Below are positions 1 through 64,000 of a DNA stretch of 64,000 nt, in pieces (position 1 is the stretch's first letter; the number at the start of each line of letters is the position of its first letter). The position numbers and the translations under genes were made by a program. The notes under the pieces are model-generated. The model was not told the DNA's origin. It saw only the letters and a program-made list of their open reading frames with translations, and ran no database searches. The DNA comes from Armatimonadota bacterium (lineage in GTDB: Bacteria; Armatimonadota; UBA5829; DSUL01): positions 1,540,162-1,604,161 of the forward strand of contig AP024674.1 in assembly GCA_025998755.1 (NCBI GenBank), read 5' to 3'.

Positions 1-207
1 GAAAGAACCCGTGGGATTCAGTCCCTCATACTTCACATAAACCGTGAGCTTAGGGTCAACGGCCCTGGCGAGCGCCGGGACGGGGATGAGCGGCGTGTCC
101 CCTTCCAAAAGAGTGATGACCGGCGTGGAATCCGAAACCGGGAGCCACTCGCGATACTTCCTGATGATGCCCACGCGCTCGCCTGCGCGGTCCGCCAGCA
201 CTTTCAT
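1..207 (-). CDS. thrC: threonine synthase, N-terminal part (cut by window edge)
   Basis: Only the first 69 codons lie in the window. Threonine synthase is a PLP enzyme that converts O-phosphohomoserine to threonine. The translation contains YREWLPV, LLEGDTPLIP and KYEGLNPTGSF, the characteristic N-terminal signature; the PLP lysine would follow just beyond the edge. The ATG at 207 has an AGGAGA Shine-Dalgarno about 4 bases upstream and starts 15 bases after the hom stop, so it is the third gene of accB-hom-thrC. Identification is by motif and context; the rest of the protein is unseen. Confidence 0.9.
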   Translation of the reverse strand, partial: MKVLADRAGERVGIIRKYREWLPVSDSTPVITLLEGDTPLIPVPALARAVDPKLTVYVKYEGLNPTGSF

Positions 208-221
208 TTCATCTCCTGAGG

Positions 222-1517
222 TCATTCCTCGACGCGGATGAACGCGCAGACCTGCTCCACCACCGGCAGCCGTTCTATCTGCTCCAGCGCGTCCCGGAAG
301 CTCTTCTCCCGCACTTCATGCGTCAGGAAGATGATCTCCGCCACTCCCTCGTGGGAGTCCTTCTGGATGACCGCCGCAATGGAGACGCCCTCCGCGCCGA
401 ACTCCGACGCGATGGCCGCCAGCACGCCGGGAGCATCCTTCACCCGCATCCTGACATAGTATCGGGCCGTTATGTCCTCGGCTGGAAGCACTGGCAGGTC
501 CCGGAACTCCGGACAACGCAGACGCCCACAGGAACCCGCGCGGATGTTCCGGGCGATCTCGATGATGTCTCCGACCACGGCGCTCCCTGCCGCGAGCCCG
601 CCCGCTCCCGGTCCGAAGAACATGGTATCGCCCACCGCGTTGCCCGTCACATAAATGGCATTGTTCACTCCGGCGACGGACGCGATGGGATGGCTGAAGG
701 GAACAAGAGTGGGATGCACGCGCGCTTCGATACGGCCGTCAATGCGCCGTGCGATGGCCAGCAGCTTGACCCCGTATCCCAGCTCACGCGCATACTCGAT
801 ATCCTGCGGAACAAGGCGCGTGATCCCCTCACACAGGATCTGCTCCACCTGCACCCGCGCCTGGAACCCCAGCGAAGCCAGAATCGTGAGCTTATAGCGG
901 GCATCGAAGCCCTCGACGTCGTTCGTAGGATCGGCTTCGGCGTATCCGAGCTCCTGTGCCTCCCGCAGTACAGAGGGCAGATCTCCGCCACCGGAGGCCA
1001 TTGCGGTCAGGATGTAATTCGTGGTCCCGTTGACGATGCCCAGGATGCGCTCCACCCGGTTCCCGGCCAGTCCCACCCGGAGCGGAGAGATGATCGGAAT
1101 GCCGCCCCCGACGCTCGCCTCGAAATAGAAGTCGCAGCCGTTCTCTTCCGCCAGCCTAAGCAGCTCGGGCCCCTGACGGGCCAGCAGCTCTTTGTTGGCG
1201 GTGACCACGTGCTTGCCTGCAGAAAGGGCCTGCCGGACGATGTCAGCCGCCACGCCCACACCGCCAATGAGCTCACAGACGATCTGCACATCCGGGGACT
1301 CCAGAACCTGCCGGGCGTCGTAGACAAGCTCCACTCCGGGGCCTACCCGCCCCGCAAGCTCGGCCGCGCGGATATCCGCCACCATTCGCGGCTCCACCGG
1401 AACACCCACCTGCCGGGTAATGGTGGGCGCATTGTCCCGCAGGATGGTGTAGGTTCCCTGCCCTACTGTCCCGAAACCGATGATTCCCACCCCGACGGGA
1501 GCGTCTGTATGACTCAA
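222..1517 (-). CDS. hom: homoserine dehydrogenase with C-terminal ACT domain
   Basis: Reduces aspartate semialdehyde to homoserine with NAD(P)H, the branch-point step toward threonine and methionine; cytosolic. The 431-residue length is typical of the monofunctional ACT-bearing form. A Rossmann motif GIIGFGTVGQGT sits at residues 10-21, VTANKELLA near residue 104 belongs to the NAD domain, and the catalytic domain carries GIVNGTTNYI and EADPTNDVEGFDA. An ACT domain (YYVRMRVKDAPGVLAAIASE onward) fills the last 80 residues and implies feedback control, usually by threonine. It begins 4 bases after accB ends and is followed by thrC at a 14-base gap, indicating one transcript. Confidence 0.96.
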   Translation of the reverse strand: MSHTDAPVGVGIIGFGTVGQGTYTILRDNAPTITRQVGVPVEPRMVADIRAAELAGRVGPGVELVYDARQVLESPDVQIVCELIGGVGVAADIVRQALSAGKHVVTANKELLARQGPELLRLAEENGCDFYFEASVGGGIPIISPLRVGLAGNRVERILGIVNGTTNYILTAMASGGGDLPSVLREAQELGYAEADPTNDVEGFDARYKLTILASLGFQARVQVEQILCEGITRLVPQDIEYARELGYGVKLLAIARRIDGRIEARVHPTLVPFSHPIASVAGVNNAIYVTGNAVGDTMFFGPGAGGLAAGSAVVGDIIEIARNIRAGSCGRLRCPEFRDLPVLPAEDITARYYVRMRVKDAPGVLAAIASEFGAEGVSIAAVIQKDSHEGVAEIIFLTHEVREKSFRDALEQIERLPVVEQVCAFIRVEE

Positions 1518-1521
1518 CTGC

Positions 1522-2019
1522 TCAGCTCTCCAGATCCTCGACAGGCTCGACGAACATCAGAGGCTCGTCAGCCTGAACCAGTTTGCCACTCTCGGCCACG
1601 ATCTCAACAATCCGCCCCGCCACCTCGGCCGGCACCTCACTGAAAACCTTCATCGCCTCGATTAGGCCGATGGTCTGCCCTGCAGTAATGACGTCTCCGA
1701 CCTCCACGAACGGCGGAGCATCCGGCGCCGGAGCACGGTAGAAGACACCGGTCATCGGCGCAGGAAGAGGGACGCCCCGCGTGCGGGCTGGAGCCTCCTG
1801 AGCAGGCTGGGACCGGGGCGCGCGGGCCTTGCGCGAAGGGCGAGGCAGGGCCGGAGCGGTGGGCACCGCCGGATCCGCCACCGGCGCGGCGGCCGGGGCG
1901 TGTCCACGGATGGTGACCGAAAGCGATCCCTCGCTGACGGTGAGCTCCTCAAGCCCGTAGCGCTCGGCGATGGATATCAGCTGACCGATCTGCTCTATGT
2001 CTATTCTGGCGGCAGGCAT
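1522..2019 (-). CDS. accB: biotin carboxyl carrier protein of acetyl-CoA carboxylase
   Basis: Carries the biotin that shuttles carboxyl groups in acetyl-CoA carboxylase, the first step of fatty acid synthesis. Of 165 residues, the N-terminal 40 form the usual BCCP helix-strand segment, residues 41-85 are a Pro/Ala/Arg linker, and 86-165 are a biotinyl domain with GLIEAMKVF; Lys124 is the expected biotinylation site. The usual partner accC is not adjacent. Instead the gene heads a transcript with hom and thrC. A GTCCGGG/CCCGGAC hairpin lies in its leader (2053-2070). The family call is firm. That this is the acetyl-CoA carboxylase carrier, rather than one for another biotin enzyme, is likely but inferred. 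Confidence 0.9.
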   Translation of the reverse strand: MPAARIDIEQIGQLISIAERYGLEELTVSEGSLSVTIRGHAPAAAPVADPAVPTAPALPRPSRKARAPRSQPAQEAPARTRGVPLPAPMTGVFYRAPAPDAPPFVEVGDVITAGQTIGLIEAMKVFSEVPAEVAGRIVEIVAESGKLVQADEPLMFVEPVEDLES

Positions 2020-2052
2020 CGTGTTGTAGGTATCCCCCCTGTCTGCGGCTGT

Positions 2053-2101
2053 CCCGGACCGCCGTCCGGGCGCGCGGCGGCGCTCTCCGGCGGGGATTAT
2101 A
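2053..2101 (-). promoter_or_regulatory. possible accB promoter -10 and leader hairpin
   Basis: On the minus strand a perfect TATAAT lies at 2096-2101, 77 bases before the accB start. No good -35 hexamer is visible at 16-18 bases. The leader holds a 7-bp inverted repeat with a 4-base loop (2053-2059/2064-2070). It could be a folding or regulatory element of the accB-hom-thrC mRNA; no function can be assigned. Confidence 0.35.
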
Positions 2102-2152
2102 TCCGCAATGGAGCAGCCTTGAGGCAGACGGATGGCGCCCCCGGGACCGTGT

Positions 2153-3280
2153 TCAGGCGTCGTCCGGCGGCAACAGCTGAACGGGACGGCGGACGGCTGG
2201 CGTAGATTCGCGCTCCATCAGGATGGGCCGTAGCCGCACCGTGACCGCCTCATCGGCTCGTCCGCCCCCGATGCGGGACATCAGAAGCTTCACCGCCTCC
2301 CAGGCGATCTGCCGGGTGGGCTGCCGGATGGTGGTGAGACGCGGAGTGACGAAGCTGGAAACATCCAGATCATCATAGCCCGTCACGGCAATATCCTCCG
2401 GCACGCGCAGTCCGCGGGAGCGGCAGGCGAACAGCGCCCCGATGGCCACGTGGTCGTTCATCCCCACCAGCGCATCCACCATCCCGCCGGAATCCAAGAA
2501 CTCGGACACGCAGAAGGAGCCGTAGTCCTCCAGCGGCTCCCAGTAGCGCTCCCGCCCGATCCGCACCACCTCCACACCGCATTGCTTCGCAATGTCGCAG
2601 ACACCCTCGATGCGCTCCCGGATGGATGTGGACATAAAGGACTCGTCCAGCGGCATGATCAGTCCGATGCGCCGGCGTCCGGCCGCCACCAGATGGTCTC
2701 CGATCAGCTGCCCGGCAAGACGGTGATCGGTCATCACGGCGTCGGCGGAGACGGAAGGCACTGTCCGGTCCAGAAAGACAAAGGGGAAGCCTCCCCGGCG
2801 GAGTCTCTCGAACTGAGCGGCGTTCGCGGAACTGCTGGAGGGCGCCACAAGCAGCCCGTCCACCCGCTTCTCCCGCAGAAGCCCCAGGTGTTCCGTCTCC
2901 AGCTCGGCGTTGCCGCCCGAACAGCAGAGCAGAAGGTTGAACCCCTGACTGGATGCAGCTTCCTCGATGGCGGCCAGCAGGGTGGCATAGAACGAGTTGG
3001 AGACCCCGTTCGTGACAACGCCCAGGGTTCCCGTCCTCTGACGGCGCAGGGATCGCGCAAGGGTATTGGGGGTGTAATCCAGTTCCGCCGCAATGGCCAG
3101 GATCCGGGCCCGGGTCTTGGGGCTGACCCGCCCGCTGCCTGTCAGGGCACGGTGAACGGTCGTTTTGGAAACCCCCACCCTGGCCGCGATCTCTTTCATT
3201 CCCGGGCTGTTGACGTCTTCAGCCGGCCGCCCGGCGGCGGAGGCGTCCGGAACGCCTGTTCCCGGTTTTTTCCTTCTCAA
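2153..3280 (-). CDS. LacI-family transcriptional regulator
   Basis: DNA-binding repressor or activator of the LacI/GalR family, usually responsive to a sugar. A helix-turn-helix (MKEIAARVGVSKTTVHRALT) is followed by the hinge helix RARILAIAAELDYTPNTLAR and a periplasmic-binding-protein-like effector domain (GTLGVVTNGVSNSFY, GLLVAPSSSS, FVFLDRTVP, DALVGMNDHVAIGAL, IAVTGYDDLDVSSF, LTTIRQPTRQIAWEAVKLL). I place the start at a TTG (3280), which has a GGGAGGT Shine-Dalgarno 9 bases upstream. The ATG at 3199 would begin right at the helix-turn-helix but lacks a ribosome site. The neighbouring carbohydrate-binding-like protein and family 4 glycosidase are plausible targets. Confidence 0.9.
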   Translation of the reverse strand: MRRKKPGTGVPDASAAGRPAEDVNSPGMKEIAARVGVSKTTVHRALTGSGRVSPKTRARILAIAAELDYTPNTLARSLRRQRTGTLGVVTNGVSNSFYATLLAAIEEAASSQGFNLLLCCSGGNAELETEHLGLLREKRVDGLLVAPSSSSANAAQFERLRRGGFPFVFLDRTVPSVSADAVMTDHRLAGQLIGDHLVAAGRRRIGLIMPLDESFMSTSIRERIEGVCDIAKQCGVEVVRIGRERYWEPLEDYGSFCVSEFLDSGGMVDALVGMNDHVAIGALFACRSRGLRVPEDIAVTGYDDLDVSSFVTPRLTTIRQPTRQIAWEAVKLLMSRIGGGRADEAVTVRLRPILMERESTPAVRRPVQLLPPDDA

Positions 3281-3452
3281 GTCTCGGATACCTCCCGGTG
3301 CGCCCGCCCTCCTTTGGACGGGACTGAGGAGAGATGCGCTCTCCGGCCGGCAAGATATCCGCGCCGGTAAGCGCCAACAGGCCGCACGGAGGGAGCGGCC
3401 CGCAATCATTCTAGCACGCCTGGCCGGCGGTGACACGCGGCAGAAACGCGCA

Positions 3453-4619
3453 TCAGCGCACGGCAGCGTCGTCCAACCAGCACTCCCCGCCCTGTGCGCT
3501 CAGGGTCATCCGCAGCAAGGTGCATCCGTCTGGCAGCGTGAAGTCCACGTACAGGCGCGACCATTCGCCACCCTCGGCCTTGCCCGCATCCGAGTGCTCC
3601 GCCATAAGGCGTCCCTGGCGATCGAAGCAGGAGATCCTGAGACAGACATCCACCCCTGAAGGAGAGGAGACATACACCTGCGCCGCCGTCCGGCTTCCAG
3701 CGCCGGCAAGCGGAGCATAGTCCTGCTGCGCCACGGCAGACAACCCTTCCCTCTGCCGGGGGGCAGCCCTCAGGGAGCATTCCCCGGTCCGGCTGACGGA
3801 CGCATCCACGACGGCCCCCTCCGCAAGAACCCATCTCTGCGGCAGTCCCGCCGCGGTCAGGTTTTCAAAAGAGCCGTTCTGGAAGGGACCGGGCGGTGAC
3901 GGAGGCCGCCCGGCACCCGGGTCCCACGCCTCCTCTGCGATGGCGCGGACGTTGTCGAACCAGACGGTCCCGCGCCCCTCAACAACCAGCTGCACCATGG
4001 CGGAGCCCGCTCCGGCAGGCACGCGCGCAACGCTCCTGAGGATCTTCCAGTCCGAGGTTCCGGTCAGTGAGGAAGTCTGCGGCTCTGCGATGGGACCGCC
4101 GCCGTCGGGCGCATAGAATGCCATACGTGCGAACGCGCGCCCGCGGAGCCCGCGGGCCCTAGCCTGACACTCTATGTGGACTCGGTCTGAAAGGGGAACG
4201 CGGGCGAGGAATGTCTCCGCAATGACCGTGCCCCCGTCAGCGGAGGTCATCCGGAGCGCAAAGCGGCCTGTCTCACTCTCCGCCGGATCCCGGACCACCA
4301 TGCCGCTGCCTCCCGCAAACCAGTAGGCGGCCCCTTCGGCCCCGTCGGAAGTCTCGAAGCCGGAATTCAGAACCAGATTTGCTCCCCGCGCCGGAGCGCG
4401 GAGATCCCGCGACGACCAGACAACGTAGAGATGGGCGAGCAGCGGGGCGGCTAGCGCGGCCAGAGTCAGGGCGAGCAACCCGGCCGTAAGCCCACGCGAG
4501 ACGTGAGGCTGCTTTAGCGGCGAGGGCGGAGCCACGATCCGCGGCCGCGGCGCGCCGGCGGCCGCAGCACGGCCGCGGCGGCGTGGAGAAGAAGGCGGGG
4601 TCCGGTCCGGGGCGCTCAT
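3453..4619 (-). CDS. membrane-anchored protein with two carbohydrate-binding-like domains
   Basis: 388 residues from the ATG at 4619. A basic, Pro-rich N-terminus is followed by one membrane helix (about residues 42-65, GLLALTLAALAAPLLAHLYV), then two copies of a jelly-roll-like unit. Each opens with an N-S/G-x-F-E motif (NLVLNSGFETSDG and FQNGSFENLTAAG) and ends in a W-x-D-D/N strand (GTVWFDNVRA, GECWLDDAAVR), as in CBM4/9-type modules. The bulk is predicted outside the membrane. It has no catalytic domain. It lies between a LacI regulator and the divergent family 4 glycosidase, suggesting a role in binding sugars or envelope polysaccharide. No strong ribosome site precedes the start, so the start is uncertain. 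Confidence 0.65.
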   Translation of the reverse strand: MSAPDRTPPSSPRRRGRAAAAGAPRPRIVAPPSPLKQPHVSRGLTAGLLALTLAALAAPLLAHLYVVWSSRDLRAPARGANLVLNSGFETSDGAEGAAYWFAGGSGMVVRDPAESETGRFALRMTSADGGTVIAETFLARVPLSDRVHIECQARARGLRGRAFARMAFYAPDGGGPIAEPQTSSLTGTSDWKILRSVARVPAGAGSAMVQLVVEGRGTVWFDNVRAIAEEAWDPGAGRPPSPPGPFQNGSFENLTAAGLPQRWVLAEGAVVDASVSRTGECSLRAAPRQREGLSAVAQQDYAPLAGAGSRTAAQVYVSSPSGVDVCLRISCFDRQGRLMAEHSDAGKAEGGEWSRLYVDFTLPDGCTLLRMTLSAQGGECWLDDAAVR

Positions 4620-4704
4620 TTTCAACACGATTTTCGGGCTCAAGCCGCCAGGGATGGAGGGCGCAAGGGGACACCACCGCGTGCTGGCGCAAAACCAGTA
4701 GACA

Positions 4705-4771
4705 ATCTCCGCAGGAGATGAACCCGGACAGGTCAAAGGGCTGACGCGGAGCGCCGGGGAAGCACCGGCGC
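4705..4771. promoter_or_regulatory. two inverted repeats upstream of the GH4 gene
   Basis: A perfect ATCTCC-GCA-GGAGAT repeat lies at 4705-4719 and a GCGCCGG/CCGGCGC stem with 7-base loop at 4751-4771, both between the divergent genes at 4619 and 4809. Either could be an operator for the nearby LacI-type regulator or an mRNA hairpin. This is inference from position only. Confidence 0.3.
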
Positions 4772-4808
4772 TTCCGCCCACAATCAAGCAGACACGGAGG
4801 ACACGGCC

Positions 4809-6137
4809 ATTTCCAGAAAGATCGCATTCATCGGAGCGGGGAGCTTCGGATTCACCCGGGGACTGGTGCGGGACATCCTGACTTTCCCGGCGCTCTCGGA
4901 CGCCACGCTGGCGCTGATGGACATTGATAAGGAGCGGCTGGACTTCATCACGACCGCCGTCAACCGGATCATCGAGGCGGGAAATTATCCGGCGAAGGTC
5001 ATCTCCACACTAGACCGGCGAGAGGCTCTGGACGGAGCGGACGGTGCGGTCTGCACCATCCTGCAGGGAGGGGTGGACGTCTTCCGCAGCGACATCGAGA
5101 TCCCTAAGAAATACGGCGTGGACATCAACGTGGGAGACACCCGCGGACCGTCGGGGATCTTCCGGGCGCTCAGGACCATCCCGGTGATGCTGGATATCTG
5201 CCGGGATATCGAGGAGCTGTGCCCGGACGCCCTGCTGCTGAACTACACAAACCCGATGGCGATGCTGTGCCGGGCGATGCTGGGAGAGACCCGTGTGAAG
5301 CTCACCGGGCTGTGCCACAGCGTGCAGGGAACCGCGATGATGCTGGCCCGGTGGATCGGGGCGCCGTTCGAGGAGATCACCTATCTTTGCGCCGGCATCA
5401 ATCATCAGGCGTGGTATCTGGACTTCCGGTGGAACGGGAAGGACGCATATCCTTTGATCCGGGAGGCCGTGGAGACCCGGCCGGAGATCTACAACGAAGA
5501 GCAGGTGCGAAACGAGATGTTCCTGCACCTGGACTACTACGTCACGGAATCCAGCGGGCACAACTCCGAATACAACGCCTGGTTCCGCAAGCGGCCCGAT
5601 CTCATCGAGAAGTATTGCACGCACGGCACCGGATGGAACCCCGGACATTACGCCTACATCCTGAACGAATACCAGAAGGTGGCGGATACCTGGCGGGATC
5701 ATATCCGGGAGCAGCTGGAGGCTCCGGTGCGCCTGGAGCGGGGACACGAGTATGCCGCCAGCATCTTCAACGCGGTCATCGGCGACGGGGAGATGTTCGA
5801 GTTCAACGGCAACGTGCTAAACAACGGACTAATAGACAACCTGCCGGAAGGATGCTGCGTGGAGGTGCCGGTGCTGGCATCCCGCCGCGGTCTGAACCCG
5901 ATGAAGGTTGGGCCACTGCCGCCGCAGCTGGCCCTGTTGAACAGCATCAGCGCCCAGTGCGAGGAGCTTGCGGTGCAGGGGGCGATCGAAGGCGACCGCC
6001 GGAAGGTCTTCCACGCCATCTGCTACGATCCTCTGACCTCCGCGGTGCTCAGCCTGGCGGAGATCCGGCAGATGGTGGACGAGATGTTCGAGGCCAACCG
6101 GGGGTGGTTGCCCCAGTTCGGGATGGGTCCTCAGTAG
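4809..6137 (+). CDS. glycoside hydrolase family 4, probable alpha-galactosidase
   Basis: NAD- and metal-dependent glycosidase that cleaves through a redox-elimination mechanism. The N-terminus reads [16 protein letters not shown], the NAD-binding Rossmann loop. GLCHSVQGT carries the CHSV active-site signature linked to the alpha-galactosidase branch, and [17 protein letters not shown] and HNSEYNAWF are family landmarks. Length is 442 residues. The only ATG/GTG/TTG in frame upstream of the body is GTG 4866, which would delete the Rossmann loop. Reading back, the first plausible initiator is ATT at 4809, 8 bases after a GGAGG. An ATT start is rare; a sequence error is the alternative. A strong hairpin follows the gene. 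Confidence 0.9.
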
Positions 6138-6164
6138 CGGAGCCCTGACGGCGGGGCTGGAAGA

Positions 6165-6187
6165 ACGGAGCGCCTGAGGCGCTCCGT
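6165..6187. terminator. bidirectional terminator-like hairpin between convergent genes
   Basis: A perfect 10-bp stem ACGGAGCGCC/GGCGCTCCGT with a TGA loop lies between the stop of the GH4 gene and the stop of the convergent gene at 6188. It has no long T run, but the position between converging genes supports a transcription stop for both. Confidence 0.65.
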
Positions 6188-6523
6188 CTATTCCACCACT
6201 GTCTGTTCACTCCACTCGGGATGAGCGATATGGAGGAGTTCGTGCACGATGTCTTCCGGGCAGAGCCGGCGGGTGTGGTAGATGACAGGAGGCGACTCCG
6301 AAAGAGTCACCCCCACCAGCGAGCAACCCGAGCGGCCCCGCTCGTCCGTCACCTGAAAGGGACTGATCCTCTCGAGCCGGACCTCCTCCTTCACACCAAG
6401 CCACAACCGCCACGCTTCCAGGCACCGGCGTGCTTGCGCATCCGTCAATGGAACGGTCCAGCCAGAAAAACCGGATCGCAGACTGCCGGCCGGGAACCGC
6501 CGCAGCCGGGAGGCTCTACGCAT
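6188..6523 (-). CDS. small protein with HELLH metal-binding motif
   Basis: 111 residues. The C-terminal third contains EDIVHELLHIAHPEWSEQ, an HExxH zincin motif with a further His and Glu residues just after it, as in minimal metalloprotease-like domains. The N-terminal part is basic (RRASRLRRF). No signal peptide or membrane segment is visible. The start overlaps the end of the upstream 65-residue gene by 8 bases, so the two are probably co-transcribed. I do not recognise a named family; it might be a small peptidase or a metal-binding protein that has lost activity. The start codon lacks an obvious ribosome site. Confidence 0.55.
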   Translation of the reverse strand: MRRASRLRRFPAGSLRSGFSGWTVPLTDAQARRCLEAWRLWLGVKEEVRLERISPFQVTDERGRSGCSLVGVTLSESPPVIYHTRRLCPEDIVHELLHIAHPEWSEQTVVE

Positions 6524-6713
6524 CTTCCGGCACGTTCAGCCCTTCGTAGACTTCGCGGCTCACGAACTTGAAAAGGCGGCTACCCCCTTCCTGAGCCGTC
6601 ACAGCGTAGCGGACCTGCGTTCCCCGGGCGGTGATCCGCTCGAACTTTTGTTTGCGCAGCCGATCATCAGGGATGACCACTTTCGCACGGCGCTTTACGT
6701 CGTAGAATTCCAC
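6516..6713 (-). CDS. small unknown protein upstream of the HELLH gene
   Basis: 65 residues, beginning at GTG 6713, which has AAGGA 9 bases upstream; a longer reading from 6773 has no ribosome site and runs through a palindrome. The sequence starts VEFYDVKRRAKVVIPDD (initiator read as Met) and ends FKFVSREVYEGLNVPEDA; it is highly charged, with predicted beta strands and no cysteines or membrane segment. It overlaps the following HExxH gene, suggesting a two-gene unit. The family is not recognised and no function is assigned. Confidence 0.5.
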   Translation of the reverse strand: MEFYDVKRRAKVVIPDDRLRKQKFERITARGTQVRYAVTAQEGGSRLFKFVSREVYEGLNVPEDA

Positions 6714-6732
6714 GAAGAACCATCCTTTCTGA

Positions 6733-6752
6733 TCTGCCGGAGATCCGGCAGA
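6733..6752. promoter_or_regulatory. 20-bp perfect palindrome upstream of the two-gene unit
   Basis: TCTGCCGGA-GA-TCCGGCAGA is a 9-bp inverted repeat with a 2-base centre, ending 19 bases before the GTG start at 6713. Its position next to the ribosome site suggests an operator, possibly for autoregulation of the two small genes, or an mRNA hairpin. Inferred. Confidence 0.4.
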
Positions 6753-6797
6753 ACAGCGACGGAACGGGATCACGCGATGATCCAGCCCGCAGCTTCT

Positions 6798-7520
6798 CTA
6801 TCGATACCAATCCAGGAGCCGACGAAACTTCGCCAGCACCGACAGTCCGCCTGCAAGGATGAGCAGACCCGTTGGCTCCGGAACCACTTCGCCTCTGAGT
6901 TCGAAGGCAAAGTTGTAGCCGGACCTCTGCCAGGGACTTGACTCGCTGGTTCTGCGCCACCGAGGGTCTCCCCAGTTCGCAGGCGCGGACCACAACAGGG
7001 CGAAAACCGGATCTCCTTGCGCTCCGCCGCGGTTGAAGACGCTCACAGCGTACTGCCTGTCTGACTCCAGCAAGATCGGATCCGACAGCGATACTTCCCA
7101 ACGGAATAAGGGCACGCCGTTCGAGCTGACCCCGACCTGCTGTCGAGGCACGTGACCGACCGGGATTTCCAGGAAATGCGTCTGCGCGGGGTTTGCGTCC
7201 TGCATGTCGTAGAACCGGATGACGAAGTTGCCCGAGCCCTCCGGGGTCACCGCCCCCGCCTGGCCCAGCAGAAAGTAACGACCCCACCAGCCAGCGCCGG
7301 TCACGGCGAATGCTGGACCTCCGCTCAGGATGAAGTCTTCGGCCTGCCACTCCGGCCAGCGGACGTCGCTAAAAAACCCGAGGTCATTGGTCAGCAAGGG
7401 CGCATTGACGAAAAGCACCTGACCGGCTCCCGCCGGCGCTGATAAGGCGCGGACATAAACCAGTGCCAGGACGAATGGCCCTGTTTTTAAATACAGGAAT
7501 TTCCTTAAAATTCGGGCCAT
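6798..7520 (-). CDS. PEP-CTERM sorted exported protein
   Basis: 240 residues. The N-terminus has a hydrophobic export signal (about residues 12-32, ending SAPAGAG) and the C-terminus has VPEPTGLLILAGGLSVLA followed by an Arg-rich tail, the PEP-CTERM arrangement: VPEP motif, membrane helix, basic end. Such proteins are processed by an exosortase and are usually exported or surface-located. The central domain, rich in Trp and Gly, is not recognised. The ATG at 7520 has AGGAGG 10 bases upstream. No exosortase gene is in the window. Confidence 0.85.
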   Translation of the reverse strand: MARILRKFLYLKTGPFVLALVYVRALSAPAGAGQVLFVNAPLLTNDLGFFSDVRWPEWQAEDFILSGGPAFAVTGAGWWGRYFLLGQAGAVTPEGSGNFVIRFYDMQDANPAQTHFLEIPVGHVPRQQVGVSSNGVPLFRWEVSLSDPILLESDRQYAVSVFNRGGAQGDPVFALLWSAPANWGDPRWRRTSESSPWQRSGYNFAFELRGEVVPEPTGLLILAGGLSVLAKFRRLLDWYR

Positions 7521-7738
7521 TTGAGGGATTCCTCCTTATGTTTTAGCTGTATTTTTCTATGATGCGTATCTGATCTGGAGCCGTTTATCCGTTGTCTGTT
7601 TGGTTATAATAGTCTCAGGCCAGAATAATGTCAAGACCACGGCGGCCGTCTGCCCGGCGGAGACGAAGGAGATGCACCCGCTAATGATGCCGGGAACTGT
7701 CGGGCTGCGGAAAAATGGCCAATACTTTTGTCAGGGAA

Positions 7739-7768
7739 ATGACATTCTGTGAAAGATTCAGCTATATA
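7739..7768 (+). promoter_or_regulatory. candidate promoter of the Fur-family gene
   Basis: ATGACA (7739-7744), an 18-base spacer and TATATA (7763-7768) lie about 60 bases before the GTG start at 7831. A perfect TATAAT further upstream at 7605-7610 lacks a good -35. No clear Fur- or PerR-box palindrome was found. Confidence 0.4.
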
Positions 7769-7830
7769 GGGAGTCGAATGGTCGGGGTAATAACCGGGTC
7801 CGGGGAGGGCCAGAGAAGGACTGAAGCAAA

Positions 7831-8328
7831 GTGAACACACTTGAATCGGCAACGGAGCTGCCTGCCATCGACAAGGAGCTGAAATCTCTGGGACTGAGGC
7901 TGACCCCGCAGCGGAGTCACATCCTTGCCGTGCTCAAGGCTGCGGAGAGGCCGATCTCGGCCTACGACATCTACTCGCAGCTCAAGTCCACGTTCCCCCA
8001 CATCAGCATCGACACCGTCTACCGGAACCTGACGATGTTCACGACGATCGGAGTGGCGCTGCAGATCAACCTACAGAACTCTGCCAGCGCTCTCTTCGAG
8101 TATCAGGGGGAACGGCATCATCATCACGCCGTGTGCATCCGCTGCGGCAAGAACGTTTGCGTGGAGGCTTGTCCGGGTGTGCCGGAAGCCAAGTATCCCC
8201 AGGGAGAAGAGGGCTTCCACGTCACGGGACACGCCTTTGAGCTGTACGGGTTCTGCGCCGAGTGCCAGAAATACGGCACCTATCCGGCCAGGCAGCGAGC
8301 GGATCGTATTCGCAAAGACGAGGAGTGA
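7831..8328 (+). CDS. Fur-family metal- or peroxide-responsive repressor
   Basis: 165 residues; cytosolic DNA-binding regulator of the Fur/PerR/Zur family. The winged-helix domain (residues 15-90) contains LRLTPQRSHILAVLK and the recognition-helix segment HISIDTVYRNLTMF. The C-terminal dimerisation domain has a His-rich stretch (ERHHHHAVCIRCGK) and two CxxC pairs (CIRC and CAEC), the structural zinc site. The sequence alone does not say whether it senses iron, zinc or peroxide. It starts at GTG. It stands alone, with the PEP-CTERM gene divergent upstream. An extra CVEACPG following the first CxxC is unusual. Confidence 0.9.
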   Translation: MNTLESATELPAIDKELKSLGLRLTPQRSHILAVLKAAERPISAYDIYSQLKSTFPHISIDTVYRNLTMFTTIGVALQINLQNSASALFEYQGERHHHHAVCIRCGKNVCVEACPGVPEAKYPQGEEGFHVTGHAFELYGFCAECQKYGTYPARQRADRIRKDEE

Positions 8329-8809
8329 GCCAACCCAGCCTGTGCTGACCTGAAGCGTCCGGACCAGTCACTCCGGCGCAGTTCAACAGACTGGGCGGTC
8401 CCGCAAGGACATGACCGGCAAAGCTTCGGGAGAGGCAGACTGGCGGCGGTCAACATTGCGCCGGGGTTGGGGCCACGTCGCGCCCCCAACCCCGGCAGTG
8501 GATGGTCTCGCCAATACATTCGTCTCCTCTGCAACAGCTTTGCGGACCAAGGTGCCTGCCAGGTATCGAAGGATCTTCCAACAGCCTGACTTGCCCTGTT
8601 CATCCTGATCTTTCCTGAATGTCCGGGCTCCGGGATTTGCTTCCGTCGGGCATCAGCCTCGGTCAGGCGCCCGGACGCGGTTCCCACCCCACAGCTTTTC
8701 CCTGTCATTCTCCCGCAGGAAAAGAGACCCGCTGGCAATAAGGGTTCCTCGAGAGGCTACCGCGCTCCGCCAACTGGAGCGCTATCGCAAAAAGGAGGGC
8801 CAGGAACCC
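8329..8809. other. 481-base intergenic region without a convincing gene
   Basis: No reading frame here has a start, ribosome site and protein-like composition together. The region contains the long hairpin at 8461-8495 and, just before the next gene, a GCGCTCC/GGAGCGC inverted repeat with a 7-base loop (8762-8782) that could be an operator or leader hairpin. A clear promoter for the downstream dehydrogenase was not found. Confidence 0.5.
8461..8495. terminator. long perfect hairpin, possible transcription stop
   Basis: CCGGGGTTGGGG (8461-8472) pairs perfectly with 8484-8495 across an 11-base loop. It lies 133 bases after the Fur-family stop codon and has no T run on either strand, so it is not a classical terminator. 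It may be a stop, an mRNA end-protecting structure or a small RNA element. Confidence 0.4.
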
Positions 8810-9847
8810 ATGGCAAAGCCCATCGGGGCCGCAGTCGTCGGAACAGGGTGGGTCTCGGGCGAGCACATCCGTTGGTATAACGCGGACCCGCGCTTCCGCG
8901 TGGTGGCCGTCTGCGGCAGGACAGTCGAAAAAGCGCGGCAGAAAGCGCTGGAATGCGGACTCTCAGACGTCCGCTGCTACGACGACTACTTCAAGATGCT
9001 GGCCGATCCGGACGTCCAGGCGGTCTCCATCTGCACCCCACCCCATCTGCATCCCGAGCAGACCATCCAGGCGGCGGAGGCCGGCAAGCATATCCTGATC
9101 GAGAAAGCGGTCGCAAACGACCCGGCGTCTCTGGGAAAGATGCTGCGGGCCGTGGAGTCCGCCGGGGTCCGGACTGTGGTCAGCTTCGTGCTCCGCTGGA
9201 ATCCCCAGTTCCTTCTGATACGCGGAATGCTGGATGACGGCGCAACGGGGAGAATCTTCTACGCGGAGGTGGATTACTGGCACAACATCGGGCCGCAGTA
9301 TCCACAGTACCGATGGAACGTCAAGAAGGAGATCGCAGGCAGCTCGTTCCTGTCGGCAGGCTGCCACGCCGTGGACGCCATCCGGTTCTTCACGGGTGAC
9401 GAGGTGGAGGAAGTCTCCGCCTATTCCACGCAGGTGAACCTCGATTACGAATATCCCCCTACAGTGGTGGGGATCCTGAAGTTCCGTGGAGGAGCAGTGG
9501 GCAAGGTGTCCTCCATCCTGGAAGGGCGCTTCCCCTATCTGTTCAACATCGACCTACTGGGAGAGAAGGGAAGCATCCGGGATAACCGGATCTGGGCTCC
9601 GGAGCTCTTTGAAGGATCCACAGGGTGGGTGGAAGTTCCCACCATCCGACCCGACTCCGGCGACGTGACCCATCATCCGTTCCAAGGAGAGATCGCGCAT
9701 TTCGGGGACTGCATCGCCTCCGGCACGGAATCGTTCGTAAACCTGGCTGACGCGGCTAAGACTCACGCCGTCTGCTACGCCCTGGACCGCAGCGCCGCGC
9801 TGGGCAGGCCGGTAAAGTTGGAGCAGATCTATGAAGAGATGCAATGA
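8810..9847 (+). CDS. Gfo/Idh/MocA-family NAD(P)-dependent dehydrogenase
   Basis: 345-residue cytosolic oxidoreductase, usually acting on sugars, sugar alcohols or inositol. The N-terminal Rossmann fold shows AAVVGTGWVSGEHIRWYNAD; CTPPHLHPEQ and ILIEKAVAND follow, the latter with the catalytic-motif lysine (EK) but Ala in place of the common Pro. The C-terminal alpha/beta domain carries GSSFLSAGCHAVDAIRFFTG with the conserved Asp/His pair. ATG 8810 is preceded by AAGGAGG. The stop overlaps the start of the next gene by 17 bases, so the pair is translationally linked. The substrate cannot be read from sequence. Confidence 0.9.
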   Translation: MAKPIGAAVVGTGWVSGEHIRWYNADPRFRVVAVCGRTVEKARQKALECGLSDVRCYDDYFKMLADPDVQAVSICTPPHLHPEQTIQAAEAGKHILIEKAVANDPASLGKMLRAVESAGVRTVVSFVLRWNPQFLLIRGMLDDGATGRIFYAEVDYWHNIGPQYPQYRWNVKKEIAGSSFLSAGCHAVDAIRFFTGDEVEEVSAYSTQVNLDYEYPPTVVGILKFRGGAVGKVSSILEGRFPYLFNIDLLGEKGSIRDNRIWAPELFEGSTGWVEVPTIRPDSGDVTHHPFQGEIAHFGDCIASGTESFVNLADAAKTHAVCYALDRSAALGRPVKLEQIYEEMQ

Positions 9848-10829
9848 GACGCGCGCGGGGGATCGGCGCCGCGTGACCGTGGATGAATACGTCAGCTACC
9901 AGACCAACGGCTATCTCATCGTGCGCAAGCTGTTCGACTCCGCAGAAGTGGACGAGATCCTGTCGCACGCAATGGACATCCTTCACGGCCGGACACTCTT
10001 GCCCGGTCTGACTCCGCCGGCCCAGGACACGACTGAAGAGCAGTTGCTGGACCGGTTCACGCGGATCCACATGCTGCACCGGGTCGACCCTGTCAGCGAG
10101 AAGTATCTGCTGCATCCGCGGGCTCTGGACGTGCTGGAAGCCCTGATCGGTCCGGACGTCCTCGCCTTGCAGACAATGCTGTTCCTCAACCCTCCGGGCC
10201 GCGGAGGACAGGGGTGGCATCAGGACTCCCATTACATTCTGACGTTCCCGGACACGTTGATCGGGGTCTGGGTGGCGCTGGACCGGGCGGACGAAGAGAA
10301 CGGCTGCCTATGGGTGTCTCCAGGGTCGCATCGGGAGCCGGTCCGCGCGCACCCTGACCACCCGATCACCATCCACGCATACGAAGCCTTCGCGGATCTA
10401 GAGCGGGCAGAACACGTGAGCGTCCAGGACGACTCCGTCAATTCACTCACGCAGATCGTAGGAAAGTATCCCCATCCCATCCCTGTGGTCCTGGAACCGG
10501 GGGATGCGGTCTTCTTCCACGGACACATCCTGCATCGCTCTTATCCCAATCGGACCAGAGAACGTTGGCGGAGGGCATTTGTTTCGCATTACTGCAATGC
10601 CCGCAGCTGGGTTCCGTGGAACCACGGTGCACCATTCGAGGGAGAGGCCGCCAACGCGGAGCATATTCTGGCGCGCGGGCGCACACATCTGCCCTTTGCC
10701 ACGCCCCGCTTCGGCACTCCCTGCGCGGCGCTGGAGGTCGCGGGACAGAAAGCTCCGGAGGAATCATCCGCTGCCGTGTGGAACCCGGAATGGGCACGAA
10801 GCGAGGATTACACACGGGCACGCGGCTGA
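9831..10829 (+). CDS. phytanoyl-CoA dioxygenase (PhyH) family protein
   Basis: 332 residues; Fe(II)/2-oxoglutarate-dependent oxygenase fold. The metal triad is visible as GWHQDSHYI (His and Asp) and a later His in FFHGHILHRSYPN, whose Arg would bind 2-oxoglutarate. The N-terminal GYLIVRKLFDSAEVDEI is the usual opening of the family. The start at ATG 9831 overlaps the dehydrogenase gene; GTG codons near 9872 are alternatives. The pairing with a Gfo/Idh/MocA enzyme suggests oxidative modification of a sugar-like or small metabolite, but the substrate is unknown. Confidence 0.88.
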   Translation: MKRCNETRAGDRRRVTVDEYVSYQTNGYLIVRKLFDSAEVDEILSHAMDILHGRTLLPGLTPPAQDTTEEQLLDRFTRIHMLHRVDPVSEKYLLHPRALDVLEALIGPDVLALQTMLFLNPPGRGGQGWHQDSHYILTFPDTLIGVWVALDRADEENGCLWVSPGSHREPVRAHPDHPITIHAYEAFADLERAEHVSVQDDSVNSLTQIVGKYPHPIPVVLEPGDAVFFHGHILHRSYPNRTRERWRRAFVSHYCNARSWVPWNHGAPFEGEAANAEHILARGRTHLPFATPRFGTPCAALEVAGQKAPEESSAAVWNPEWARSEDYTRARG

Positions 10830-10875
10830 CTGCCAGGAGCTCGTGAAAAACTTTGCAAATCATTCGCTACTTCCG

Positions 10876-10905
10876 TTGCCGGAGAGTGAGAACTGATTGC
10901 ATAAT
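10876..10905 (+). promoter_or_regulatory. candidate promoter of the respiratory island
   Basis: TTGCCG (10876-10881), an 18-base spacer and CATAAT (10900-10905) lie about 113 bases before the actF start. The same TTGCCG-18 arrangement occurs in front of dnaA. It would serve the long plus-strand run that begins with actF. Confidence 0.4.
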
Positions 10906-11017
10906 GACTGTGAATACCCTCGAGCGCTCACCGCGGGGGGGTATTACCGGCAGGCTTTGTGCAATGCATCACAATCGGCGGCGAGTGTTGGCGAAGACGG
11001 CGGGGACGTAAAGACGA

Positions 11018-12199
11018 ATGGAAGCTTCCGCAATGAATGCGACAGCAGCAGTTGCCGAGAGCGCGGACTGGAGCGCAAAAGCATCCAGGATCGCAACGGC
11101 AGCAGCCATCCTCGGAGGAGCAGGGTCACTGGCGGGATTCTTCCTTGGCGGCGAAGAGTTCTGGTGGATGCTGCTGGTCAACTTCCTGTTCTGGGGAGGA
11201 ATTGCGCAGGGAATGATCCTGTGGGCAGCTATTCTGCGCACCGCGCAGGCCAGTTGGGCGGCCGGAGTCAATCGGATCGCCCGCGCCTCCATCCACTTCC
11301 TCCCGGTGTCTCTGTTGATGTTTGCCCTGCTGTACTTCGGTCGCGAGCACTGGCTCACCTGGCTCCACCATCCGGTCCCGGCCAAGGCGAAGTGGCTGAA
11401 CGAGGGATTTTTCTTCGCGCGAAACGCAGTGGCGCTGCTGATTCTGACCGGCCTGAGCTACTGGTTTGTGCTGGCCTACCGCAAGCTGGAGCCCGGCGAA
11501 GGCCGGGAGCCTTCGGATGGGACGGCCTCCTTCATCAACCGGCTGGCCATTGCGCTAGTACTGGCCTACGTGGTGATCTACACGCTGCTGGCATTCGATA
11601 TGGTGATGTCGCTGGAGCCTCACTGGTACAGCACGCTGTTCGGCGCCTACTACTTCGTGGGCAACCAGTATGCCGCAATGGCGGCCATCATCATCGTGGC
11701 CACTCTGGCCGGAAAGCCGGCAGGACTGGAAAAATATCTGGACTCCCACCGCTTCGCGGACATGGGCAACCTGATGATGGGCTTCGGCATCCTGTTTTCG
11801 GGCTTCGTGTTCGCTCAGTGGCTGACGATCTGGTACGGGAACATCCCGGAGGAGGCCACCTACCTGCATCATAGGCTCTACCTGTTCCCCTGGCGTGGAG
11901 TGGGCATCGCCATTCTGGTGGTTCTTATGTTCGGTCCGTTCCTGCTGCTGCAGAGCAGGGCGGCCAAGGCCACACCGCGCCGGCTGGTGTGGATCGCCGC
12001 GTTGGTGTTTGTTGGACTCTGGCTGGAGCGCTGGATGCTGGTGGTTCCCGCGCTGGCGCCGGACAGGCTGGCCGGGTTGGGATTTCTGTGCTGGAGCATC
12101 CCTGTCTTCTGCGCGGGGGCGTTGGCGCTTGCGATCATATCCTACCTGCGGTCAGAGCCGCGGGTCTCCGGGCTGGATCTGGCCCTGAAAGCAGAGTAG
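11018..12199 (+). CDS. actF: alternative complex III subunit ActF (membrane)
   Basis: 393-residue, roughly ten-helix integral membrane protein resembling the ActF subunit of the quinol:cytochrome c/oxygen-chain complex called alternative complex III. Landmarks are EEFWWMLLVNFLFWGGIAQG, FLPVSLLMFALLYFGREHW, FDMVMSLEPHWYSTLFGAYY and GNIPEEATYLHHR. In many genomes actF follows actA-E; here it leads the cluster, directly before sco and the oxidase genes, with the other act genes about 7 kb downstream. An internal ATG at 11033 is an alternative start. The ribosome site is weak (GGACGTAAAGACGA). Confidence 0.85.
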   Translation: MEASAMNATAAVAESADWSAKASRIATAAAILGGAGSLAGFFLGGEEFWWMLLVNFLFWGGIAQGMILWAAILRTAQASWAAGVNRIARASIHFLPVSLLMFALLYFGREHWLTWLHHPVPAKAKWLNEGFFFARNAVALLILTGLSYWFVLAYRKLEPGEGREPSDGTASFINRLAIALVLAYVVIYTLLAFDMVMSLEPHWYSTLFGAYYFVGNQYAAMAAIIIVATLAGKPAGLEKYLDSHRFADMGNLMMGFGILFSGFVFAQWLTIWYGNIPEEATYLHHRLYLFPWRGVGIAILVVLMFGPFLLLQSRAAKATPRRLVWIAALVFVGLWLERWMLVVPALAPDRLAGLGFLCWSIPVFCAGALALAIISYLRSEPRVSGLDLALKAE

Positions 12200-12220
12200 C
12201 CGCAGAACAGGACATCGAGC

Positions 12221-13069
12221 GTGGAGAGAACCGGAAAGACAAGCGGGATATGGAGTTTGGCAGCAGGAGCTCTGCTCGCCTGCGCAGCGTTCATCGGCAA
12301 TCCGGCGGCGGCGCGGGTGACGGATGCCGCCGGAGAGTCCTCTCCGAAGGTGGGCATTGTGGAGCACCTCGGCGACTCACTGCCTGCGGATTTGACCTTC
12401 CGCGACGAGAACGGCCGCGAGGTCCGGCTGGGCGACCTGGTGGACCGTCCCACCGTGCTCTCGCTGGTCTATTACAGTTGCCCGGGGATCTGCACGCCGC
12501 TCCTCACCGGCCTTGCCGAGGTCCTGAATCTGATGGATTTGCGCCCGGGCAAGGATTACCGGGTTGTCACAATCAGCTTCGATCCCTCCGACACGCCGAA
12601 GCTGGCGGCGGAGAAGAAGAAGAACTACCTGCACCTGATAGACAGGCGGGAGTTTCCCGAGGAGGCGTGGAGCTTCCTGACTGGCAACCAGGAGCAGATC
12701 GACGCCATCGCGGAGGCTGTTGGCTTCCGGTACGAGAAACAGGGCAAGGAGTTCGTACACGCGGCAGCCATCTATGTGATCAGCCCCAAGGGCAAGATCG
12801 TGCGCTACCTCTACGGCACCTCGTTCCTGCCGCTGGACCTGAAGCTGGCTCTGACCGAGGCGTCCCAGGGGCGGGTTGGGCCAACAATCAACAAGATCCT
12901 GCTGTTCTGTTTCAACTACGACCCGGACGGCCGCAAGTACGTTTTGAACACAACCCGGATCGCCGGCACCGCAGTTCTGCTGACGGCGCTTGCGTTCGTG
13001 ATCTACCTCGGCGCCAGCTCGCGCCGCAGAGCCGCTGCTGACGGAGAAAGCAACGACCATGGCAGTTGA
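12221..13069 (+). CDS. SCO1/SenC-type copper chaperone for CuA assembly
   Basis: 282 residues; a thioredoxin-like, copper-binding assembly factor that matures the CuA site of cytochrome c oxidase subunit II on the outer face of the membrane. An N-terminal export signal (residues 10-32) is followed by VYYSCPGICTPLL, the CxxxC copper site, and later FVHAAAIYVISPKGKI with the third ligand His. A C-terminal membrane helix (TRIAGTAVLLTALAFVIYLG) adds a second anchor. The start is GTG. It overlaps ctaD by 11 bases, fitting oxidase assembly. Confidence 0.93.
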   Translation: MERTGKTSGIWSLAAGALLACAAFIGNPAAARVTDAAGESSPKVGIVEHLGDSLPADLTFRDENGREVRLGDLVDRPTVLSLVYYSCPGICTPLLTGLAEVLNLMDLRPGKDYRVVTISFDPSDTPKLAAEKKKNYLHLIDRREFPEEAWSFLTGNQEQIDAIAEAVGFRYEKQGKEFVHAAAIYVISPKGKIVRYLYGTSFLPLDLKLALTEASQGRVGPTINKILLFCFNYDPDGRKYVLNTTRIAGTAVLLTALAFVIYLGASSRRRAAADGESNDHGS

Positions 13070-14690
13070 CGTCGCGGGCAGGTCGCATAGCCTGCCGGAC
13101 TATCTGAATCATAGAGCCGCATATTCGGGGATCCTGAGCTGGGTGCTCTCCACCGATCACAAGAGGATCGGGGTGATGTATCTGGTCTCCCAGCTGACGT
13201 TCTTCCTGGTGGGGGTGGCGCTGGGATTCGTGATGAGGCTGGAGATGTTGACCCCCGGCCCCACGGTGATCTCCAACCCGGCCGTCTACAACGCCATCTT
13301 CACCGTGCACGGCGTGATCATGATCTTCCTGTTCGTGATTCCGGGGCTGATCGCGTCGTTTGGGAACTTTTTCCTGCCCATCATGATCGGGGCGAAGGAC
13401 GTGGCATTCCCGTTCCTGAACCTGCTGAGCTGGTGGCTATTCATCATCGGTGCGTTCGTGGCCATCGCCTCGCTCTTCACCGGTGGGCTGCCGGATACGG
13501 GATGGACCTTCTACGTCCCCTACTCCATCAAGACGAACACCAACACGACACTGGCGCTTTTCGGTGTGTTCATCCTCGGCTTCAGCTCCATCCTGACGGG
13601 GTTGAACTTCGTCACCACGGTGCACCAGATGCGGGCTCCCGGCATGCGCTGGGGACGCATGCCGCTGTTCGTTTGGGCCATCTACGCCACCAGCTGGATA
13701 CAGATCCTGGCCACCCCCATCCTGGGGATCACTCTGCTGCTGGTGATGCTGGAGAGGGTTCTCGGCATCGGGGTGTTCGATCCGGCCCGGGGAGGCGATC
13801 CGGTGCTGTATCAGCACCTGTTCTGGATCTACTCGCACCCGGCCGTCTATATCATGATCCTGCCGGGTATGGGGGCCATCTCCGAGATCATCCCGACGTT
13901 TGCGAGGCGGACGATCTTCGGCTACAAGTTCATTGCAGGATCCAGTCTGGCGATCGCTCTATTCGGGTCGCTGGTCTGGGCACACCACATGTTCACGGCC
14001 GGAATCGGCGACAAGGCAGCCGTGATCTTCTCCCTTCTGACCTTCCTGGTGGCGGTGCCAAGCGCCATCAAGGTGTTCAACTGGGTCTCGACGCTCTACC
14101 GGGGCTCCATTGAGCTGCGTCCGCCGATGCTGTTCGCTCTGGCGTTTATCTTCCTGTTCAGCATCGGGGGCTTCACGGGTCTGATGCAGGGGGCTCTGGC
14201 GCTGGACATCCACCTTCACGACACCTATTTCGTGGTGGCCCACTTCCACTACGTGATGTTCGGCGGGACTGGCTTCGCTCTGTTCGGGGCGCTCCACTAC
14301 TGGTTCCCCAAGATGTTCGGGCGGATGTATAGCGAGAAGATCGCGACCATCGCCTGGGCGCTGATGTTTGTGGGCTTCAACGTGCTCTACTTCACCATGC
14401 TGCTGATGGGGTGGCTGGGGATGCCGCGGCGCTACTATGACTACCTGCCGCAGTATCAGAGCTGGCACGTGGTGGCGACGGTGGGCTCCTGGATCCTGAT
14501 CGCCGGCGTGCTCTTGATGGTGGGCAACCTTCTGGTGGCTCTGAAGCGTGGAGAGAAGGCACCGGACAACCCGTGGGGTGGCGTGACGCCCGAGTGGAGC
14601 ACATCCTCCCCGCCGCCAGTGGAGAACTTCGAGAAGACTCCAACGTTCAGCGGCGGTCCCTATGACTTCCCAACGGAGGTTGCCAGGTGA
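13059..14690 (+). CDS. ctaD: cytochrome c oxidase subunit I, A2-type
   Basis: Catalytic heme-copper subunit that reduces oxygen to water and pumps protons; 543 residues, 12 or more helices. Heme ligands lie in FTVHGVIMIF and HDTYFVVAHFHYV, CuB ligands in YSHPAVY (about residue 260) and WAHHMF (about 309). The helix VI sequence IYSHPAVYIMILPG has Tyr-Ser in place of the A1-type Glu, placing it in the A2 group. It opens with SWVLSTDHKRIGVMYL, typical of subunit I. It overlaps sco at its start and ctaE at its end. Confidence 0.97.
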   Translation: MAVDVAGRSHSLPDYLNHRAAYSGILSWVLSTDHKRIGVMYLVSQLTFFLVGVALGFVMRLEMLTPGPTVISNPAVYNAIFTVHGVIMIFLFVIPGLIASFGNFFLPIMIGAKDVAFPFLNLLSWWLFIIGAFVAIASLFTGGLPDTGWTFYVPYSIKTNTNTTLALFGVFILGFSSILTGLNFVTTVHQMRAPGMRWGRMPLFVWAIYATSWIQILATPILGITLLLVMLERVLGIGVFDPARGGDPVLYQHLFWIYSHPAVYIMILPGMGAISEIIPTFARRTIFGYKFIAGSSLAIALFGSLVWAHHMFTAGIGDKAAVIFSLLTFLVAVPSAIKVFNWVSTLYRGSIELRPPMLFALAFIFLFSIGGFTGLMQGALALDIHLHDTYFVVAHFHYVMFGGTGFALFGALHYWFPKMFGRMYSEKIATIAWALMFVGFNVLYFTMLLMGWLGMPRRYYDYLPQYQSWHVVATVGSWILIAGVLLMVGNLLVALKRGEKAPDNPWGGVTPEWSTSSPPPVENFEKTPTFSGGPYDFPTEVAR

Positions 14691-15499
14691 GCCAGACCAC
14701 AACGCCCGGTCCCGGAGGCCAGGCGGTTCTCCGCGAGGCCGCGCACCACTTCGACTATACCGGCCGCAAGCTGGGGATGTGGCTGTTCCTTTTCACGGAG
14801 CTGCTGCTGTTCGGCGGGCTTTTCATCGCCTACGCCATTTACCGGCACGTGAACTTTGCAGACTTCCACGTTGCCGCCAAAGATCTGGACCTGGTGCTGG
14901 GGACTATCAACACGGTCATCCTGCTGACCAGCAGTCTCACGATGGCGCTTTCCATCACGGCGATGCAGAAAGGCAACCGGAAGCTGGCCCTGTGGCTGGT
15001 GGTCCTGACGGTGCTCTGCGGGCTGGCGTTTCTCATCATCAAGTATTTCGAGTGGACGGCCAAGATCTCGCACGGGATCTACCCGGCCTCGCCGGAGTTG
15101 ATGAAGCTCCCCCCGGGAGAAGTCCGGTTTTTCGGCCTCTACTATGCGATGACCGGCCTGCACGGGCTGCACGTGCTGATCGGGATGGTTTTGCTGATCG
15201 TCATGGCCGTGCTTATCGCCCGCAAACCGTTCCGCGTGCACTCGTTCCGGCTGGACGATGCGGATGAGGCGATGGCCGGAGCAAGGCCGGCCATCGTGGA
15301 CGGCGAGGGCAAGCCGCTCTGGAAGGGCGGCATCATTGACGAGAACGTGGAGCAGGTCAGCGTGGTGGTGCGGCTGAAACCAGGGCCGCAGACCATTCAG
15401 CCATCGGACTACGTAAGCCTGGAGAATGCTGGGCTTTACTGGCACCTGGTGGATATCATCTGGATCTTCCTGTTCCCCTTGTTTTATCTGATCACCTGA
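14687..15499 (+). CDS. ctaE: cytochrome c oxidase subunit III
   Basis: 270-residue membrane subunit that stabilises subunit I and proton uptake. Landmarks are GMWLFLFTELLLFGGLFIAY, ALWLVVLTVLCGLAFLIIKY followed by FEW, YYAMTGLHGLHVLIGM and LYWHLVDIIWIFLFPLFY. Between the last two helices there is a polar stretch of about 65 residues (roughly 185-245) that is longer than usual. It starts at GTG, overlapping ctaD by 4 bases (GTGA). Confidence 0.95.
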   Translation: MSQTTTPGPGGQAVLREAAHHFDYTGRKLGMWLFLFTELLLFGGLFIAYAIYRHVNFADFHVAAKDLDLVLGTINTVILLTSSLTMALSITAMQKGNRKLALWLVVLTVLCGLAFLIIKYFEWTAKISHGIYPASPELMKLPPGEVRFFGLYYAMTGLHGLHVLIGMVLLIVMAVLIARKPFRVHSFRLDDADEAMAGARPAIVDGEGKPLWKGGIIDENVEQVSVVVRLKPGPQTIQPSDYVSLENAGLYWHLVDIIWIFLFPLFYLIT

Positions 15500-15518
15500 G
15501 GAGGCGTTCAAGACCGCT

Positions 15519-15818
15519 ATGGAGCACGGACACAGCGAGAAGGGCGGACATATCGTCAGCTACGGCACGTTCATCGGCGTGTGGCTGGCGCTGTTGATGC
15601 TGACGGCCCTGACGGTGGCGGTCTCGGGCGTGGACCTCAAGCGTCTGAGCGTGCTGACAGCTTTGGCTGTGGCGTGCATCAAGACGTCTCTCGTGCTGGG
15701 CATTTTCATGCATCTAAAATACGAGGATCGAATCTTCAAGGTGATGTTCCTCGTGGTGGTGGTCACCCTGGCCATTTTCATAGGCCTGACCTTCACCGAC
15801 ACGACGCTGGCAAGGTAG
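15519..15818 (+). CDS. cytochrome c oxidase subunit IV, prokaryotic type
   Basis: 99 residues with three membrane helices (about 15-36, 43-66, 75-95), including VACIKTSLVLGIFMHLKYE, the signature of the small bacterial oxidase subunit IV. It is an accessory subunit for oxidase assembly or stability. It lies 19 bases after ctaE and 4 bases before ctaC, within the oxidase operon. The preceding bases TGAGGAGGCG give a strong ribosome site. Confidence 0.9.
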   Translation: MEHGHSEKGGHIVSYGTFIGVWLALLMLTALTVAVSGVDLKRLSVLTALAVACIKTSLVLGIFMHLKYEDRIFKVMFLVVVVTLAIFIGLTFTDTTLAR

Positions 15819-15822
15819 GCGG

Positions 15823-16941
15823 ATGGGAACGGCAGCCTCCAACACTGCAAGCCACGTAGACCAGGTTATGATGGTGATCCTGGGGATCAGCGTGGTGCTG
15901 TTCGTCGGGATCATGGCGACGATGGTCTTCTTCGTCATCAAGTACAGCCGCAAGAGACAGAAGACCGTCGCAAACATCTCTCATCACACCGGTCTGGAGC
16001 TGGTGTGGACCATCATCCCGGTCCTCATCGTGCTGGTGATGTTCTGGTACGGGTTTGTCGGCTACAGGGTGATGCGCACGGGACCGGACGACGCGCTGGC
16101 GGTGACGATCACCGGCCGGATGTGGTCCTGGCTCTACACTTACGAGAACGGCATCCAGGCCACCGACATGCTACGCATCCCGGCCGGTGAGCCGGTGAAG
16201 CTGGTGATCACCAGCGCGGACGTCATCCACAGTTTCTATGTGCCTGCCTTCCGGGTGAAATGGGACGCGATTCCCGGGCGCAAGACGCATTACTTCATCA
16301 CAGCGGAAAAGACCGGCACATTCGACATCCTTTGCGCTGAGTATTGCGGGCTGCAGCACGCCTATATGCTCTCCAAGGTGCAGGTGATGCCCAAAAAGGA
16401 GTTCGAGAAGTGGTACGCCCAGAATGCGCCTCAGCAGCAGAAGGGCGAACCGGCCCCGGCGGCCGCCGCGGTCACGCAGGGTGCTCCTGCGCAGGCACAG
16501 GCGCCGGCGGCTCCCACCCAGCAGGTATCCACCACACCAGGAGCAAATATGGCCGCGCAGCCACAGACAACCTCCGCAATGCCTGCCGCCAAGACCACCT
16601 CGCCGCCTGCGGCTTCCAATGCTGCGGCATCATCCAATGATGCGGCCCTGGTTGCCGAGGGCGAGAAACTGATGGCGCGCTACGCGTGCTCTTCCTGCCA
16701 TTCGTCGGATGGATCGCGGATTGTCGGGCCGACTTTCAAGGGGCTTTACGGCAGCTCTGTGACTGTGCTGGTGGACGGGAAGGAACGCACGGTCCGAGCC
16801 GACGAAGCATATATTGAGCGGTCCATCCGAGAGCCGAACGCTGAGATAGTGAAAGGCTATCAGCCGCTGATGCCGGGGCAGCCCAACCTGACGGCGGAAG
16901 AAGTGAAGGCGATGATCGCCTACATTAAGTCGCTGAAATGA
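15823..16941 (+). CDS. ctaC: cytochrome c oxidase subunit II fused to cytochrome c
   Basis: Accepts electrons from soluble or membrane cytochrome c and passes them to subunit I. Residues 1-85 hold two membrane helices, and the cupredoxin domain has VIHSF and the full CuA set CAEYCGLQHAYM (first Cys about residue 170). An Ala/Pro/Gln-rich linker (about 205-270) leads to a C-terminal monoheme cytochrome c with CSSCH at 289-293 and axial Met in PLMPGQP. The cytochrome domain is strikingly like that of the protein at 17901-19253. No lipobox is evident; the N-terminus is uncleaved or weakly signal-like. Confidence 0.96.
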   Translation: MGTAASNTASHVDQVMMVILGISVVLFVGIMATMVFFVIKYSRKRQKTVANISHHTGLELVWTIIPVLIVLVMFWYGFVGYRVMRTGPDDALAVTITGRMWSWLYTYENGIQATDMLRIPAGEPVKLVITSADVIHSFYVPAFRVKWDAIPGRKTHYFITAEKTGTFDILCAEYCGLQHAYMLSKVQVMPKKEFEKWYAQNAPQQQKGEPAPAAAAVTQGAPAQAQAPAAPTQQVSTTPGANMAAQPQTTSAMPAAKTTSPPAASNAAASSNDAALVAEGEKLMARYACSSCHSSDGSRIVGPTFKGLYGSSVTVLVDGKERTVRADEAYIERSIREPNAEIVKGYQPLMPGQPNLTAEEVKAMIAYIKSLK

Positions 16942-16957
16942 TAACCGGGCGGAGCGG

Positions 16958-17827
16958 ATGAGGGAACTTCTTCAGGCTCTGCTGGAACTGACCAAGTTCC
17001 GTATCGCGGTCCTGGCCACCCTTTCCACAGCGGCGGGATACATTTTGCGGGCGGAGCGGGTGGACACTGCGTTGCTCCCTGTACTGGCCGGGACTGCTCT
17101 GCTGGGCGGGGGCAGTCTGGCGCTGAACCAGGTGCAGGAACACCGAACGGATGCCCTGATGGAGCGCACACGCAAGCGTCCGATCCCATCCGGCCGGATG
17201 AGCGTAGCGGAAGCCTTCTGGGTATCGATGGGCCTGCTGTTTATGGGTCTGATGATGCTCTGGGGATTTGCAGGCATCCTGCCGCTTGTCCTGGGGGCAG
17301 TCTGTGTGGTTTGGTACAACGGCATCTATACCTATCTGAAAAGGTTGACGCCGTTCGCAGTCATACCGGGATCGGTCATCGGGGCGATCCCACCGGTCAT
17401 TGGCTGGACGGCCGCGGGCGGGCACTTGACCCACCCGGCGATCATCGCCCTGGCGATGTTCTTTTTCGTGTGGCAGGTACCGCACTTCTGGCTGCTGCTG
17501 CGCAAATACGGGAAGGACTACGAGCAGGCGCGGCTCTCATCGCTGACGCAAGTCTTCAGCGAGGAGCAGCTAACACGCTTGACGTTTGTGTGGATCGTGG
17601 CCGCAGCGGTGACGTGTTTGAGTCTGCCGGTGTTTGGGGCGGTCTACTCGAACCTGGCAGCGGCCGGGCTGCTCGGGTGCGCTGTGTGGCTGGTCTGGCG
17701 GGCAAGCGGTCTGCTGTCGGCGGAGGCGGACGAGAGGTCGTTCCGCAGCACGTTTGTCAGCATAAACGTATATGCGCTGCTGGTGATGATCATTGTATCG
17801 GCGGACCGGCTGGTGAAGACCGGTTGA
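16958..17827 (+). CDS. ctaB: protoheme IX farnesyltransferase (heme O synthase)
   Basis: 289-residue membrane prenyltransferase that makes heme O, the precursor of heme A for the oxidase encoded just upstream. Motifs include LALNQVQEHRTDALMERT (the prenyl-diphosphate-binding segment) followed by RKRPIPSGRM, VVWYNGIYTYLKRLTPFAV, PPVIGWTAAGG and WQVPHFWLLLRKYGKDY. About eight hydrophobic helices. It starts 16 bases after ctaC. No ctaA (heme A synthase) is in the window. Confidence 0.95.
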   Translation: MRELLQALLELTKFRIAVLATLSTAAGYILRAERVDTALLPVLAGTALLGGGSLALNQVQEHRTDALMERTRKRPIPSGRMSVAEAFWVSMGLLFMGLMMLWGFAGILPLVLGAVCVVWYNGIYTYLKRLTPFAVIPGSVIGAIPPVIGWTAAGGHLTHPAIIALAMFFFVWQVPHFWLLLRKYGKDYEQARLSSLTQVFSEEQLTRLTFVWIVAAAVTCLSLPVFGAVYSNLAAAGLLGCAVWLVWRASGLLSAEADERSFRSTFVSINVYALLVMIIVSADRLVKTG

Positions 17828-17900
17828 GAAGCGGCGAGACTCGCGGACGTTTTCAGGAGGAGGCCGGAGCGCGAGGGGCGGCTCCGGGAGCTGAGAGGGT

Positions 17901-19253
17901 ATGGAGTTCGTAAACAATCTGCTGTTCCAGCCGACTGTCACGCATCTGGCGGCATCCAAGTATTTGCTGGTGCTGACCGCGTTTGTGCATTTCGCATACA
18001 TCGGCTACGTCCTTGGAACCACGCTCTTCTCTGTGTTCTTCAACATCGTGGACCGGGATACCCCCAGCCACGACGCCCGCACACTTTCGGAGTATCTGGC
18101 AGGGCTGGCTGCCTCGAACAAGGGATTGATGATCTATCTGGGTGTCCTGCCTGTAATCGCGGCGGCCATCCTCTATGCCCAGATTTTGTATGCGACGCAT
18201 CAGCTTACGACGGCCGGATTCGTGGGCGGGGCGGTCATCGCTCCGGTGGCGTTTATTCTGCTGTCGTTCTACCGCTCTTCTTTTCGCTTCCGCGAGGTGA
18301 ACTATCCCCTGCATATTCTGCTGGGGGTTGCGGCGCTCGGGGCGTTGTTTACGGCTTACTTCATCATCTGCAGCGGCGTCAGCCTGAGCCTGGACCCTGA
18401 GAAGTGGCCGTTCATCCGGAACCCCGCCGAGTTCGTCATCTTCTCGTGGAACAACATTGCGCGCTTCGTCCTGTTCATCGGTGTGTCGCTGGCGATTACC
18501 GGGACCTCCGTGCTCTTCCTTTACTTCAGGCCAGAGGCGGCCCGGGAGAAAGAGGAGTCCTACAATCGGCTGGTGCGCAATTTCGCGTTGGGGCTTTCTC
18601 TGGGCTCGTGCCTGCTGTTGCCGGTGCTGGTGTACTGGAACCTGATCACTATCCCGGATGTGGGCAAGTCCATCCCGATGTATCAGGTCACCGGGCTGGC
18701 GCTGGTAGTGCTGGCGGCCGCGGGGCGCTGGGTGTACGGGCTGCTGGTGAACGCAGACGCGCAGCCGGGATTTCGCCCGCTGGGAGCAGTGCTGGTGTTC
18801 TTCCTTCTGCTGACGGTTGCCGACACAATGACGCGGGAATACGCTTTCCGCGATCACAACTATATGCTTCTGGCTAAGGCCGAGGCTGCGAGGCTGGAAG
18901 AGGAGTCAAAGCGCAGAGCCGCCACCGCGGAGAAGGCCGGGGGAGCTGTTGGAGAGGGAGACCCTGCCCAGGGCGAGAAGCTTGCGCAGCTGAATGGCTG
19001 CGTATCGTGCCACAGCGTGGATGGCTCCGCGAACATCGGCCCCACGTGGAAGGGGCTGTATGGACATGAGGTGGTGGTGCTGGAGGGCGGCAAGGAGGTA
19101 ACGGTCACGGCGGACGACGCCTACATCGTGCAGTCCATCCGGGATCCCAACTCGCAGGTGGTGAAAGGTTTCCAGGCGATCATGCCAGCGCAGCCGACGA
19201 TGTCCGACCAAGATATCGCGCACATCATCGCCTACATCAAGACCCTCAAGTAG
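17901..19253 (+). CDS. multi-pass membrane protein with C-terminal monoheme cytochrome c
   Basis: 450 residues. Residues 1-310 contain about eight hydrophobic helices with His15, His30, His100 and His138 near or in helices, which could bind heme b. A charged helix (320-345, KAEAARLEEESKRRA) leads to a cytochrome c domain: CVSCH at 367-371 and axial Met in AIMPAQP (Met428). That domain matches the one on CtaC closely (GPTWKGLYG versus GPTFKGLYG, AYIVQSIRDPN versus AYIERSIREPN, IAYIKTLK versus IAYIKSLK). It sits between ctaB and actA where monoheme ActE might be expected. The membrane part is not assigned to a family. I infer an electron-transfer link in the act/cta chain. Confidence 0.7.
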   Translation: MEFVNNLLFQPTVTHLAASKYLLVLTAFVHFAYIGYVLGTTLFSVFFNIVDRDTPSHDARTLSEYLAGLAASNKGLMIYLGVLPVIAAAILYAQILYATHQLTTAGFVGGAVIAPVAFILLSFYRSSFRFREVNYPLHILLGVAALGALFTAYFIICSGVSLSLDPEKWPFIRNPAEFVIFSWNNIARFVLFIGVSLAITGTSVLFLYFRPEAAREKEESYNRLVRNFALGLSLGSCLLLPVLVYWNLITIPDVGKSIPMYQVTGLALVVLAAAGRWVYGLLVNADAQPGFRPLGAVLVFFLLLTVADTMTREYAFRDHNYMLLAKAEAARLEEESKRRAATAEKAGGAVGEGDPAQGEKLAQLNGCVSCHSVDGSANIGPTWKGLYGHEVVVLEGGKEVTVTADDAYIVQSIRDPNSQVVKGFQAIMPAQPTMSDQDIAHIIAYIKTLK

Positions 19254-19276
19254 AAAGGAGCGGTCCTCTACGCGTG

Positions 19277-19354
19277 ATGGCCGATCGTAATGCCGCGAGC
19301 CGCAGTATGAATATGCGCATTCCAGGGAAAGGGATGGGCCAGGAGATATGCTGA
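19277..19354 (+). CDS. possible 25-codon leader ORF overlapping the actA start
   Basis: ATG 19277 opens a 25-codon frame (MADRNAASRSMNMRIPGKGM and five more residues) ending at TGA 19352-19354, just inside the actA start ATG 19348. AAAGGAG lies about 20 bases upstream, which is far. The AGGAG before actA is only 2 bases from its ATG, so translation into actA may depend on ribosomes ending this frame. It may equally be chance. Confidence 0.25.
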   Translation: MADRNAASRSMNMRIPGKGMGQEIC

Positions 19355-19860
19355 AGCGTCTGGGCGCGTGGGCGGTTTACGCCTATTTCGCGCTGTTCTT
19401 AGCCATCATCGTGGCTCTCGGCAGTTACTGGAATTACCTGTACGCAACGCCCGAGCAGCCGATCGCCTTTCCACACAAGACGCACGTGCAGGTGGTGAAC
19501 CTGAAGTGCGAGAACTGCCACCTCTACACGGACAAAGGGCGGCAGGCCGGCATTCCCGCCGTCCAGAAATGCATGGAATGCCATCAGGCGGTCAAGACGG
19601 AAAGCCCGGAGATCCAGAAGCTGACTAAATACTGGGAGGAGAACCGGGAGATCGAGTGGGCGCAGATCCACAAGGTGCCGGACTATGTTTACTTCTCGCA
19701 CAAGAGGCACGTGACGAAGGGCATTCCCTGTGAGACCTGCCACGGGCAGATCGGATACGAGATGGTGGTCCACAAGGCAAAATCGCTCTCGATGGGCTTC
19801 TGCGTGACCTGCCACAGGCAGAACAACGCGCCAGTGGACTGCTACACCTGCCACAAATAA
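19348..19860 (+). CDS. actA: alternative complex III pentaheme cytochrome c subunit ActA
   Basis: 170 residues with one N-terminal membrane helix (about 8-30, VYAYFALFLAIIVALGSYW) and five CxxCH heme sites at residues 54, 75, 128, 152 and 165 (CENCH, CMECH, CETCH, CVTCH, CYTCH). Spaced His residues such as FPHKTH and FSHKRH are likely distal ligands. This is the pentaheme pattern of ActA, the subunit that collects electrons from the complex on the periplasmic side. It is followed after 43 bases by actB. It is shorter than some ActA proteins but has all five hemes. Confidence 0.92.
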   Translation: MLKRLGAWAVYAYFALFLAIIVALGSYWNYLYATPEQPIAFPHKTHVQVVNLKCENCHLYTDKGRQAGIPAVQKCMECHQAVKTESPEIQKLTKYWEENREIEWAQIHKVPDYVYFSHKRHVTKGIPCETCHGQIGYEMVVHKAKSLSMGFCVTCHRQNNAPVDCYTCHK

Positions 19861-19903
19861 CGGACATCAGACAACCCAGGAAAGGAACAGCGGAGCTTAC
19901 CAT

Positions 19904-22771
19904 ATGAATCGTCGCGATTTCCTGAAGGCGGTGGGCGTCGTCTCCGGCGGCGCAGTGGTGGCCGGATGCGAACCCAAGAAGGGCACATACAAGGCCATCG
20001 CGCCGCTCTTCCCCCTACCGGAGGGCAGAGTGCCCGGCGAGCCGTACTACATCCGCACGACCTGCACGGAGTGTCCGGCAGGCTGCGGAGTAACGGCGCG
20101 TGTGATAGACGGAGTGCCCATCAAGCTTGAGGGAACGCCGGGGCACCCGGTGAACGATGGGAGCCTCTGTATCCGCGGTCAGGCGGGCATCACCCGCCTA
20201 TACAATCCCAGGCGCATCCAGAAGCCCATGCGCCGCAAGGGAGCAGGCGCCTGGGAGGAGATCGGGTGGGAGCAGGCCTACAGTGATATCATCGCCGCCG
20301 TCAAGGCCTCCCGGCAGGAGGGCAAGAAGAACCTTTACCTTTCCGGACGCACCTCCGGGATGCTGGGGCGTCTGATTGACGAGTTCTGCCAGAAAACTGG
20401 ATTCGAGCGGCTTCCCGAATACGAAGTGTTCGACTACGCCGCGCTGCGGCGCGCCAACGAGCTGGTGTTCGGTATCCGGGAAGTCCCTTCCTATAACATT
20501 GCGGCCAGCGACTTTTTGCTGACCATTGGAGCGGACGTGCTGCAGACGTTCGGCAGCCCGGTCTCCCAGCAGAAGCAGATCGCACGGGCGAAGCGCGAGA
20601 ACGGGCTGAAGTGGGTTCACGCAGAGCCGCACGTTTCGCTGGAAGGATTGCAGGCGCATCGCCGGGTGGTGCTCAAGCCTGGCAGCGAGCCGCATCTGCT
20701 GGCTTATCTCCTGGCGGCCTACGGCAAGTCTGTGCCCGGGGCCCCTGCCGCCGACAGGCCTTCCGTCAGCCGGGCAACGGGGGTGGCTGAAGACGTCCTC
20801 CGCGACCTGGCGGAGCAGTTGCGGGCGGCGGCGCGGCCACTGGTAATCGCGGGCGGCGTCTCTCTGGCGGGGGCGAACGGGCTCGCAACGGCTGTGCTGT
20901 GCGCGCAGCTCCAGTCAGCGGGGGGGATGTTGGCACGGCTGGACTTCAGCCGGTCTCTGGAAATGGGCCGTGTCGGGACCCTGAAGGATCTGCAGGCCCT
21001 TTCGGAGAGGCTGGACAAGGGACAGACCGGCGTGCTCTTCATCGCGCGGACCGATCCGGCGGGGACCGCGCCGGAGGCGATGCGGTTCGCGGAGAGGATG
21101 GAAAAAGCATCCTTCCGGGTCGCTTTCGCCGATGCCATCTCCGCCACCACGGAGAAATGTGACCTGGTGCTTCCGCTGTCGCACGCGCTGGAGTCGGCGG
21201 GGGACGTGGCGCCGCGGAAGGGGCTGCGCGGCCTGGTGCAGCCGGTCATCGAGAAGCAGCTACACGATACGAAGACCGAGGGCGACATTCTGCTGGATTT
21301 GCTGGACGAGATGACTGCGGAGCGCGAGTTCCGGTCGTTCGCGGCGTTCCTGAAGCAGCAGTGGCGGGAAGCCCACGGTCCCGGCTATGAGCCGCAGTTC
21401 TCGGAGATGGGATACCTTGAGGCGATCGCCAAGCCGGCCACTCCTGCGGCCAGGCCCGTTCCTCCGCAGGTCTTGAAGACCGTTACGATCCCGGACGGCC
21501 CCACCCTCGTTCTGACACCGTCCGTCCGCTACTTCGATGGCCGCAGCCGGAATCTGAAGCTTCTAAACGAGATCCCGGACCCACTGACCACCATCACCTA
21601 CGGCGAGTGGGTTTCGGTTTCAGAAGAAGACGCGCGGGATCTGAAACTGCGCGACGGTGACGAACTGGAGCTTTCTGCCGATGGCTGGACGCGGGTGTTG
21701 CCCGCGAAGATCCAGAAGCGCCTTCCGGCAGGGGTGATGATGGTGGACCGGGGCGTCGCTGGAGCGTGCCCCACAAGAGTTGACCCGGCATCCGGCGGGG
21801 AAATCGCCTGGCTGGCGGGTGTTCGCGTCCGGCGGACAGGTGGGGCGGTAAGGTTGCCCGTGATGAGCGGCTCTCCGTCGCAGCACGGGCGAGGGATCAT
21901 CCCCGACCCTGTGCACCTCAAGAAAGATAACGGCCACGGTGGCGATCACGAAAAAGGGCACGGCGACGGGCATCACAACCTGACGCTTTACCCGGAGCAG
22001 GAGTACAAAGACTACCGCTGGGCGATGGCCATTGACCTGGACGCCTGCAATGCGTGCGGAGCCTGCGTGGCAGCCTGCTACGTTGAGAACAACATAGGCA
22101 TGACCGGCCGCGATCAGCATCTGCGCGGACGGGAGATGAGCTGGATCCGCATCGAGCCCTTCTACGACCGCGAAGACGGAGCGGATTTCCTGCCAATGCT
22201 CTGCCAGCAGTGCGACGCGGCCCCGTGCGAGGCGGTTTGTCCGGTATTCGCGACCTACCATAACCCCGAGGGACTGAACGCGCAGATATACAACCGCTGC
22301 GTGGGAACACGCTACTGCGCCAACAACTGCCCCTACAAGGTGCGCCGGTTCAACTGGTTCGACTATCGCCCGCGGCGCGACCCACAGCTGCGGCAGCCTC
22401 ACGGGGACTTCACGGACTCCATCGAGATGCCGATGGACTGGGTCTCGAATCCGCTGGTGTCGCTGCGCAAGCGGGGCGTCATGGAGAAATGCACATTCTG
22501 CGTGCAGCGCATCCGTGAAGCTCGCGATCACGCAAAGGACAAGGGCCGCAAGATCCAGGACGGCGAGGTGATTCCCGCCTGCGCGCAGACCTGTCCTTCG
22601 GAGGCGATCATCTTCGGCAACAGTCTGGACCCGGACAGCCGCGTCTCCAAGATCATTCACCGGGGAACCCACAGGGTCTTCGAGGAGCTCGGCACGCGGC
22701 CGGCCGTGCACTATGTGAACGGCCCGATCCCTGACGCGCATTTCAAGGACTCGGAGAGGGGAGAGGCATAG
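19904..22771 (+). CDS. actB: alternative complex III subunit ActB (molybdopterin-like plus iron-sulfur domains)
   Basis: 955 residues. The N-terminus (RRDFLKAVGVVSGGAVVAGC) resembles a Tat signal ending in a lipobox. Residues 50-690 are a molybdopterin-oxidoreductase-like domain, as in ActB proteins, which normally lack a molybdenum cofactor. Residues 700-930 are a ferredoxin-like domain with four cluster motifs (CNACGACVAAC, CQQCDAAPCEAVCP, CVGTRYCANNCP, CTFCVQRI with CAQTCP). Unlike the ActB sequences I know, it keeps a full N-terminal motif C54-x2-C57-x3-C61-x27-C89 (CTECPAGCG ... GSLCIRGQ), which could hold another 4Fe-4S cluster. Gene order actA-B-C-D supports the call. Confidence 0.9.
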   Translation: MNRRDFLKAVGVVSGGAVVAGCEPKKGTYKAIAPLFPLPEGRVPGEPYYIRTTCTECPAGCGVTARVIDGVPIKLEGTPGHPVNDGSLCIRGQAGITRLYNPRRIQKPMRRKGAGAWEEIGWEQAYSDIIAAVKASRQEGKKNLYLSGRTSGMLGRLIDEFCQKTGFERLPEYEVFDYAALRRANELVFGIREVPSYNIAASDFLLTIGADVLQTFGSPVSQQKQIARAKRENGLKWVHAEPHVSLEGLQAHRRVVLKPGSEPHLLAYLLAAYGKSVPGAPAADRPSVSRATGVAEDVLRDLAEQLRAAARPLVIAGGVSLAGANGLATAVLCAQLQSAGGMLARLDFSRSLEMGRVGTLKDLQALSERLDKGQTGVLFIARTDPAGTAPEAMRFAERMEKASFRVAFADAISATTEKCDLVLPLSHALESAGDVAPRKGLRGLVQPVIEKQLHDTKTEGDILLDLLDEMTAEREFRSFAAFLKQQWREAHGPGYEPQFSEMGYLEAIAKPATPAARPVPPQVLKTVTIPDGPTLVLTPSVRYFDGRSRNLKLLNEIPDPLTTITYGEWVSVSEEDARDLKLRDGDELELSADGWTRVLPAKIQKRLPAGVMMVDRGVAGACPTRVDPASGGEIAWLAGVRVRRTGGAVRLPVMSGSPSQHGRGIIPDPVHLKKDNGHGGDHEKGHGDGHHNLTLYPEQEYKDYRWAMAIDLDACNACGACVAACYVENNIGMTGRDQHLRGREMSWIRIEPFYDREDGADFLPMLCQQCDAAPCEAVCPVFATYHNPEGLNAQIYNRCVGTRYCANNCPYKVRRFNWFDYRPRRDPQLRQPHGDFTDSIEMPMDWVSNPLVSLRKRGVMEKCTFCVQRIREARDHAKDKGRKIQDGEVIPACAQTCPSEAIIFGNSLDPDSRVSKIIHRGTHRVFEELGTRPAVHYVNGPIPDAHFKDSERGEA

Positions 22772-22775
22772 GACT

Positions 22776-24098
22776 GTGACAGAACAGGCGATCGAGCAAC
22801 ACCACAGACTGGAGCGGGACATCCTGGCCGCGATGAGCCAGCCGACAGGGTGGTACTGGGTGGCTCTGGGAGTATCCATAGCAGCGTTCCTGATGGGAAT
22901 GGGGCTGTGGCTGTATATGATCCTCACCGGGATGGGGGTTGCCGGCATCAACAACCCCGTCGGCTGGGGCGTGTTCATCGTGGACTTCGTGTTCTGGGTG
23001 GGTATCGCCCACTCGGGAACGCTTATCTCCGCGGTGCTCTTTCTTTTCCGGGCCCGGTTCCGGAGCCGGTTCAACCGCGCGGCAGAGGCGATGACCATCT
23101 TTGCGGTCATGACAGCGGGGCTGTTCCCGCTGATCCACCTGGGACGGGTGTGGTTCGCCTACTGGCTGTTCCCCTACCCCAACAATCATCTGATATGGCC
23201 CAACTTCAAGAGCCCGCTGGTCTGGGACGTTTTCGCCGTGAGCACCTACCTCACCGTCAGCGCGGTATTCTGGTATGTTGGGCTCATTCCCGACCTGGCG
23301 ATTGCACGGCGGCATGCCAAGAGCAAGATCCAGATGTGGGCATATCGGGTGTTCTCGCTCGGATGGGTGGGATCGGTGCAGCAGTGGAAGCACTACAACA
23401 AGCTGTACGGTTTGCTGGCCTGCTTCGCCACTCCGCTGGTGGTGTCCGTGCACTCGGTGGTGAGCTGGGACTTCGCGATGTCCGTCATTCCGGGATGGCA
23501 CACCACCATCTTTGCCCCGTATTTCGTGGCGGGAGCCATCCTTTCGGGCTGCGCGATGGTGATCACGCTAATGGTCCCGATGCGCAAGATCTTCCGGCTG
23601 GAACAGATCATCACCGTGAAGCACTTCGAGGGCATCGCCCAGATGCTGCTTCTGACATCGCTCATCGTGACCTACTCCTATATCGTGGAGTATGCCATCG
23701 CCTTCTACAGCGGGAACACCTACGAAATCTCACACTTCGTCTACCGCCTGCTGGGAGCTGAGGAACCAGGTCACTACCGTTATGCCTACTGGGTGATGGT
23801 GGCCTGCAACTCGGTGATACCGCTTCTGTTGTTTTTCCGAAAAGTTCGGACCAGAATCCCTGCGCTGTTTGTGATGAGTCTGTTCGTCAACGTGGGGATG
23901 TGGCTGGAGCGGTTCATCATTATCGTGACGTCCCTGGCCCGGGACTTCGATCCGTATGCGTGGGGGCTCTACAAGCCCAGCCTCGTGGAGGTGGGGATCA
24001 CGATTGGCAGCTTCGGACTGTTCTTCACCCTCTTTCTGCTGTTCTGCAAGACGCTCCCGGTGCTGGCCATCACGGAGATCAAGGAGGAGTACACCTGA
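22776..24098 (+). CDS. actC: alternative complex III quinol-binding subunit ActC (NrfD-like)
   Basis: 440-residue NrfD/PsrC-like membrane protein of about ten helices, thought to bind menaquinol and pass electrons to ActB. Landmarks are VGWGVFIVDFVFWVGIAHSG, FPLIHLGRVWFAYWLFPYPN, SPLVWDVFAVSTYLTVSAVF and LFVNVGMWLERFIIIVTSL. The start is GTG at 22776, 4 bases after the actB stop. The stop overlaps the actD start (TGATG). Confidence 0.93.
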   Translation: MTEQAIEQHHRLERDILAAMSQPTGWYWVALGVSIAAFLMGMGLWLYMILTGMGVAGINNPVGWGVFIVDFVFWVGIAHSGTLISAVLFLFRARFRSRFNRAAEAMTIFAVMTAGLFPLIHLGRVWFAYWLFPYPNNHLIWPNFKSPLVWDVFAVSTYLTVSAVFWYVGLIPDLAIARRHAKSKIQMWAYRVFSLGWVGSVQQWKHYNKLYGLLACFATPLVVSVHSVVSWDFAMSVIPGWHTTIFAPYFVAGAILSGCAMVITLMVPMRKIFRLEQIITVKHFEGIAQMLLLTSLIVTYSYIVEYAIAFYSGNTYEISHFVYRLLGAEEPGHYRYAYWVMVACNSVIPLLLFFRKVRTRIPALFVMSLFVNVGMWLERFIIIVTSLARDFDPYAWGLYKPSLVEVGITIGSFGLFFTLFLLFCKTLPVLAITEIKEEYT

Positions 24099-24526
24099 TG
24101 CAGGAATATCGTTTTGAAGACGAGCACTCCTACCTTCAAAAGCTGCAGGAGCTGGTGGACTCCGGCGTCCCAACGCGAAGGATCCACGCGTTCAGCCCGA
24201 TCCCCGTGCCGGCCGCCGAACAGATCCTGCGGGAGAAGCCCACGTTCGTCCGGGTATTCGCCATTGCGGGGGCTCTGGCGGGGATGCTGGCCGGGTTTGC
24301 GCTGTGCATCTACACCGTGCTGCGCTATCCCTTGATCGTTAGCGGCAAACCCGTGGTGGCCGTCCTGCCGTTCGTTGTGATCGCCTTCGAACTGACCATC
24401 CTGCTGGGGTCGCTCGCAACGTTCGCGGGATTCCTGTTGAACGCGCGGCTTCCTTATATTCCTCGCATCTTCAACCCGGACGAATACGGGACGCATTTCA
24501 CCATTCTGGTGGAGGAAGACCGTTAG
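24098..24526 (+). CDS. actD: alternative complex III subunit ActD
   Basis: 142 residues with two membrane helices (about 52-75 and 84-110) and the sequence RIHAFSPIPVPAAEQILREK, FVVIAFELTILLGSLATFAG and NPDEYGTHFTILVEED, the recognisable core of ActD (DUF3341 type). The ATG at 24098 overlaps the actC stop by one base and is preceded by AAGGAGG. No actE or second actF follows. The act series ends here. Confidence 0.92.
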   Translation: MQEYRFEDEHSYLQKLQELVDSGVPTRRIHAFSPIPVPAAEQILREKPTFVRVFAIAGALAGMLAGFALCIYTVLRYPLIVSGKPVVAVLPFVVIAFELTILLGSLATFAGFLLNARLPYIPRIFNPDEYGTHFTILVEEDR

Positions 24527-24614
24527 CCGCACCGCAGCCGGGACTGCGCGAGGTCGGCAGGACACCCAAGCGCGCGGCTCCGGGAGCGCTTGGCGATGTC
24601 TGGCGGCAGCGCTC

Positions 24615-26252
24615 GTGACATCTGCGGGCGGTCTCATCGAGGGCGGCGCTTCCGCAGCGCCTTCCCGCATTTCGGCTGACAACATACTACCTGTCTCCAA
24701 GCCGCCGGCGCGGACGCTTCTGCACGCCAATCTGCTGCAGGCCGATCCGGAAACGCGCCTGGCGCTCACCGTGCTGCAAGGGCTGGTGAACCGCGAGCGC
24801 CCGCAAATCCTTTTGACCCAGGATCCCGGCTGGCACGGCCCGCATGGCATTCCGAAGTGGATCGAGGGACTCCGGGAGCGGGGCTACCGGATTGAGGAGG
24901 TGTCCGACCCGCTGGACTTAGTGCAAAGGTTCCGGCATCGGCTAAAGGGAGCCGTCCTCTACGAAGCTGGTCTGGAGTCCAATCCGCTGCGCCTGCACAA
25001 GCTGAACGTATTGACGCTCTACTGTTCGCTGGAATCGGCCCTGCCCATCACCCCGGAGCTGCAGGAGAAACTGGAACTGCCCGTTCTGGTGGACGCGCGG
25101 GGGCGGTTCGACTCACCCGGGGAAGCCTACGAGTGGGCCTATAAAGAATTGTGGCCCCGTGCCAGCCGCAGGGCCGTGGCCTTTCTTGCCCCCCGGCATA
25201 TCGTGCTGCGCGACTACCTGGTGGCGCACCGCATCATGCCCTTCTTCATCAGTCACGGGATGGACCGGGAAGCCGAAGAGATCTGCCTGCGCTTCCTGGA
25301 CGAAGCGGAGCCGAACGCCGCAGTGCTGGGCTGCTGGGGAGGGTACGGCGAGCAGCCTCCGGGGCGCGTGAGCGAGGATAACCTTCAGCGTCTGGCCAGC
25401 CTGCGCGGCAAGTTCGTGGTGGTGACGGACGGATGCTTCAACCTGACTGTCCATTCCGGGCTTGGCTACACCGGCCCGCCCCCGCGCCCGCAGAGACCGG
25501 CCATCAAATCCGAGCCCGGGAAGGTCTATGTGGTCTTCTCCGTGACAGACGGCGACAATCTGCAGTATCTGCAGCAGCACTTCCGCTCACCGCACTGGTG
25601 GGAGGATCCACGGCGGGGAGAAGTTCCCATCGGGTGGTCGCTGAATCCCCTGGCCAGCGTCTTGATGCCGGACGTGATGGAGTTTCTGCAGAAAACCTGC
25701 ACGGAAAACGACGAGTTCTTCTGTTCCACGGCCGGCATGGGGCTGATTGCTCCGGCTCTGTATGCAAAGGATCTCTATGCCGATCCGGCAGGGGTCTACC
25801 GGGACTATTTGAGGATCTCCGGTGAGCTGATGCGCAGGACCGGCCTCGACACGGTCCAGTTGGGCGACACCAGCAACATTCCCTGGACGCGGGCGGATTT
25901 CGCTGACTGGGCGCAGTCCGTTCCCGGGCTGCGGGGCATTCTGGGCGACTACGGCCGAGCCTTCGGCGTTCACCCTGGCAATGCTGCGTTCCTCGTGGCC
26001 GGAGGCATTCCCGTGCTGCGTTCGCTCATCGCTCCGGGAAGGACCGGGCCGGACGAGAATACCGCCAAGGAGCTTGCGGAGGCCATTCGGGCCAACGCAC
26101 CAAAGGAGCGTCCCGGCTTTATGCACGTGTGCCTGGTGAACTGGCATCACTCCCCTTCGACCACAGCGGATGCGGTGAAACTGCTGGGCGAAGAGTTTGT
26201 GCCGGTACTGCCGTCCCAGATGTTCGACCTGCTGAGGCAGCACCTGAAGTGA
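24615..26252 (+). CDS. GxGYxYP-family secreted protein, putative glycoside hydrolase
   Basis: 545 residues from GTG 24615. The sequence matches the two-part GxGYxYP family seen in polysaccharide-degrading bacteria: an N-terminal domain (LLHANLLQADPETRLALTVL, then QGLVNRERPQI) and a C-terminal TIM-barrel-like domain (VYVVFSVTDGDNLQYLQQHF, GWSLNPLASVLMPDV, FVPVLPSQMFDLL). The opening of the preceding frame (LAAALVTSAGGLIEGGASAA) looks like a signal peptide reaching further upstream, but no ATG/GTG/TTG extends it. The catalytic role is not established for the family. Its presence between actD and nuoH is unexpected. Confidence 0.75.
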   Translation: MTSAGGLIEGGASAAPSRISADNILPVSKPPARTLLHANLLQADPETRLALTVLQGLVNRERPQILLTQDPGWHGPHGIPKWIEGLRERGYRIEEVSDPLDLVQRFRHRLKGAVLYEAGLESNPLRLHKLNVLTLYCSLESALPITPELQEKLELPVLVDARGRFDSPGEAYEWAYKELWPRASRRAVAFLAPRHIVLRDYLVAHRIMPFFISHGMDREAEEICLRFLDEAEPNAAVLGCWGGYGEQPPGRVSEDNLQRLASLRGKFVVVTDGCFNLTVHSGLGYTGPPPRPQRPAIKSEPGKVYVVFSVTDGDNLQYLQQHFRSPHWWEDPRRGEVPIGWSLNPLASVLMPDVMEFLQKTCTENDEFFCSTAGMGLIAPALYAKDLYADPAGVYRDYLRISGELMRRTGLDTVQLGDTSNIPWTRADFADWAQSVPGLRGILGDYGRAFGVHPGNAAFLVAGGIPVLRSLIAPGRTGPDENTAKELAEAIRANAPKERPGFMHVCLVNWHHSPSTTADAVKLLGEEFVPVLPSQMFDLLRQHLK

Positions 26253-26400
26253 CCCCGCGCGAAAAGGGTGGCGTTATGGGAGGAATGCCAGTCTTTCGCG
26301 CATAAATAGCTGCTGGCCGCATCGCCGAACGCGACGCGGGGGATGGCGGCCCACTTCTAGGACGGGCAGGGATGCCCGGCCGGCTGGGAAAAGGGTGGCT

Positions 26401-27483
26401 ATGACGTCTGGCACAACGGCCGCACTCTGGCTGCTGGCTCGGGAGCTGGCTGTGGCCGTGGCTGTCCTGACATTTGTCCTGCTGGTCGTGATGTACCCGA
26501 TGATCTGGGGGCTGCGCCGGGTGATGGCAGCCTTCCAGGTGCGCATCGGGCCCAATCGCACAGGCTATCAGGGTCTGCTGCAGACTCCCGCCGACGCCCT
26601 GAAACTGCTGGCCAAGGAAGACATCGTCCCCGCAGCCGCTGACCGATGGCCGTTCATCCTGGCCCCGATCATCGTCTTCGTTCCGGCATTCCTGGTGTAT
26701 GCCGTGATGCCCTTCGGCAAGGGACTGATCCCCACGGACCTGAACGTCGGCATTGTCTACGTGTGCGCGGTGACGGGGATCCCCATCATCGGCATTATGA
26801 TGGCCGGGTGGGCATCCAACAGCAAGTGGTCGCTGCTGGGCGCCTTCCGCGCGGCCGCACAGTTGGTCAGCTATGAGGTTCCTCTTGTGCTCGCCCTGAT
26901 GGTACCCGTGATGCTGGCGGGATCGCTCAGCCTGCAGCAGATCGTGAAGGTCCAGGGCGAGCCGGTCCTGGGCGGACTGCTCTGCGGCTGGTTCATCCTC
27001 AATCCGGTGACCTGGCTTGCGTTTCTGGTTTACTTCATCGCAGGGATCGCTGAGTCGAACATCGTGCCGTTCGACATTATGGAGGCCGAAAGCGAGCTGG
27101 TGGCGGGCTTCAACACGGAGTACTCCGGGATGAAGTTCGCCCTGTTCTTCCTGGAGGAGTTCACGGCGGCTTTCACGCTGGCGGCCATCGCCACAACGCT
27201 GTTCTTCGGCGGGTGGCAGCCTCTCTTTCCCGGGGCTGAGGCGTTCTGGCTGGACAGGCTTTTTGCGGCGGCGGGACTGGCCTTCCCTGAATGGCTTCGG
27301 AGCGCCGCGACGTTCTTCTGGTTCTTCGGCAAGAGCCTGCTGCTCGTGTTTGTGCTGATGTGGATCCGCAGTACGCTGCCCCGCGTCCGGGTGGACCAGC
27401 TGATGAGCTTCGCATGGAAAGGACTGATCCCGGCTGCGTTCGTGAGCCTGACGATCGCCGGGCTGTGGGTGGTGCTGGCGTGA
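26401..27483 (+). CDS. nuoH: NADH-quinone oxidoreductase subunit H
   Basis: Membrane subunit of complex I forming much of the quinone chamber; 360 residues, eight or more helices. Motifs include RIGPNRTGYQGLLQTPADALK, KLLAKEDIVP, EVPLVLALM, NIVPFDIMEAESELVAGFNT followed by EYSGMKFALFFLEEF, and RVDQLMSFAWK. I use ATG 26401, with AAGGG 5 bases upstream; GTG 26395 is too close to that site. It is the first nuo gene here; nuoA-G are not present. The stop overlaps the nuoI GTG. Confidence 0.96.
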   Translation: MTSGTTAALWLLARELAVAVAVLTFVLLVVMYPMIWGLRRVMAAFQVRIGPNRTGYQGLLQTPADALKLLAKEDIVPAAADRWPFILAPIIVFVPAFLVYAVMPFGKGLIPTDLNVGIVYVCAVTGIPIIGIMMAGWASNSKWSLLGAFRAAAQLVSYEVPLVLALMVPVMLAGSLSLQQIVKVQGEPVLGGLLCGWFILNPVTWLAFLVYFIAGIAESNIVPFDIMEAESELVAGFNTEYSGMKFALFFLEEFTAAFTLAAIATTLFFGGWQPLFPGAEAFWLDRLFAAAGLAFPEWLRSAATFFWFFGKSLLLVFVLMWIRSTLPRVRVDQLMSFAWKGLIPAAFVSLTIAGLWVVLA

Positions 27484-28016
27484 GCGTCCTGGGCCAGATA
27501 GCCGACGGCGCGAAGTCCATTCTGAAGGGCCTGCGCGTCACCCTGGGTTATCTCTTCCGGAAGAAGGTGACGCTGCAATACCCGGAGGAACGCCCCAAGC
27601 TGTCTGAGCGCTTCCGCGGCGTCCCGGCGTTGCCGCTAGACCCGGCCACCGGCCGGGACCGGTGCATCGCCTGCTCCGCGTGCGCGCGCGTTTGCCCGGA
27701 CCAGGTCATCACGGTGGTGCCGGAGGTGGGCGAGGATAAAAAGAGGCGTCTGGCGGATATGACGCTGGATGTGGCCGGGTGCATCTTCTGCGGGCTGTGC
27801 GTGGAGGTCTGCCCCACCGGCGCTCTGGTGCTGAGTGACGAATTCGAGCTGGCGCACAGCAGCCGGGAAGACCTGGTGCTGGGACTGGAAAAGCTGCACG
27901 AGATCGGCGGGCAGTTCCCGGCGAAGCCTGCCGAGCCGCAGGAGGGCGCAGAGGGTCAGGGTGAAACTCAGGACACTCCGGCTCCGGCGAAGGGGGGAAA
28001 GGAGCCGGAAGCATGA
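27480..28016 (+). CDS. nuoI: NADH-quinone oxidoreductase subunit I (ferredoxin-like)
   Basis: Peripheral-arm subunit with two 4Fe-4S clusters that hands electrons toward quinone; 178 residues. The two cluster motifs are [12 protein letters not shown] and [12 protein letters not shown]. It starts at GTG 27480, overlapping the nuoH stop by 4 bases (GTGA). The C-terminal 30 residues are a Glu/Gln/Pro-rich tail not needed for the fold. It is the only peripheral-arm gene of complex I in the window. Confidence 0.96.
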
Positions 28017-28516
28017 ACGTAACCTGGGAGCAGGCTGCGTTCCTTGCCTTCGGAGCCCTGACGCTGGCGGCCGCGATGCTGGTGGTGTTCTCGCGGAACC
28101 TGTTCCACGCCGCGCTCTGGCTTGCCGCCACCTTTACGGGCGTGGCTTGCATCTACGTAACCCTGCACGCCGAGTTTGTCGCAATGAGCCAGATGATCGT
28201 CTACGTGGGGGCGGTGGCGGTGTTGATGCTGTTCGCCGTGTTCCTGACGGAAGATGTCGTCGGCCAGAAATCGAGAAGGCTGCGAAGCGCCTGGGTGTTT
28301 GCGCTGCCGGTGGCGGTGGCCATATGCGCCATTCTGCTGCGGTGGTTCAGTGGTTATCCCTGGAAACCTCCCGCGAGCGATCACGCCAAAGACACAGCCG
28401 GGGTCATCGGCATTGCCTTTATACAGCGATACCTGTTCGCCTTCGAGCTGACCTCCATCATCCTCCTAGCGGCGCTCATCGGGGCCATCTTTCTGGCGCG
28501 GGAGGAGAAAGCATGA
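28013..28516 (+). CDS. nuoJ: NADH-quinone oxidoreductase subunit J
   Basis: 167-residue membrane subunit with five helices; family signals are [20 protein letters not shown] and [20 protein letters not shown]. It overlaps nuoI and nuoK by 4 bases each (ATGA), showing tight translational coupling. Confidence 0.95.
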
Positions 28517-28821
28517 TCCCGACCTGGTGGCCGGTGACACTGTCCGCCCTGCTGTTCAGCATCGGCCTGTTCGGGCTGCTCTCGCGGAGGAACGCCATCG
28601 CCATTCTGATGTGCATCGAACTGATGTTGAACGCCGCCAACATCAATCTGGTGGCATTTTCCCGGGCGGTCACCGCACAGCTGCTTACCGGACAGGTGTT
28701 CGCCATCTTTGTGATGGCCATTGCAGCCGCGGAGGCGGCCGTCGGGCTGGCCATCGTCATCGCGCTCTACCGCAACCGGGAGCGGATCGTGGTGGACGAG
28801 GTGGACCTGCTGCGATGGTGA
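28513..28821 (+). CDS. nuoK: NADH-quinone oxidoreductase subunit K
   Basis: 102 residues, three helices. [20 protein letters not shown] holds the conserved membrane Glu of the first position, and [20 protein letters not shown] holds the second. Part of the proton path of complex I. It overlaps nuoJ by 4 bases. Confidence 0.96.
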
Positions 28822-28831
28822 GGTGCAGGCG

Positions 28832-30808
28832 ATGCTGGCTCTGACGCCTCTCATACCGGCTCTCCCTCTGGCGGGCAGCGCGCTTATCGCAAGCTTCGGG
28901 CGGCGATTGCCCGGGCAGGGAGCGTACCTAGCTATCGCGACACTGGCTGCAGGCTGGCTGATCTCCGCCGGCATCCTGTGGGAGACCCTGGCGCACGGGG
29001 CGCACGCGCCGCACTGGGAACGCAGCATCGCGTGGGCTCCTACAGGCGATACCATCCTGCGGATGGGACTGGCTCTGGACGGGCTGGGACTGGCGATGCT
29101 GATCGTGGTGACCACTGTGAGCCTGCTGGTGCACATCTACAGCGTGGGCTACATGCACGGCGACCCGCGCTATCCCCGGTTTTTCAGCTTCCTGCAGCTT
29201 TTCAGCGCCAGCATGCTGATGCTGGTGCTGGCGGACAACCTGCTTCTTCTCTACATTTCGTGGGAGCTGGTGGGACTCTCCAGCTACCTGCTCATCGGTT
29301 TCTGGTTCCAGAAGCCCGAAGCGATGAGGGCCGCCAAAAAGGCGTTCATCGTGACCCGGCTGGGGGATATCGGCTTGTTCCTGGGCCTGCTGACGCTCTT
29401 CAAAGCGGTGGGCAGCGTGGCGCTCCGGGACATTTTCGCCGCAGTGGACACCCATCTGGCCACCACCGCGGTGTCATTCACGCTGCCGCTGATCGGTAAG
29501 GTGGTATGGCCCCTTGCGGCCGTGGCCGCCATTCTGATCTTCTTCGGCGCAATGGGGAAAAGCGCCCAGTTCCCTCTGCATGTCTGGTTGCCGGATGCCA
29601 TGGAGGGCCCCACCCCGGTCTCGGCCCTTATCCACGCGGCCACCATGGTGGCTGCGGGAGTATATTTGGTAGCCAGGATGTATCCTGTTTTTCACTACAC
29701 GGACCACGGCAGCGTGGCGCTGGCATTTGTGGCGGGGGTCGGTGTGGTAACGGCGCTGATTGCTGCCACAATCGGCCTGGTGATGAACGACATCAAACGC
29801 GTGCTGGCCTACTCCACAGTGAGCCAGCTTGGCTACATGATGATGGGGCTCGGGGTGGGCGGCTACACCGCCGGCATGTTCCACCTTTTCACACACGCGT
29901 TCTTCAAGGCCGGGTTGTTCCTGGGATCAGGATCGGTGATCCACGGAACAGGCACGCAGGACATCCGGGAGATGGGGGGGTTGGCGCGCAGGATGCCTCA
30001 CACTTACTGGACGTTCGTGCTGGCCACGGCCGCGCTGGCGGGCATCTTTCCGTTCGCGGGATTCTGGAGCAAGGACGAGATCCTGCTGGACGCCTGGCTG
30101 CACATGCGGTGGGTATTCTATGCGGGGCTAGCCGGCGCTTTGCTGACGGCATTCTACATGGGGCGTCTGGTCATCAAGACGTTCCTGGGCGAGCCGCGGC
30201 GGCAAGATCTTCACGCTCACGAAAGCCCGCCGGTTATGACCGTTCCCCTGTGGATCCTTGCCTTTCTTTCCGTGACGGCGGGGCTGGTCAACACACCGTG
30301 GAAACCGCTTTTCCACCACTATGTGTCCTTCGGAAACTCCGAGGCGCCGCCGTTCAGTTTGAGCATCGCGACGGTTGGGACGGTCGCGGCCGTGCTGGGC
30401 TTTGTGGGGGCGCTCGCTGTATACCGATGGGAATGGGTAAGCGCGGCCGCTCTGAAACGCGCATTCCACCCGCTCTATGTGCTGTTCTCCAACAAGTGGT
30501 ATGTGGACGAGATCCTGTACGCACTGCTGGTAAGGCCGCTATTTGCCGTCTGCCGTGCGGCTTTCGCATTCGACCGGTGGGTGGTGGATGGTCTGGTCAA
30601 CACGGTGGGTTGGCTGGGACTGGTGCTATCGCGGATTCAGGGCTGGCTGGACCGATGGGTGGTGGACGGCCTGGTGAACCTGGTGGGATACTTCGTGCGC
30701 GCGGCAGGCTGGCTGCTGACCCGGTTGCAGACCGGGCTTGCCCAGACCAACGTCCTGCTGGCGTTCGCGGGGCTGGTGGCGCTGGTATGGCTACTGGTCT
30801 ACCGGTGA
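28832..30808 (+). CDS. nuoL: NADH-quinone oxidoreductase subunit L
   Basis: 658-residue antiporter-like subunit with the long lateral helix. Signals are LLYISWELVGLSSYLLIGFW, FIVTRLGDIGLFLGLL, MEGPTPVSALIHAATMVAAG and FKAGLFLGSGSVIHG. The C-terminal anchor region contains a duplicated segment: DRWVVDGLVNTVG and, about 27 residues later, DRWVVDGLVNLVG. I use ATG 28832 with AGGTG upstream; GTG 28823 is an in-frame alternative. It belongs to the nuoH-N operon. Confidence 0.96.
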   Translation: MLALTPLIPALPLAGSALIASFGRRLPGQGAYLAIATLAAGWLISAGILWETLAHGAHAPHWERSIAWAPTGDTILRMGLALDGLGLAMLIVVTTVSLLVHIYSVGYMHGDPRYPRFFSFLQLFSASMLMLVLADNLLLLYISWELVGLSSYLLIGFWFQKPEAMRAAKKAFIVTRLGDIGLFLGLLTLFKAVGSVALRDIFAAVDTHLATTAVSFTLPLIGKVVWPLAAVAAILIFFGAMGKSAQFPLHVWLPDAMEGPTPVSALIHAATMVAAGVYLVARMYPVFHYTDHGSVALAFVAGVGVVTALIAATIGLVMNDIKRVLAYSTVSQLGYMMMGLGVGGYTAGMFHLFTHAFFKAGLFLGSGSVIHGTGTQDIREMGGLARRMPHTYWTFVLATAALAGIFPFAGFWSKDEILLDAWLHMRWVFYAGLAGALLTAFYMGRLVIKTFLGEPRRQDLHAHESPPVMTVPLWILAFLSVTAGLVNTPWKPLFHHYVSFGNSEAPPFSLSIATVGTVAAVLGFVGALAVYRWEWVSAAALKRAFHPLYVLFSNKWYVDEILYALLVRPLFAVCRAAFAFDRWVVDGLVNTVGWLGLVLSRIQGWLDRWVVDGLVNLVGYFVRAAGWLLTRLQTGLAQTNVLLAFAGLVALVWLLVYR

Positions 30809-30853
30809 GGGAGGGATCGAGCAGATGACGCTGTGGAAGGATACGGCCGAGTG

Positions 30854-32356
30854 ATGGAGCGCTGGATTCTGACGGTGATCACTTTCTGGCCGCTGGCCGT
30901 TTTGGCGGGCGTGCTCTGCATCCCCGCCCGGCACGAGCGCTTCATCAAGTGGTTCTCCATCGCCGGAAGCCTGCCTCCGCTCATCCTTTCCGCGTGGCTT
31001 TGGCTGGACTACAGCGGACACTCCGGGATGCGCTACGTGATGAAGCTCCCGTGGATCAGCGCCATCGGTGTGGACTACCACGTAGGCGCGGACGGGCTGA
31101 GCGTCCCGATGTTCTTCCTGACCGCGCTCCTGACCACCCTGTCGCTGATCTACTCACTGAACATCACGGTGCGTGTGAAGGAATACTTCGCACTCTTCCT
31201 GCTGCTGCAGACCGGGATGTTCGGGGTGTTTGCGTCGCTGGACTACTTCCTGTTCTACGTGTTCTGGGAGATAAGTCTGGTGCCGATGTACTTCCTCATC
31301 GGCATCTGGGGCGGCCCGAGGCGGGAGTACGCCGCAATCAAATTCTTCCTGTATACGCTCGTGGGCAGCGTGTGTATGCTGCTCGCCATACTGGCACTAT
31401 ACTTCGCCACTGGGGCGGAAACGTTCGATATGCTGCGAATCGCCGAGCAGCAACCTTTTGCGGGACGCGGCGTGGTGCAGTCTCTGGTGTTCTGGGCGCT
31501 GTTCCTGGGTTTTGCCATCAAGGTGCCGGTTTGGCCGTTCCATACCTGGCTTCCGGACGCGCACGTCGAGGCCCCCACGGCCGGATCGGTGATCCTGGCA
31601 GGCGTATTGCTGAAGATGGGATGCTACGGGTTCCTGCGCATCCTGCTTCCCACCCTGCCGGAAGCCTCCGCACAGTATGCGATATGGATCGGCATACTGG
31701 CGCTGATCAGCATCGTTTACGGGGCGTTCGTGGCGATGGCGCAGATGGACTTCAAGAAGCTGATCGCCTACTCCTCCGTGAACCATATGGGCTACGTGAT
31801 GCTGGGCATTGCGGCGGCAAGCTCCCTGACAGGCGCCGGGTTGACCGATCGCGCGACCGCGCTGAACGGCGCAATGCTCCAGATGTTCAGCCACGGTGTC
31901 ATCACGGGGGCTTTGTTCCTTCTGGTGGGTGTGATCTACGAGAGGGCCCACACGCGTGACTTGCGCGAATTCGGAGGGCTGGGCGCGGTGATGCCGCGGT
32001 ACTCCGTAGCGCTGTGGGCCTCGTGCTTCGCCTCGCTTGGTCTACCCGGCATGAGCGGTTTCGTGGCGGAGTTCTTTGTCTTCAGGGGGGCGTTCCCGGC
32101 CTATCTGCTTATCACGTGTCTGGCGACAATCGGTCTGGTGGTGACGGCGGCTTATCTACTGTGGACCATCCAGAGGGTACTTCTGGGACCGACGAACGAG
32201 AGATGGGCGAAGCTGCCGGACATGGACGCAAGGGAGGTCATCAGCGTTGTTCCGCTTATGATCCTGATGGTGCTGTTCGGAGTGTATCCGAAGCCCATTC
32301 TGGACATTCTGAACGGCTTCGCCAGACAACTGGCGGCGCTTTTTGGGGCGGGTTGA
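30854..32356 (+). CDS. nuoM: NADH-quinone oxidoreductase subunit M
   Basis: About 500-residue antiporter-like membrane subunit. Signals are VDYHVGADGLSVPMFFLTAL, LFYVFWEISLVPMYFLIGIW with the conserved Glu, KVPVWPFHTWLPDAHVEAPT and SVNHMGYVMLGIAA. I chose ATG 30854; the frame is open to GTG 30833 upstream. Neither has a close ribosome site, so the start may shift by seven residues. Confidence 0.95.
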   Translation: MERWILTVITFWPLAVLAGVLCIPARHERFIKWFSIAGSLPPLILSAWLWLDYSGHSGMRYVMKLPWISAIGVDYHVGADGLSVPMFFLTALLTTLSLIYSLNITVRVKEYFALFLLLQTGMFGVFASLDYFLFYVFWEISLVPMYFLIGIWGGPRREYAAIKFFLYTLVGSVCMLLAILALYFATGAETFDMLRIAEQQPFAGRGVVQSLVFWALFLGFAIKVPVWPFHTWLPDAHVEAPTAGSVILAGVLLKMGCYGFLRILLPTLPEASAQYAIWIGILALISIVYGAFVAMAQMDFKKLIAYSSVNHMGYVMLGIAAASSLTGAGLTDRATALNGAMLQMFSHGVITGALFLLVGVIYERAHTRDLREFGGLGAVMPRYSVALWASCFASLGLPGMSGFVAEFFVFRGAFPAYLLITCLATIGLVVTAAYLLWTIQRVLLGPTNERWAKLPDMDAREVISVVPLMILMVLFGVYPKPILDILNGFARQLAALFGAG

Positions 32357-32360
32357 GACG

Positions 32361-33908
32361 ATGCAGGACTTCTCGCTGGCGTTGCTTCTGCCGCAGATCC
32401 TGCTACTGCTGTTTGCTCTCGCGGCTCTGGCGGTGGGTCTGTGGAGCGGCCCGGACGGATGGTTCGCTTACCGCCCCGAACGCCTGGGTCGGCCTCTGGC
32501 CACCCTGCTGCACGGGCTGAACCCGGGACTGGTAAGCGCAAGCGGGCTGCTTCTGGCGATTGTTGCCCAGGTTCAGATCCTGTTTTTCATTCTGCCGCAG
32601 TTTGGGCCGCTGCCAGTGACTCAACTGTCGGACGCGCTGACGGTGGACCCGGCGGGAGTGGTGTTCGGGATGGTGGCCTGCCTGGCCACACTGGCCGTCA
32701 TTCCGATGGTTGCGGATCACTTCCCGGACGACCGCCGCAACTCGGGCGAATTGCACTTCCTGCTTCTTTGCGCCTGCGCCGCAGTGACGCTTTGCGCTCT
32801 GGCAGGAGATCTGCTGAGCGTGTATCTCTGTTTGGAGTTTCTGAGCATCGCCTCCTACGTGCTGGCGGGCTTCCGGCGAAGCGACGCGCGCTCCGTGGAG
32901 GCGGCGATCAAGTACTTCCTGTTTGGAGCGGCTTGTTCGGCGGCGACACTCTACGGGATGAGCGTGCTGTTTGGAATGACCGGCACCCTCGCACTGCGCG
33001 AGATCGGCGCCACATTGATGCTTGGGCAGTTCACCTCTCCCGCGCTGTGGGTGGCCACTCTGCTGACTCTGACGGCGGTGGCCTTCAAGGTGGCGGCGGT
33101 GCCGTTCCACCTGTGGGCACCGGACGTCTACCAGGGAGCGCCCACTCCGGTCACGGCTTTCCTCTCTGTGGCAAGCAAGGCGGCCGGGCTGGCGGTGATG
33201 CTCAGGCTGCTGTGGACCTGCTTTGCGGCGGCGATGGACTGGGTGCCGCTGGTGGGAATCCTGGCCGCCGGCTCAATGACTCTCGGAAACCTGGCCGCCA
33301 TCCCGCAAAGGAATGTCAAGCGGATGCTGGCCTATTCCAGCATATCGCACGCGGGGTATATGCTGATCGGTTTTGCCGCACTCGGAGTGACTCTGCGTGA
33401 CCCACACCTTTTCGCTCTCCAGGGCGTGCTGGTGTATCTGGCAGGCTATCTTCTGGCGAACGTGGGAGCCTTCGCGGCGGTCAACGCGGTGGAGCGTTTG
33501 ACGGGTTCCGCCGACATTCCGGCCTATCGCGGCCTGATGCACCGGTCGCCGGGTCTGGCGATCACCATGGTCATTTTCTTCCTGTCGCTGGCAGGTTTGC
33601 CCCCCACCTTGGGATTTGCGGGGAAATTTTGGGTTTTCGCGGCGGCCATCAAGACCAACATCCAGCTGCTGTGGTGGCTTGCGGCCATAGGCGTGGCGAA
33701 CAGCGTGGTCTCGGTGTACTATTACTTTAATGTCGCTCGCGCAATGTTCTTCGAACAACCGCGGGATCCCGCTCCGCTCCCGGCCCCTGTCGCTTCCGCA
33801 TCCGTGGCGTGGGTGTGCGCCCTGGCCAGCGTGGCGCTGCTCGTTGCCCTCCAGCCTCTGGCCCAATTGGCGGCGGCCGGAGTCGGGATGTCCTTTGTTC
33901 CCCGCTGA
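32361..33908 (+). CDS. nuoN: NADH-quinone oxidoreductase subunit N
   Basis: 515-residue antiporter-like subunit closing the nuo set. Signals are YLCLEFLSIASYVLAGF, AAIKYFLFGAACSAATLYGM, VPFHLWAPDVYQGAPTPVTA, NVKRMLAYSSISHAGYMLIG and LAGLPPTLGFAGKFWVF. ATG 32361 begins 4 bases after nuoM ends; the TTG at 32343 would overlap nuoM. The following gene belongs to menaquinone synthesis, matching the electron acceptor. Confidence 0.95.
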   Translation: MQDFSLALLLPQILLLLFALAALAVGLWSGPDGWFAYRPERLGRPLATLLHGLNPGLVSASGLLLAIVAQVQILFFILPQFGPLPVTQLSDALTVDPAGVVFGMVACLATLAVIPMVADHFPDDRRNSGELHFLLLCACAAVTLCALAGDLLSVYLCLEFLSIASYVLAGFRRSDARSVEAAIKYFLFGAACSAATLYGMSVLFGMTGTLALREIGATLMLGQFTSPALWVATLLTLTAVAFKVAAVPFHLWAPDVYQGAPTPVTAFLSVASKAAGLAVMLRLLWTCFAAAMDWVPLVGILAAGSMTLGNLAAIPQRNVKRMLAYSSISHAGYMLIGFAALGVTLRDPHLFALQGVLVYLAGYLLANVGAFAAVNAVERLTGSADIPAYRGLMHRSPGLAITMVIFFLSLAGLPPTLGFAGKFWVFAAAIKTNIQLLWWLAAIGVANSVVSVYYYFNVARAMFFEQPRDPAPLPAPVASASVAWVCALASVALLVALQPLAQLAAAGVGMSFVPR

Positions 33909-33926
33909 CGCCGGGGAGAAAAGACC

Positions 33927-34700
33927 GTGAAGCCTGCAGAGTCACCGGAGAAGGCCGGCATTCCGGAGGACGCCCATCCGCGGACGTCCGAGTTCTTTGC
34001 TCCCGGCGAGAAGGCTCGCTTCGTCCGTTCCGTATTCGACACCATAGCTCCCCGTTACGACTTTCTGAATACCGTGACCAGCTTCGGGCTGCATCGGCGC
34101 TGGCGGCAGGCTGCGTTGAGGATGACCGGTCTGAGAGAGGGAGACGCGGCGCTGGACGTGGCGTGTGGAACAGGCGACTTTCTGCCCGGCCTGCGCAGGC
34201 TGGTGGGACCTGGGGGCACGGTGGTGGGGTTGGACTTCAGCCGGAGGATGCTGGAACGGGCCAGTGACAGGTTAGCGCGATCCGGCGTTCAAGCGCTTCT
34301 GGTACTCGGAGATGCCGAGAGGATGCCGTTTCGGTCAGAATGCTTTCAGGTGGTGACCACCGGGTTCGCGCTGCGCAATTTCTCGGATCTGGAGGCATTC
34401 TTCCGCGAGAGCCGGAGGGTGCTGACACCGGGGGGAAAGCTGGTAGCACTCGAGATCGCGGGGCCTGAGTGGTGGCCTTACCGACCATTGTTTTTCTGGT
34501 ACTTCGAGAAGGCGCTGCCGCGCCTGGCGGCACTTCTGAGAGGCGAGCGGCAGGCCTACAGGTGGCTGCCGGCATCGCTGGCTGCGTTTCATTCAAGAAA
34601 AGGAGTCACCCGTCTTATGCGGCAAGCGGGTTTCACGGATATCGCCATTCGCAACCTTGCGGGGGGCGCGGTGTGCATCTACGCCGGGACGAAGCCTTGA
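33927..34700 (+). CDS. menG: demethylmenaquinone/ubiquinone C-methyltransferase
   Basis: SAM-dependent enzyme (UbiE/MenG family) that makes the last methylation of menaquinone; 257 residues. Signals are VRSVFDTIAPRYDFLNTVTS, HRRWRQAALRMTGL, the SAM motif LDVACGTGDFLPGL and TTGFALRNFSDLEAFFRESR. The start is GTG with GGGGAGA upstream. Its stop overlaps the start of the polyprenyl synthase gene. Menaquinone is more likely than ubiquinone, given the alternative complex III context, but the ring substrate is inferred. Confidence 0.93.
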   Translation: MKPAESPEKAGIPEDAHPRTSEFFAPGEKARFVRSVFDTIAPRYDFLNTVTSFGLHRRWRQAALRMTGLREGDAALDVACGTGDFLPGLRRLVGPGGTVVGLDFSRRMLERASDRLARSGVQALLVLGDAERMPFRSECFQVVTTGFALRNFSDLEAFFRESRRVLTPGGKLVALEIAGPEWWPYRPLFFWYFEKALPRLAALLRGERQAYRWLPASLAAFHSRKGVTRLMRQAGFTDIAIRNLAGGAVCIYAGTKP

Positions 34701-35701
34701 AGCGTGTGAGACGCCGGACCGGGGTCACTCCCCCCTGGCTGGAGTTTCTGGAGGGCTCGCTGGCGGAGGTGGAGGCTCTGCTCCAGTCGGAGGTGGAGTC
34801 GCGCATCCGCTCCATCACAGGGTTGTGTCAGCACTGCGTCTCGGCGGGCGGCAAGAGGTTTCGTCCGGCGCTGGTTGTGCTGGGCGCGCTCGCCGCGGAC
34901 CCTGATGCCGATGTCACCCGCCCCATCCAGCTTGCGGCAGGTGTGGAGCTGCTTCACCTGGCCACCCTGATGCACGATGACGTAGTGGACGGCGCAGACT
35001 CGCGCCGCGGCACGGCAAGCGCGAACGCCCTGTCCGGCAATAAAGTTTCCGTGCTGGTGGGCGATTACCTGTTCGCACGCTCGTTCGGTGTGATGGCGCG
35101 GGACGGCGACGACCGGATCATCAAGCGGATGGCCACAGTGACCGTGGCGCTGGCCGAGGGTGAGGTGCTGGAGCTGGTGATGCGCGGCTCGCTGGGTGAG
35201 CTGGAATCCCAGTACTGGCACATGATTGACCTGAAGACTGCCCGGCTGATCTCCGCCTGCACCGAGGTGGGCGGCATCTGCGTGAACGCCCCAGATGACA
35301 TCATCGAGTCCCTTGCGCGCTACGGCGAGCGGATCGGGCTGGTCTTTCAGATGACAGACGACCTTCTGGACCTTGTCGGAGACCGGGCGTCGGTGGGCAA
35401 GCCCGTGGGAGCGGACCTGCTGGACGGCAAGGTCACCCTTCCCTACATTCTGACTCTGCGTGAGATCTCCCCCGAAGTCCGCGAAAGCCTGCTGGAGAAA
35501 GCGTTCCAGAGACGGCTGACCCCGGACGATGTGCACTACCTTACCCAGAAGGCGCTCGAGCTGGATGTGGCGGAACAGTGCCTGGCTCTGGCCGAAGAGC
35601 AGGTAGAGATCGCCTCGAAGCATCTTGCCAATCTGCCGGCGACTCCGGCCAAGAGCGTGCTGGAAGAGATCGGTCCGTATCTGCTGGAGCGCAGCAGCTA
35701 G
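34697..35701 (+). CDS. long-chain polyprenyl diphosphate synthase
   Basis: Builds the isoprenoid tail of menaquinone by chain elongation with isopentenyl diphosphate; about 334 residues. Two Asp-rich motifs are visible, LMHDDVVDGADSRRG and FQMTDDLLDLVGD, with GGKRFRPALVV at the N-terminus and KPVGADLLDGKVTLPYIL near the end. The start is probably TTG 34697, overlapping the menG stop (TTGA); GTG 34706 is an alternative. The stop TAG shares a CTAG tetranucleotide with the stop of the convergent gene. Confidence 0.93.
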   Translation: MKRVRRRTGVTPPWLEFLEGSLAEVEALLQSEVESRIRSITGLCQHCVSAGGKRFRPALVVLGALAADPDADVTRPIQLAAGVELLHLATLMHDDVVDGADSRRGTASANALSGNKVSVLVGDYLFARSFGVMARDGDDRIIKRMATVTVALAEGEVLELVMRGSLGELESQYWHMIDLKTARLISACTEVGGICVNAPDDIIESLARYGERIGLVFQMTDDLLDLVGDRASVGKPVGADLLDGKVTLPYILTLREISPEVRESLLEKAFQRRLTPDDVHYLTQKALELDVAEQCLALAEEQVEIASKHLANLPATPAKSVLEEIGPYLLERSS

Positions 35702-37170
35702 CCGGCATCCCGGCTGATCCCTCGCCGGGGGCCGTAGATGTCCTTCGGTAATTCCAGGTCAGCCATCAGCTGCATTGCCGCGGCAGCGGCTTCGTCAGGA
35801 TTGTCCCTCAGGCGCTGCTGATCCCGTATCATTGCGGCGGCCGCACCGGTCCGGGAGAAGCGTCCGATCCGAAGATATTCTTCCAGCACGTGCATAATGA
35901 TGTCCAGACGCTTTGCTCCCTCCGCCGAGGCGGCTTCCCGCGCGCGCCGGGCAAGGGCTAGCTGGTTCTCCCACTCATTCAGCACACTCTCTTCAGCCGT
36001 CAGGAGCCTCCGCGACGGAGACCCTTCACGCAGGAACCAGGCCCATCCGGACCATACAGGAGCCAACTTCGGATGAAGCTCCTCCTGAGCGAGCATCAGC
36101 CGTAGCACCAGCGGCGCGGCAGGCTCGCCGTAAAGAGGAGCCAGATGCTCCGCGGCAAAGACCTCGAAGTCCAAGCCGGGTTCCCGGCTGAACTCCAGAT
36201 AAGCGATATAGTTGACCTCGTTATCTGGCATCGCCGCCGAGCCGACACACCCCAGGACCAGTCCCTGCACGTCCATTGCGCGCTGGTTGGCCCCGAACTG
36301 ACGAGCCTGCCTCAAAAGCGGCCAGAAACAGCGATACTGGGTGAATGTCCAAGTGGGAGGGAAAGCGTCCAGATGATAGGACCAGCCTCCAGAATGGATG
36401 AGCGAGACGTTCTCCGGAACGGGCGGCGGCACGGACGGCTCGCAGTCCAGCTCCATATTCCACTGGGCTATCGCCTCCCGGGGGATCCTTTCCAACAGCC
36501 AGGCGTCTTCCATCCGCCGGAACCAGGCGGGCTCGTAGGTGGCGTAGGTGACCCAGGCGTCCGCGTGCTTCCGGCGGGTTTCCTGGAAGATGATGGGAAC
36601 GGCGATGGCCAGATCGGAATAGGAGTTGGCGTATTTCAGACGGTTAGGCTCCTGGCGGGTGGCATCCGAAGCCAGAGGGCAGTCGCAGATCCAGTCCATC
36701 TCGTTGGTCTCGATGTTGACGCCACCGATGGGAAACGTAGCCGCCAGCCACTCCGCCCCTTCGCGCAACCAATCCTGGAACTCCGGTTGATACAGGCATC
36801 CGGCGTGGTCTATTACCCTGTGACTTCCACGGATCTCGGCCCTGAGATGGGGCTTTTCCCGCAGCAGATCCTCAAGATGGTAGGGCAAACCCGGACTGAT
36901 GCTGTATCCATGATACCCGCCGGCTCCGACACCGGGCAAAATGCGGACACCCTGCTGCAGGCCATACTCGGCGACCTGTCGCGCCGCCTGGATTCCTCCG
37001 TGCCGGCCGTCCACGAACCCCCATATGATGAGCCCGTTGTAGCCGATGCGAGTGGCGAAGTCTATCAGCTCGCGATACTCCGCAACATAGCTGTCGGCGC
37101 TGAAGGGATCGCAGACCCAGCTATCCCAGGTCCACAGTATGCGGTAAGGCATCGGGTGCGAAGGTCTCAT
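35698..37170 (-). CDS. TIM-barrel-like putative glycoside hydrolase
   Basis: 490 residues, no signal peptide. The pattern of strands and motifs (RILWTWDSWVCDPFSADSYV, IGYNGLIIWGFVDGRHGGIQ, AAEWLAATFPIGGVNIETNE with Glu at a barrel strand end, HADAWVTYATYEPAWFRRME) suggests a (beta/alpha)8 barrel acting on carbohydrate, followed by a helical C-terminal domain. I do not recognise a numbered family. ATG 37170 has AAGGAG 7 bases upstream. It converges on the polyprenyl synthase, with overlapping stops. Confidence 0.6.
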   Translation of the reverse strand: MRPSHPMPYRILWTWDSWVCDPFSADSYVAEYRELIDFATRIGYNGLIIWGFVDGRHGGIQAARQVAEYGLQQGVRILPGVGAGGYHGYSISPGLPYHLEDLLREKPHLRAEIRGSHRVIDHAGCLYQPEFQDWLREGAEWLAATFPIGGVNIETNEMDWICDCPLASDATRQEPNRLKYANSYSDLAIAVPIIFQETRRKHADAWVTYATYEPAWFRRMEDAWLLERIPREAIAQWNMELDCEPSVPPPVPENVSLIHSGGWSYHLDAFPPTWTFTQYRCFWPLLRQARQFGANQRAMDVQGLVLGCVGSAAMPDNEVNYIAYLEFSREPGLDFEVFAAEHLAPLYGEPAAPLVLRLMLAQEELHPKLAPVWSGWAWFLREGSPSRRLLTAEESVLNEWENQLALARRAREAASAEGAKRLDIIMHVLEEYLRIGRFSRTGAAAAMIRDQQRLRDNPDEAAAAAMQLMADLELPKDIYGPRRGISRDAG

Positions 37171-37344
37171 TTCAGGACTCCTTCACGGACAGGACCTACC
37201 GGAAGCAGTGGAAGTCGGCAAGGCGGCGGTGCCCGGGCGGGAAGTTAGGTAACTACATTGGTCTTTTCCTCCAGTGGCGGACGGATCCGCGGGATTATCC
37301 CTGGGAGGCTACCGGCCATCCGTTCGCCGTCTTTACAAAGAGAG

Positions 37345-37363
37345 TCAATGGTCCTACCATTGA
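37345..37363. promoter_or_regulatory. 19-bp operator-like inverted repeat
   Basis: TCAATGG-TCCTA-CCATTGA, a perfect 7-bp inverted repeat, lies in the intergenic region between two divergent genes, 99 bases before the start at 37462. It looks like a dimeric repressor site. The regulator is unknown. Confidence 0.35.
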
Positions 37364-37461
37364 TTCGGGGAGACGTGTGGCGAGGGTGGCAGACAGGAAC
37401 CTCGAGCGGAACACCAGGCTAGCCTCGGCTTCCGCAGCGCAGAGAGTGAAGGAGGAGTTAA

Positions 37462-39183
37462 ATGATCAGAATGGCTTGGCTCGCGGCCACGCTTTTGGCC
37501 GTGGCGGGAGCTTGTCTCGCGCAGCCCGCGCAGAACAACTGCTGGGATCCCAGCCTGGAATACGGGGCAGGGAATAAAGTCTTCTACGAGGGCTGGGGCT
37601 ACGGTCCTCCAGCAGGAGACTACTCCAGAGCCGGATCGCAGCCTTATCTGGTGCGGGACTACGGGCGGGACTGGACCAGCATTGGTCCGAACCCTCTGGC
37701 GTGGGTAATATCGGGCAAGAACGGCCAGAGCGCCTTCACTCCGAAGCCGCCGCAGTATGCCTCTGACAACCCCATGCGTGAGAACGACGACTACACCAAC
37801 AGTGGAAGCGCCTACAACGCAGGGTATCTGGACGGCTCCTGGCCCTACGCGGATACCCCCTTCAGGAGCGGGATTTACGTGGACGGGCCCCAGCCGTATC
37901 ATATGCAGAGCGTCTGGTTCGACGTCAACGGCAACGGCCAGGACGTGGGCGACGGTGTGAACCGCCTGCAGATCCTGCTCAAGCACCCCATCCCTGATCT
38001 GAGCGAGCCCCGCAAGGTGCGCGTGGACGTGCAGTACTGGTGGAGCAAGAACTGGCAAACCAATCTGGGGTTCGGCATCCGGCTGTATTTCGAGAAGACG
38101 GGAGGCGGCGAGGCATGGATAGACTTCGCCCCGCACAACTACAACTACGCCGACCCGAAGCAGACGAAGTTCGCATTCCGGATCGTGGGGATCGCGGAGC
38201 ATCCTGAGTGGGAGCAATGGTCGGACACGTATCTGCCGGTGGGAGCAGGCAACTTCGCGGCTCCGGAGGATAAGACACACTGGCGGCACGTGGGCATTGA
38301 TTTCGGTCTCATCGAACCGGAGAGCGTAACTCTGGTGACCCGCCAGGCAAGCTTCACCGAGCAGGAAAACCGCTTCGCCCGACTTTCGGACCTGGACATC
38401 GCCAGCTACTTCGTGAGGCCGACGGCTCTGGCGGTCGGCATTGTGGACGAGGCCCCGAACGGCCCGACCGCGGCTCCTGGAAGCGTGTTCATGGACAATG
38501 TCTGGGTCTCCACGATGCTGCCACCCGTGACCACCATCGCCGGTGTGAAACAATCGACGGCCTCCGCGCCAGTGGAGATTGCGTCCGCCATCGTGACCGC
38601 ACAGTTCCACGATGATCAGGTGGCACCTTTCTCGTTCGCGGTGGAATCTCCGGACCGCGCATCCGGCATCCGCGTTCTTTGGCAGTCGGAGGTGGCGCCG
38701 GGGGATGACGTGAGCATCTCTGGCAAAGTGGCGGTGGATGGCGCGGAGATCGTGATCCAGGCTTCGCAAGTCTCGGTAAACTCAAGCGGCCTGGAAACCC
38801 CCGCCCCACTCACGATGACCGGAGCAGCGTCCGGCGGCGGCAAACTGGGTCTGCAGGCTGGCGTGGTGAACGACGCCGGGACCGGCGCGCCAGCGCAGGG
38901 GCTGAACAACATCGGCCTGCTGGTGACGCTCTTCGGAAAGGTGACTCAGAGCTTGCCTGGAAGCTTCCAGGAAGGCGGGTTCTACGTGGATGACGGCTCT
39001 GGGCTGAGCGATGGCTCCGGAAACCGGGGCATAAGCTGCCGGCCACCTTCCTTTTTCGGGTTCCCCGGACCGGTTCCGGACGCGGGACGCTATGTCAAAG
39101 TGACGGGCGTGATGGGAGCGCGCAAGTCCGGCAGCCTCAACGTCCGGTATCTGTGGACGACAGGCTGGGAGTATCTGGACTAA
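37462..39183 (+). CDS. secreted protein with C-terminal module shared with the subtilase
   Basis: 573 residues. A signal peptide (MIRMAWLAATLLAVAGACLA) is followed by a domain of about 330 residues rich in Trp, Tyr and Asn that I cannot name. Residues 350-573 form a module with GVKQSTASAPVEI, SGIRVLWQSEVAPGDDVSI, GLNNIGLLVTLFGKV and GGFYVDDGSG, which is also found at the end of the protease at 57515-62074. These look like OB-fold-type strands and might mediate surface attachment or ligand binding. AAGGAGGAG lies before the ATG. A hairpin follows the gene. Confidence 0.75.
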   Translation: MIRMAWLAATLLAVAGACLAQPAQNNCWDPSLEYGAGNKVFYEGWGYGPPAGDYSRAGSQPYLVRDYGRDWTSIGPNPLAWVISGKNGQSAFTPKPPQYASDNPMRENDDYTNSGSAYNAGYLDGSWPYADTPFRSGIYVDGPQPYHMQSVWFDVNGNGQDVGDGVNRLQILLKHPIPDLSEPRKVRVDVQYWWSKNWQTNLGFGIRLYFEKTGGGEAWIDFAPHNYNYADPKQTKFAFRIVGIAEHPEWEQWSDTYLPVGAGNFAAPEDKTHWRHVGIDFGLIEPESVTLVTRQASFTEQENRFARLSDLDIASYFVRPTALAVGIVDEAPNGPTAAPGSVFMDNVWVSTMLPPVTTIAGVKQSTASAPVEIASAIVTAQFHDDQVAPFSFAVESPDRASGIRVLWQSEVAPGDDVSISGKVAVDGAEIVIQASQVSVNSSGLETPAPLTMTGAASGGGKLGLQAGVVNDAGTGAPAQGLNNIGLLVTLFGKVTQSLPGSFQEGGFYVDDGSGLSDGSGNRGISCRPPSFFGFPGPVPDAGRYVKVTGVMGARKSGSLNVRYLWTTGWEYLD

Positions 39184-39215
39184 AGCGCTCGTTCCGGCAA
39201 GCCGACAGATTCCGA

Positions 39216-39244
39216 GCCCCCGGCGGGGAATCCTCGCCGGGGGC
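39216..39244 (+). terminator. terminator-like hairpin after the secreted protein gene
   Basis: GCCCCCGGCG (39216-39225) pairs perfectly with 39235-39244 across a 9-base loop, 33 bases after the stop codon. No T run follows, so termination strength is uncertain. Confidence 0.55.
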
Positions 39245-39331
39245 TTCAGAGCTCCAGAAGTGCGAGGGCCAAAATACCCGGTACAATTGCTAGTTTTTGG
39301 CCTTCAAATATCTGAAGTTTGGTTTGGTGAC

Positions 39332-39360
39332 TTGACCGGTAAAGCTGAAGGTTTTATTCT
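39332..39360 (+). promoter_or_regulatory. promoter of the PEP-CTERM gene
   Basis: TTGACC (39332-39337), a 17-base spacer and TATTCT (39355-39360) match the sigma-70 type. Transcription would begin near 39367, leaving a leader of about 93 bases. Within it are three successive stems (39369-39373/39383-39387, 39396-39400/39403-39407 and 39411-39416/39423-39428) before the AAGGAG site. Confidence 0.6.
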
Positions 39361-39459
39361 AGAACCACTGGGCACAAGGGGAGCCCACCAAGAGGCTCGC
39401 TTGCGAGAAAGGGCGCTTCTCTGCGCCCGGTCAAGACCTGAAGGAGAATAGGGTTCGAG

Positions 39460-40152
39460 ATGAAACGAACAGCATTCTGGGTGACACTGTCTCTGGCTGC
39501 CGCTCTGCTGGTGGCCACGAGCGCCTCGGCCAACCTGCTGGTCAATGGCGACTTCGAGGACGACAACTTCGGCATTCCGGGCTGGGTTCCGGGATGGACG
39601 ATCACGACTTTCTGGTGGCCCGGCTGGGGCACCCAGCCACCATTGCTGGACCGCAAGACCGGCTACAGCACGTTCACCGGCACAGGGATCCCGTTTAGCG
39701 GCAATTACTTCCTGGCCACGGACATCATGGGGCATGCCAACTTCCACGTAGGCGCTTACCAGTCATTCAGCGTGACTCCTGGCGCGACCTATCTGGTGAC
39801 AGGCGGGTTCATGGGCGGCGTCCAGCAGTCCAACGACACGGCCTGGTGGGAAGTCAAGGTGGCCGACGGCACGACTTCCGACCCGGATGCTCCCGGAACA
39901 GTCATCGCCAAGAAGGAGCGGCCCGCCAACCAAGGCTTCTTCCAGTTCCGTGAGACCTTCGCCGGCACTTTCACCGCCAATAGCAGCACCGCCACCATCT
40001 TCCTGAAGTGGGGCCGCGCTCAGTCGGCAGATTACGTGATCTCCGCGGGAGGATTTGACAACCTGGTGGTGGTTCCTGAACCCGCGAGCATTCTGGCTCT
40101 GGCGAGCGGCCTGGCCGGAATGGCCGGACTGGCGCTGCGCCGCCGGGCGTAA
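39460..40152 (+). CDS. PEP-CTERM sorted exported protein
   Basis: 230 residues: cleavable signal (FWVTLSLAAALLVATSASA), an NLLVNGDFEDDNFGIPGW opening typical of CBM-like exported proteins, a beta-rich body, and a PEP-CTERM end (VVVPEPASILALASGLAGM then an Arg tail). Likely processed by an exosortase and displayed or released. The start has AAGGAG upstream. A strong terminator follows the stop. Confidence 0.9.
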   Translation: MKRTAFWVTLSLAAALLVATSASANLLVNGDFEDDNFGIPGWVPGWTITTFWWPGWGTQPPLLDRKTGYSTFTGTGIPFSGNYFLATDIMGHANFHVGAYQSFSVTPGATYLVTGGFMGGVQQSNDTAWWEVKVADGTTSDPDAPGTVIAKKERPANQGFFQFRETFAGTFTANSSTATIFLKWGRAQSADYVISAGGFDNLVVVPEPASILALASGLAGMAGLALRRRA

Positions 40153-40182
40153 TCGTCCGCTCACAAGATGTTGAACTCCCTG

Positions 40183-40213
40183 GCGCGGGCTGGAAACGGC
40201 CCGCGCTTTTTTT
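40183..40213 (+). terminator. Rho-independent terminator
   Basis: GCGCGGGC (40183-40190), an 8-base loop, GCCCGCGC (40199-40206) and seven T (40207-40213). It terminates the PEP-CTERM transcript just before the convergent photolyase gene ends. Confidence 0.9.
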
Positions 40214-40219
40214 GCTTCT

Positions 40220-41632
40220 TCAGAAAAGAGAAGGTTGACCGGCCTGGCGGACGGCCCGGTAGCGCTCCATTGCCACCTGACGCTCCGTGTGGTGGTCCAC
40301 AATGGGAGCCGGGTAATCCCGGCCGATGATGCAGCCAAAGCGGCGCTGCTCATCCGCCGTCATCAGATGGGGCTCGTGGATGTTTTCCGGCGGAACGGCA
40401 GACAGTTCGGGTACCCAACGGCGGATGTAGGCGCCTTCCGGATCGTAGCGGCGGCTCTGCAGCCACGGGTTGAAGATGCGGATGGGACGCGGATCCACCC
40501 CCGTGCCCGCCGCCCACTGCCATCCCCCGTTGTTCGGCGCCAGATCCCCGTCCACGAGACGCAGCATGAAATGCCGCTCCCCCTCCTGCCAGTTGATGTG
40601 CAGATCTTTCGTGAGGAAACTTGCCACGATCATCCGGACTCGGTTGTGCATCCAGCCTTCCGAAAGGAGTTGACGCATCCCGGCATCCACGATCGGATAC
40701 CCCGTCATTCCCTTCTTCCACGCCTCCAGACGCTCTGGGTCATCATCCCACGGCAAATCACGTTTCTGTGGCTGCCAGGCCGAGTGTTCGACCTCTGGCC
40801 AGTGCCAAAGCACGTGGAAGTAAAACTCCCGCCAGGCAAGCTCCGAGACGAATTTCGCGAAAGCGGCGGTCTTGTGATAAACCTGCCGGATGGAGATATT
40901 GCCAAACTTCAGATACGGGGACAGCCGTGAGGTGCCATCCACAGCCGGCAGGTCGCGTTGCCGGTCGTAGGCTGCCGCACACGTTGCCACGAAGGCATCC
41001 AGCCTGCTCCGCGCGGCGTCCTCGCCGGGCTTCCAGAAAGAGAGGTCGAAGTCCAGCGGAAGGGAGAAGCCAATGTGAGAGGCATCGGGCACGCCGCCCC
41101 CCGCCCCGGGGAACGGTCCCCCGAAATCCTGCACTTCCGGCAGCGGCTCCTGTCTGGGAAGGGACACCCAGGCGCGAAAGAACGGTGTAAAGACGGAGTA
41201 CGGACGTCCGTCCGCGGTCAGCACGCTTTCCGGCTCCGCCAGCAGCAGATCGCTGAAGCAGCGGGCCTGGATTCCCGACTCCTCCAACCGCGCGGAGACG
41301 ATCTCATCGCGGCGGCGGGCGTAGGGCTCGTAGTCCCGGTTGAAAAACACGGCCCCGGCCTTGGCCTCCCGGGCGAAGCGGGGGATCTCTTCCTCCGGTT
41401 TCCCGCGCAGCACCACCAGCCGGCCGTTGCGAGCCGCGATCTTGCTTTCGATCTCCCGCAAGCTCTCCAGCAAGAACCAGACACGGGGAGCGCCGACATC
41501 AGGACGGGAAAGGATATGGTCATCCAGGCAGAACACGGGGACGACCTGACCGCCCGCGCGGCGCGCTGCGTGCAACGCCGCATTATCGGCCAGGCGCAAA
41601 TCCCGTCGGAACCAGTGGATTACCCGCCTCAA
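40220..41632 (-). CDS. phr: deoxyribodipyrimidine photolyase
   Basis: Light-driven, FAD-dependent repair of cyclobutane pyrimidine dimers; 470 residues. The N-terminal antenna domain opens with RVIHWFRRDLRLADNAAL, and the FAD-binding C-terminal domain has WREFYFHVLWHWPEV, HNRVRMIVASFLTKDLHINW and NNGGWQWAAGTGVDPRPIRI, landmarks of class I photolyases. It starts 33 bases after mnmE ends and may share its transcript. A cryptochrome function cannot be excluded by eye, but photolyase is the simplest call. Confidence 0.95.
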   Translation of the reverse strand: MRRVIHWFRRDLRLADNAALHAARRAGGQVVPVFCLDDHILSRPDVGAPRVWFLLESLREIESKIAARNGRLVVLRGKPEEEIPRFAREAKAGAVFFNRDYEPYARRRDEIVSARLEESGIQARCFSDLLLAEPESVLTADGRPYSVFTPFFRAWVSLPRQEPLPEVQDFGGPFPGAGGGVPDASHIGFSLPLDFDLSFWKPGEDAARSRLDAFVATCAAAYDRQRDLPAVDGTSRLSPYLKFGNISIRQVYHKTAAFAKFVSELAWREFYFHVLWHWPEVEHSAWQPQKRDLPWDDDPERLEAWKKGMTGYPIVDAGMRQLLSEGWMHNRVRMIVASFLTKDLHINWQEGERHFMLRLVDGDLAPNNGGWQWAAGTGVDPRPIRIFNPWLQSRRYDPEGAYIRRWVPELSAVPPENIHEPHLMTADEQRRFGCIIGRDYPAPIVDHHTERQVAMERYRAVRQAGQPSLF

Positions 41633-41665
41633 GGAACGACCCTCCGTCCGCCTTCGAGCACCCGT

Positions 41666-43021
41666 TTACTTGCCGATGCAGAACGCTCCGAAGATGGCAT
41701 CCAGCAGACTCTCGGTGACATCCTTACCCAGAAGCTCCCCGATCCTGGAGCGCGCCGTCTGGATCTGGACGGCAGCCAGGTCCAAAGCGTGAGGGGAGAG
41801 CACGGACGCGACAGCGCCCGTCAAGGCCTGCCCTGCCTGCTCCAACTGACTGACCTGATGCGCGCTGACGGAAAGCGCCTCCTCAAAATAACCTGCTCCC
41901 GCTCCAACGCGAGAGAGGATGGCGTGCTGCAGATCTTCCAGTCCTTGACCCGTCAGAGCGGAAATGGCGACGGCATTGGCGGTCAGTTCTCCAGCATCCG
42001 GAACAACAGAAACCAAGTCCATCTTGTTCCACACCGCGACGGCCCGCTCCCCGGCCGCCTGAAGCACCTCCAGATCGCCCTGTGCAACTCCCTGCGTGGC
42101 ATCCAGCACCACTAGTCCGATGTCAGCGTGCTCCAACGCCTCGAGAGCCCTTCGCGTCCCCTCCTGTTCCACAGGATCTCCCGTCTCCCGGATACCGGCG
42201 GTGTCTATGGCCAGCACGGGCAATCCTCCGATCTCCACGGTCTCCTCCAGGAAGTCGCGCGTGGTGCCTGGAATATCACTCACAATGGCTCGCGGACGGC
42301 CTGCCAAGAGGTTCAGAAGGCTGGATTTGCCGACGTTGGGGCGGCCGACGATGGCCAGCCGCACTCCCTGAGAAAGCAACCTTCCACGGCGGGCCAGTTC
42401 CAGGACCTGTTCAACTGACTGACAGAGCCTGTCCAGAGCGGCAGCCAGCTCAATGCGGTCCGGCTCGTCCACGTCCTCCGGAAAGTCGATGGAAGCCTCG
42501 ATGGCGGCAGAGATGGCGGTCAGATGCTCCCAGATATCCTCCAGACGCCGGGAAAGCGCTCCGCTGAGAGTGTGACGGGCCGCAATCAGCTGCGTGCGGG
42601 TTCTGGCTCGGATGAGCTCGTTCACCGCCTCCGCCTGCGCCAGGTCCAGCTTTCCGTTCAGGAAGGCCCGCCGGGTGAACTCGCCCGGGCCTGCCGATCT
42701 GGCCCCGGCGCTCAGCGCCGCCTGTAGCACCTCCCGGACGGTGGCCAGGCCACCGTGGCAGGAGATCTCTACAACATCCTCGCCCGTATAGCTGGCAGGA
42801 GCCGCGAAATACGTGTACAGCGCCTCGTCTACCTGTTCACCGGCGGCGGACAGGACGGGAGCGAGCGTTGCCCGGCGCGGGGCGAACCGCCCCAAGGGGC
42901 GTCCAGACAGACGCTCGGCGATCTGCAGCGCCTGTGGCCCACTGATGCGGACAACGGCGATGGCCCCCACTCCCGGAGCGGTGACCACCGCCGCAATGCT
43001 ATCCGCGAAAACGCCGGTCAC
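41666..43021 (-). CDS. mnmE: tRNA modification GTPase MnmE
   Basis: With MnmG makes the 5-carboxymethylaminomethyl modification of wobble uridine; 451 residues. The N-terminal folate-binding domain (IAAVVTAPGVGAIAVVRISG), the GTPase domain with GRPNVGKSSLLN, DIPGTTRDF, DTAGIRE and NKMD, and the C-terminal FCIGK end are all present. It ends the minus-strand rpmH-rnpA-yidD-yidC-jag-mnmE series; mnmG is not adjacent. The start GTG or ATG at 43021 gives full length. Confidence 0.97.
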   Translation of the reverse strand: MTGVFADSIAAVVTAPGVGAIAVVRISGPQALQIAERLSGRPLGRFAPRRATLAPVLSAAGEQVDEALYTYFAAPASYTGEDVVEISCHGGLATVREVLQAALSAGARSAGPGEFTRRAFLNGKLDLAQAEAVNELIRARTRTQLIAARHTLSGALSRRLEDIWEHLTAISAAIEASIDFPEDVDEPDRIELAAALDRLCQSVEQVLELARRGRLLSQGVRLAIVGRPNVGKSSLLNLLAGRPRAIVSDIPGTTRDFLEETVEIGGLPVLAIDTAGIRETGDPVEQEGTRRALEALEHADIGLVVLDATQGVAQGDLEVLQAAGERAVAVWNKMDLVSVVPDAGELTANAVAISALTGQGLEDLQHAILSRVGAGAGYFEEALSVSAHQVSQLEQAGQALTGAVASVLSPHALDLAAVQIQTARSRIGELLGKDVTESLLDAIFGAFCIGK

Positions 43022-43066
43022 CGGGTTACCTCCCCGGCCGAGATACGGCGGGGACGAGGCCGGCCT

Positions 43067-44125
43067 TCAGCCCTGCTCGTCACCCGTCTTGGGAGATATG
43101 ACGACGTGGCGCTTGTCGCCCTCACCCTCGCTGTAGGTGTAGACCTTCGGATGATCTTTCAACGCGTTATGGATGATAAGACGGTCTCGCGGAGGGAGAG
43201 GCTCCAGTTCCGCTTCCTGATTGTGTTCCGCCACCTGCTCTGCCAGCTCCAGCGCGGTGCGTATGAGCGTGTCGCGATGCTTCTGGCGGAACCCGGCAGC
43301 CTCCAGCGTCACACGCGCTTTGCCCTCATACTGCCGGTTGACCGTGACACCAACCAGGAACTGAAGGGCGTCCAGCACCTGACCCTGGCGGCCGACCAGC
43401 ACGACCGCATTCTCGCCTTCTATGTCTATCTGGAAGCCATCGTCGGCGATCTCCGAGATTTTCGCGGAGCAATTGAGCGCCGCCGCGTCCAGAATCCGCT
43501 GGACCACCTCCAGCGCCTGCTGCGCCCGCACCTCCATGGCCGGGGCTTCCATCTTGGTCTGCACTGTGGGTTTCTCCTGACTCTTCGCTGAAGCCTCTCC
43601 GGCCTCCACTGCAGGCGCCGTCACGGGCCTGTCGGTGCGGCCACCGCGTCCGCGCGGTCGCCGTCTGGACTTCGCCTGCGCCTCGCCGCCTGCGGCAGCC
43701 TCTTTCGCCTCGGGCTGCTCGGCCGCAGCCCGCTGACCATTACCCTGTGGAGCACCCTGTGAATCGGCCTTGCGATGTCCGCCAGGCCGCTGCTTCTGCT
43801 CCTTGGCTCGAGTTTGCTGCGCTGCGTCACGGGAGCGTGTCCCGCCGCGGCGCCTGCCTCTGCGGCGCGGCTGCGCCTCTTCTTCAGTATCCTCCACAAA
43901 ACCGGCGATGCGGCCGGCTCCGTGCGGAGACTCAAGCCTGTGCCGCCGGGTCTCATAGTAAGTGGCGCGCACCCTGGCTGGGGTACCACCGATGAAGCCG
44001 AGAACTCCCCGGCTTCCCACATCCAGCACTTCAAACTCCAGATCCGCTTCAGGGACGCCAAGCTGGCTTGCCGCCTTTCGCTTGGCCTCCTCGACGGTCT
44101 TTCCGGTCGCTTCTACGCTTCGCAT
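43067..44125 (-). CDS. jag: Jag/KhpB-type RNA-binding protein
   Basis: 352 residues. An N-terminal Jag domain (ATGKTVEEAKRKAASQLGVP, VGSRGVLGFIGG) is followed by an Arg/Gln/Ala-rich low-complexity stretch (about 80-200), a KH domain (DGFQIDIEGENAVVLVGRQG) and an R3H domain (RDTLIRTALELAEQVAEHNQ, PPRDRLIIHNALKDHPKVYT). It binds RNA and is linked to envelope growth in other bacteria. It lies directly after yidC, the conserved arrangement. The low-complexity linker is longer than usual. Confidence 0.93.
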   Translation of the reverse strand: MRSVEATGKTVEEAKRKAASQLGVPEADLEFEVLDVGSRGVLGFIGGTPARVRATYYETRRHRLESPHGAGRIAGFVEDTEEEAQPRRRGRRRGGTRSRDAAQQTRAKEQKQRPGGHRKADSQGAPQGNGQRAAAEQPEAKEAAAGGEAQAKSRRRPRGRGGRTDRPVTAPAVEAGEASAKSQEKPTVQTKMEAPAMEVRAQQALEVVQRILDAAALNCSAKISEIADDGFQIDIEGENAVVLVGRQGQVLDALQFLVGVTVNRQYEGKARVTLEAAGFRQKHRDTLIRTALELAEQVAEHNQEAELEPLPPRDRLIIHNALKDHPKVYTYSEGEGDKRHVVISPKTGDEQG

Positions 44126-44217
44126 CTGTGTACAAACGTCTCCAGTGTGTCTCCCGGCATACGCGGCCCGGCGACTCTGCGCTTCCGCCGGCCGGACGCC
44201 TCAGCCGCCGCGTCTGC

Positions 44218-45429
44218 TTACTTCCGCTTGCGGGGAGAGGGCCCTCGCGATGTTGCCGCCGCCGCGGGCGCAGGCGTCAGGTCCTCCTCGTCGTCCTCCA
44301 GCGCCAGAGCAGGCACGGGTTTCTGCAGCATGAAATACTGCTGCGTGGTGGTCAGGACGTTCAGCACAAGCCAGTAAAGGATGAACGCGGACGGGAAGTA
44401 GTTGAAGATCAGGACGAACATGGCGGGCATCATTATGGACATCAGCTTCTGCTGTTCGGCCTGTTGCTTGTCCACCGCCGGGGTGCTCATTCTGGTGGAG
44501 AGATACATACTGAAGCCGTAAAGCAGAAGCAGGGGCCAGTCCGGGTCCGCCAGGCTGGGCGCGATGAAATCGAACTTCTCAGCAAGCCGGCTGCCGATCC
44601 AGAGGAAGTCGCCTCTGGCGAACTGGAACTCGTATGCCCGGATCGTCTGGTAGATCAACAACAGAAACGGCATCTGCACCAGCAGAGCCAGACATCCCCA
44701 GTGGGGACTCGCGTTGTGGTCCTTCATCAGCTGCCACTGTTGCCGCTGAAACTCCCGCGGGTCATCACCCAGTTCTCTCTTCAGCTTCTCCAGCCGCGGC
44801 TGCAGGCGCTGCAGATTGCGCATGGACTCGAACTGAAGGTGGGACAGAGGTGTGGTCAGCAGCTTGATGACGACCGTAACAATGACAATGGCCAGCCAGT
44901 AGCTGTAGTTCTCGTTCGCGCCGGTCACCTTGACCAGGTAGTCAACGACCTTGTAGACCGTCTTGGACTGGTTGGCCTTGTCAATCTTTTCCGTAAGCGC
45001 CAGATAGTTGCGGTAGGCCTTCTCCAGGTAAGGGTCCGGCCACCGGCCGCCGGGCGGGTTCCCATCCAGAGACCCCGGGCCACCCCTCGCGATCAGCTTC
45101 CTGTAGCGGCTGGCGGCCGTGTAGTTGGTGTTGTCCAGCGGGTTGACGCTGCTGTTCTCCAGCAGCCTGGCTTCAAGATACGCGAGATGGTTGGCATCGG
45201 CGCCGGCAGGCTTGGCTTTTGACAGCTCTTTGAGCTGCCGGTTGAGGGACTTGATCTCGTCCTTCCGCTTGTCGACAGGCACCCGGGGAAGCTTCTCGAT
45301 GGCGGCTTCCACACGGGTGAGTTGCTCTTTCAGTGAGCCTTCAGCCTGGGCCGCGCACCGGGCGGCCGAAAGTGAGATGACAAGCGCAATCGCAATCGCA
45401 CCGGTCAGACAGGTGCGCACTCTGGACAA
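44218..45429 (-). CDS. yidC: membrane protein insertase YidC/Oxa1
   Basis: Inserts and folds membrane proteins, alone or with SecYEG; 403 residues from TTG 45429, which has AAGGAG 7 bases upstream and starts a signal-like helix (VRTCLTGAIAIALVISLSAA). Residues 25-160 are a coiled-coil-rich periplasmic segment. The Oxa1 core follows (YWLAIVIVTVVIKLLTTPLS, GCLALLVQMPFLLLIYQTIR, LMSIMMPAMFVLIFNYFPSA). A longer reading from 45528 has no ribosome site. It is between the short Gram-positive and long Gram-negative forms in size. Confidence 0.94.
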   Translation of the reverse strand: MSRVRTCLTGAIAIALVISLSAARCAAQAEGSLKEQLTRVEAAIEKLPRVPVDKRKDEIKSLNRQLKELSKAKPAGADANHLAYLEARLLENSSVNPLDNTNYTAASRYRKLIARGGPGSLDGNPPGGRWPDPYLEKAYRNYLALTEKIDKANQSKTVYKVVDYLVKVTGANENYSYWLAIVIVTVVIKLLTTPLSHLQFESMRNLQRLQPRLEKLKRELGDDPREFQRQQWQLMKDHNASPHWGCLALLVQMPFLLLIYQTIRAYEFQFARGDFLWIGSRLAEKFDFIAPSLADPDWPLLLLYGFSMYLSTRMSTPAVDKQQAEQQKLMSIMMPAMFVLIFNYFPSAFILYWLVLNVLTTTQQYFMLQKPVPALALEDDEEDLTPAPAAAATSRGPSPRKRK

Positions 45430-45533
45430 TAGTGAACTCCTTGAAAAACCCTGCGGCTGTGCCAACCTTCGGCAAGTTACAACCGACCGGCCGGCCGCCG
45501 GACGCCCCGACACTGTGCGCCGCGTCAATCAGC

Positions 45534-45767
45534 CTAACGGACGGGATCATAGCCGCCCGGATGAAACGGATGGCAACGGGCCACTCGCCGCACACCCATC
45601 CAGCAGCCCTTCAACAGCCCATATTTCTCGATGGCCTGAGCCGTGTACTCCGAACAGCTGGGATAGAACCGACACGCGCGGGGCCGAACGGCTGCTGTCC
45701 GCTGGTATACCTGCCGGATCAACCACACCACCAGAGCTGCCGGCGCTCTCAGGACCCCGTCAAGCAT
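45534..45767 (-). CDS. yidD: membrane insertion efficiency factor YidD
   Basis: 77 residues with [19 protein letters not shown] and [19 protein letters not shown], the YidD signature including three conserved cysteines; an amphipathic N-terminal helix associates with the membrane. It supports YidC. It overlaps rnpA by 19 bases and lies upstream of yidC. Confidence 0.95.
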
Positions 45768-46126
45768 CTGTGATCCCGGCCCTGCTCAGTGTCATTGCAC
45801 AGGACGCGCAGCGCCTGGAGAACATCCTGGCACAATCGTTCAAAAGGCGCCTCCACAGCCGCCGGACGGGCGGTTATAGCCACATCCCATCCCGGCACCA
45901 CCGATGGCAGACACTGTCGGGCAGCCTCGCGCAGCCTCCGCTTGACCCTGTTGCGAACCACCGCCCTGCCCACCTTTTCGGAAACGGAAAACCCGATCCG
46001 CGCCGGGCAATCCGGCCGGGACTGCAGCGCGCGAGCGATGACGTATCTCCCTGTGAACTTACGGCCGCGCGACTGCACGGCCTTGAAACGGGCTCTAGCC
46101 CTCAGTCTTCGATCGCGGGGGAGCAT
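45749..46126 (-). CDS. rnpA: ribonuclease P protein component
   Basis: 125 residues; protein subunit that helps RNase P RNA cleave pre-tRNA leaders. Motifs are [40 protein letters not shown] followed by RLREAAR (the RNR motif). It lies 67 bases after rpmH and overlaps yidD, the classic order. The overall charge is strongly basic. Confidence 0.95.
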
Positions 46127-46193
46127 CGAGAGCTCCTTACCCCGTTACTGCTGCGCACTGACAGCCGCCTGCGGCTGCCATCCGGACTGACAT

Positions 46194-46328
46194 CTAAACG
46201 GTCAGCCTACGGCGACCCTTAAGTCTTCTGCGCTTAAGCGTGCGGACACCCCCCTTTGTGGACATCCGCTTCAGAAAGCCGTGAACACGGAACCTGCGCC
46301 TGTTCTTCGGCTGAAAAGTTCTCTTCAT
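46194..46328 (-). CDS. rpmH: 50S ribosomal protein L34
   Basis: 44 residues, read directly from the sequence: starts [20 protein letters not shown], continues [20 protein letters not shown] and ends RLTV. Small basic protein of the large ribosomal subunit. The ATG at 46328 follows GAGAGG. It is the first gene of the minus-strand series and diverges from dnaA. It is shorter than typical annotation cutoffs but unmistakable. Confidence 0.97.
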
Positions 46329-46358
46329 TCAAACCTCTCCGGGTAGTTCGTGCGACTC

Positions 46359-46387
46359 ATTATAGCATGGGCTTCCCGGCGTCTCAA
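46359..46387 (-). promoter_or_regulatory. promoter of the rpmH operon
   Basis: On the minus strand TTGAGA (46382-46387), a 17-base spacer and a perfect TATAAT (46359-46364), about 31 bases before the rpmH start. A strong sigma-70-type match. Confidence 0.75.
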
Positions 46388-46447
46388 CGAAGGCAGGCGG
46401 TCCGGCAGCCGCCGGAAAAATGACGGCGAAAAAGTTGGCCGCCCTCC

Positions 46448-46477
46448 TTGCCGCGGTCCGGGGCGTCTTGTTATAAT
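46448..46477 (+). promoter_or_regulatory. promoter of dnaA
   Basis: TTGCCG (46448-46453), an 18-base spacer and perfect TATAAT (46472-46477). Transcription would start near 46484, giving a leader of about 225 bases before the dnaA GTG. Confidence 0.65.
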
Positions 46478-46708
46478 CGCCTTCGCCGGTCGGCCTCAGG
46501 GGGGCTCTGGTGAGCGGTCGGTCCGAACAGATACGGTCCTCAAAGACTGCGCCTTGTCCGCCTGCCAACACCTTAGCTCCTGACACGCTCAGCCCGCGCT
46601 CAGGCGCTCGCCAGATGGCCCGGCCCCGCCGGCTCCGGTTGCTCTACTTTTGATTCACATAGCCCGCCGTCCCACGGCGAGACCCCGGAGAAGGGAGGAT
46701 GCTGCCAG

Positions 46709-48106
46709 GTGCCGCAGAACGATCAACTGCATTTTGGCGAAGACGCGAATCTCGTGGCGCTGCGTATGGCCTGGGAGCGCACGCTCAATGCCCTGTCCTC
46801 CCGCGCCAGCAAGCCCGTCTTCGACAAGGGACTGAAGACGGTGGTCCCGATTTCGTTCGAGGACTCGGCTGTTGTGCTGGGCGTCCAGACCTCCTTCGCG
46901 AAGTTCTGGATCGAACAGAAGTTTCTCCCGCTCATAACAGAGCTTTTGAGCGACCACCTGGGCACGCCGGTCCGAGTCACAGTCCGGCTGCTGGAGGAAA
47001 ACCCGGAACTGACCCCGGACATCACGGCGGCCGGTCTCGGAGCCCCCATTCCTCAGGAGGAACCCCGCAGACAACCCGCCGACTTCGTCCTGAATGAGAG
47101 CTTTACGTTCGACACTTTCGTTGTGGGCCAGTCCAACCGTATGGCCCACGCCGCAAGCTGCGCCGTGGCGGAATCCCCCGGCGCCAGCTACAACCCGCTG
47201 TTCATTTACGGCGATTCCGGACTGGGGAAGACGCACCTGCTGCACGCCATTGGCAACTTTATCCGGCGCTACCACCCGCAGACCGGATTGATCTACACGA
47301 CAGCGGAGACGTTCACGTCGGAGTATGTTGCGGCAGTGAGCGAACGGCGGACGGCGCAGTTCCGGCGCAGGTATCGCAGCGTGGACGTCTGGTTGGTGGA
47401 CGACATCCAGTTTCTGGCCGGCAAGGAACGCACCAAAGAGGAGTTCTTCCACACCTTCAACGCTTTGCAGGAAGTGGGGCGACAGATTGTTTTGACCAGC
47501 GACCGTCCTCCCAAGGATCTGCAGCTTGACGTGCGTCTGTCCTCGCGGTTCGAGGCCGGTCTGGTGGTGGATATCGCTCCGCCGGAGTTGGAGACCCGCA
47601 TGGCCATTATCAAGGCCAAGGCGCAGAAGCAGGACCTGCAGATCCCGCCGGATGTGGTGCTGTATATCGCAAGGCTCATCCGCTCCAACATCCGGGCCAT
47701 CGAGGGAGCGCTCTTGAAGTTGCACGCCTACGCCACGGTCATGCAGCAGCCTGTCAGCTCGGCAATGGCGTCCGACATTCTTTCGCGGTACTTTGAGCAC
47801 CCTCAGGAGAACCTCATTACACCGGACGCGGTGCTCCGCGCGGTGGCCGAGCGCTACGGCGTGGACGTGGAGAATCTCAAGTCTCTGTCTCGGCAAGCAC
47901 GTGTGGTGCTGGCGCGACAGGTGGCGATGTATCTCATCCGGCACCTGACGGATACGTCCCTGCCGTCCATCGGCAAAGCGTTCGGCGGCAAGGACCATTC
48001 CACCGTGCTGCACGCCATCAAGAAGATCGGCAAGCTGGTGCTGGAAGACGCTCAGCTTGCGGATGACATTGCGGCGTTGATGCGGGAGCTGAAGAAGACA
48101 GACTGA
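46709..48106 (+). CDS. dnaA: chromosomal replication initiator DnaA
   Basis: 465 residues; AAA+ ATPase that binds DnaA boxes and opens the origin. Domain III has the Walker A GDSGLGKTHLLHAIG (Asp-Ser where many have Gly-Val), Walker B VWLVDDIQFLAGK and TSDRPPKDL; domain IV ends in SLPSIGKAFGGKDHSTVLHA, the box-recognition helix. It starts at GTG 46709, with AGGGAGG upstream. dnaN does not follow; a hairpin and an unrelated minus-strand gene do. Confidence 0.97.
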   Translation: MPQNDQLHFGEDANLVALRMAWERTLNALSSRASKPVFDKGLKTVVPISFEDSAVVLGVQTSFAKFWIEQKFLPLITELLSDHLGTPVRVTVRLLEENPELTPDITAAGLGAPIPQEEPRRQPADFVLNESFTFDTFVVGQSNRMAHAASCAVAESPGASYNPLFIYGDSGLGKTHLLHAIGNFIRRYHPQTGLIYTTAETFTSEYVAAVSERRTAQFRRRYRSVDVWLVDDIQFLAGKERTKEEFFHTFNALQEVGRQIVLTSDRPPKDLQLDVRLSSRFEAGLVVDIAPPELETRMAIIKAKAQKQDLQIPPDVVLYIARLIRSNIRAIEGALLKLHAYATVMQQPVSSAMASDILSRYFEHPQENLITPDAVLRAVAERYGVDVENLKSLSRQARVVLARQVAMYLIRHLTDTSLPSIGKAFGGKDHSTVLHAIKKIGKLVLEDAQLADDIAALMRELKKTD

Positions 48107-48151
48107 GAGCGTCGGCAACAGGTTTTTCATCCAGAAGAACTAACAAGAACA

Positions 48152-48176
48152 GGGGCCGCCCCGGCGGGGCGGCCCC
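48152..48176 (+). terminator. terminator-like hairpin after dnaA
   Basis: A perfect 11-bp stem GGGGCCGCCCC/GGGGCGGCCCC with a GGC loop, 45 bases after the dnaA stop, followed by TTCCCT. It separates dnaA from the convergent PEP-CTERM gene. Confidence 0.7.
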
Positions 48177-48217
48177 TTCCCTCATAACTCACTCAGACAA
48201 GAGGTTCTTGAGCGTTC

Positions 48218-49078
48218 TTAGCTCCTGCGGCGAAGCGCGCCCGCGAAGCCCGCCAGTCCGGCGGCCAGAACGGCCATGCTGGCCGGCTCCGGCACGACGT
48301 GCAGTTTGGCGTTGTCGAACTGGGCCTGCGTCCAGGAGGCGGTGCCGCCCATCTGCAGGTAGCCGAACCACACCGACGGGTTCACGTCCCAGGAGCCGCC
48401 ACCAACCTGCTGCCAGCCGGCGGAAGACACGGGGCTGTTCCACGGAATGTAAGCCCACGCGCTCCACTTGCCGGGCGTGGTCACGCCATAGTCCAGCTGC
48501 AGGGTGATCCACTTGTCCCACCAGAGCGTATCCGGAGAGACAGTCTCCTCCATCACCCAGTCTGAGCGCCGGTCGGTGTTGTCCCAGGTCCGGTCCCGCG
48601 CCAGGAGACCGCCACGATTGATGTTGCCCTCCAAATAGAAGGCCCTGAGGTCGCTCTCGCGGAGTACCTGGATGCCGGCCTGGTGGTTCATGTTGCCCGG
48701 GTAGCCAAAAGTGAAGCCGCCGAGCGGGCGCAGGTTCGGAATGTAGACGTCAGCCTGGAACACGAACGCGTTCATCGGAACGCCGCCGACGGTTCCCGCG
48801 CCCAGGTTCAGGCTGCGGACATCCAGCCGGGCATAGCTGCCATCCGGCAGGTAGAAGTTGCCGTTGCCGCCTCCGGAGGGGGCGTTATCCGGCAGGGTCG
48901 GGCCCGCTGAGGGCACCCATCCCGGATCGGTCCAGTAGCCGTTACCGGCGACTGTCCATCCCTGGGTCGAAGTGTTGAAGTCCCACTCGTAAGTCCAGGG
49001 ACCTGTGTACTGCGCTGACGCGATCGACGCGCAGAGCGCGAGCGCCAGCACCAGAGCGGAGGTAACTCTCATTGTCAT
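48218..49078 (-). CDS. PEP-CTERM exported protein, copy 1 of a near-identical pair
   Basis: About 286 residues from ATG 49078 (ATG 49072 is also possible; AAGGAG lies just upstream). The signal peptide VTSALVLALALCASIASAQ is followed by a beta-rich domain (TGPWTYEWDFNTSTQGWTVA, GGFTFGYPGNMNHQAGIQVL, NPSVWFGYLQMGGTASWTQA) resembling a carbohydrate-binding or concanavalin-like fold. The PEP-CTERM end is VVPEPASMAVLAAGLAGFAG plus Arg tail. The body is about 97% identical in DNA to the gene at 50482-51336, but the signal and tail differ. Confidence 0.88.
   Translation of the reverse strand: MTMRVTSALVLALALCASIASAQYTGPWTYEWDFNTSTQGWTVAGNGYWTDPGWVPSAGPTLPDNAPSGGGNGNFYLPDGSYARLDVRSLNLGAGTVGGVPMNAFVFQADVYIPNLRPLGGFTFGYPGNMNHQAGIQVLRESDLRAFYLEGNINRGGLLARDRTWDNTDRRSDWVMEETVSPDTLWWDKWITLQLDYGVTTPGKWSAWAYIPWNSPVSSAGWQQVGGGSWDVNPSVWFGYLQMGGTASWTQAQFDNAKLHVVPEPASMAVLAAGLAGFAGALRRRS
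48306..49000. repeat. direct repeat of about 695 bp, copy 1
   Basis: Matches 50567-51261 at a constant offset of 2261 bases with no gaps and roughly 20-25 mismatches counted by eye. It covers the body of the PEP-CTERM gene only. Similarity stops near the signal-peptide and sorting-signal codons. Confidence 0.9.
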
Positions 49079-49198
49079 GCTTCTCCTTTTTCCCCTTCTC
49101 TTTGCGGACCTGCCGGTGGGGGCATACAAAAGACCGCACCACCATCAAACGAGGGACATCGCCTGCAGGGTCCGCTTTGCAACCGGGGTTCTGATTCA

Positions 49199-49228
49199 AT
49201 GCTAACACGCCTGTAACAGGCTGGTCAA
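49199..49228 (-). promoter_or_regulatory. candidate promoter of PEP-CTERM copy 1
   Basis: On the minus strand TTGACC (49223-49228), an 18-base spacer and TAGCAT (49199-49204), followed by a leader of about 115 bases. The -35 equals that of the PEP-CTERM gene at 39460. Confidence 0.4.
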
Positions 49229-49289
49229 TAACATACAAGAATCAGAGCAAAATACTGGCAATTTTGACAGGAGGCAAAACCTCGCGTCC

Positions 49290-50339
49290 TCATATGGAGA
49301 TGGGGTAAGTTCCATAACGGTGGCAGGCATCGTAGAACGCCAGAATGTTTTCCACGGGAGTACTGGGAACGATCTCGCTGGATGAACCGATGAAATGCCC
49401 TCCCCCAGAAGACGCCTGGCGGATGCATTCCTTCGTCGCCTCCACCACATCCTCCACTGTGCCGAGCGGCAGGACCTGCGAGCAATCCACGTTGCCCGCC
49501 AGCACCAGGCGCTTCCCGTAGCGTCTCTTGAGCAGCCCGATATCCATTCCTGCAAGCGGTTCGATGGGGTTCAGGCCGTCTATGCCGGCGTCCAGCATAT
49601 CGTCCAAGATCTCCATCACATAACCGTCGCTGTGGAAGACGACCTTCATGCCAGCGCTTTTGACGGCTTCGCAGCATCGCCTGAGCGCGGGGATGAAGGT
49701 CCGGCGGAGGAACTCTGGCGAGAACATCAGCGCCCCCTTGCAGGCGATGTCATCGCCGATGAAATAGATGGGACCCAGTCCAGCTTTCGCAACAGCACGA
49801 GCCATCTCGAGATGATTGTGGGCCTGCACCTCGAGGACGCGCTCAACATCGGACGGGGCGTCATAGATGGCATAGGAGAAGAGTTCCTGTCCCATCAGAT
49901 CGTAGGTGGCATGGAAACCGCAGCCGGCGCCGGGCACAAACATCGTATAAGGCTCCAGCAGCTCGATCATTCGGCGGTTGTAGTCCAGCCATTCGCCGTT
50001 CAGCCACTCATCCGAGACCGTTTGCGGCTGGTAGCTTTTCAGATCTTCCAGAGAGCGGATGGGGCGGACCACCTTCCACCAGGTGCGCCCGGAGATTCGC
50101 GCATCCCCTGCGCCCTCCGCCTGATCGTCGGTCTCCCGGAAGGAGGCTCCCCACCCCCGGCAGAGGTCTATGCCCAGAGTGTGATACACCTTCGCCATCG
50201 CGCGCTGGTAGTCCGGCTCGTCCGGGGCGATGTAGTCAACGATGGCGCGATTGTCGAGGTAGTCCCAGACAGGCACGCGGTCGCCTTCCTCGTGGTTAAG
50301 GGATTTCAGAATGCGGTCACGCACGAGCGGGTCGAGCAT
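49290..50339 (-). CDS. uroporphyrinogen decarboxylase (URO-D) family protein
   Basis: 349 residues from ATG 50339, which has GGAG 7 bases upstream; the longer frame to 50441 lacks a ribosome site. URO-D-fold signals are DRVPVWDYLDNRAIVDYIAP, IYFIGDDIACKGALMFSPEF, GMKVVFHSDGYVMEILDDML, DGLNPIEPLAGMDIGLLKRR and LAGNVDCSQVLPLG. The family covers heme-pathway decarboxylases and corrinoid methyltransferases. Lack of the usual HemE N-terminal Arg motifs and of heme genes nearby makes a methyltransferase-like or unknown role more likely. It sits between the two PEP-CTERM copies. Confidence 0.82.
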   Translation of the reverse strand: MLDPLVRDRILKSLNHEEGDRVPVWDYLDNRAIVDYIAPDEPDYQRAMAKVYHTLGIDLCRGWGASFRETDDQAEGAGDARISGRTWWKVVRPIRSLEDLKSYQPQTVSDEWLNGEWLDYNRRMIELLEPYTMFVPGAGCGFHATYDLMGQELFSYAIYDAPSDVERVLEVQAHNHLEMARAVAKAGLGPIYFIGDDIACKGALMFSPEFLRRTFIPALRRCCEAVKSAGMKVVFHSDGYVMEILDDMLDAGIDGLNPIEPLAGMDIGLLKRRYGKRLVLAGNVDCSQVLPLGTVEDVVEATKECIRQASSGGGHFIGSSSEIVPSTPVENILAFYDACHRYGTYPISI

Positions 50340-50481
50340 GCGTTCACTCCATCTCTCCGGATACTGCCGGGAAAGGGTTGCCCGACAGAACAAGAAATCC
50401 CTTCGCGCCGGGCATTCCAGACACGAAAAAGCGGGAGCCATAAGGCTCCCGCCCGATCAGATTTCGCTCGCGTGGTGGCGC

Positions 50482-51336
50482 TCAGCGCTTCCGGCGGAAG
50501 CGCAGCACTCCCAGCAGCCCGACGCCCGACAGCAGCATTGTGGCGGGCTCAGGGGTGACGTAGAGCTTGGCGTTGTCGAACTGGGCCTGCGTCCAGGAGG
50601 CGGTGCCGCCCATCTGCAGGTAGCCGAACCACACCGACGGGTTCACGTCCCAGGAGCCGCCACCAACCTGCTGCCAGCCGGCGGAAGACACGTAGCTGTT
50701 CCACGGAATGTAAGCCCACGCGCTCCACTTGCCGGGCGTGGTCACGCCGTAGTCCAGCTGCAGGGTGATCCACTTGTCCCACCACCGCGAATCCGGAGAG
50801 ACAGTCTCCTCCATCACCCAGTCTGAGCGCCGGTCGGTGTTGTCCCAGGTCCGGTCCCGCGCCAGGAGACCGCCACGATTGATGTTGCCCTCCAAATAGA
50901 AGGCCCTGAGGTCGCTCTCGCGGAGCACCTGGATGCCGGCCTGGTGGTTCATGTTGCCCGGGTAGCCAAAAGTGAAGCCGCCGAGCGGGCGCAGGTTCGG
51001 AATGTAGACGTCAGCCTGGAACACGAACGGGTTCTTCGGAACGCCGCCGACCGTCCCAGCGCCCAGGTTCAGGCTTCGGACATCCAGCCGGGCATAGCTG
51101 CCATCCGGCAGGTAGAAGTTGCCGTTGCCGCCTCCGGAGGGGGCGTTATCCGGCAGGGTCGGGCCCGCTGAGGGCACCCATCCCGGATCGGTCCAGTAGC
51201 CGTTGCCGGCGACTGTCCACCCCTGGGGGGAAGTGTTGAAGTCCCATTCAAATGTCCACGGACCCGTATAAGGGGCCGCGAACGCGGCGCCTGCAGTCAG
51301 AAGAAGCGCCGCCGCCAGCATAGAAGTCAGTTTCAT
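50482..51336 (-). CDS. PEP-CTERM exported protein, copy 2 of a near-identical pair
   Basis: 284 residues: signal MKLTSMLAAALLLTAGAAFA, the same body as copy 1 (TGPWTFEWDFNTSPQGWTVA onward), and a different sorting end, VTPEPATMLLSGVGLLGVLR plus FRRKR. The signal peptide and C-terminal anchor are unrelated to copy 1 in sequence, although the middle is almost identical. The ATG at 51336 has GGGAGA upstream. It has its own promoter with a long leader. Confidence 0.9.
   Translation of the reverse strand: MKLTSMLAAALLLTAGAAFAAPYTGPWTFEWDFNTSPQGWTVAGNGYWTDPGWVPSAGPTLPDNAPSGGGNGNFYLPDGSYARLDVRSLNLGAGTVGGVPKNPFVFQADVYIPNLRPLGGFTFGYPGNMNHQAGIQVLRESDLRAFYLEGNINRGGLLARDRTWDNTDRRSDWVMEETVSPDSRWWDKWITLQLDYGVTTPGKWSAWAYIPWNSYVSSAGWQQVGGGSWDVNPSVWFGYLQMGGTASWTQAQFDNAKLYVTPEPATMLLSGVGLLGVLRFRRKR
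50567..51261. repeat. direct repeat of about 695 bp, copy 2
   Basis: Partner of 48306-49000, same orientation, offset 2261. Mismatches cluster toward the ends and at a few internal codons. Confidence 0.9.
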
Positions 51337-51769
51337 GACCGTCTCCCTTCTTTCCCTGTCTCAGTTACGAACCGACGCCGGAGATCAAGGCCGCCCACTG
51401 CCGGGCGATTTCCCTGCATAAGAGAAACAATCGCCCCCGGCCCCCGGGGAGCGGACAATAGGAACCAGGGGGAGTTGGCAACCGGAACCTCTCCCACGCC
51501 GGATCGACCACATTCATAGTAGCACTCCATCCGCCAGAAGTCAAAGGTTTTTTCTGCGATTAGCGAGCATCGCACGAGCTGAAAAGACATCCAGGCATCG
51601 GTGCTGCCGCCTGGAGGAGATCCACAGCCCTCGGGCTGGCGGAACATAAGGAAAGCCCAAAAATCACGTAATATCTTGCAAATTGTTTATAATCCGCATT
51701 CGGGTTAGACAGGTGCTCATATTAGTCTCCATAACTGTACAAAGGGCTTTATCAGCGGACTTGGCGCTG
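51337..51769. other. intergenic region before groES, no gene seen
   Basis: Holds the promoter and leader of the minus-strand PEP-CTERM gene. In that leader GGGCGATT and AATCGCCC can pair (about 51402-51438), a possible long-range hairpin. No convincing coding frame was found. Confidence 0.5.
51516..51544 (-). promoter_or_regulatory. promoter of PEP-CTERM copy 2
   Basis: On the minus strand TTGACT (51539-51544), a 17-base spacer and TACTAT (51516-51521). The mRNA leader would be about 175 bases. Confidence 0.6.
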
Positions 51770-51798
51770 TTGCAAGTGGACGACCAGGTGGGTATACT
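51770..51798 (+). promoter_or_regulatory. groESL promoter
   Basis: TTGCAA (51770-51775), a 17-base spacer and TATACT (51793-51798), a sigma-70-type promoter. The CIRCE operator begins 10 bases downstream and would cover the transcription start. Confidence 0.75.
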
Positions 51799-51807
51799 CC
51801 CGATGGA

Positions 51808-51834
51808 TTAGCACTCGAATGTCGTGAGTGCTAA
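51808..51834 (+). promoter_or_regulatory. CIRCE element (HrcA operator)
   Basis: TTAGCACTC (51808-51816), 9 bases, GAGTGCTAA (51826-51834): a perfect match to the CIRCE consensus. HrcA binds it to repress chaperonin genes until heat stress. The hrcA gene is not in the window. Confidence 0.97.
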
Positions 51835-51883
51835 TGAACAAACGGTTTCCCTAATCAAACCTGACTCAACGGAGGTGAATCCG

Positions 51884-53820
<1,937 letters not shown>

Positions 53821-53868
53821 GAGAGAACCGGTCACCCAGGACCTAACGGTTCCGGGCCGGAATAAGTT

Positions 53869-53897
53869 GAGGGCCGGGGCGAGACGCCCCGGCCCTC
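53869..53897 (+). terminator. groESL terminator
   Basis: A perfect 13-bp stem GAGGGCCGGGGCG/CGCCCCGGCCCTC with an AGA loop, followed by TCTCT, 48 bases after the groEL stop. It excludes the far-upstream start of the next reading frame. Confidence 0.8.
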
Positions 53898-54022
53898 TCT
53901 CTACGGCCACACAGCCCCCGAAAAGGCCGCCATCGCCGGCATCGCCCACCCGGGCCGGCAAGCGCCGCCCGGACTTGAAGGCGCGCTTGGAACGCTTGCG
54001 GCAGGCGAGGGAATGTTGGACA

Positions 54023-55627
54023 ATGCAAACGGATATGCAGGACTACCCATCGCAGATCCGCCGGCGGCGGACCTTTGCCATAATCTCCCACCCCGACGCG
54101 GGAAAGACCACTCTCACCGAAAAGCTGCTGCTCTACGGAGGCGCCATCCAGATGGCTGGTTCCGTGCGCGCCCGGCGCAGCCAGCGGCAGGCCACGTCCG
54201 ACTGGATGGAGCTGGAGCGACAGCGAGGGATCTCCATCACCTCCACCGTGCTCCAGTTCGAGTTCGAGGGTTACGTGCTGAATCTTCTGGACACCCCCGG
54301 CCACCAGGATTTCAGCGAGGATACCTTCCGCACTCTGATGGCTGCCGACAGCGCAGTGATGCTCATTGATAAGGCAAAAGGCGTGGAGGAGCAGACGCGC
54401 AAGCTGTTCCACGTCTGCCGAAGACGCGGGATACCCATCTTCACGTTCATCAACAAGCTGGACCGGCCGGGCCGCGACCCGCTGGACCTGATGGCGGAAC
54501 TGGAAGGCGCGCTGGGCATCCAGTCTACAGCTATGAACTGGCCCATCGGCGACGGCCCGGACTTCCGCGGCATCTATGACCTGGCAAGCCGGGAAGTCCA
54601 TCTGTTCGAGCGGGCCGAACACGGGGCGCGCAGAGCCGGGGTGAAGGTGACGGATCTATCGGACCCGGCGCTCGGAGAGCTGATCGGACGCAGTCAGCAT
54701 GACCGGTTGCGGGAGGAGATCGAGCTTCTGGAAGCCGCGGGCGAACGCCTCGACCGGGACCGCGTCAGCCGCGGAGACCTGACCCCCGTCTACTTCGGCA
54801 GCGCGCTGACGAACTTCGGAGTCGAGCTGTTCCTGCGATCGTTCATCGAGATGGCGCCGCCCCCTGCGCCGCGGATGTGCGATGCGGGTCTGGTCAGGCC
54901 TGAGGACGAAGAGTTCCGCGGATTCATCTTCAAGGTGCAGGCGAACATGGATCCCAGGCACCGGGACCGTCTGGCGTTCCTGAGGATCGTCTCGGGCAAG
55001 TTCGAGCGGGACATGACCGTCTTCCATCCCCGCCTGGGCCGAACGGTGCGCCTGACGCGTCCGCAGAGACTTTTCGGGCAGGAGCGCGAAGTGGCTGAGG
55101 AGGGTTATCCCGGAGACATCATCGGGCTAACCAACCCGGGCGTTTTCACCATCGGCGACACCGTATGCACCGGCCAGCCCGTGCGGTTCCGGGAGTTCCC
55201 GCACTTCCCGCCGGAGCATTTTGCCGTTCTGCGCAACACCCGGGTGGACCGCTACAAACAGTTCCTGAAGGGCATCCAGCAGTTGAGCGAGGAGGGGGTT
55301 ATCCAGCTTTTCTATGAGCGGGACGCCGCCAGAAGGGAACCTATCGTGGGCGTGGTGGGACGACTGCAGTTCGATGTGGTCCGCTACCGCCTGGAGACGG
55401 AATACGGGGTGGAAACCGCTTTGGAAGACACTCCCTTCCGGCTTGCGCGCTGGCTCCGGGTGCCCCCGGATGACGGGCACAACATCCTCTGGACAACGGG
55501 CACCAAGCACGTGGAGGACGCAGAAGGCAATCCCGCGGCCCTGTTCAACGGCGACTGGTATCTGAACTACATGCAGGAAAAAAACCCTGGTCTGGAGCTG
55601 CTTGAGACTTCGAGGGAGCTGGGGTGA
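54023..55627 (+). CDS. prfC: peptide chain release factor 3
   Basis: GTPase that removes RF1/RF2 from the ribosome after termination; 534 residues from ATG 54023, the usual family length. G motifs are ISHPDAGKTTL, DTPGHQDFSEDTFRTL and NKLDRPGRDP; switch I is RQRGISITSTVLQF. RF3-specific C-terminal sequence (GVVGRLQFDVVRYRLETEYG, FNGDWYLNYMQEKNP) separates it from EF-G. The frame upstream runs through the groESL terminator. ATG 54035 is an alternative start. The stop overlaps the next gene by 4 bases. Confidence 0.95.
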   Translation: MQTDMQDYPSQIRRRRTFAIISHPDAGKTTLTEKLLLYGGAIQMAGSVRARRSQRQATSDWMELERQRGISITSTVLQFEFEGYVLNLLDTPGHQDFSEDTFRTLMAADSAVMLIDKAKGVEEQTRKLFHVCRRRGIPIFTFINKLDRPGRDPLDLMAELEGALGIQSTAMNWPIGDGPDFRGIYDLASREVHLFERAEHGARRAGVKVTDLSDPALGELIGRSQHDRLREEIELLEAAGERLDRDRVSRGDLTPVYFGSALTNFGVELFLRSFIEMAPPPAPRMCDAGLVRPEDEEFRGFIFKVQANMDPRHRDRLAFLRIVSGKFERDMTVFHPRLGRTVRLTRPQRLFGQEREVAEEGYPGDIIGLTNPGVFTIGDTVCTGQPVRFREFPHFPPEHFAVLRNTRVDRYKQFLKGIQQLSEEGVIQLFYERDAARREPIVGVVGRLQFDVVRYRLETEYGVETALEDTPFRLARWLRVPPDDGHNILWTTGTKHVEDAEGNPAALFNGDWYLNYMQEKNPGLELLETSRELG

Positions 55628-56508
55628 GCGCCACGGGCACGCTTACCCGCAATCTGGCTTCGTACCTGGACGAGCCTTGCTTCGAAGCGCTGCCGGAACA
55701 CCTTCGGGCGAGGGCCTTTGGTGTGGACTATGCCCGATTTGATGAGCAGGACGGCGGGATCCTTTTCGTCACCAGATGCGGTTGGGCTCTTCGAGAGCAT
55801 CTGCTTCCCCAGAACTGGTATCACGATGGCCAGTATGCGGACGAGGGACAGTTACTGGAGGGAGCGACAGGCTCGGTGCACCGTGTCAGTTCGCCGGATC
55901 GTCGGGGCCGGATGGCCGATCTTGTGATTAAGGTCAGCCGGTTCGCCCAGCACGTGCCGATCCAGGCATCTCCGGCATTTCCTTTTCAGATGCAGGCGGA
56001 CGCGGAGCTGAGTGCGCGGTTCAACAGCCCGTTTGAGGAATTCGGCCACCTTCAAACGCTCAGGAGCACTCGGAAGGGTACCCGCATCCTGACGAAGCGC
56101 GCCCTGGCCATTTACAGTCCGCCCGGGGAACGCCCGCTCTGGCGTTTGGGGAGGGAGGAATGGAAGCTGCGTCCCTACCAGGCTGCCCTGGAGGCTGACC
56201 AGAAAGCAGACGGCGGACCGGCCCCCGTGGAGTTGAACCCCAGGCGGAAGTATCTGACCGTGTTCGGATGGGTAAAGGGACTGACCGCCGAGCAGTTGTT
56301 CCTGGCGGACGTGCTCACGGCAGACGATCTGTATGATCTGAGCGTCCGCGTAGCGCACGAGCTAGCGGAAAAGGGATTCCGGGTACTGGACAACAAACCG
56401 AAGCACTTCGTGCTGCGACCGGATAACCGCACGGGCCGGCCGATCGAACGGCACGGTCAGATGGTGTACGCGCTGATCGATTTCGAGCTGCTGCAGCCCC
56501 TCCGCTGA
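55624..56508 (+). CDS. atypical protein-kinase-like protein coupled to RF3
   Basis: 294 residues, start GTG overlapping the prfC stop (GTGA). The arrangement recalls a protein kinase: a Gly-containing loop EGATGSVHRV (79-88), LVIKVSR with Lys103, a long helix region, a catalytic-loop-like LDNKPKHFVL (255-264; Asp256, with His261 where kinases have Asn) and ALIDFELL (Asp286, where kinases have DFG). There is no signal peptide or membrane helix. It could be an active atypical kinase, a pseudokinase or a distant aminoglycoside-phosphotransferase relative. The assignment rests on motif order only. Its coupling to RF3 suggests a translation-related target. Confidence 0.55.
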   Translation: MSATGTLTRNLASYLDEPCFEALPEHLRARAFGVDYARFDEQDGGILFVTRCGWALREHLLPQNWYHDGQYADEGQLLEGATGSVHRVSSPDRRGRMADLVIKVSRFAQHVPIQASPAFPFQMQADAELSARFNSPFEEFGHLQTLRSTRKGTRILTKRALAIYSPPGERPLWRLGREEWKLRPYQAALEADQKADGGPAPVELNPRRKYLTVFGWVKGLTAEQLFLADVLTADDLYDLSVRVAHELAEKGFRVLDNKPKHFVLRPDNRTGRPIERHGQMVYALIDFELLQPLR

Positions 56509-56523
56509 GGCTTCCGGCCTGAA

Positions 56524-57303
56524 TCAGACCGCCGAATAGAGACAGCCCATCGGGATGTGCCTAACTTCGAGCGTGGGAAAGACGCTCTGCAGATACCGGG
56601 CCAGGTTTCGCATCCCGGGTTCTTCCGCGGTTGCGTGGTTTACGATGACCAACGGGACGCCGCTGTCGGCCGCCTGGCACCCTGCGCTCCAGAACGCGAT
56701 GCCATCATCCGTGACCAACGCGGCATCGGCTCCCAGAGACAGCATTGTACTGAAGTCCGTGATGGCTCCGGTTCCGATGGCGACTCGGTTGACCGGAGCA
56801 TCCGGATCCCCCAGAAGCCAGACATGTGACTGGCCCAGCGGCTCAGTGCACTGCCGCACGTGCTCTGCCAGATCGCCCAGAGTCCCCCGAAACGGATAGG
56901 CCGCGTGGAACGCTGCAGACGTTGCCGGCCGGCTGTCGAACCCCAGTTGCCGCGCCCACGAGTCCAGAATGCCGATCTCTGGCATCCGGTCCCAGACGTC
57001 GTGGCAGCGATAGATGACCAGGTTGGACTGCTCAATGAAACGCTTTTTCTCGCGAGCATACGGGTGCTCGAAAACGCGCGGGTCATCGTCCATGTGGACG
57101 TAGAAGGTGGGTTCGTGAGTAATGAACAGATCGGCTCCGGCGGCCACTGCATCGCGCAGAGCCGGCAGCGTGGCCTGCCACGCCACCGCCACCCGGCGCA
57201 CCTCGGTTTCCGGGTCGCCTGCCTTGAAGGCGTCACAGGAGTGGTCCCAGTCCACCCAGGTTCCGACAGACCTCATATGCTCGTGAATCTCGACAGCCTT
57301 CAT
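56524..57303 (-). CDS. NIF3-like dinuclear metal-binding protein
   Basis: 259 residues from ATG 57303, which has AAGGAG 8 bases upstream. The NIF3/YbgI signature residues appear as DLFITHEPTF (metal His), a central segment VNRVAIGTGA, and IVNHATAEEPGMRNLARYLQ (second His/Glu set). It probably forms a hexamer with two metal ions per subunit. The biochemical role of the family is unsettled. It converges on the kinase-like gene 15 bases away and diverges from the subtilase. Confidence 0.85.
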   Translation of the reverse strand: MKAVEIHEHMRSVGTWVDWDHSCDAFKAGDPETEVRRVAVAWQATLPALRDAVAAGADLFITHEPTFYVHMDDDPRVFEHPYAREKKRFIEQSNLVIYRCHDVWDRMPEIGILDSWARQLGFDSRPATSAAFHAAYPFRGTLGDLAEHVRQCTEPLGQSHVWLLGDPDAPVNRVAIGTGAITDFSTMLSLGADAALVTDDGIAFWSAGCQAADSGVPLVIVNHATAEEPGMRNLARYLQSVFPTLEVRHIPMGCLYSAV

Positions 57304-57514
57304 TGACCGGTCTCCTTCCCCACCCTGGCCTGGCAACCTGAAAAATCTTCGGGGAAGCCCCCGACAAGACCTTCCAAAGGGCTTTGCCAAGCCTAAATTT
57401 CAGGGAGTCCTTGACGAGTGTTCCCAGCCATGATATGGTGAGATTGACTGCAATTTCGTCTTTTTCAGAGAGACCGCGGCGATGCGCCGACGGGCCGTGA
57501 AAGGAGGGGATCCG

Positions 57515-60500
57515 ATGGCGCGGGTTGCAGCCGCATTGATCCTTCTCATCCTGTTTGTGGCAAGCGCCGCCTGTCCGGATGACGCTCTGACGCCCTCGCC
57601 CCCGGTGTCGAATCCCGCCCCCCCTGAATCTGGAGAGCCTCGGATTGGGCAGTCGCTGCAAGCGCGCCTTGCCTCCGGCGAGATGGTTCCGGTCATCATC
57701 CTGCTTGCGGATGATCCCCTGGGAGATATTAGCGAAGAGGAGTTCGGGCGGATCGAACCCGAGATGCGGGCCCGGCGGGAGGAAGCGCGCGACATCCATC
57801 GTCGTTACTCCACCGGATCGCGCGCGGGCACGTCCGAAGATGCTGCGCGCATTGCCGCCCTGCAAGCCTCCCGCTATTCGAAAGCCGATCTAGCCCGCCT
57901 CCGCGAGATCGTGGCGGGGATGAAAGCGCTCAAGGATCGCGCGCGTGCACGCATCGCGCAGCGGATGCGGCAGGCTGTAGACGCCGGGCAGACAGAGGTG
58001 GAGTCCTTCGTGCACGGCCTGGGTGGCAGCGTGACTTACAGGTTCTTTGTGCACAACGCCATCGCGGCCAGGCTGCCCGGTCGGGCGATTCCCGCGGTGG
58101 CCGCGCATCCCCTGGTGCGCCGGGTGGTGGAGGACGGTCTCACCAAGGCCTGTCTTGATGTCAGTGTCCCCACCATCGGCGCTCCAACGTTCTGGAGCGC
58201 CGGCGAGACAGGCGGTGTATGGTACAACGCGACGCTAGACACGGGCGTGGATACCGGCCACCCGAATATGGGAAAGCCGGGCGGCTGGTGGGAGGTGGTG
58301 AAGCATGACACCGCCATATGGAACGACTTCTACCGCGACAACCCGAACTCCCCGGACGACCTTCATGGCCACGGCACGCACGTGGCCGGAATCATGAACA
58401 GCACCCACGTGACCTTCCGGGGCGTCGCCTTCGGTTCCTGGCGAAGCGTCAATCTGAAAGCGGGATGGCGCCACTTTGACGGGTTCGGTTCGATGTACCA
58501 CTCGGACGCGATGGCCGCCGTTCAGTGGGGCATCTCCAACGCAACGATGGATGTCCTGAACCTTAGCTTCGGCTCGCTGGCTACGGCGGGGGACGATGAT
58601 TACGCCCGCTTCTTCGATGCCATGGTGCATGCGTGGGGAATCGTGTTCACCGTTTCGGCCGGCAACGATGGAAGCGACGGCCTGTCCACACCCGGCATCG
58701 CCTACAACGGGATCTGTGTGGCAAACGTTGATGATCACGGAACCACGGACCGCTCGGACGATACACTCGCCTCAAACAGTAGCCGGGGCCCTACCCGGGT
58801 TCCGGCCCGCAAGAAGCCGGACATAGCTGCCCCGGGATGCCGGATTATGGCACCCAACTGCAGCTGGGAAGAAGGACCCGATTTCTTTGAAGCGTCGGGC
58901 ACCAGCGTGGCTGCGCCCCACGTGGCCGGGGCGGCGACCCTTCTCCACGATGTCGGCGTTGACGATCCTCGCGCGGTAAAGGCACTGCTCATCAACACGG
59001 CATCTAATGGCACATTGTGGTCCGAAGGGATGGGCTGGGGCGAGCTCGACGTGGGCAGGGCATTCGTCATGCGACACCACTGGTATTTGGACACCGTGAG
59101 TCCCGTCGGAACTCTGAACAGCTACAATCTTTACCGGGTTCCATCCGCGCTTCCCGGCGATAGGGCCACGCTGGTTTGGAACCGCCGGGTGAACTGGAAC
59201 GGTGCCTGGTATCCTTCGACCTACTATGATCCCCCTGATCTAGACCTCTATTTTTACCGGGAGGCCGACGGGGTGGAGAAGGGCCAGTCCGTGAACCCGC
59301 ACGATAACGTGGAGCAGGTCTATTCCACCATCACTGGACCTGCCATCATCCGGGTAGCGGCAGCAAAAACTTCCTTCCCAGGCGGAGCAACTGAAGTCAC
59401 CTATGCGATCGCGGTGCCCCCCGGCACGGTGCAAGCAATCGGACCGGCGCTTTCCATTGCAGCCTCTGCCTCCACAGCATCTCCGCCCCTGAATGCCAAG
59501 TTTCGCCTGCTGCTGACGGTCTCGAACAACGGGGACACCAACGCTCCTGCCTGCAAGGTTGTGGTTTACCCAGGCTCGGATCTCTGGGTGGTGTCAGGTC
59601 GGCTGGAGACCGACCTCGGCTCCGTGCCCGCCGGGGAGCAGAAGACTGTGGAAATCTGGCTCAAAGCCACCGCTCCTGGCATCAAGGTGATAGACTTCGA
59701 GTGTTTTTCCTTTGCCTTCGGCCGAGAGTGGCTGGACTGGGGTAGCATCACCGTGGAACCAGGCCCGCCGGACACCGCAGCACCTTATACCGTGATGCGG
59801 ATACCGTCCATCGGCTTCAGGTCAGGCGGTAACGAACTGATCTCCAACGGAGGCTTTGAATCGGGACTTTCCGCCTGGAGCACAACGGGCACTGTGACCG
59901 CAGAGTTCGGGTCGGCCGCCAGTGGCCTCAAGTGCGTGAAGTTGGGGCCGGGGTCGGCCTCGGTTTACCAGAACGTCTACATCAATGCCTCCGCCAGCCG
60001 GGCGTTCCTGAGCTTCAGCTATCGCGCAGATGCCAGACTGCTGGCGCCGGCCGGGTGCCAGATCTGCGACAGCTCGGGGAATGCCCACATCACACCTTTC
60101 AGCGTGCTAGGCACAGTCAGCGGATGGCAAGCGGTCACTTTCGACATCTCGCGTTTCAAGGGACAGACCATCCAGGTGCGCTTCTACTCCTCGGGGAGCT
60201 TGCTGGGCAACTCCACTCTGTGGGTGGACGACGTATCGGTCAAAGAAGGCGAGACCGTCTGGGTATCTTCCGACGCGACTCCTCTGGCTCTGATCGCCAC
60301 GGACAACGCCGCCGGGATTGACCAGACCCTCTACCGTTTCCCGCCAGGAGGGTGGTTGCCGTATACCGAACCGTTCCTGCTGCCCCAAGAGGGCAGTAAC
60401 TCCCTGAGCTATTACTCCACTGACAACAGCGGGAACACCGAGCAGGTCATCTCCACTGTGGTCCATAAAGACACCCGCCCCCCCGTCAGTGTGCTGTCCA

Positions 60501-62074
60501 TCGGTTCGCCGAGAGTCATCGCCGGCGGATGGGAAAGGATGGGGTTGAATCCGGGGTTCGAGAACGGTCTGATCGGCTGGGATGCCACCGGAAGCGCAAC
60601 CACGACAAGCGCAACCGTGCATTCAGGCTCCGCCGCCGGGAAGGTGGGCGGGAGCGCCGGGTCGGGAACCATTTCGCGCGATGTGCCAGTCAGCGCGAAC
60701 GCCGGCTGCGCATTCCTGTCCGCCTGGGTGACCGCCGTGGGGACCGGAAACACCCTTGGCGTCTACAGCGCGGCCGTGGTGGACCCTGAGACCGAAATGG
60801 CAGTGGACTACTGCATTCAGGGCAGCACAATGACTCTGCTCGACTGGGTGCAGATAGTCTGGGATGTCAGCCGCTTCCGCGGCAGGACGGTCCGGCTGCT
60901 GTTCAGCGCGGGGGCGCTTTCAGGGCAGGTGCCGACCCTCTTTGTGGACGACGTATCCCTGAGGGAAGACTGCATCCTGAACATCCTCCCGTCAACGCAG
61001 CTACAGATCCGCTCGTTCGACCGGGTTGGCGTGGAGTCGTGTCAGAGAAGCCTGGACGGAGGATCCTTTGTGGATGGAGACCTGTTCACGATCGCCTCGC
61101 AGGGGTTGCGCAACCTCGCCTACCGGGCCCTTGACCGGATCGGCCACGTGGAGCCGGACATTGCGACCAGGGTGTTCGTGGATACGGACGGCCCGCTGGG
61201 GTATGTGCAGATCAATAGAGGCGCCGAATACACCACATCGCGGCTGGTGACCCTCAGCCTGACCGCCTCTGATGTGGCGGGTATCCCGCGGATGCGCATC
61301 CGCAACTCCGATGGCGCTTACGGCGGCTGGGAGGCATTCTCCAGCTCGCGCCAGTGGACGTTGTCCGAGGGCGGCGGCACGAAGACCGTCTTCGTACAGT
61401 ATCAGGACGGACTGGGTAACGTCTCGCCGGAGACATCGGACTCCATCGAATACGTCCCTCCCGCGTATCCGCGGATCGGCGACGTTAAGCTGCTTGGCCC
61501 CCACCCTGTTGCCGTGACGTTGAGGGACAAGCGCATCAGCGGCGTCTTCTCCTCGCGGAAGATGTTCTATATCCAGGAGTCCGACCGGTCCAGCGGAATC
61601 AAGGTTTATTACGGGTCGCTGGCGGTCAGTCCCTCGCCCGGCCAGTCCGGGACGTTCGAGGGGGTGATTCAGCTGGACTCCAACCAGGAACCGCAGCTTT
61701 ATCTGACCGCCTGCAGTCTGGGAAGCGCCGGTCCCTTGCCCGCGCCGGTAGGGCTGATGAACCGCGAGCTGGGCGGCGGACCTTGGGGGAACTATATCCC
61801 CGGCGTCACCGGCGGACGAGGTCTGCACAACATCGGACTGCTGGTCCGGACATGGGGCAAGGTGGTGAGCTGGGGCATATCGCCGCCCCGCATGTGGATT
61901 GATGACGGCTCCGCCCCCTCCGGCGGCGTGATGGTGGATATGACGCAGGGCGGCTCCATACCCGTGACCGGCTCGATGGTCCAGGTAAGGGGCAATCTGG
62001 GATGTGTGTCGAGCGGCTCCGAGGTAAGGCCTGTGATCAGGCCAAGAAGCCCGGAGGACGTCGTGGTTTTCTGA
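57515..62074 (+). CDS. large secreted subtilisin-like serine protease
   Basis: 1519 residues from ATG 57515, which has AAAGGAGG 7 bases upstream. The signal helix ARVAAALILLILFVASAAC ends in a possible lipobox. Residues 35-205 are a helical, charged propeptide-like region. The S8 domain has Asp242 (TLDTGVDTG), His286 (HGHGTHVAG) and Ser464 (SGTSVAAPHVAG). Then come two jelly-roll domains starting ISNGGFESG and LNPGFENGL, alternating with segments ending STDNSGNTEQ and LDRIGHVEPD that resemble OmpL47-type repeats. The last 200 residues form the module shared with 37462-39183 (GLHNIGLLVRTWGKV). It is probably an extracellular or surface protease. Confidence 0.92.
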   Translation: MARVAAALILLILFVASAACPDDALTPSPPVSNPAPPESGEPRIGQSLQARLASGEMVPVIILLADDPLGDISEEEFGRIEPEMRARREEARDIHRRYSTGSRAGTSEDAARIAALQASRYSKADLARLREIVAGMKALKDRARARIAQRMRQAVDAGQTEVESFVHGLGGSVTYRFFVHNAIAARLPGRAIPAVAAHPLVRRVVEDGLTKACLDVSVPTIGAPTFWSAGETGGVWYNATLDTGVDTGHPNMGKPGGWWEVVKHDTAIWNDFYRDNPNSPDDLHGHGTHVAGIMNSTHVTFRGVAFGSWRSVNLKAGWRHFDGFGSMYHSDAMAAVQWGISNATMDVLNLSFGSLATAGDDDYARFFDAMVHAWGIVFTVSAGNDGSDGLSTPGIAYNGICVANVDDHGTTDRSDDTLASNSSRGPTRVPARKKPDIAAPGCRIMAPNCSWEEGPDFFEASGTSVAAPHVAGAATLLHDVGVDDPRAVKALLINTASNGTLWSEGMGWGELDVGRAFVMRHHWYLDTVSPVGTLNSYNLYRVPSALPGDRATLVWNRRVNWNGAWYPSTYYDPPDLDLYFYREADGVEKGQSVNPHDNVEQVYSTITGPAIIRVAAAKTSFPGGATEVTYAIAVPPGTVQAIGPALSIAASASTASPPLNAKFRLLLTVSNNGDTNAPACKVVVYPGSDLWVVSGRLETDLGSVPAGEQKTVEIWLKATAPGIKVIDFECFSFAFGREWLDWGSITVEPGPPDTAAPYTVMRIPSIGFRSGGNELISNGGFESGLSAWSTTGTVTAEFGSAASGLKCVKLGPGSASVYQNVYINASASRAFLSFSYRADARLLAPAGCQICDSSGNAHITPFSVLGTVSGWQAVTFDISRFKGQTIQVRFYSSGSLLGNSTLWVDDVSVKEGETVWVSSDATPLALIATDNAAGIDQTLYRFPPGGWLPYTEPFLLPQEGSNSLSYYSTDNSGNTEQVISTVVHKDTRPPVSVLSIGSPRVIAGGWERMGLNPGFENGLIGWDATGSATTTSATVHSGSAAGKVGGSAGSGTISRDVPVSANAGCAFLSAWVTAVGTGNTLGVYSAAVVDPETEMAVDYCIQGSTMTLLDWVQIVWDVSRFRGRTVRLLFSAGALSGQVPTLFVDDVSLREDCILNILPSTQLQIRSFDRVGVESCQRSLDGGSFVDGDLFTIASQGLRNLAYRALDRIGHVEPDIATRVFVDTDGPLGYVQINRGAEYTTSRLVTLSLTASDVAGIPRMRIRNSDGAYGGWEAFSSSRQWTLSEGGGTKTVFVQYQDGLGNVSPETSDSIEYVPPAYPRIGDVKLLGPHPVAVTLRDKRISGVFSSRKMFYIQESDRSSGIKVYYGSLAVSPSPGQSGTFEGVIQLDSNQEPQLYLTACSLGSAGPLPAPVGLMNRELGGGPWGNYIPGVTGGRGLHNIGLLVRTWGKVVSWGISPPRMWIDDGSAPSGGVMVDMTQGGSIPVTGSMVQVRGNLGCVSSGSEVRPVIRPRSPEDVVVF
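61474..62071 (+). other. C-terminal module shared with the secreted protein at 37462
   Basis: Encodes about 199 residues alignable with residues 358-573 of the protein at 37462-39183: IGDVKLLGPHPVAV with IAGVKQSTASAPVEI, SSGIKVYYGSLAVSPSPGQS with ASGIRVLWQSEVAPGDDVSI, and GLHNIGLLVRTWGKV with GLNNIGLLVTLFGKV. Likely two OB-like beta barrels. Function unknown. Confidence 0.7.
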
Positions 62075-62255
62075 AACGCGGTAAGAGCCCGCCCCTGCGC
62101 GCCTGCCGGGGCAGGCAAAAGGTGAACCGGCCTGAAAAGGCTCTTGACCGGAAAGGGTCTGGCTGGTATACTGCAACTGCTTCGCGACTGCATCGAGCCT
62201 ATGGAGCTTGCGCAGGTCGCGCGGAGGAGGGTTGACGGAAAGGAGACCATCCCTC

Positions 62256-64000
62256 ATGGGAAGCTTTGCCCGCATCTTAATGCTGGCGTTCGCCTGCGTG
62301 GCTCTTGCGGCTTCAACTCCCTGCGCCCAGGAGCTTGCGGAAGACGGGACGCCGTATCCATCTCTCGAACAGTCTTCGGCTGAGGTGGCGCTTAGCCGGG
62401 TGCGCATCGGACAGTCTCTCGTTCCGAGGCTGAGCAGCAACGAGAGCATCCCCGTGATCATCTCGTTTGTTCATCAGCCATCAACGGAGATCGCTGAGGA
62501 GGAGCAGGCGGCTTTTTCTGATGCTCTGCGTGAAAGGGAAGCCGAGGCACTGGCGATCCATCGGAAATACAGCACCGGCGCCAGGGCAGCCACCGCCGAG
62601 GAGGCCAAGGCGCTCGCCGCGCACGAAGCGTCACTTTACACCAAGGCCGACCGCGCCAAACTCCAGAAGATCGTCACGGAGCTGAAGCAGCTGAAGGATC
62701 AGATGCGCTCTCGCATCCTGCAGCGCACCCGGGAAGCGATCGCAGCCGAGCAGAGCGAGGTTGCCACGTTTGTCCGGGGTCTTGGCGGAACGGTCAGCTA
62801 CACTTACGACTTCGAGAACACCGTGGCCGCCCGCGTGCCGGGAAGGGCGATCTCCGCGGTGGCCAACCACCCTCTGGTGCGATACGTGGTGGAGGACCAG
62901 AAGACGGAGGCCCATCTCGACATCAGCGCGCCTGCAATGGGCGTGCAGACGTTCTGGAACGCCGGAGAGACCGGCGGAGTCTGGTACAACGCCACGATGG
63001 ACACCGGCGTGGACACCGGCCACCCTAATATGGGACGCACCGGTGGCTGGTGGCAGGTGGTCCGGCACACCACGGCCGCCGGGGACCCGAACTACAACGA
63101 CAACCCCTCCAGCACGGACGACCTTCAGGGGCACGGCACTCACGTGGCCGGGATAATGAACAGTAACCATACGACGTGGAGGGGTGTGGCGTTCGGTTCC
63201 ACACGGAGCACGAACCTCAAGGCCGGCTGGCGGACCTACGACGGCCGCGGCTCCATGTACCAGTCCGACGCTATGTCCGCAATGAACTGGGGGCTCTCAA
63301 ACGCCACGATCGACGTGGTCAACCTGAGCTTTGGGGCATCGGATCCGATGACGGCGGACGACGACGACTACACCCGATTCTGGGACGCCCTAATCCATGT
63401 TCATAACATCGTGTTGACGAAGTCCGCAGGAAACGAAGGCGGGACGAGCGAAACGTTGACATCGCCAGCTGGCACCTACAACGGCATCGTGGTGGCCAAC
63501 CTGGACGACCGCGGGACCCTCACCCGGACGGATGACGTCATCAACTCCGGCAGCAGCCGCGGCCCCACCCCGAACGACCGGAAGAAACCGGACCTGGCCG
63601 CACCGGGGACCACCATCAATGCCCCCAACGACAATTGGGAAGGGACTGCCCCCGACTTTGTGAACATGACCGGGACCAGCATGGCGGCCCCGCACGTGGG
63701 CGGGGCGGCCACCCTGCTCCACGACGTGGGCATCACCGATCCCCGCGCGGTTAAGGCGATGCTGATCAACACGGCGGATTTCCTGAGCGGCCAGACCACG
63801 TGGAACAACAGCGCCGGGTGGGGATATGTGAACCTGGACCGTGCCTACCTGCGGAGGTCCAACTGGTTTTTGCACGCGGTGACACCGCGAAACACCACCG
63901 GCGAGTATCGCCTGTACCGAGTGCCTAACCCGGCTATCGGAGACAAGACTACCATGGTGTGGAACCGGCGGGTAAACTGGAACGGGGCCAGCTACCCCAC
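62256..64000 (+). CDS. second secreted subtilisin-like protease, 3' end beyond window
   Basis: 581 codons are present, open to the window end. It starts at ATG 62256 with AAGGAG 11 bases upstream. The signal is MGSFARILMLAFACVALAAS. The region to residue 210 aligns with the neighbouring protease (RIGQSL, IHRKYSTGARA, VRGLGGTVSY). The S8 residues are Asp249 (TMDTGVDTG), His293 (HGTHVAGIM) and Ser475 (GTSMAAPHVGG). It is a tandem paralogue, same strand, 181 bases after the first. Whether it also carries the jelly-roll and C-terminal modules cannot be seen. Confidence 0.93.
   Translation, partial: MGSFARILMLAFACVALAASTPCAQELAEDGTPYPSLEQSSAEVALSRVRIGQSLVPRLSSNESIPVIISFVHQPSTEIAEEEQAAFSDALREREAEALAIHRKYSTGARAATAEEAKALAAHEASLYTKADRAKLQKIVTELKQLKDQMRSRILQRTREAIAAEQSEVATFVRGLGGTVSYTYDFENTVAARVPGRAISAVANHPLVRYVVEDQKTEAHLDISAPAMGVQTFWNAGETGGVWYNATMDTGVDTGHPNMGRTGGWWQVVRHTTAAGDPNYNDNPSSTDDLQGHGTHVAGIMNSNHTTWRGVAFGSTRSTNLKAGWRTYDGRGSMYQSDAMSAMNWGLSNATIDVVNLSFGASDPMTADDDDYTRFWDALIHVHNIVLTKSAGNEGGTSETLTSPAGTYNGIVVANLDDRGTLTRTDDVINSGSSRGPTPNDRKKPDLAAPGTTINAPNDNWEGTAPDFVNMTGTSMAAPHVGGAATLLHDVGITDPRAVKAMLINTADFLSGQTTWNNSAGWGYVNLDRAYLRRSNWFLHAVTPRNTTGEYRLYRVPNPAIGDKTTMVWNRRVNWNGASYP

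Follow-up and report, generated by a model that had tools for sequence, protein, structure and literature searches.

A CydA'-like membrane protein fused to a monoheme cytochrome c as the probable replacement of ActE in an alternative complex III-caa3 oxidase gene cluster of Armatimonadota

The window, as we call the whole stretch of 64,000 nucleotides analysed here, belongs to the complete 3.29-Mb genome of a member of the phylum Armatimonadota (G000). It carries a cluster for an alternative complex III (ACIII) and a caa3 oxidase, the genes of which all lie on the forward strand in the order actF-sco-ctaD-ctaE-ctaC-ctaB-X-actA-actB-actC-actD. ActA, ActB, ActC, ActD and ActF are encoded together, as expected of an ACIII. 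X designates an open reading frame of 450 aa that begins with ATG and contains no internal stop codon. The features are listed below with the evidence for each.

11018-12199, + strand: actF-like membrane subunit (29% identity, 3e-23, to ActF of genome G114)
12221-13069, + strand: sco-like copper chaperone (sequence; homologues adjoin caa3 genes in related loci)
13059-14690, + strand: ctaD, oxidase subunit I (sequence; 68-70% to orthologues)
14687-15499, + strand: ctaE, oxidase subunit III (sequence; 47-55% to orthologues)
15823-16941, + strand: ctaC, caa3 subunit II with C-terminal cytochrome c (COX2 7.6e-18, Cytochrom_C 1.9e-9, CoxB TIGR02866 above cut-off)
16958-17827, + strand: ctaB, heme o synthase-like (UbiA 5e-45)
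17901-19253, + strand: X, CydA'-like eight-helix membrane protein with C-terminal monoheme cytochrome c, 450 aa (profiles, AF2, Foldseek)
17901-18851, + strand: membrane domain of X, residues 1-317, cytochrome bd-subunit fold (AF2, Foldseek, hhalign)
18852-18950, + strand: predicted periplasmic spacer of X, residues 318-350, helical extension of TM8 (model secondary structure, loop charges)
18960-19250, + strand: cytochrome c domain of X, residues 354-450, CVSCH at 367-371, caa3 subunit II type (PF00034, 1w2l, CtaC identity)
19348-19860, + strand: actA, five CXXCH (QrcA-like, 3.6e-33)
19904-22771, + strand: actB, molybdopterin-like and Fe-S parts fused (QrcB 1.8e-59, QrcC 9e-56)
22776-24098, + strand: actC, NrfD-like (PF03916 4.7e-25)
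24098-24526, + strand: actD (sequence; 43% to the G002 orthologue; start position)

ctaB ends 73 bp upstream of X and the gene of the pentaheme ActA starts 94 bp downstream, which confirms the position given in an earlier sequence-only reading of this DNA. The actF gene, located directly upstream of sco-ctaD, is divergent and has no Pfam match; a replacement of ActF by X, entertained with one NrfD match in the genome, was ruled out by this gene. The act cluster is separated from the nuo genes by a gene for a GxGYxYP glycoside-hydrolase-like protein (24615-26252, PF14323 7e-40). At 26395-35701, a nuoH-to-nuoN-like run directly after the act-cta cluster is succeeded by a ubiE/menG-like methyltransferase gene (33927-34700) and a polyprenyl diphosphate synthase-like gene. 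Genes for complex I, ACIII, oxidase and quinone synthesis are found side by side in the window. Elsewhere in G000, an NrfH/NrfA-like pair (ammonia-forming nitrite reductase) is encoded at 2226-4081 of locus L035 (G000:C1:1097000-1103000). Locus L036 (G000:C1:2650000-2658000) encodes two successive proteins at 2100-5914, one with 10 CXXCH and a cytochrome b-like membrane part and the next with 20 CXXCH, which together may be a path for extracellular or periplasmic electron transfer. No match to a bc-type cytochrome b was obtained in G000.

The proposal that X is an eight-helix membrane protein with a C-terminal monoheme cytochrome c was borne out by its reading frame, domain match, heme motif and structure model. 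The AF2 model contains eight long helices (residues 13-53, 74-95, 97-130, 135-163, 183-208, 219-250, 258-283 and 292-346). The C-terminal domain is matched by PF00034 (E=1.5e-8, residues 356-450), is of class I with a single CVSCH at residue 367, and has its nearest solved relative in 1w2l, the c domain of a caa3 oxidase (phmmer 6.6e-16). It resembles the CtaC and 1w2l domains in sequence, but sits on a bd-type membrane domain, whereas that of CtaC sits on a CuA domain. Given that the predicted loops carry 11 Lys and Arg residues on the inner and 3 on the outer side, the c domain is predicted to lie outside the membrane. Relatives at the same locus in other genomes share 41, 40 and 27% identity with X over the full length, and X is not a chance open reading frame, since it is conserved at the same place there.

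The sequence-only reading had left the membrane domain without a family, and this holds for Pfam and NCBIfam, neither of which provides one for the first 320 residues, but structure comparison, profiles and a tree now place it with CydA', which is the partner subunit without heme c in OR-N-like CydAA' bd-like complexes. The OR-N groups were reportedly defined by Murali et al. 2021. AF2 modelling with 12 sequences gave a pLDDT of 77 and a pTM of 0.62, and with 26 sequences a pLDDT of 86.6 and a pTM of 0.74. Both models matched CydA and CydB chains in Foldseek with prob 1.00 (targets 7oy2, 9r2g, 7d5i and 6rx4); the better model reached a best E of 1.5e-4 and target TM-scores of up to 0.63. Its two four-helix bundles are the subunit fold of the cytochrome bd superfamily, and in these models the resemblance is clear but distant. 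The domain therefore belongs to a respiratory fold and not to an unrelated family such as a transporter; a Zip match (E 0.17, below the cut-off) was dropped after the fold search. The X family profile matched none of the PDB sequences, and a plasmid search for X yielded no match either.

There is no direct PF01654 match for X, and its homology to canonical CydA runs only through a chain in which CydA' and CydA-c, a CydA-like protein with C-terminal heme c, are the intermediates. In hhalign, the X membrane domain matched CydA' at 98.6% (E=5.4e-16, with an alignment of nearly full length), CydA' matched CydA-c at 97.6% and CydA-c matched canonical CydA at 98.4% (E=7.2e-15). In a tree of 54 membrane domains, the X proteins formed a single clade (100/100) on the CydA' side with a long branch, so that CydA' is the nearest relative by both profile and tree; whether X stands beside or within CydA' is unsure. 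CydA-c was rejected as a direct ancestor, as CydA' scores far better (5e-16 vs. 2e-5; E=2.3e-5 for X against CydA-c), X falls on the CydA' side in the tree and the c domains are dissimilar. X most likely belongs to the cytochrome bd superfamily as a derived form that combines a CydA'-type subunit with a periplasmic monoheme cytochrome c.

Among 291 Armatimonadota genomes, a protein search identified X in five, from three families of this one phylum, and a contig scan found two loci only, both in genomes also reached by the protein search. Besides G000, close relatives with heme c are encoded in G058 (Armatimonadetes bacterium CG2_30_59_28, by locus L005), G002 and G064, and a fragment at a contig end in G001. 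The survey of the ctaB-X-actA neighbourhood revealed an identical order, ctaC-ctaB-X-actA-actB-actC, in all four readable loci, each with X beside actA. A profile that includes more distant hits recovered a wider family in 60 of the 291 genomes. Members inspected outside the X clade have about 370 aa and no heme c, and adjoin CydA-c (PF01654 and Cytochrome_CBB3), with Rieske and cytochrome b genes intervening in many cases. The row CydA'-Rieske-cytochrome b-CydA-c occurs in many Armatimonadota (L089-L096, e.g. L092:6171-10257) and resembles a bc complex joined to a bd-like oxidase, and the CydA-c/CydA' pair alone is present in L074, L078 and L080. Likened by arrangement, the Armatimonadota CydA'/CydA-c pair resembles the OR-N CydAA' bd-like oxidases (PMC12342949, PMC10839748).

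The absence of ActE from the actABCD run, already noted from the sequence, was confirmed and extends to the whole of the complete G000 genome; as actF is present, ActE is the only subunit lacking. Above the cut-offs of PF00034 and PF13442, only CtaC, X and a diheme MauG/CCP-like protein were detected in G000. A profile built from five ActE proteins (A4) had matches in none of the five X genomes, two of which are less than 90% complete (G001 69%, G058 89%), vs. all nine tested ACIII genomes without X, none of them used in building the profile; these 5 + 9 genomes are a non-random choice, and the counts are uncorrected for kinship. The best ActE match adjoins an actC gene in eight of the nine, and in G028 it contains an in-frame TAG. 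Other Armatimonadota ACIII loci show the order actA-B-C-D-actE-actF-sco-ctaC-D-E or related ones, with ActE as a monoheme lipoprotein, and relatives that possess caa3 and an ActE-bearing ACIII do not carry X. In L161, L162 and L163, ACIII clusters are joined to genes for a COX1-family protein (PF00115 5.5e-79) and a FixO/diheme protein, not to caa3 genes. ActC is present in 180 of the 291 genomes, and the X genomes form a single clade in the ActC tree (100/99), which suggests that ActE was exchanged for X probably in one event, so the reciprocal pattern of X and ActE rests on one ACIII clade and five genomes.

The missing ActE profile matches in the X genomes and the constant position of X in ACIII-caa3 clusters, with ctaB on one side and actA on the other, lend comparative support to the earlier suggestion of an ActE stand-in. 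X most likely replaces ActE, and we consider it probable, on these genomic patterns, that a CydA'-type recruit serves as the membrane-tethered heme-c subunit of an ACIII-caa3 supercomplex. Like ActE, X has one heme c, is encoded in the act cluster and would presumably relay electrons from ActA. It differs in sequence family and anchoring: ActE is a lipoprotein without a membrane domain, whereas X has eight helices, lacks an N-terminal lipobox Cys, fails the ActE profile and carries c domains of other types.

Electrons that ACIII draws from menaquinol leave ActA for either ActE or the oxidase itself, and the complex has been purified together with aa3 or caa3 oxidases (PMC8552683). We infer that X is a physical member of such a complex, with an electron path and a docking role as follows. 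ActABCDF would oxidise menaquinol, and the five hemes of ActA would pass electrons to the heme c of X, which would be held above the membrane on the helical arm that extends from TM8. From there they would reach the caa3 oxidase by way of the CtaC c domain and CuA. The membrane part of X, with its eight helices, would act as an anchor and as a docking surface between ACIII and the oxidase, in place of the lipid anchor of ActE. The loss of ActE need not require a substitute, judging from F. johnsoniae (PMC8552683), and this counts against a replacement.

The nature of the cytochrome c module bears on the place of X in this path. Compared with the c domain of CtaC from the respective genome, that of X is 57% identical in G000 and 70% in G002, two members of one GTDB family, and is of the CtaC type there. 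G058 and G064 have another type, which is shorter and 48% identical between the two. This latter pair was separated in the c-domain tree (100/100), which left the G000/G002 pair unresolved, while the membrane domains of G000 and G002 pair with each other (100/86). The simplest reading of these sequences is that the ancestor shared by G000 and G002 underwent a c-domain exchange between X and the adjacent ctaC, and the two c-domain types on the same membrane domain suggest that the module is exchangeable.

The CtaC-type domain in two genomes fits X in the role of a direct partner and counts in favour of the replacement. X could instead belong to the caa3 oxidase as an accessory subunit, where it would be an additional tethered cytochrome c that feeds CuA while ACIII uses ActA directly; the c domain type fits this too, X adjoins ctaB, and ActA may pass electrons directly to aa3 without ActE (PMC8552683). 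However, X is confined to the ActE-less ACIII clade and is missing from relatives in which caa3 coexists with an ActE-bearing ACIII, and we regard this role as rather unlikely, although in a tight supercomplex it nearly merges with the replacement of ActE. A carrier at a branch point from ACIII to a different periplasmic acceptor, a role speculated for ActE itself (PMC8552683), or an independent membrane-anchored cytochrome c is hard to reconcile with the four readable loci, where X is strictly linked to act as well as cta genes, and seems improbable.

Of the canonical heme ligands of cytochrome bd, X retains only His30. Catalytic CydA of E. coli is characterized by the heme ligands His19, His186, Met393 and Glu445 and by the GRQPW motif. 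His30 of X aligns with His19 of E. coli CydA, His24 of CydA-c and His30 of CydA', and the other hallmarks are absent: TM5 of X contains no His to match His186, TM3 no acidic residue to match Glu99 and Glu107, and the end of TM8 lacks a conserved Arg/Glu pair. A CydA-like partner, as encoded alongside CydA', is missing from the X loci. The PF01654 search yielded a single canonical CydA at 758320 in G000, none in G002 and none above the cut-off in G058. Since the ligands except His30 are lost and no CydA-like partner is found in the locus, a role as terminal oxidase is unlikely from the sequence. A catalytic bd-type oxygen reductase subunit that gives the cluster a second oxidase is thus very hard to credit despite the bd fold, the CydA-like partners of the wider family and the OR-N5 CydAA' genes downstream of Nitrospirales ACIII clusters (PMC12342949), as the cluster already has a caa3 oxidase.

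The sequence-only reading had further proposed heme b binding by His15, His30, His100 and His138. This is weakly supported: His30 alone occupies a known ligand position, X has none of the other canonical bd ligands, and His100 varies (1/4 among the four X proteins). His15 and His30 are invariant and His138 occurs in 3/4; His15 is not invariant in CydA', so that only His30 is common to the wider family. In the predicted topology, His15 and His30 face the periplasm and His138 the cytoplasm, and His30 and His138 are therefore unlikely to share one heme. It is a doubtful but conceivable extension of the ActE replacement that X still binds heme b at His30 and has its own redox path or quinol site. 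This ACIII would then be chimeric, with a one-time subunit of a bd oxidase carrying electrons between membrane and periplasmic heme c within the ACIII-caa3 supercomplex.

With CydA', X shares the eight-helix bd-subunit fold, the G..P and PExW motifs and the helix-1 His, but it differs in the acquired cytochrome c at its C-terminus, in the absence of a CydA partner from the locus and in its pairing with ACIII and a heme-copper oxidase. Clusters of bd-like proteins with ACIII are known from Nitrospirota (PMC12342949, PMC9040806), and so are ACIIIs that lack some subunits (PMC12342949). OR-N5 of Nitrospirales (PMC12342949) and TO_3/TO_4 of Ca. Manganitrophaceae (PMC9040806) are likewise bd-family proteins encoded with ACIII or complex III components; compared by description, these are proposed terminal oxidases, whereas the cluster of X lacks ActE and has caa3, with X as its single CydA'-like subunit. 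Among the papers searched, we found none that describes a CydA'-type subunit with a fused cytochrome c in the place of ActE.

If the proposed replacement is true, a redox subunit of a major respiratory complex was replaced non-orthologously from a different oxidase superfamily, and a CydA'-type subunit functions without its CydA partner. If X also binds heme b, a former bd-oxidase subunit would be a redox part inside the ACIII-caa3 supercomplex. The replacement would suggest a new wiring of ACIII to the oxidase, and the X clade would be a natural test of the purpose of ActE, which was left open by the deletion work in F. johnsoniae (PMC8552683).
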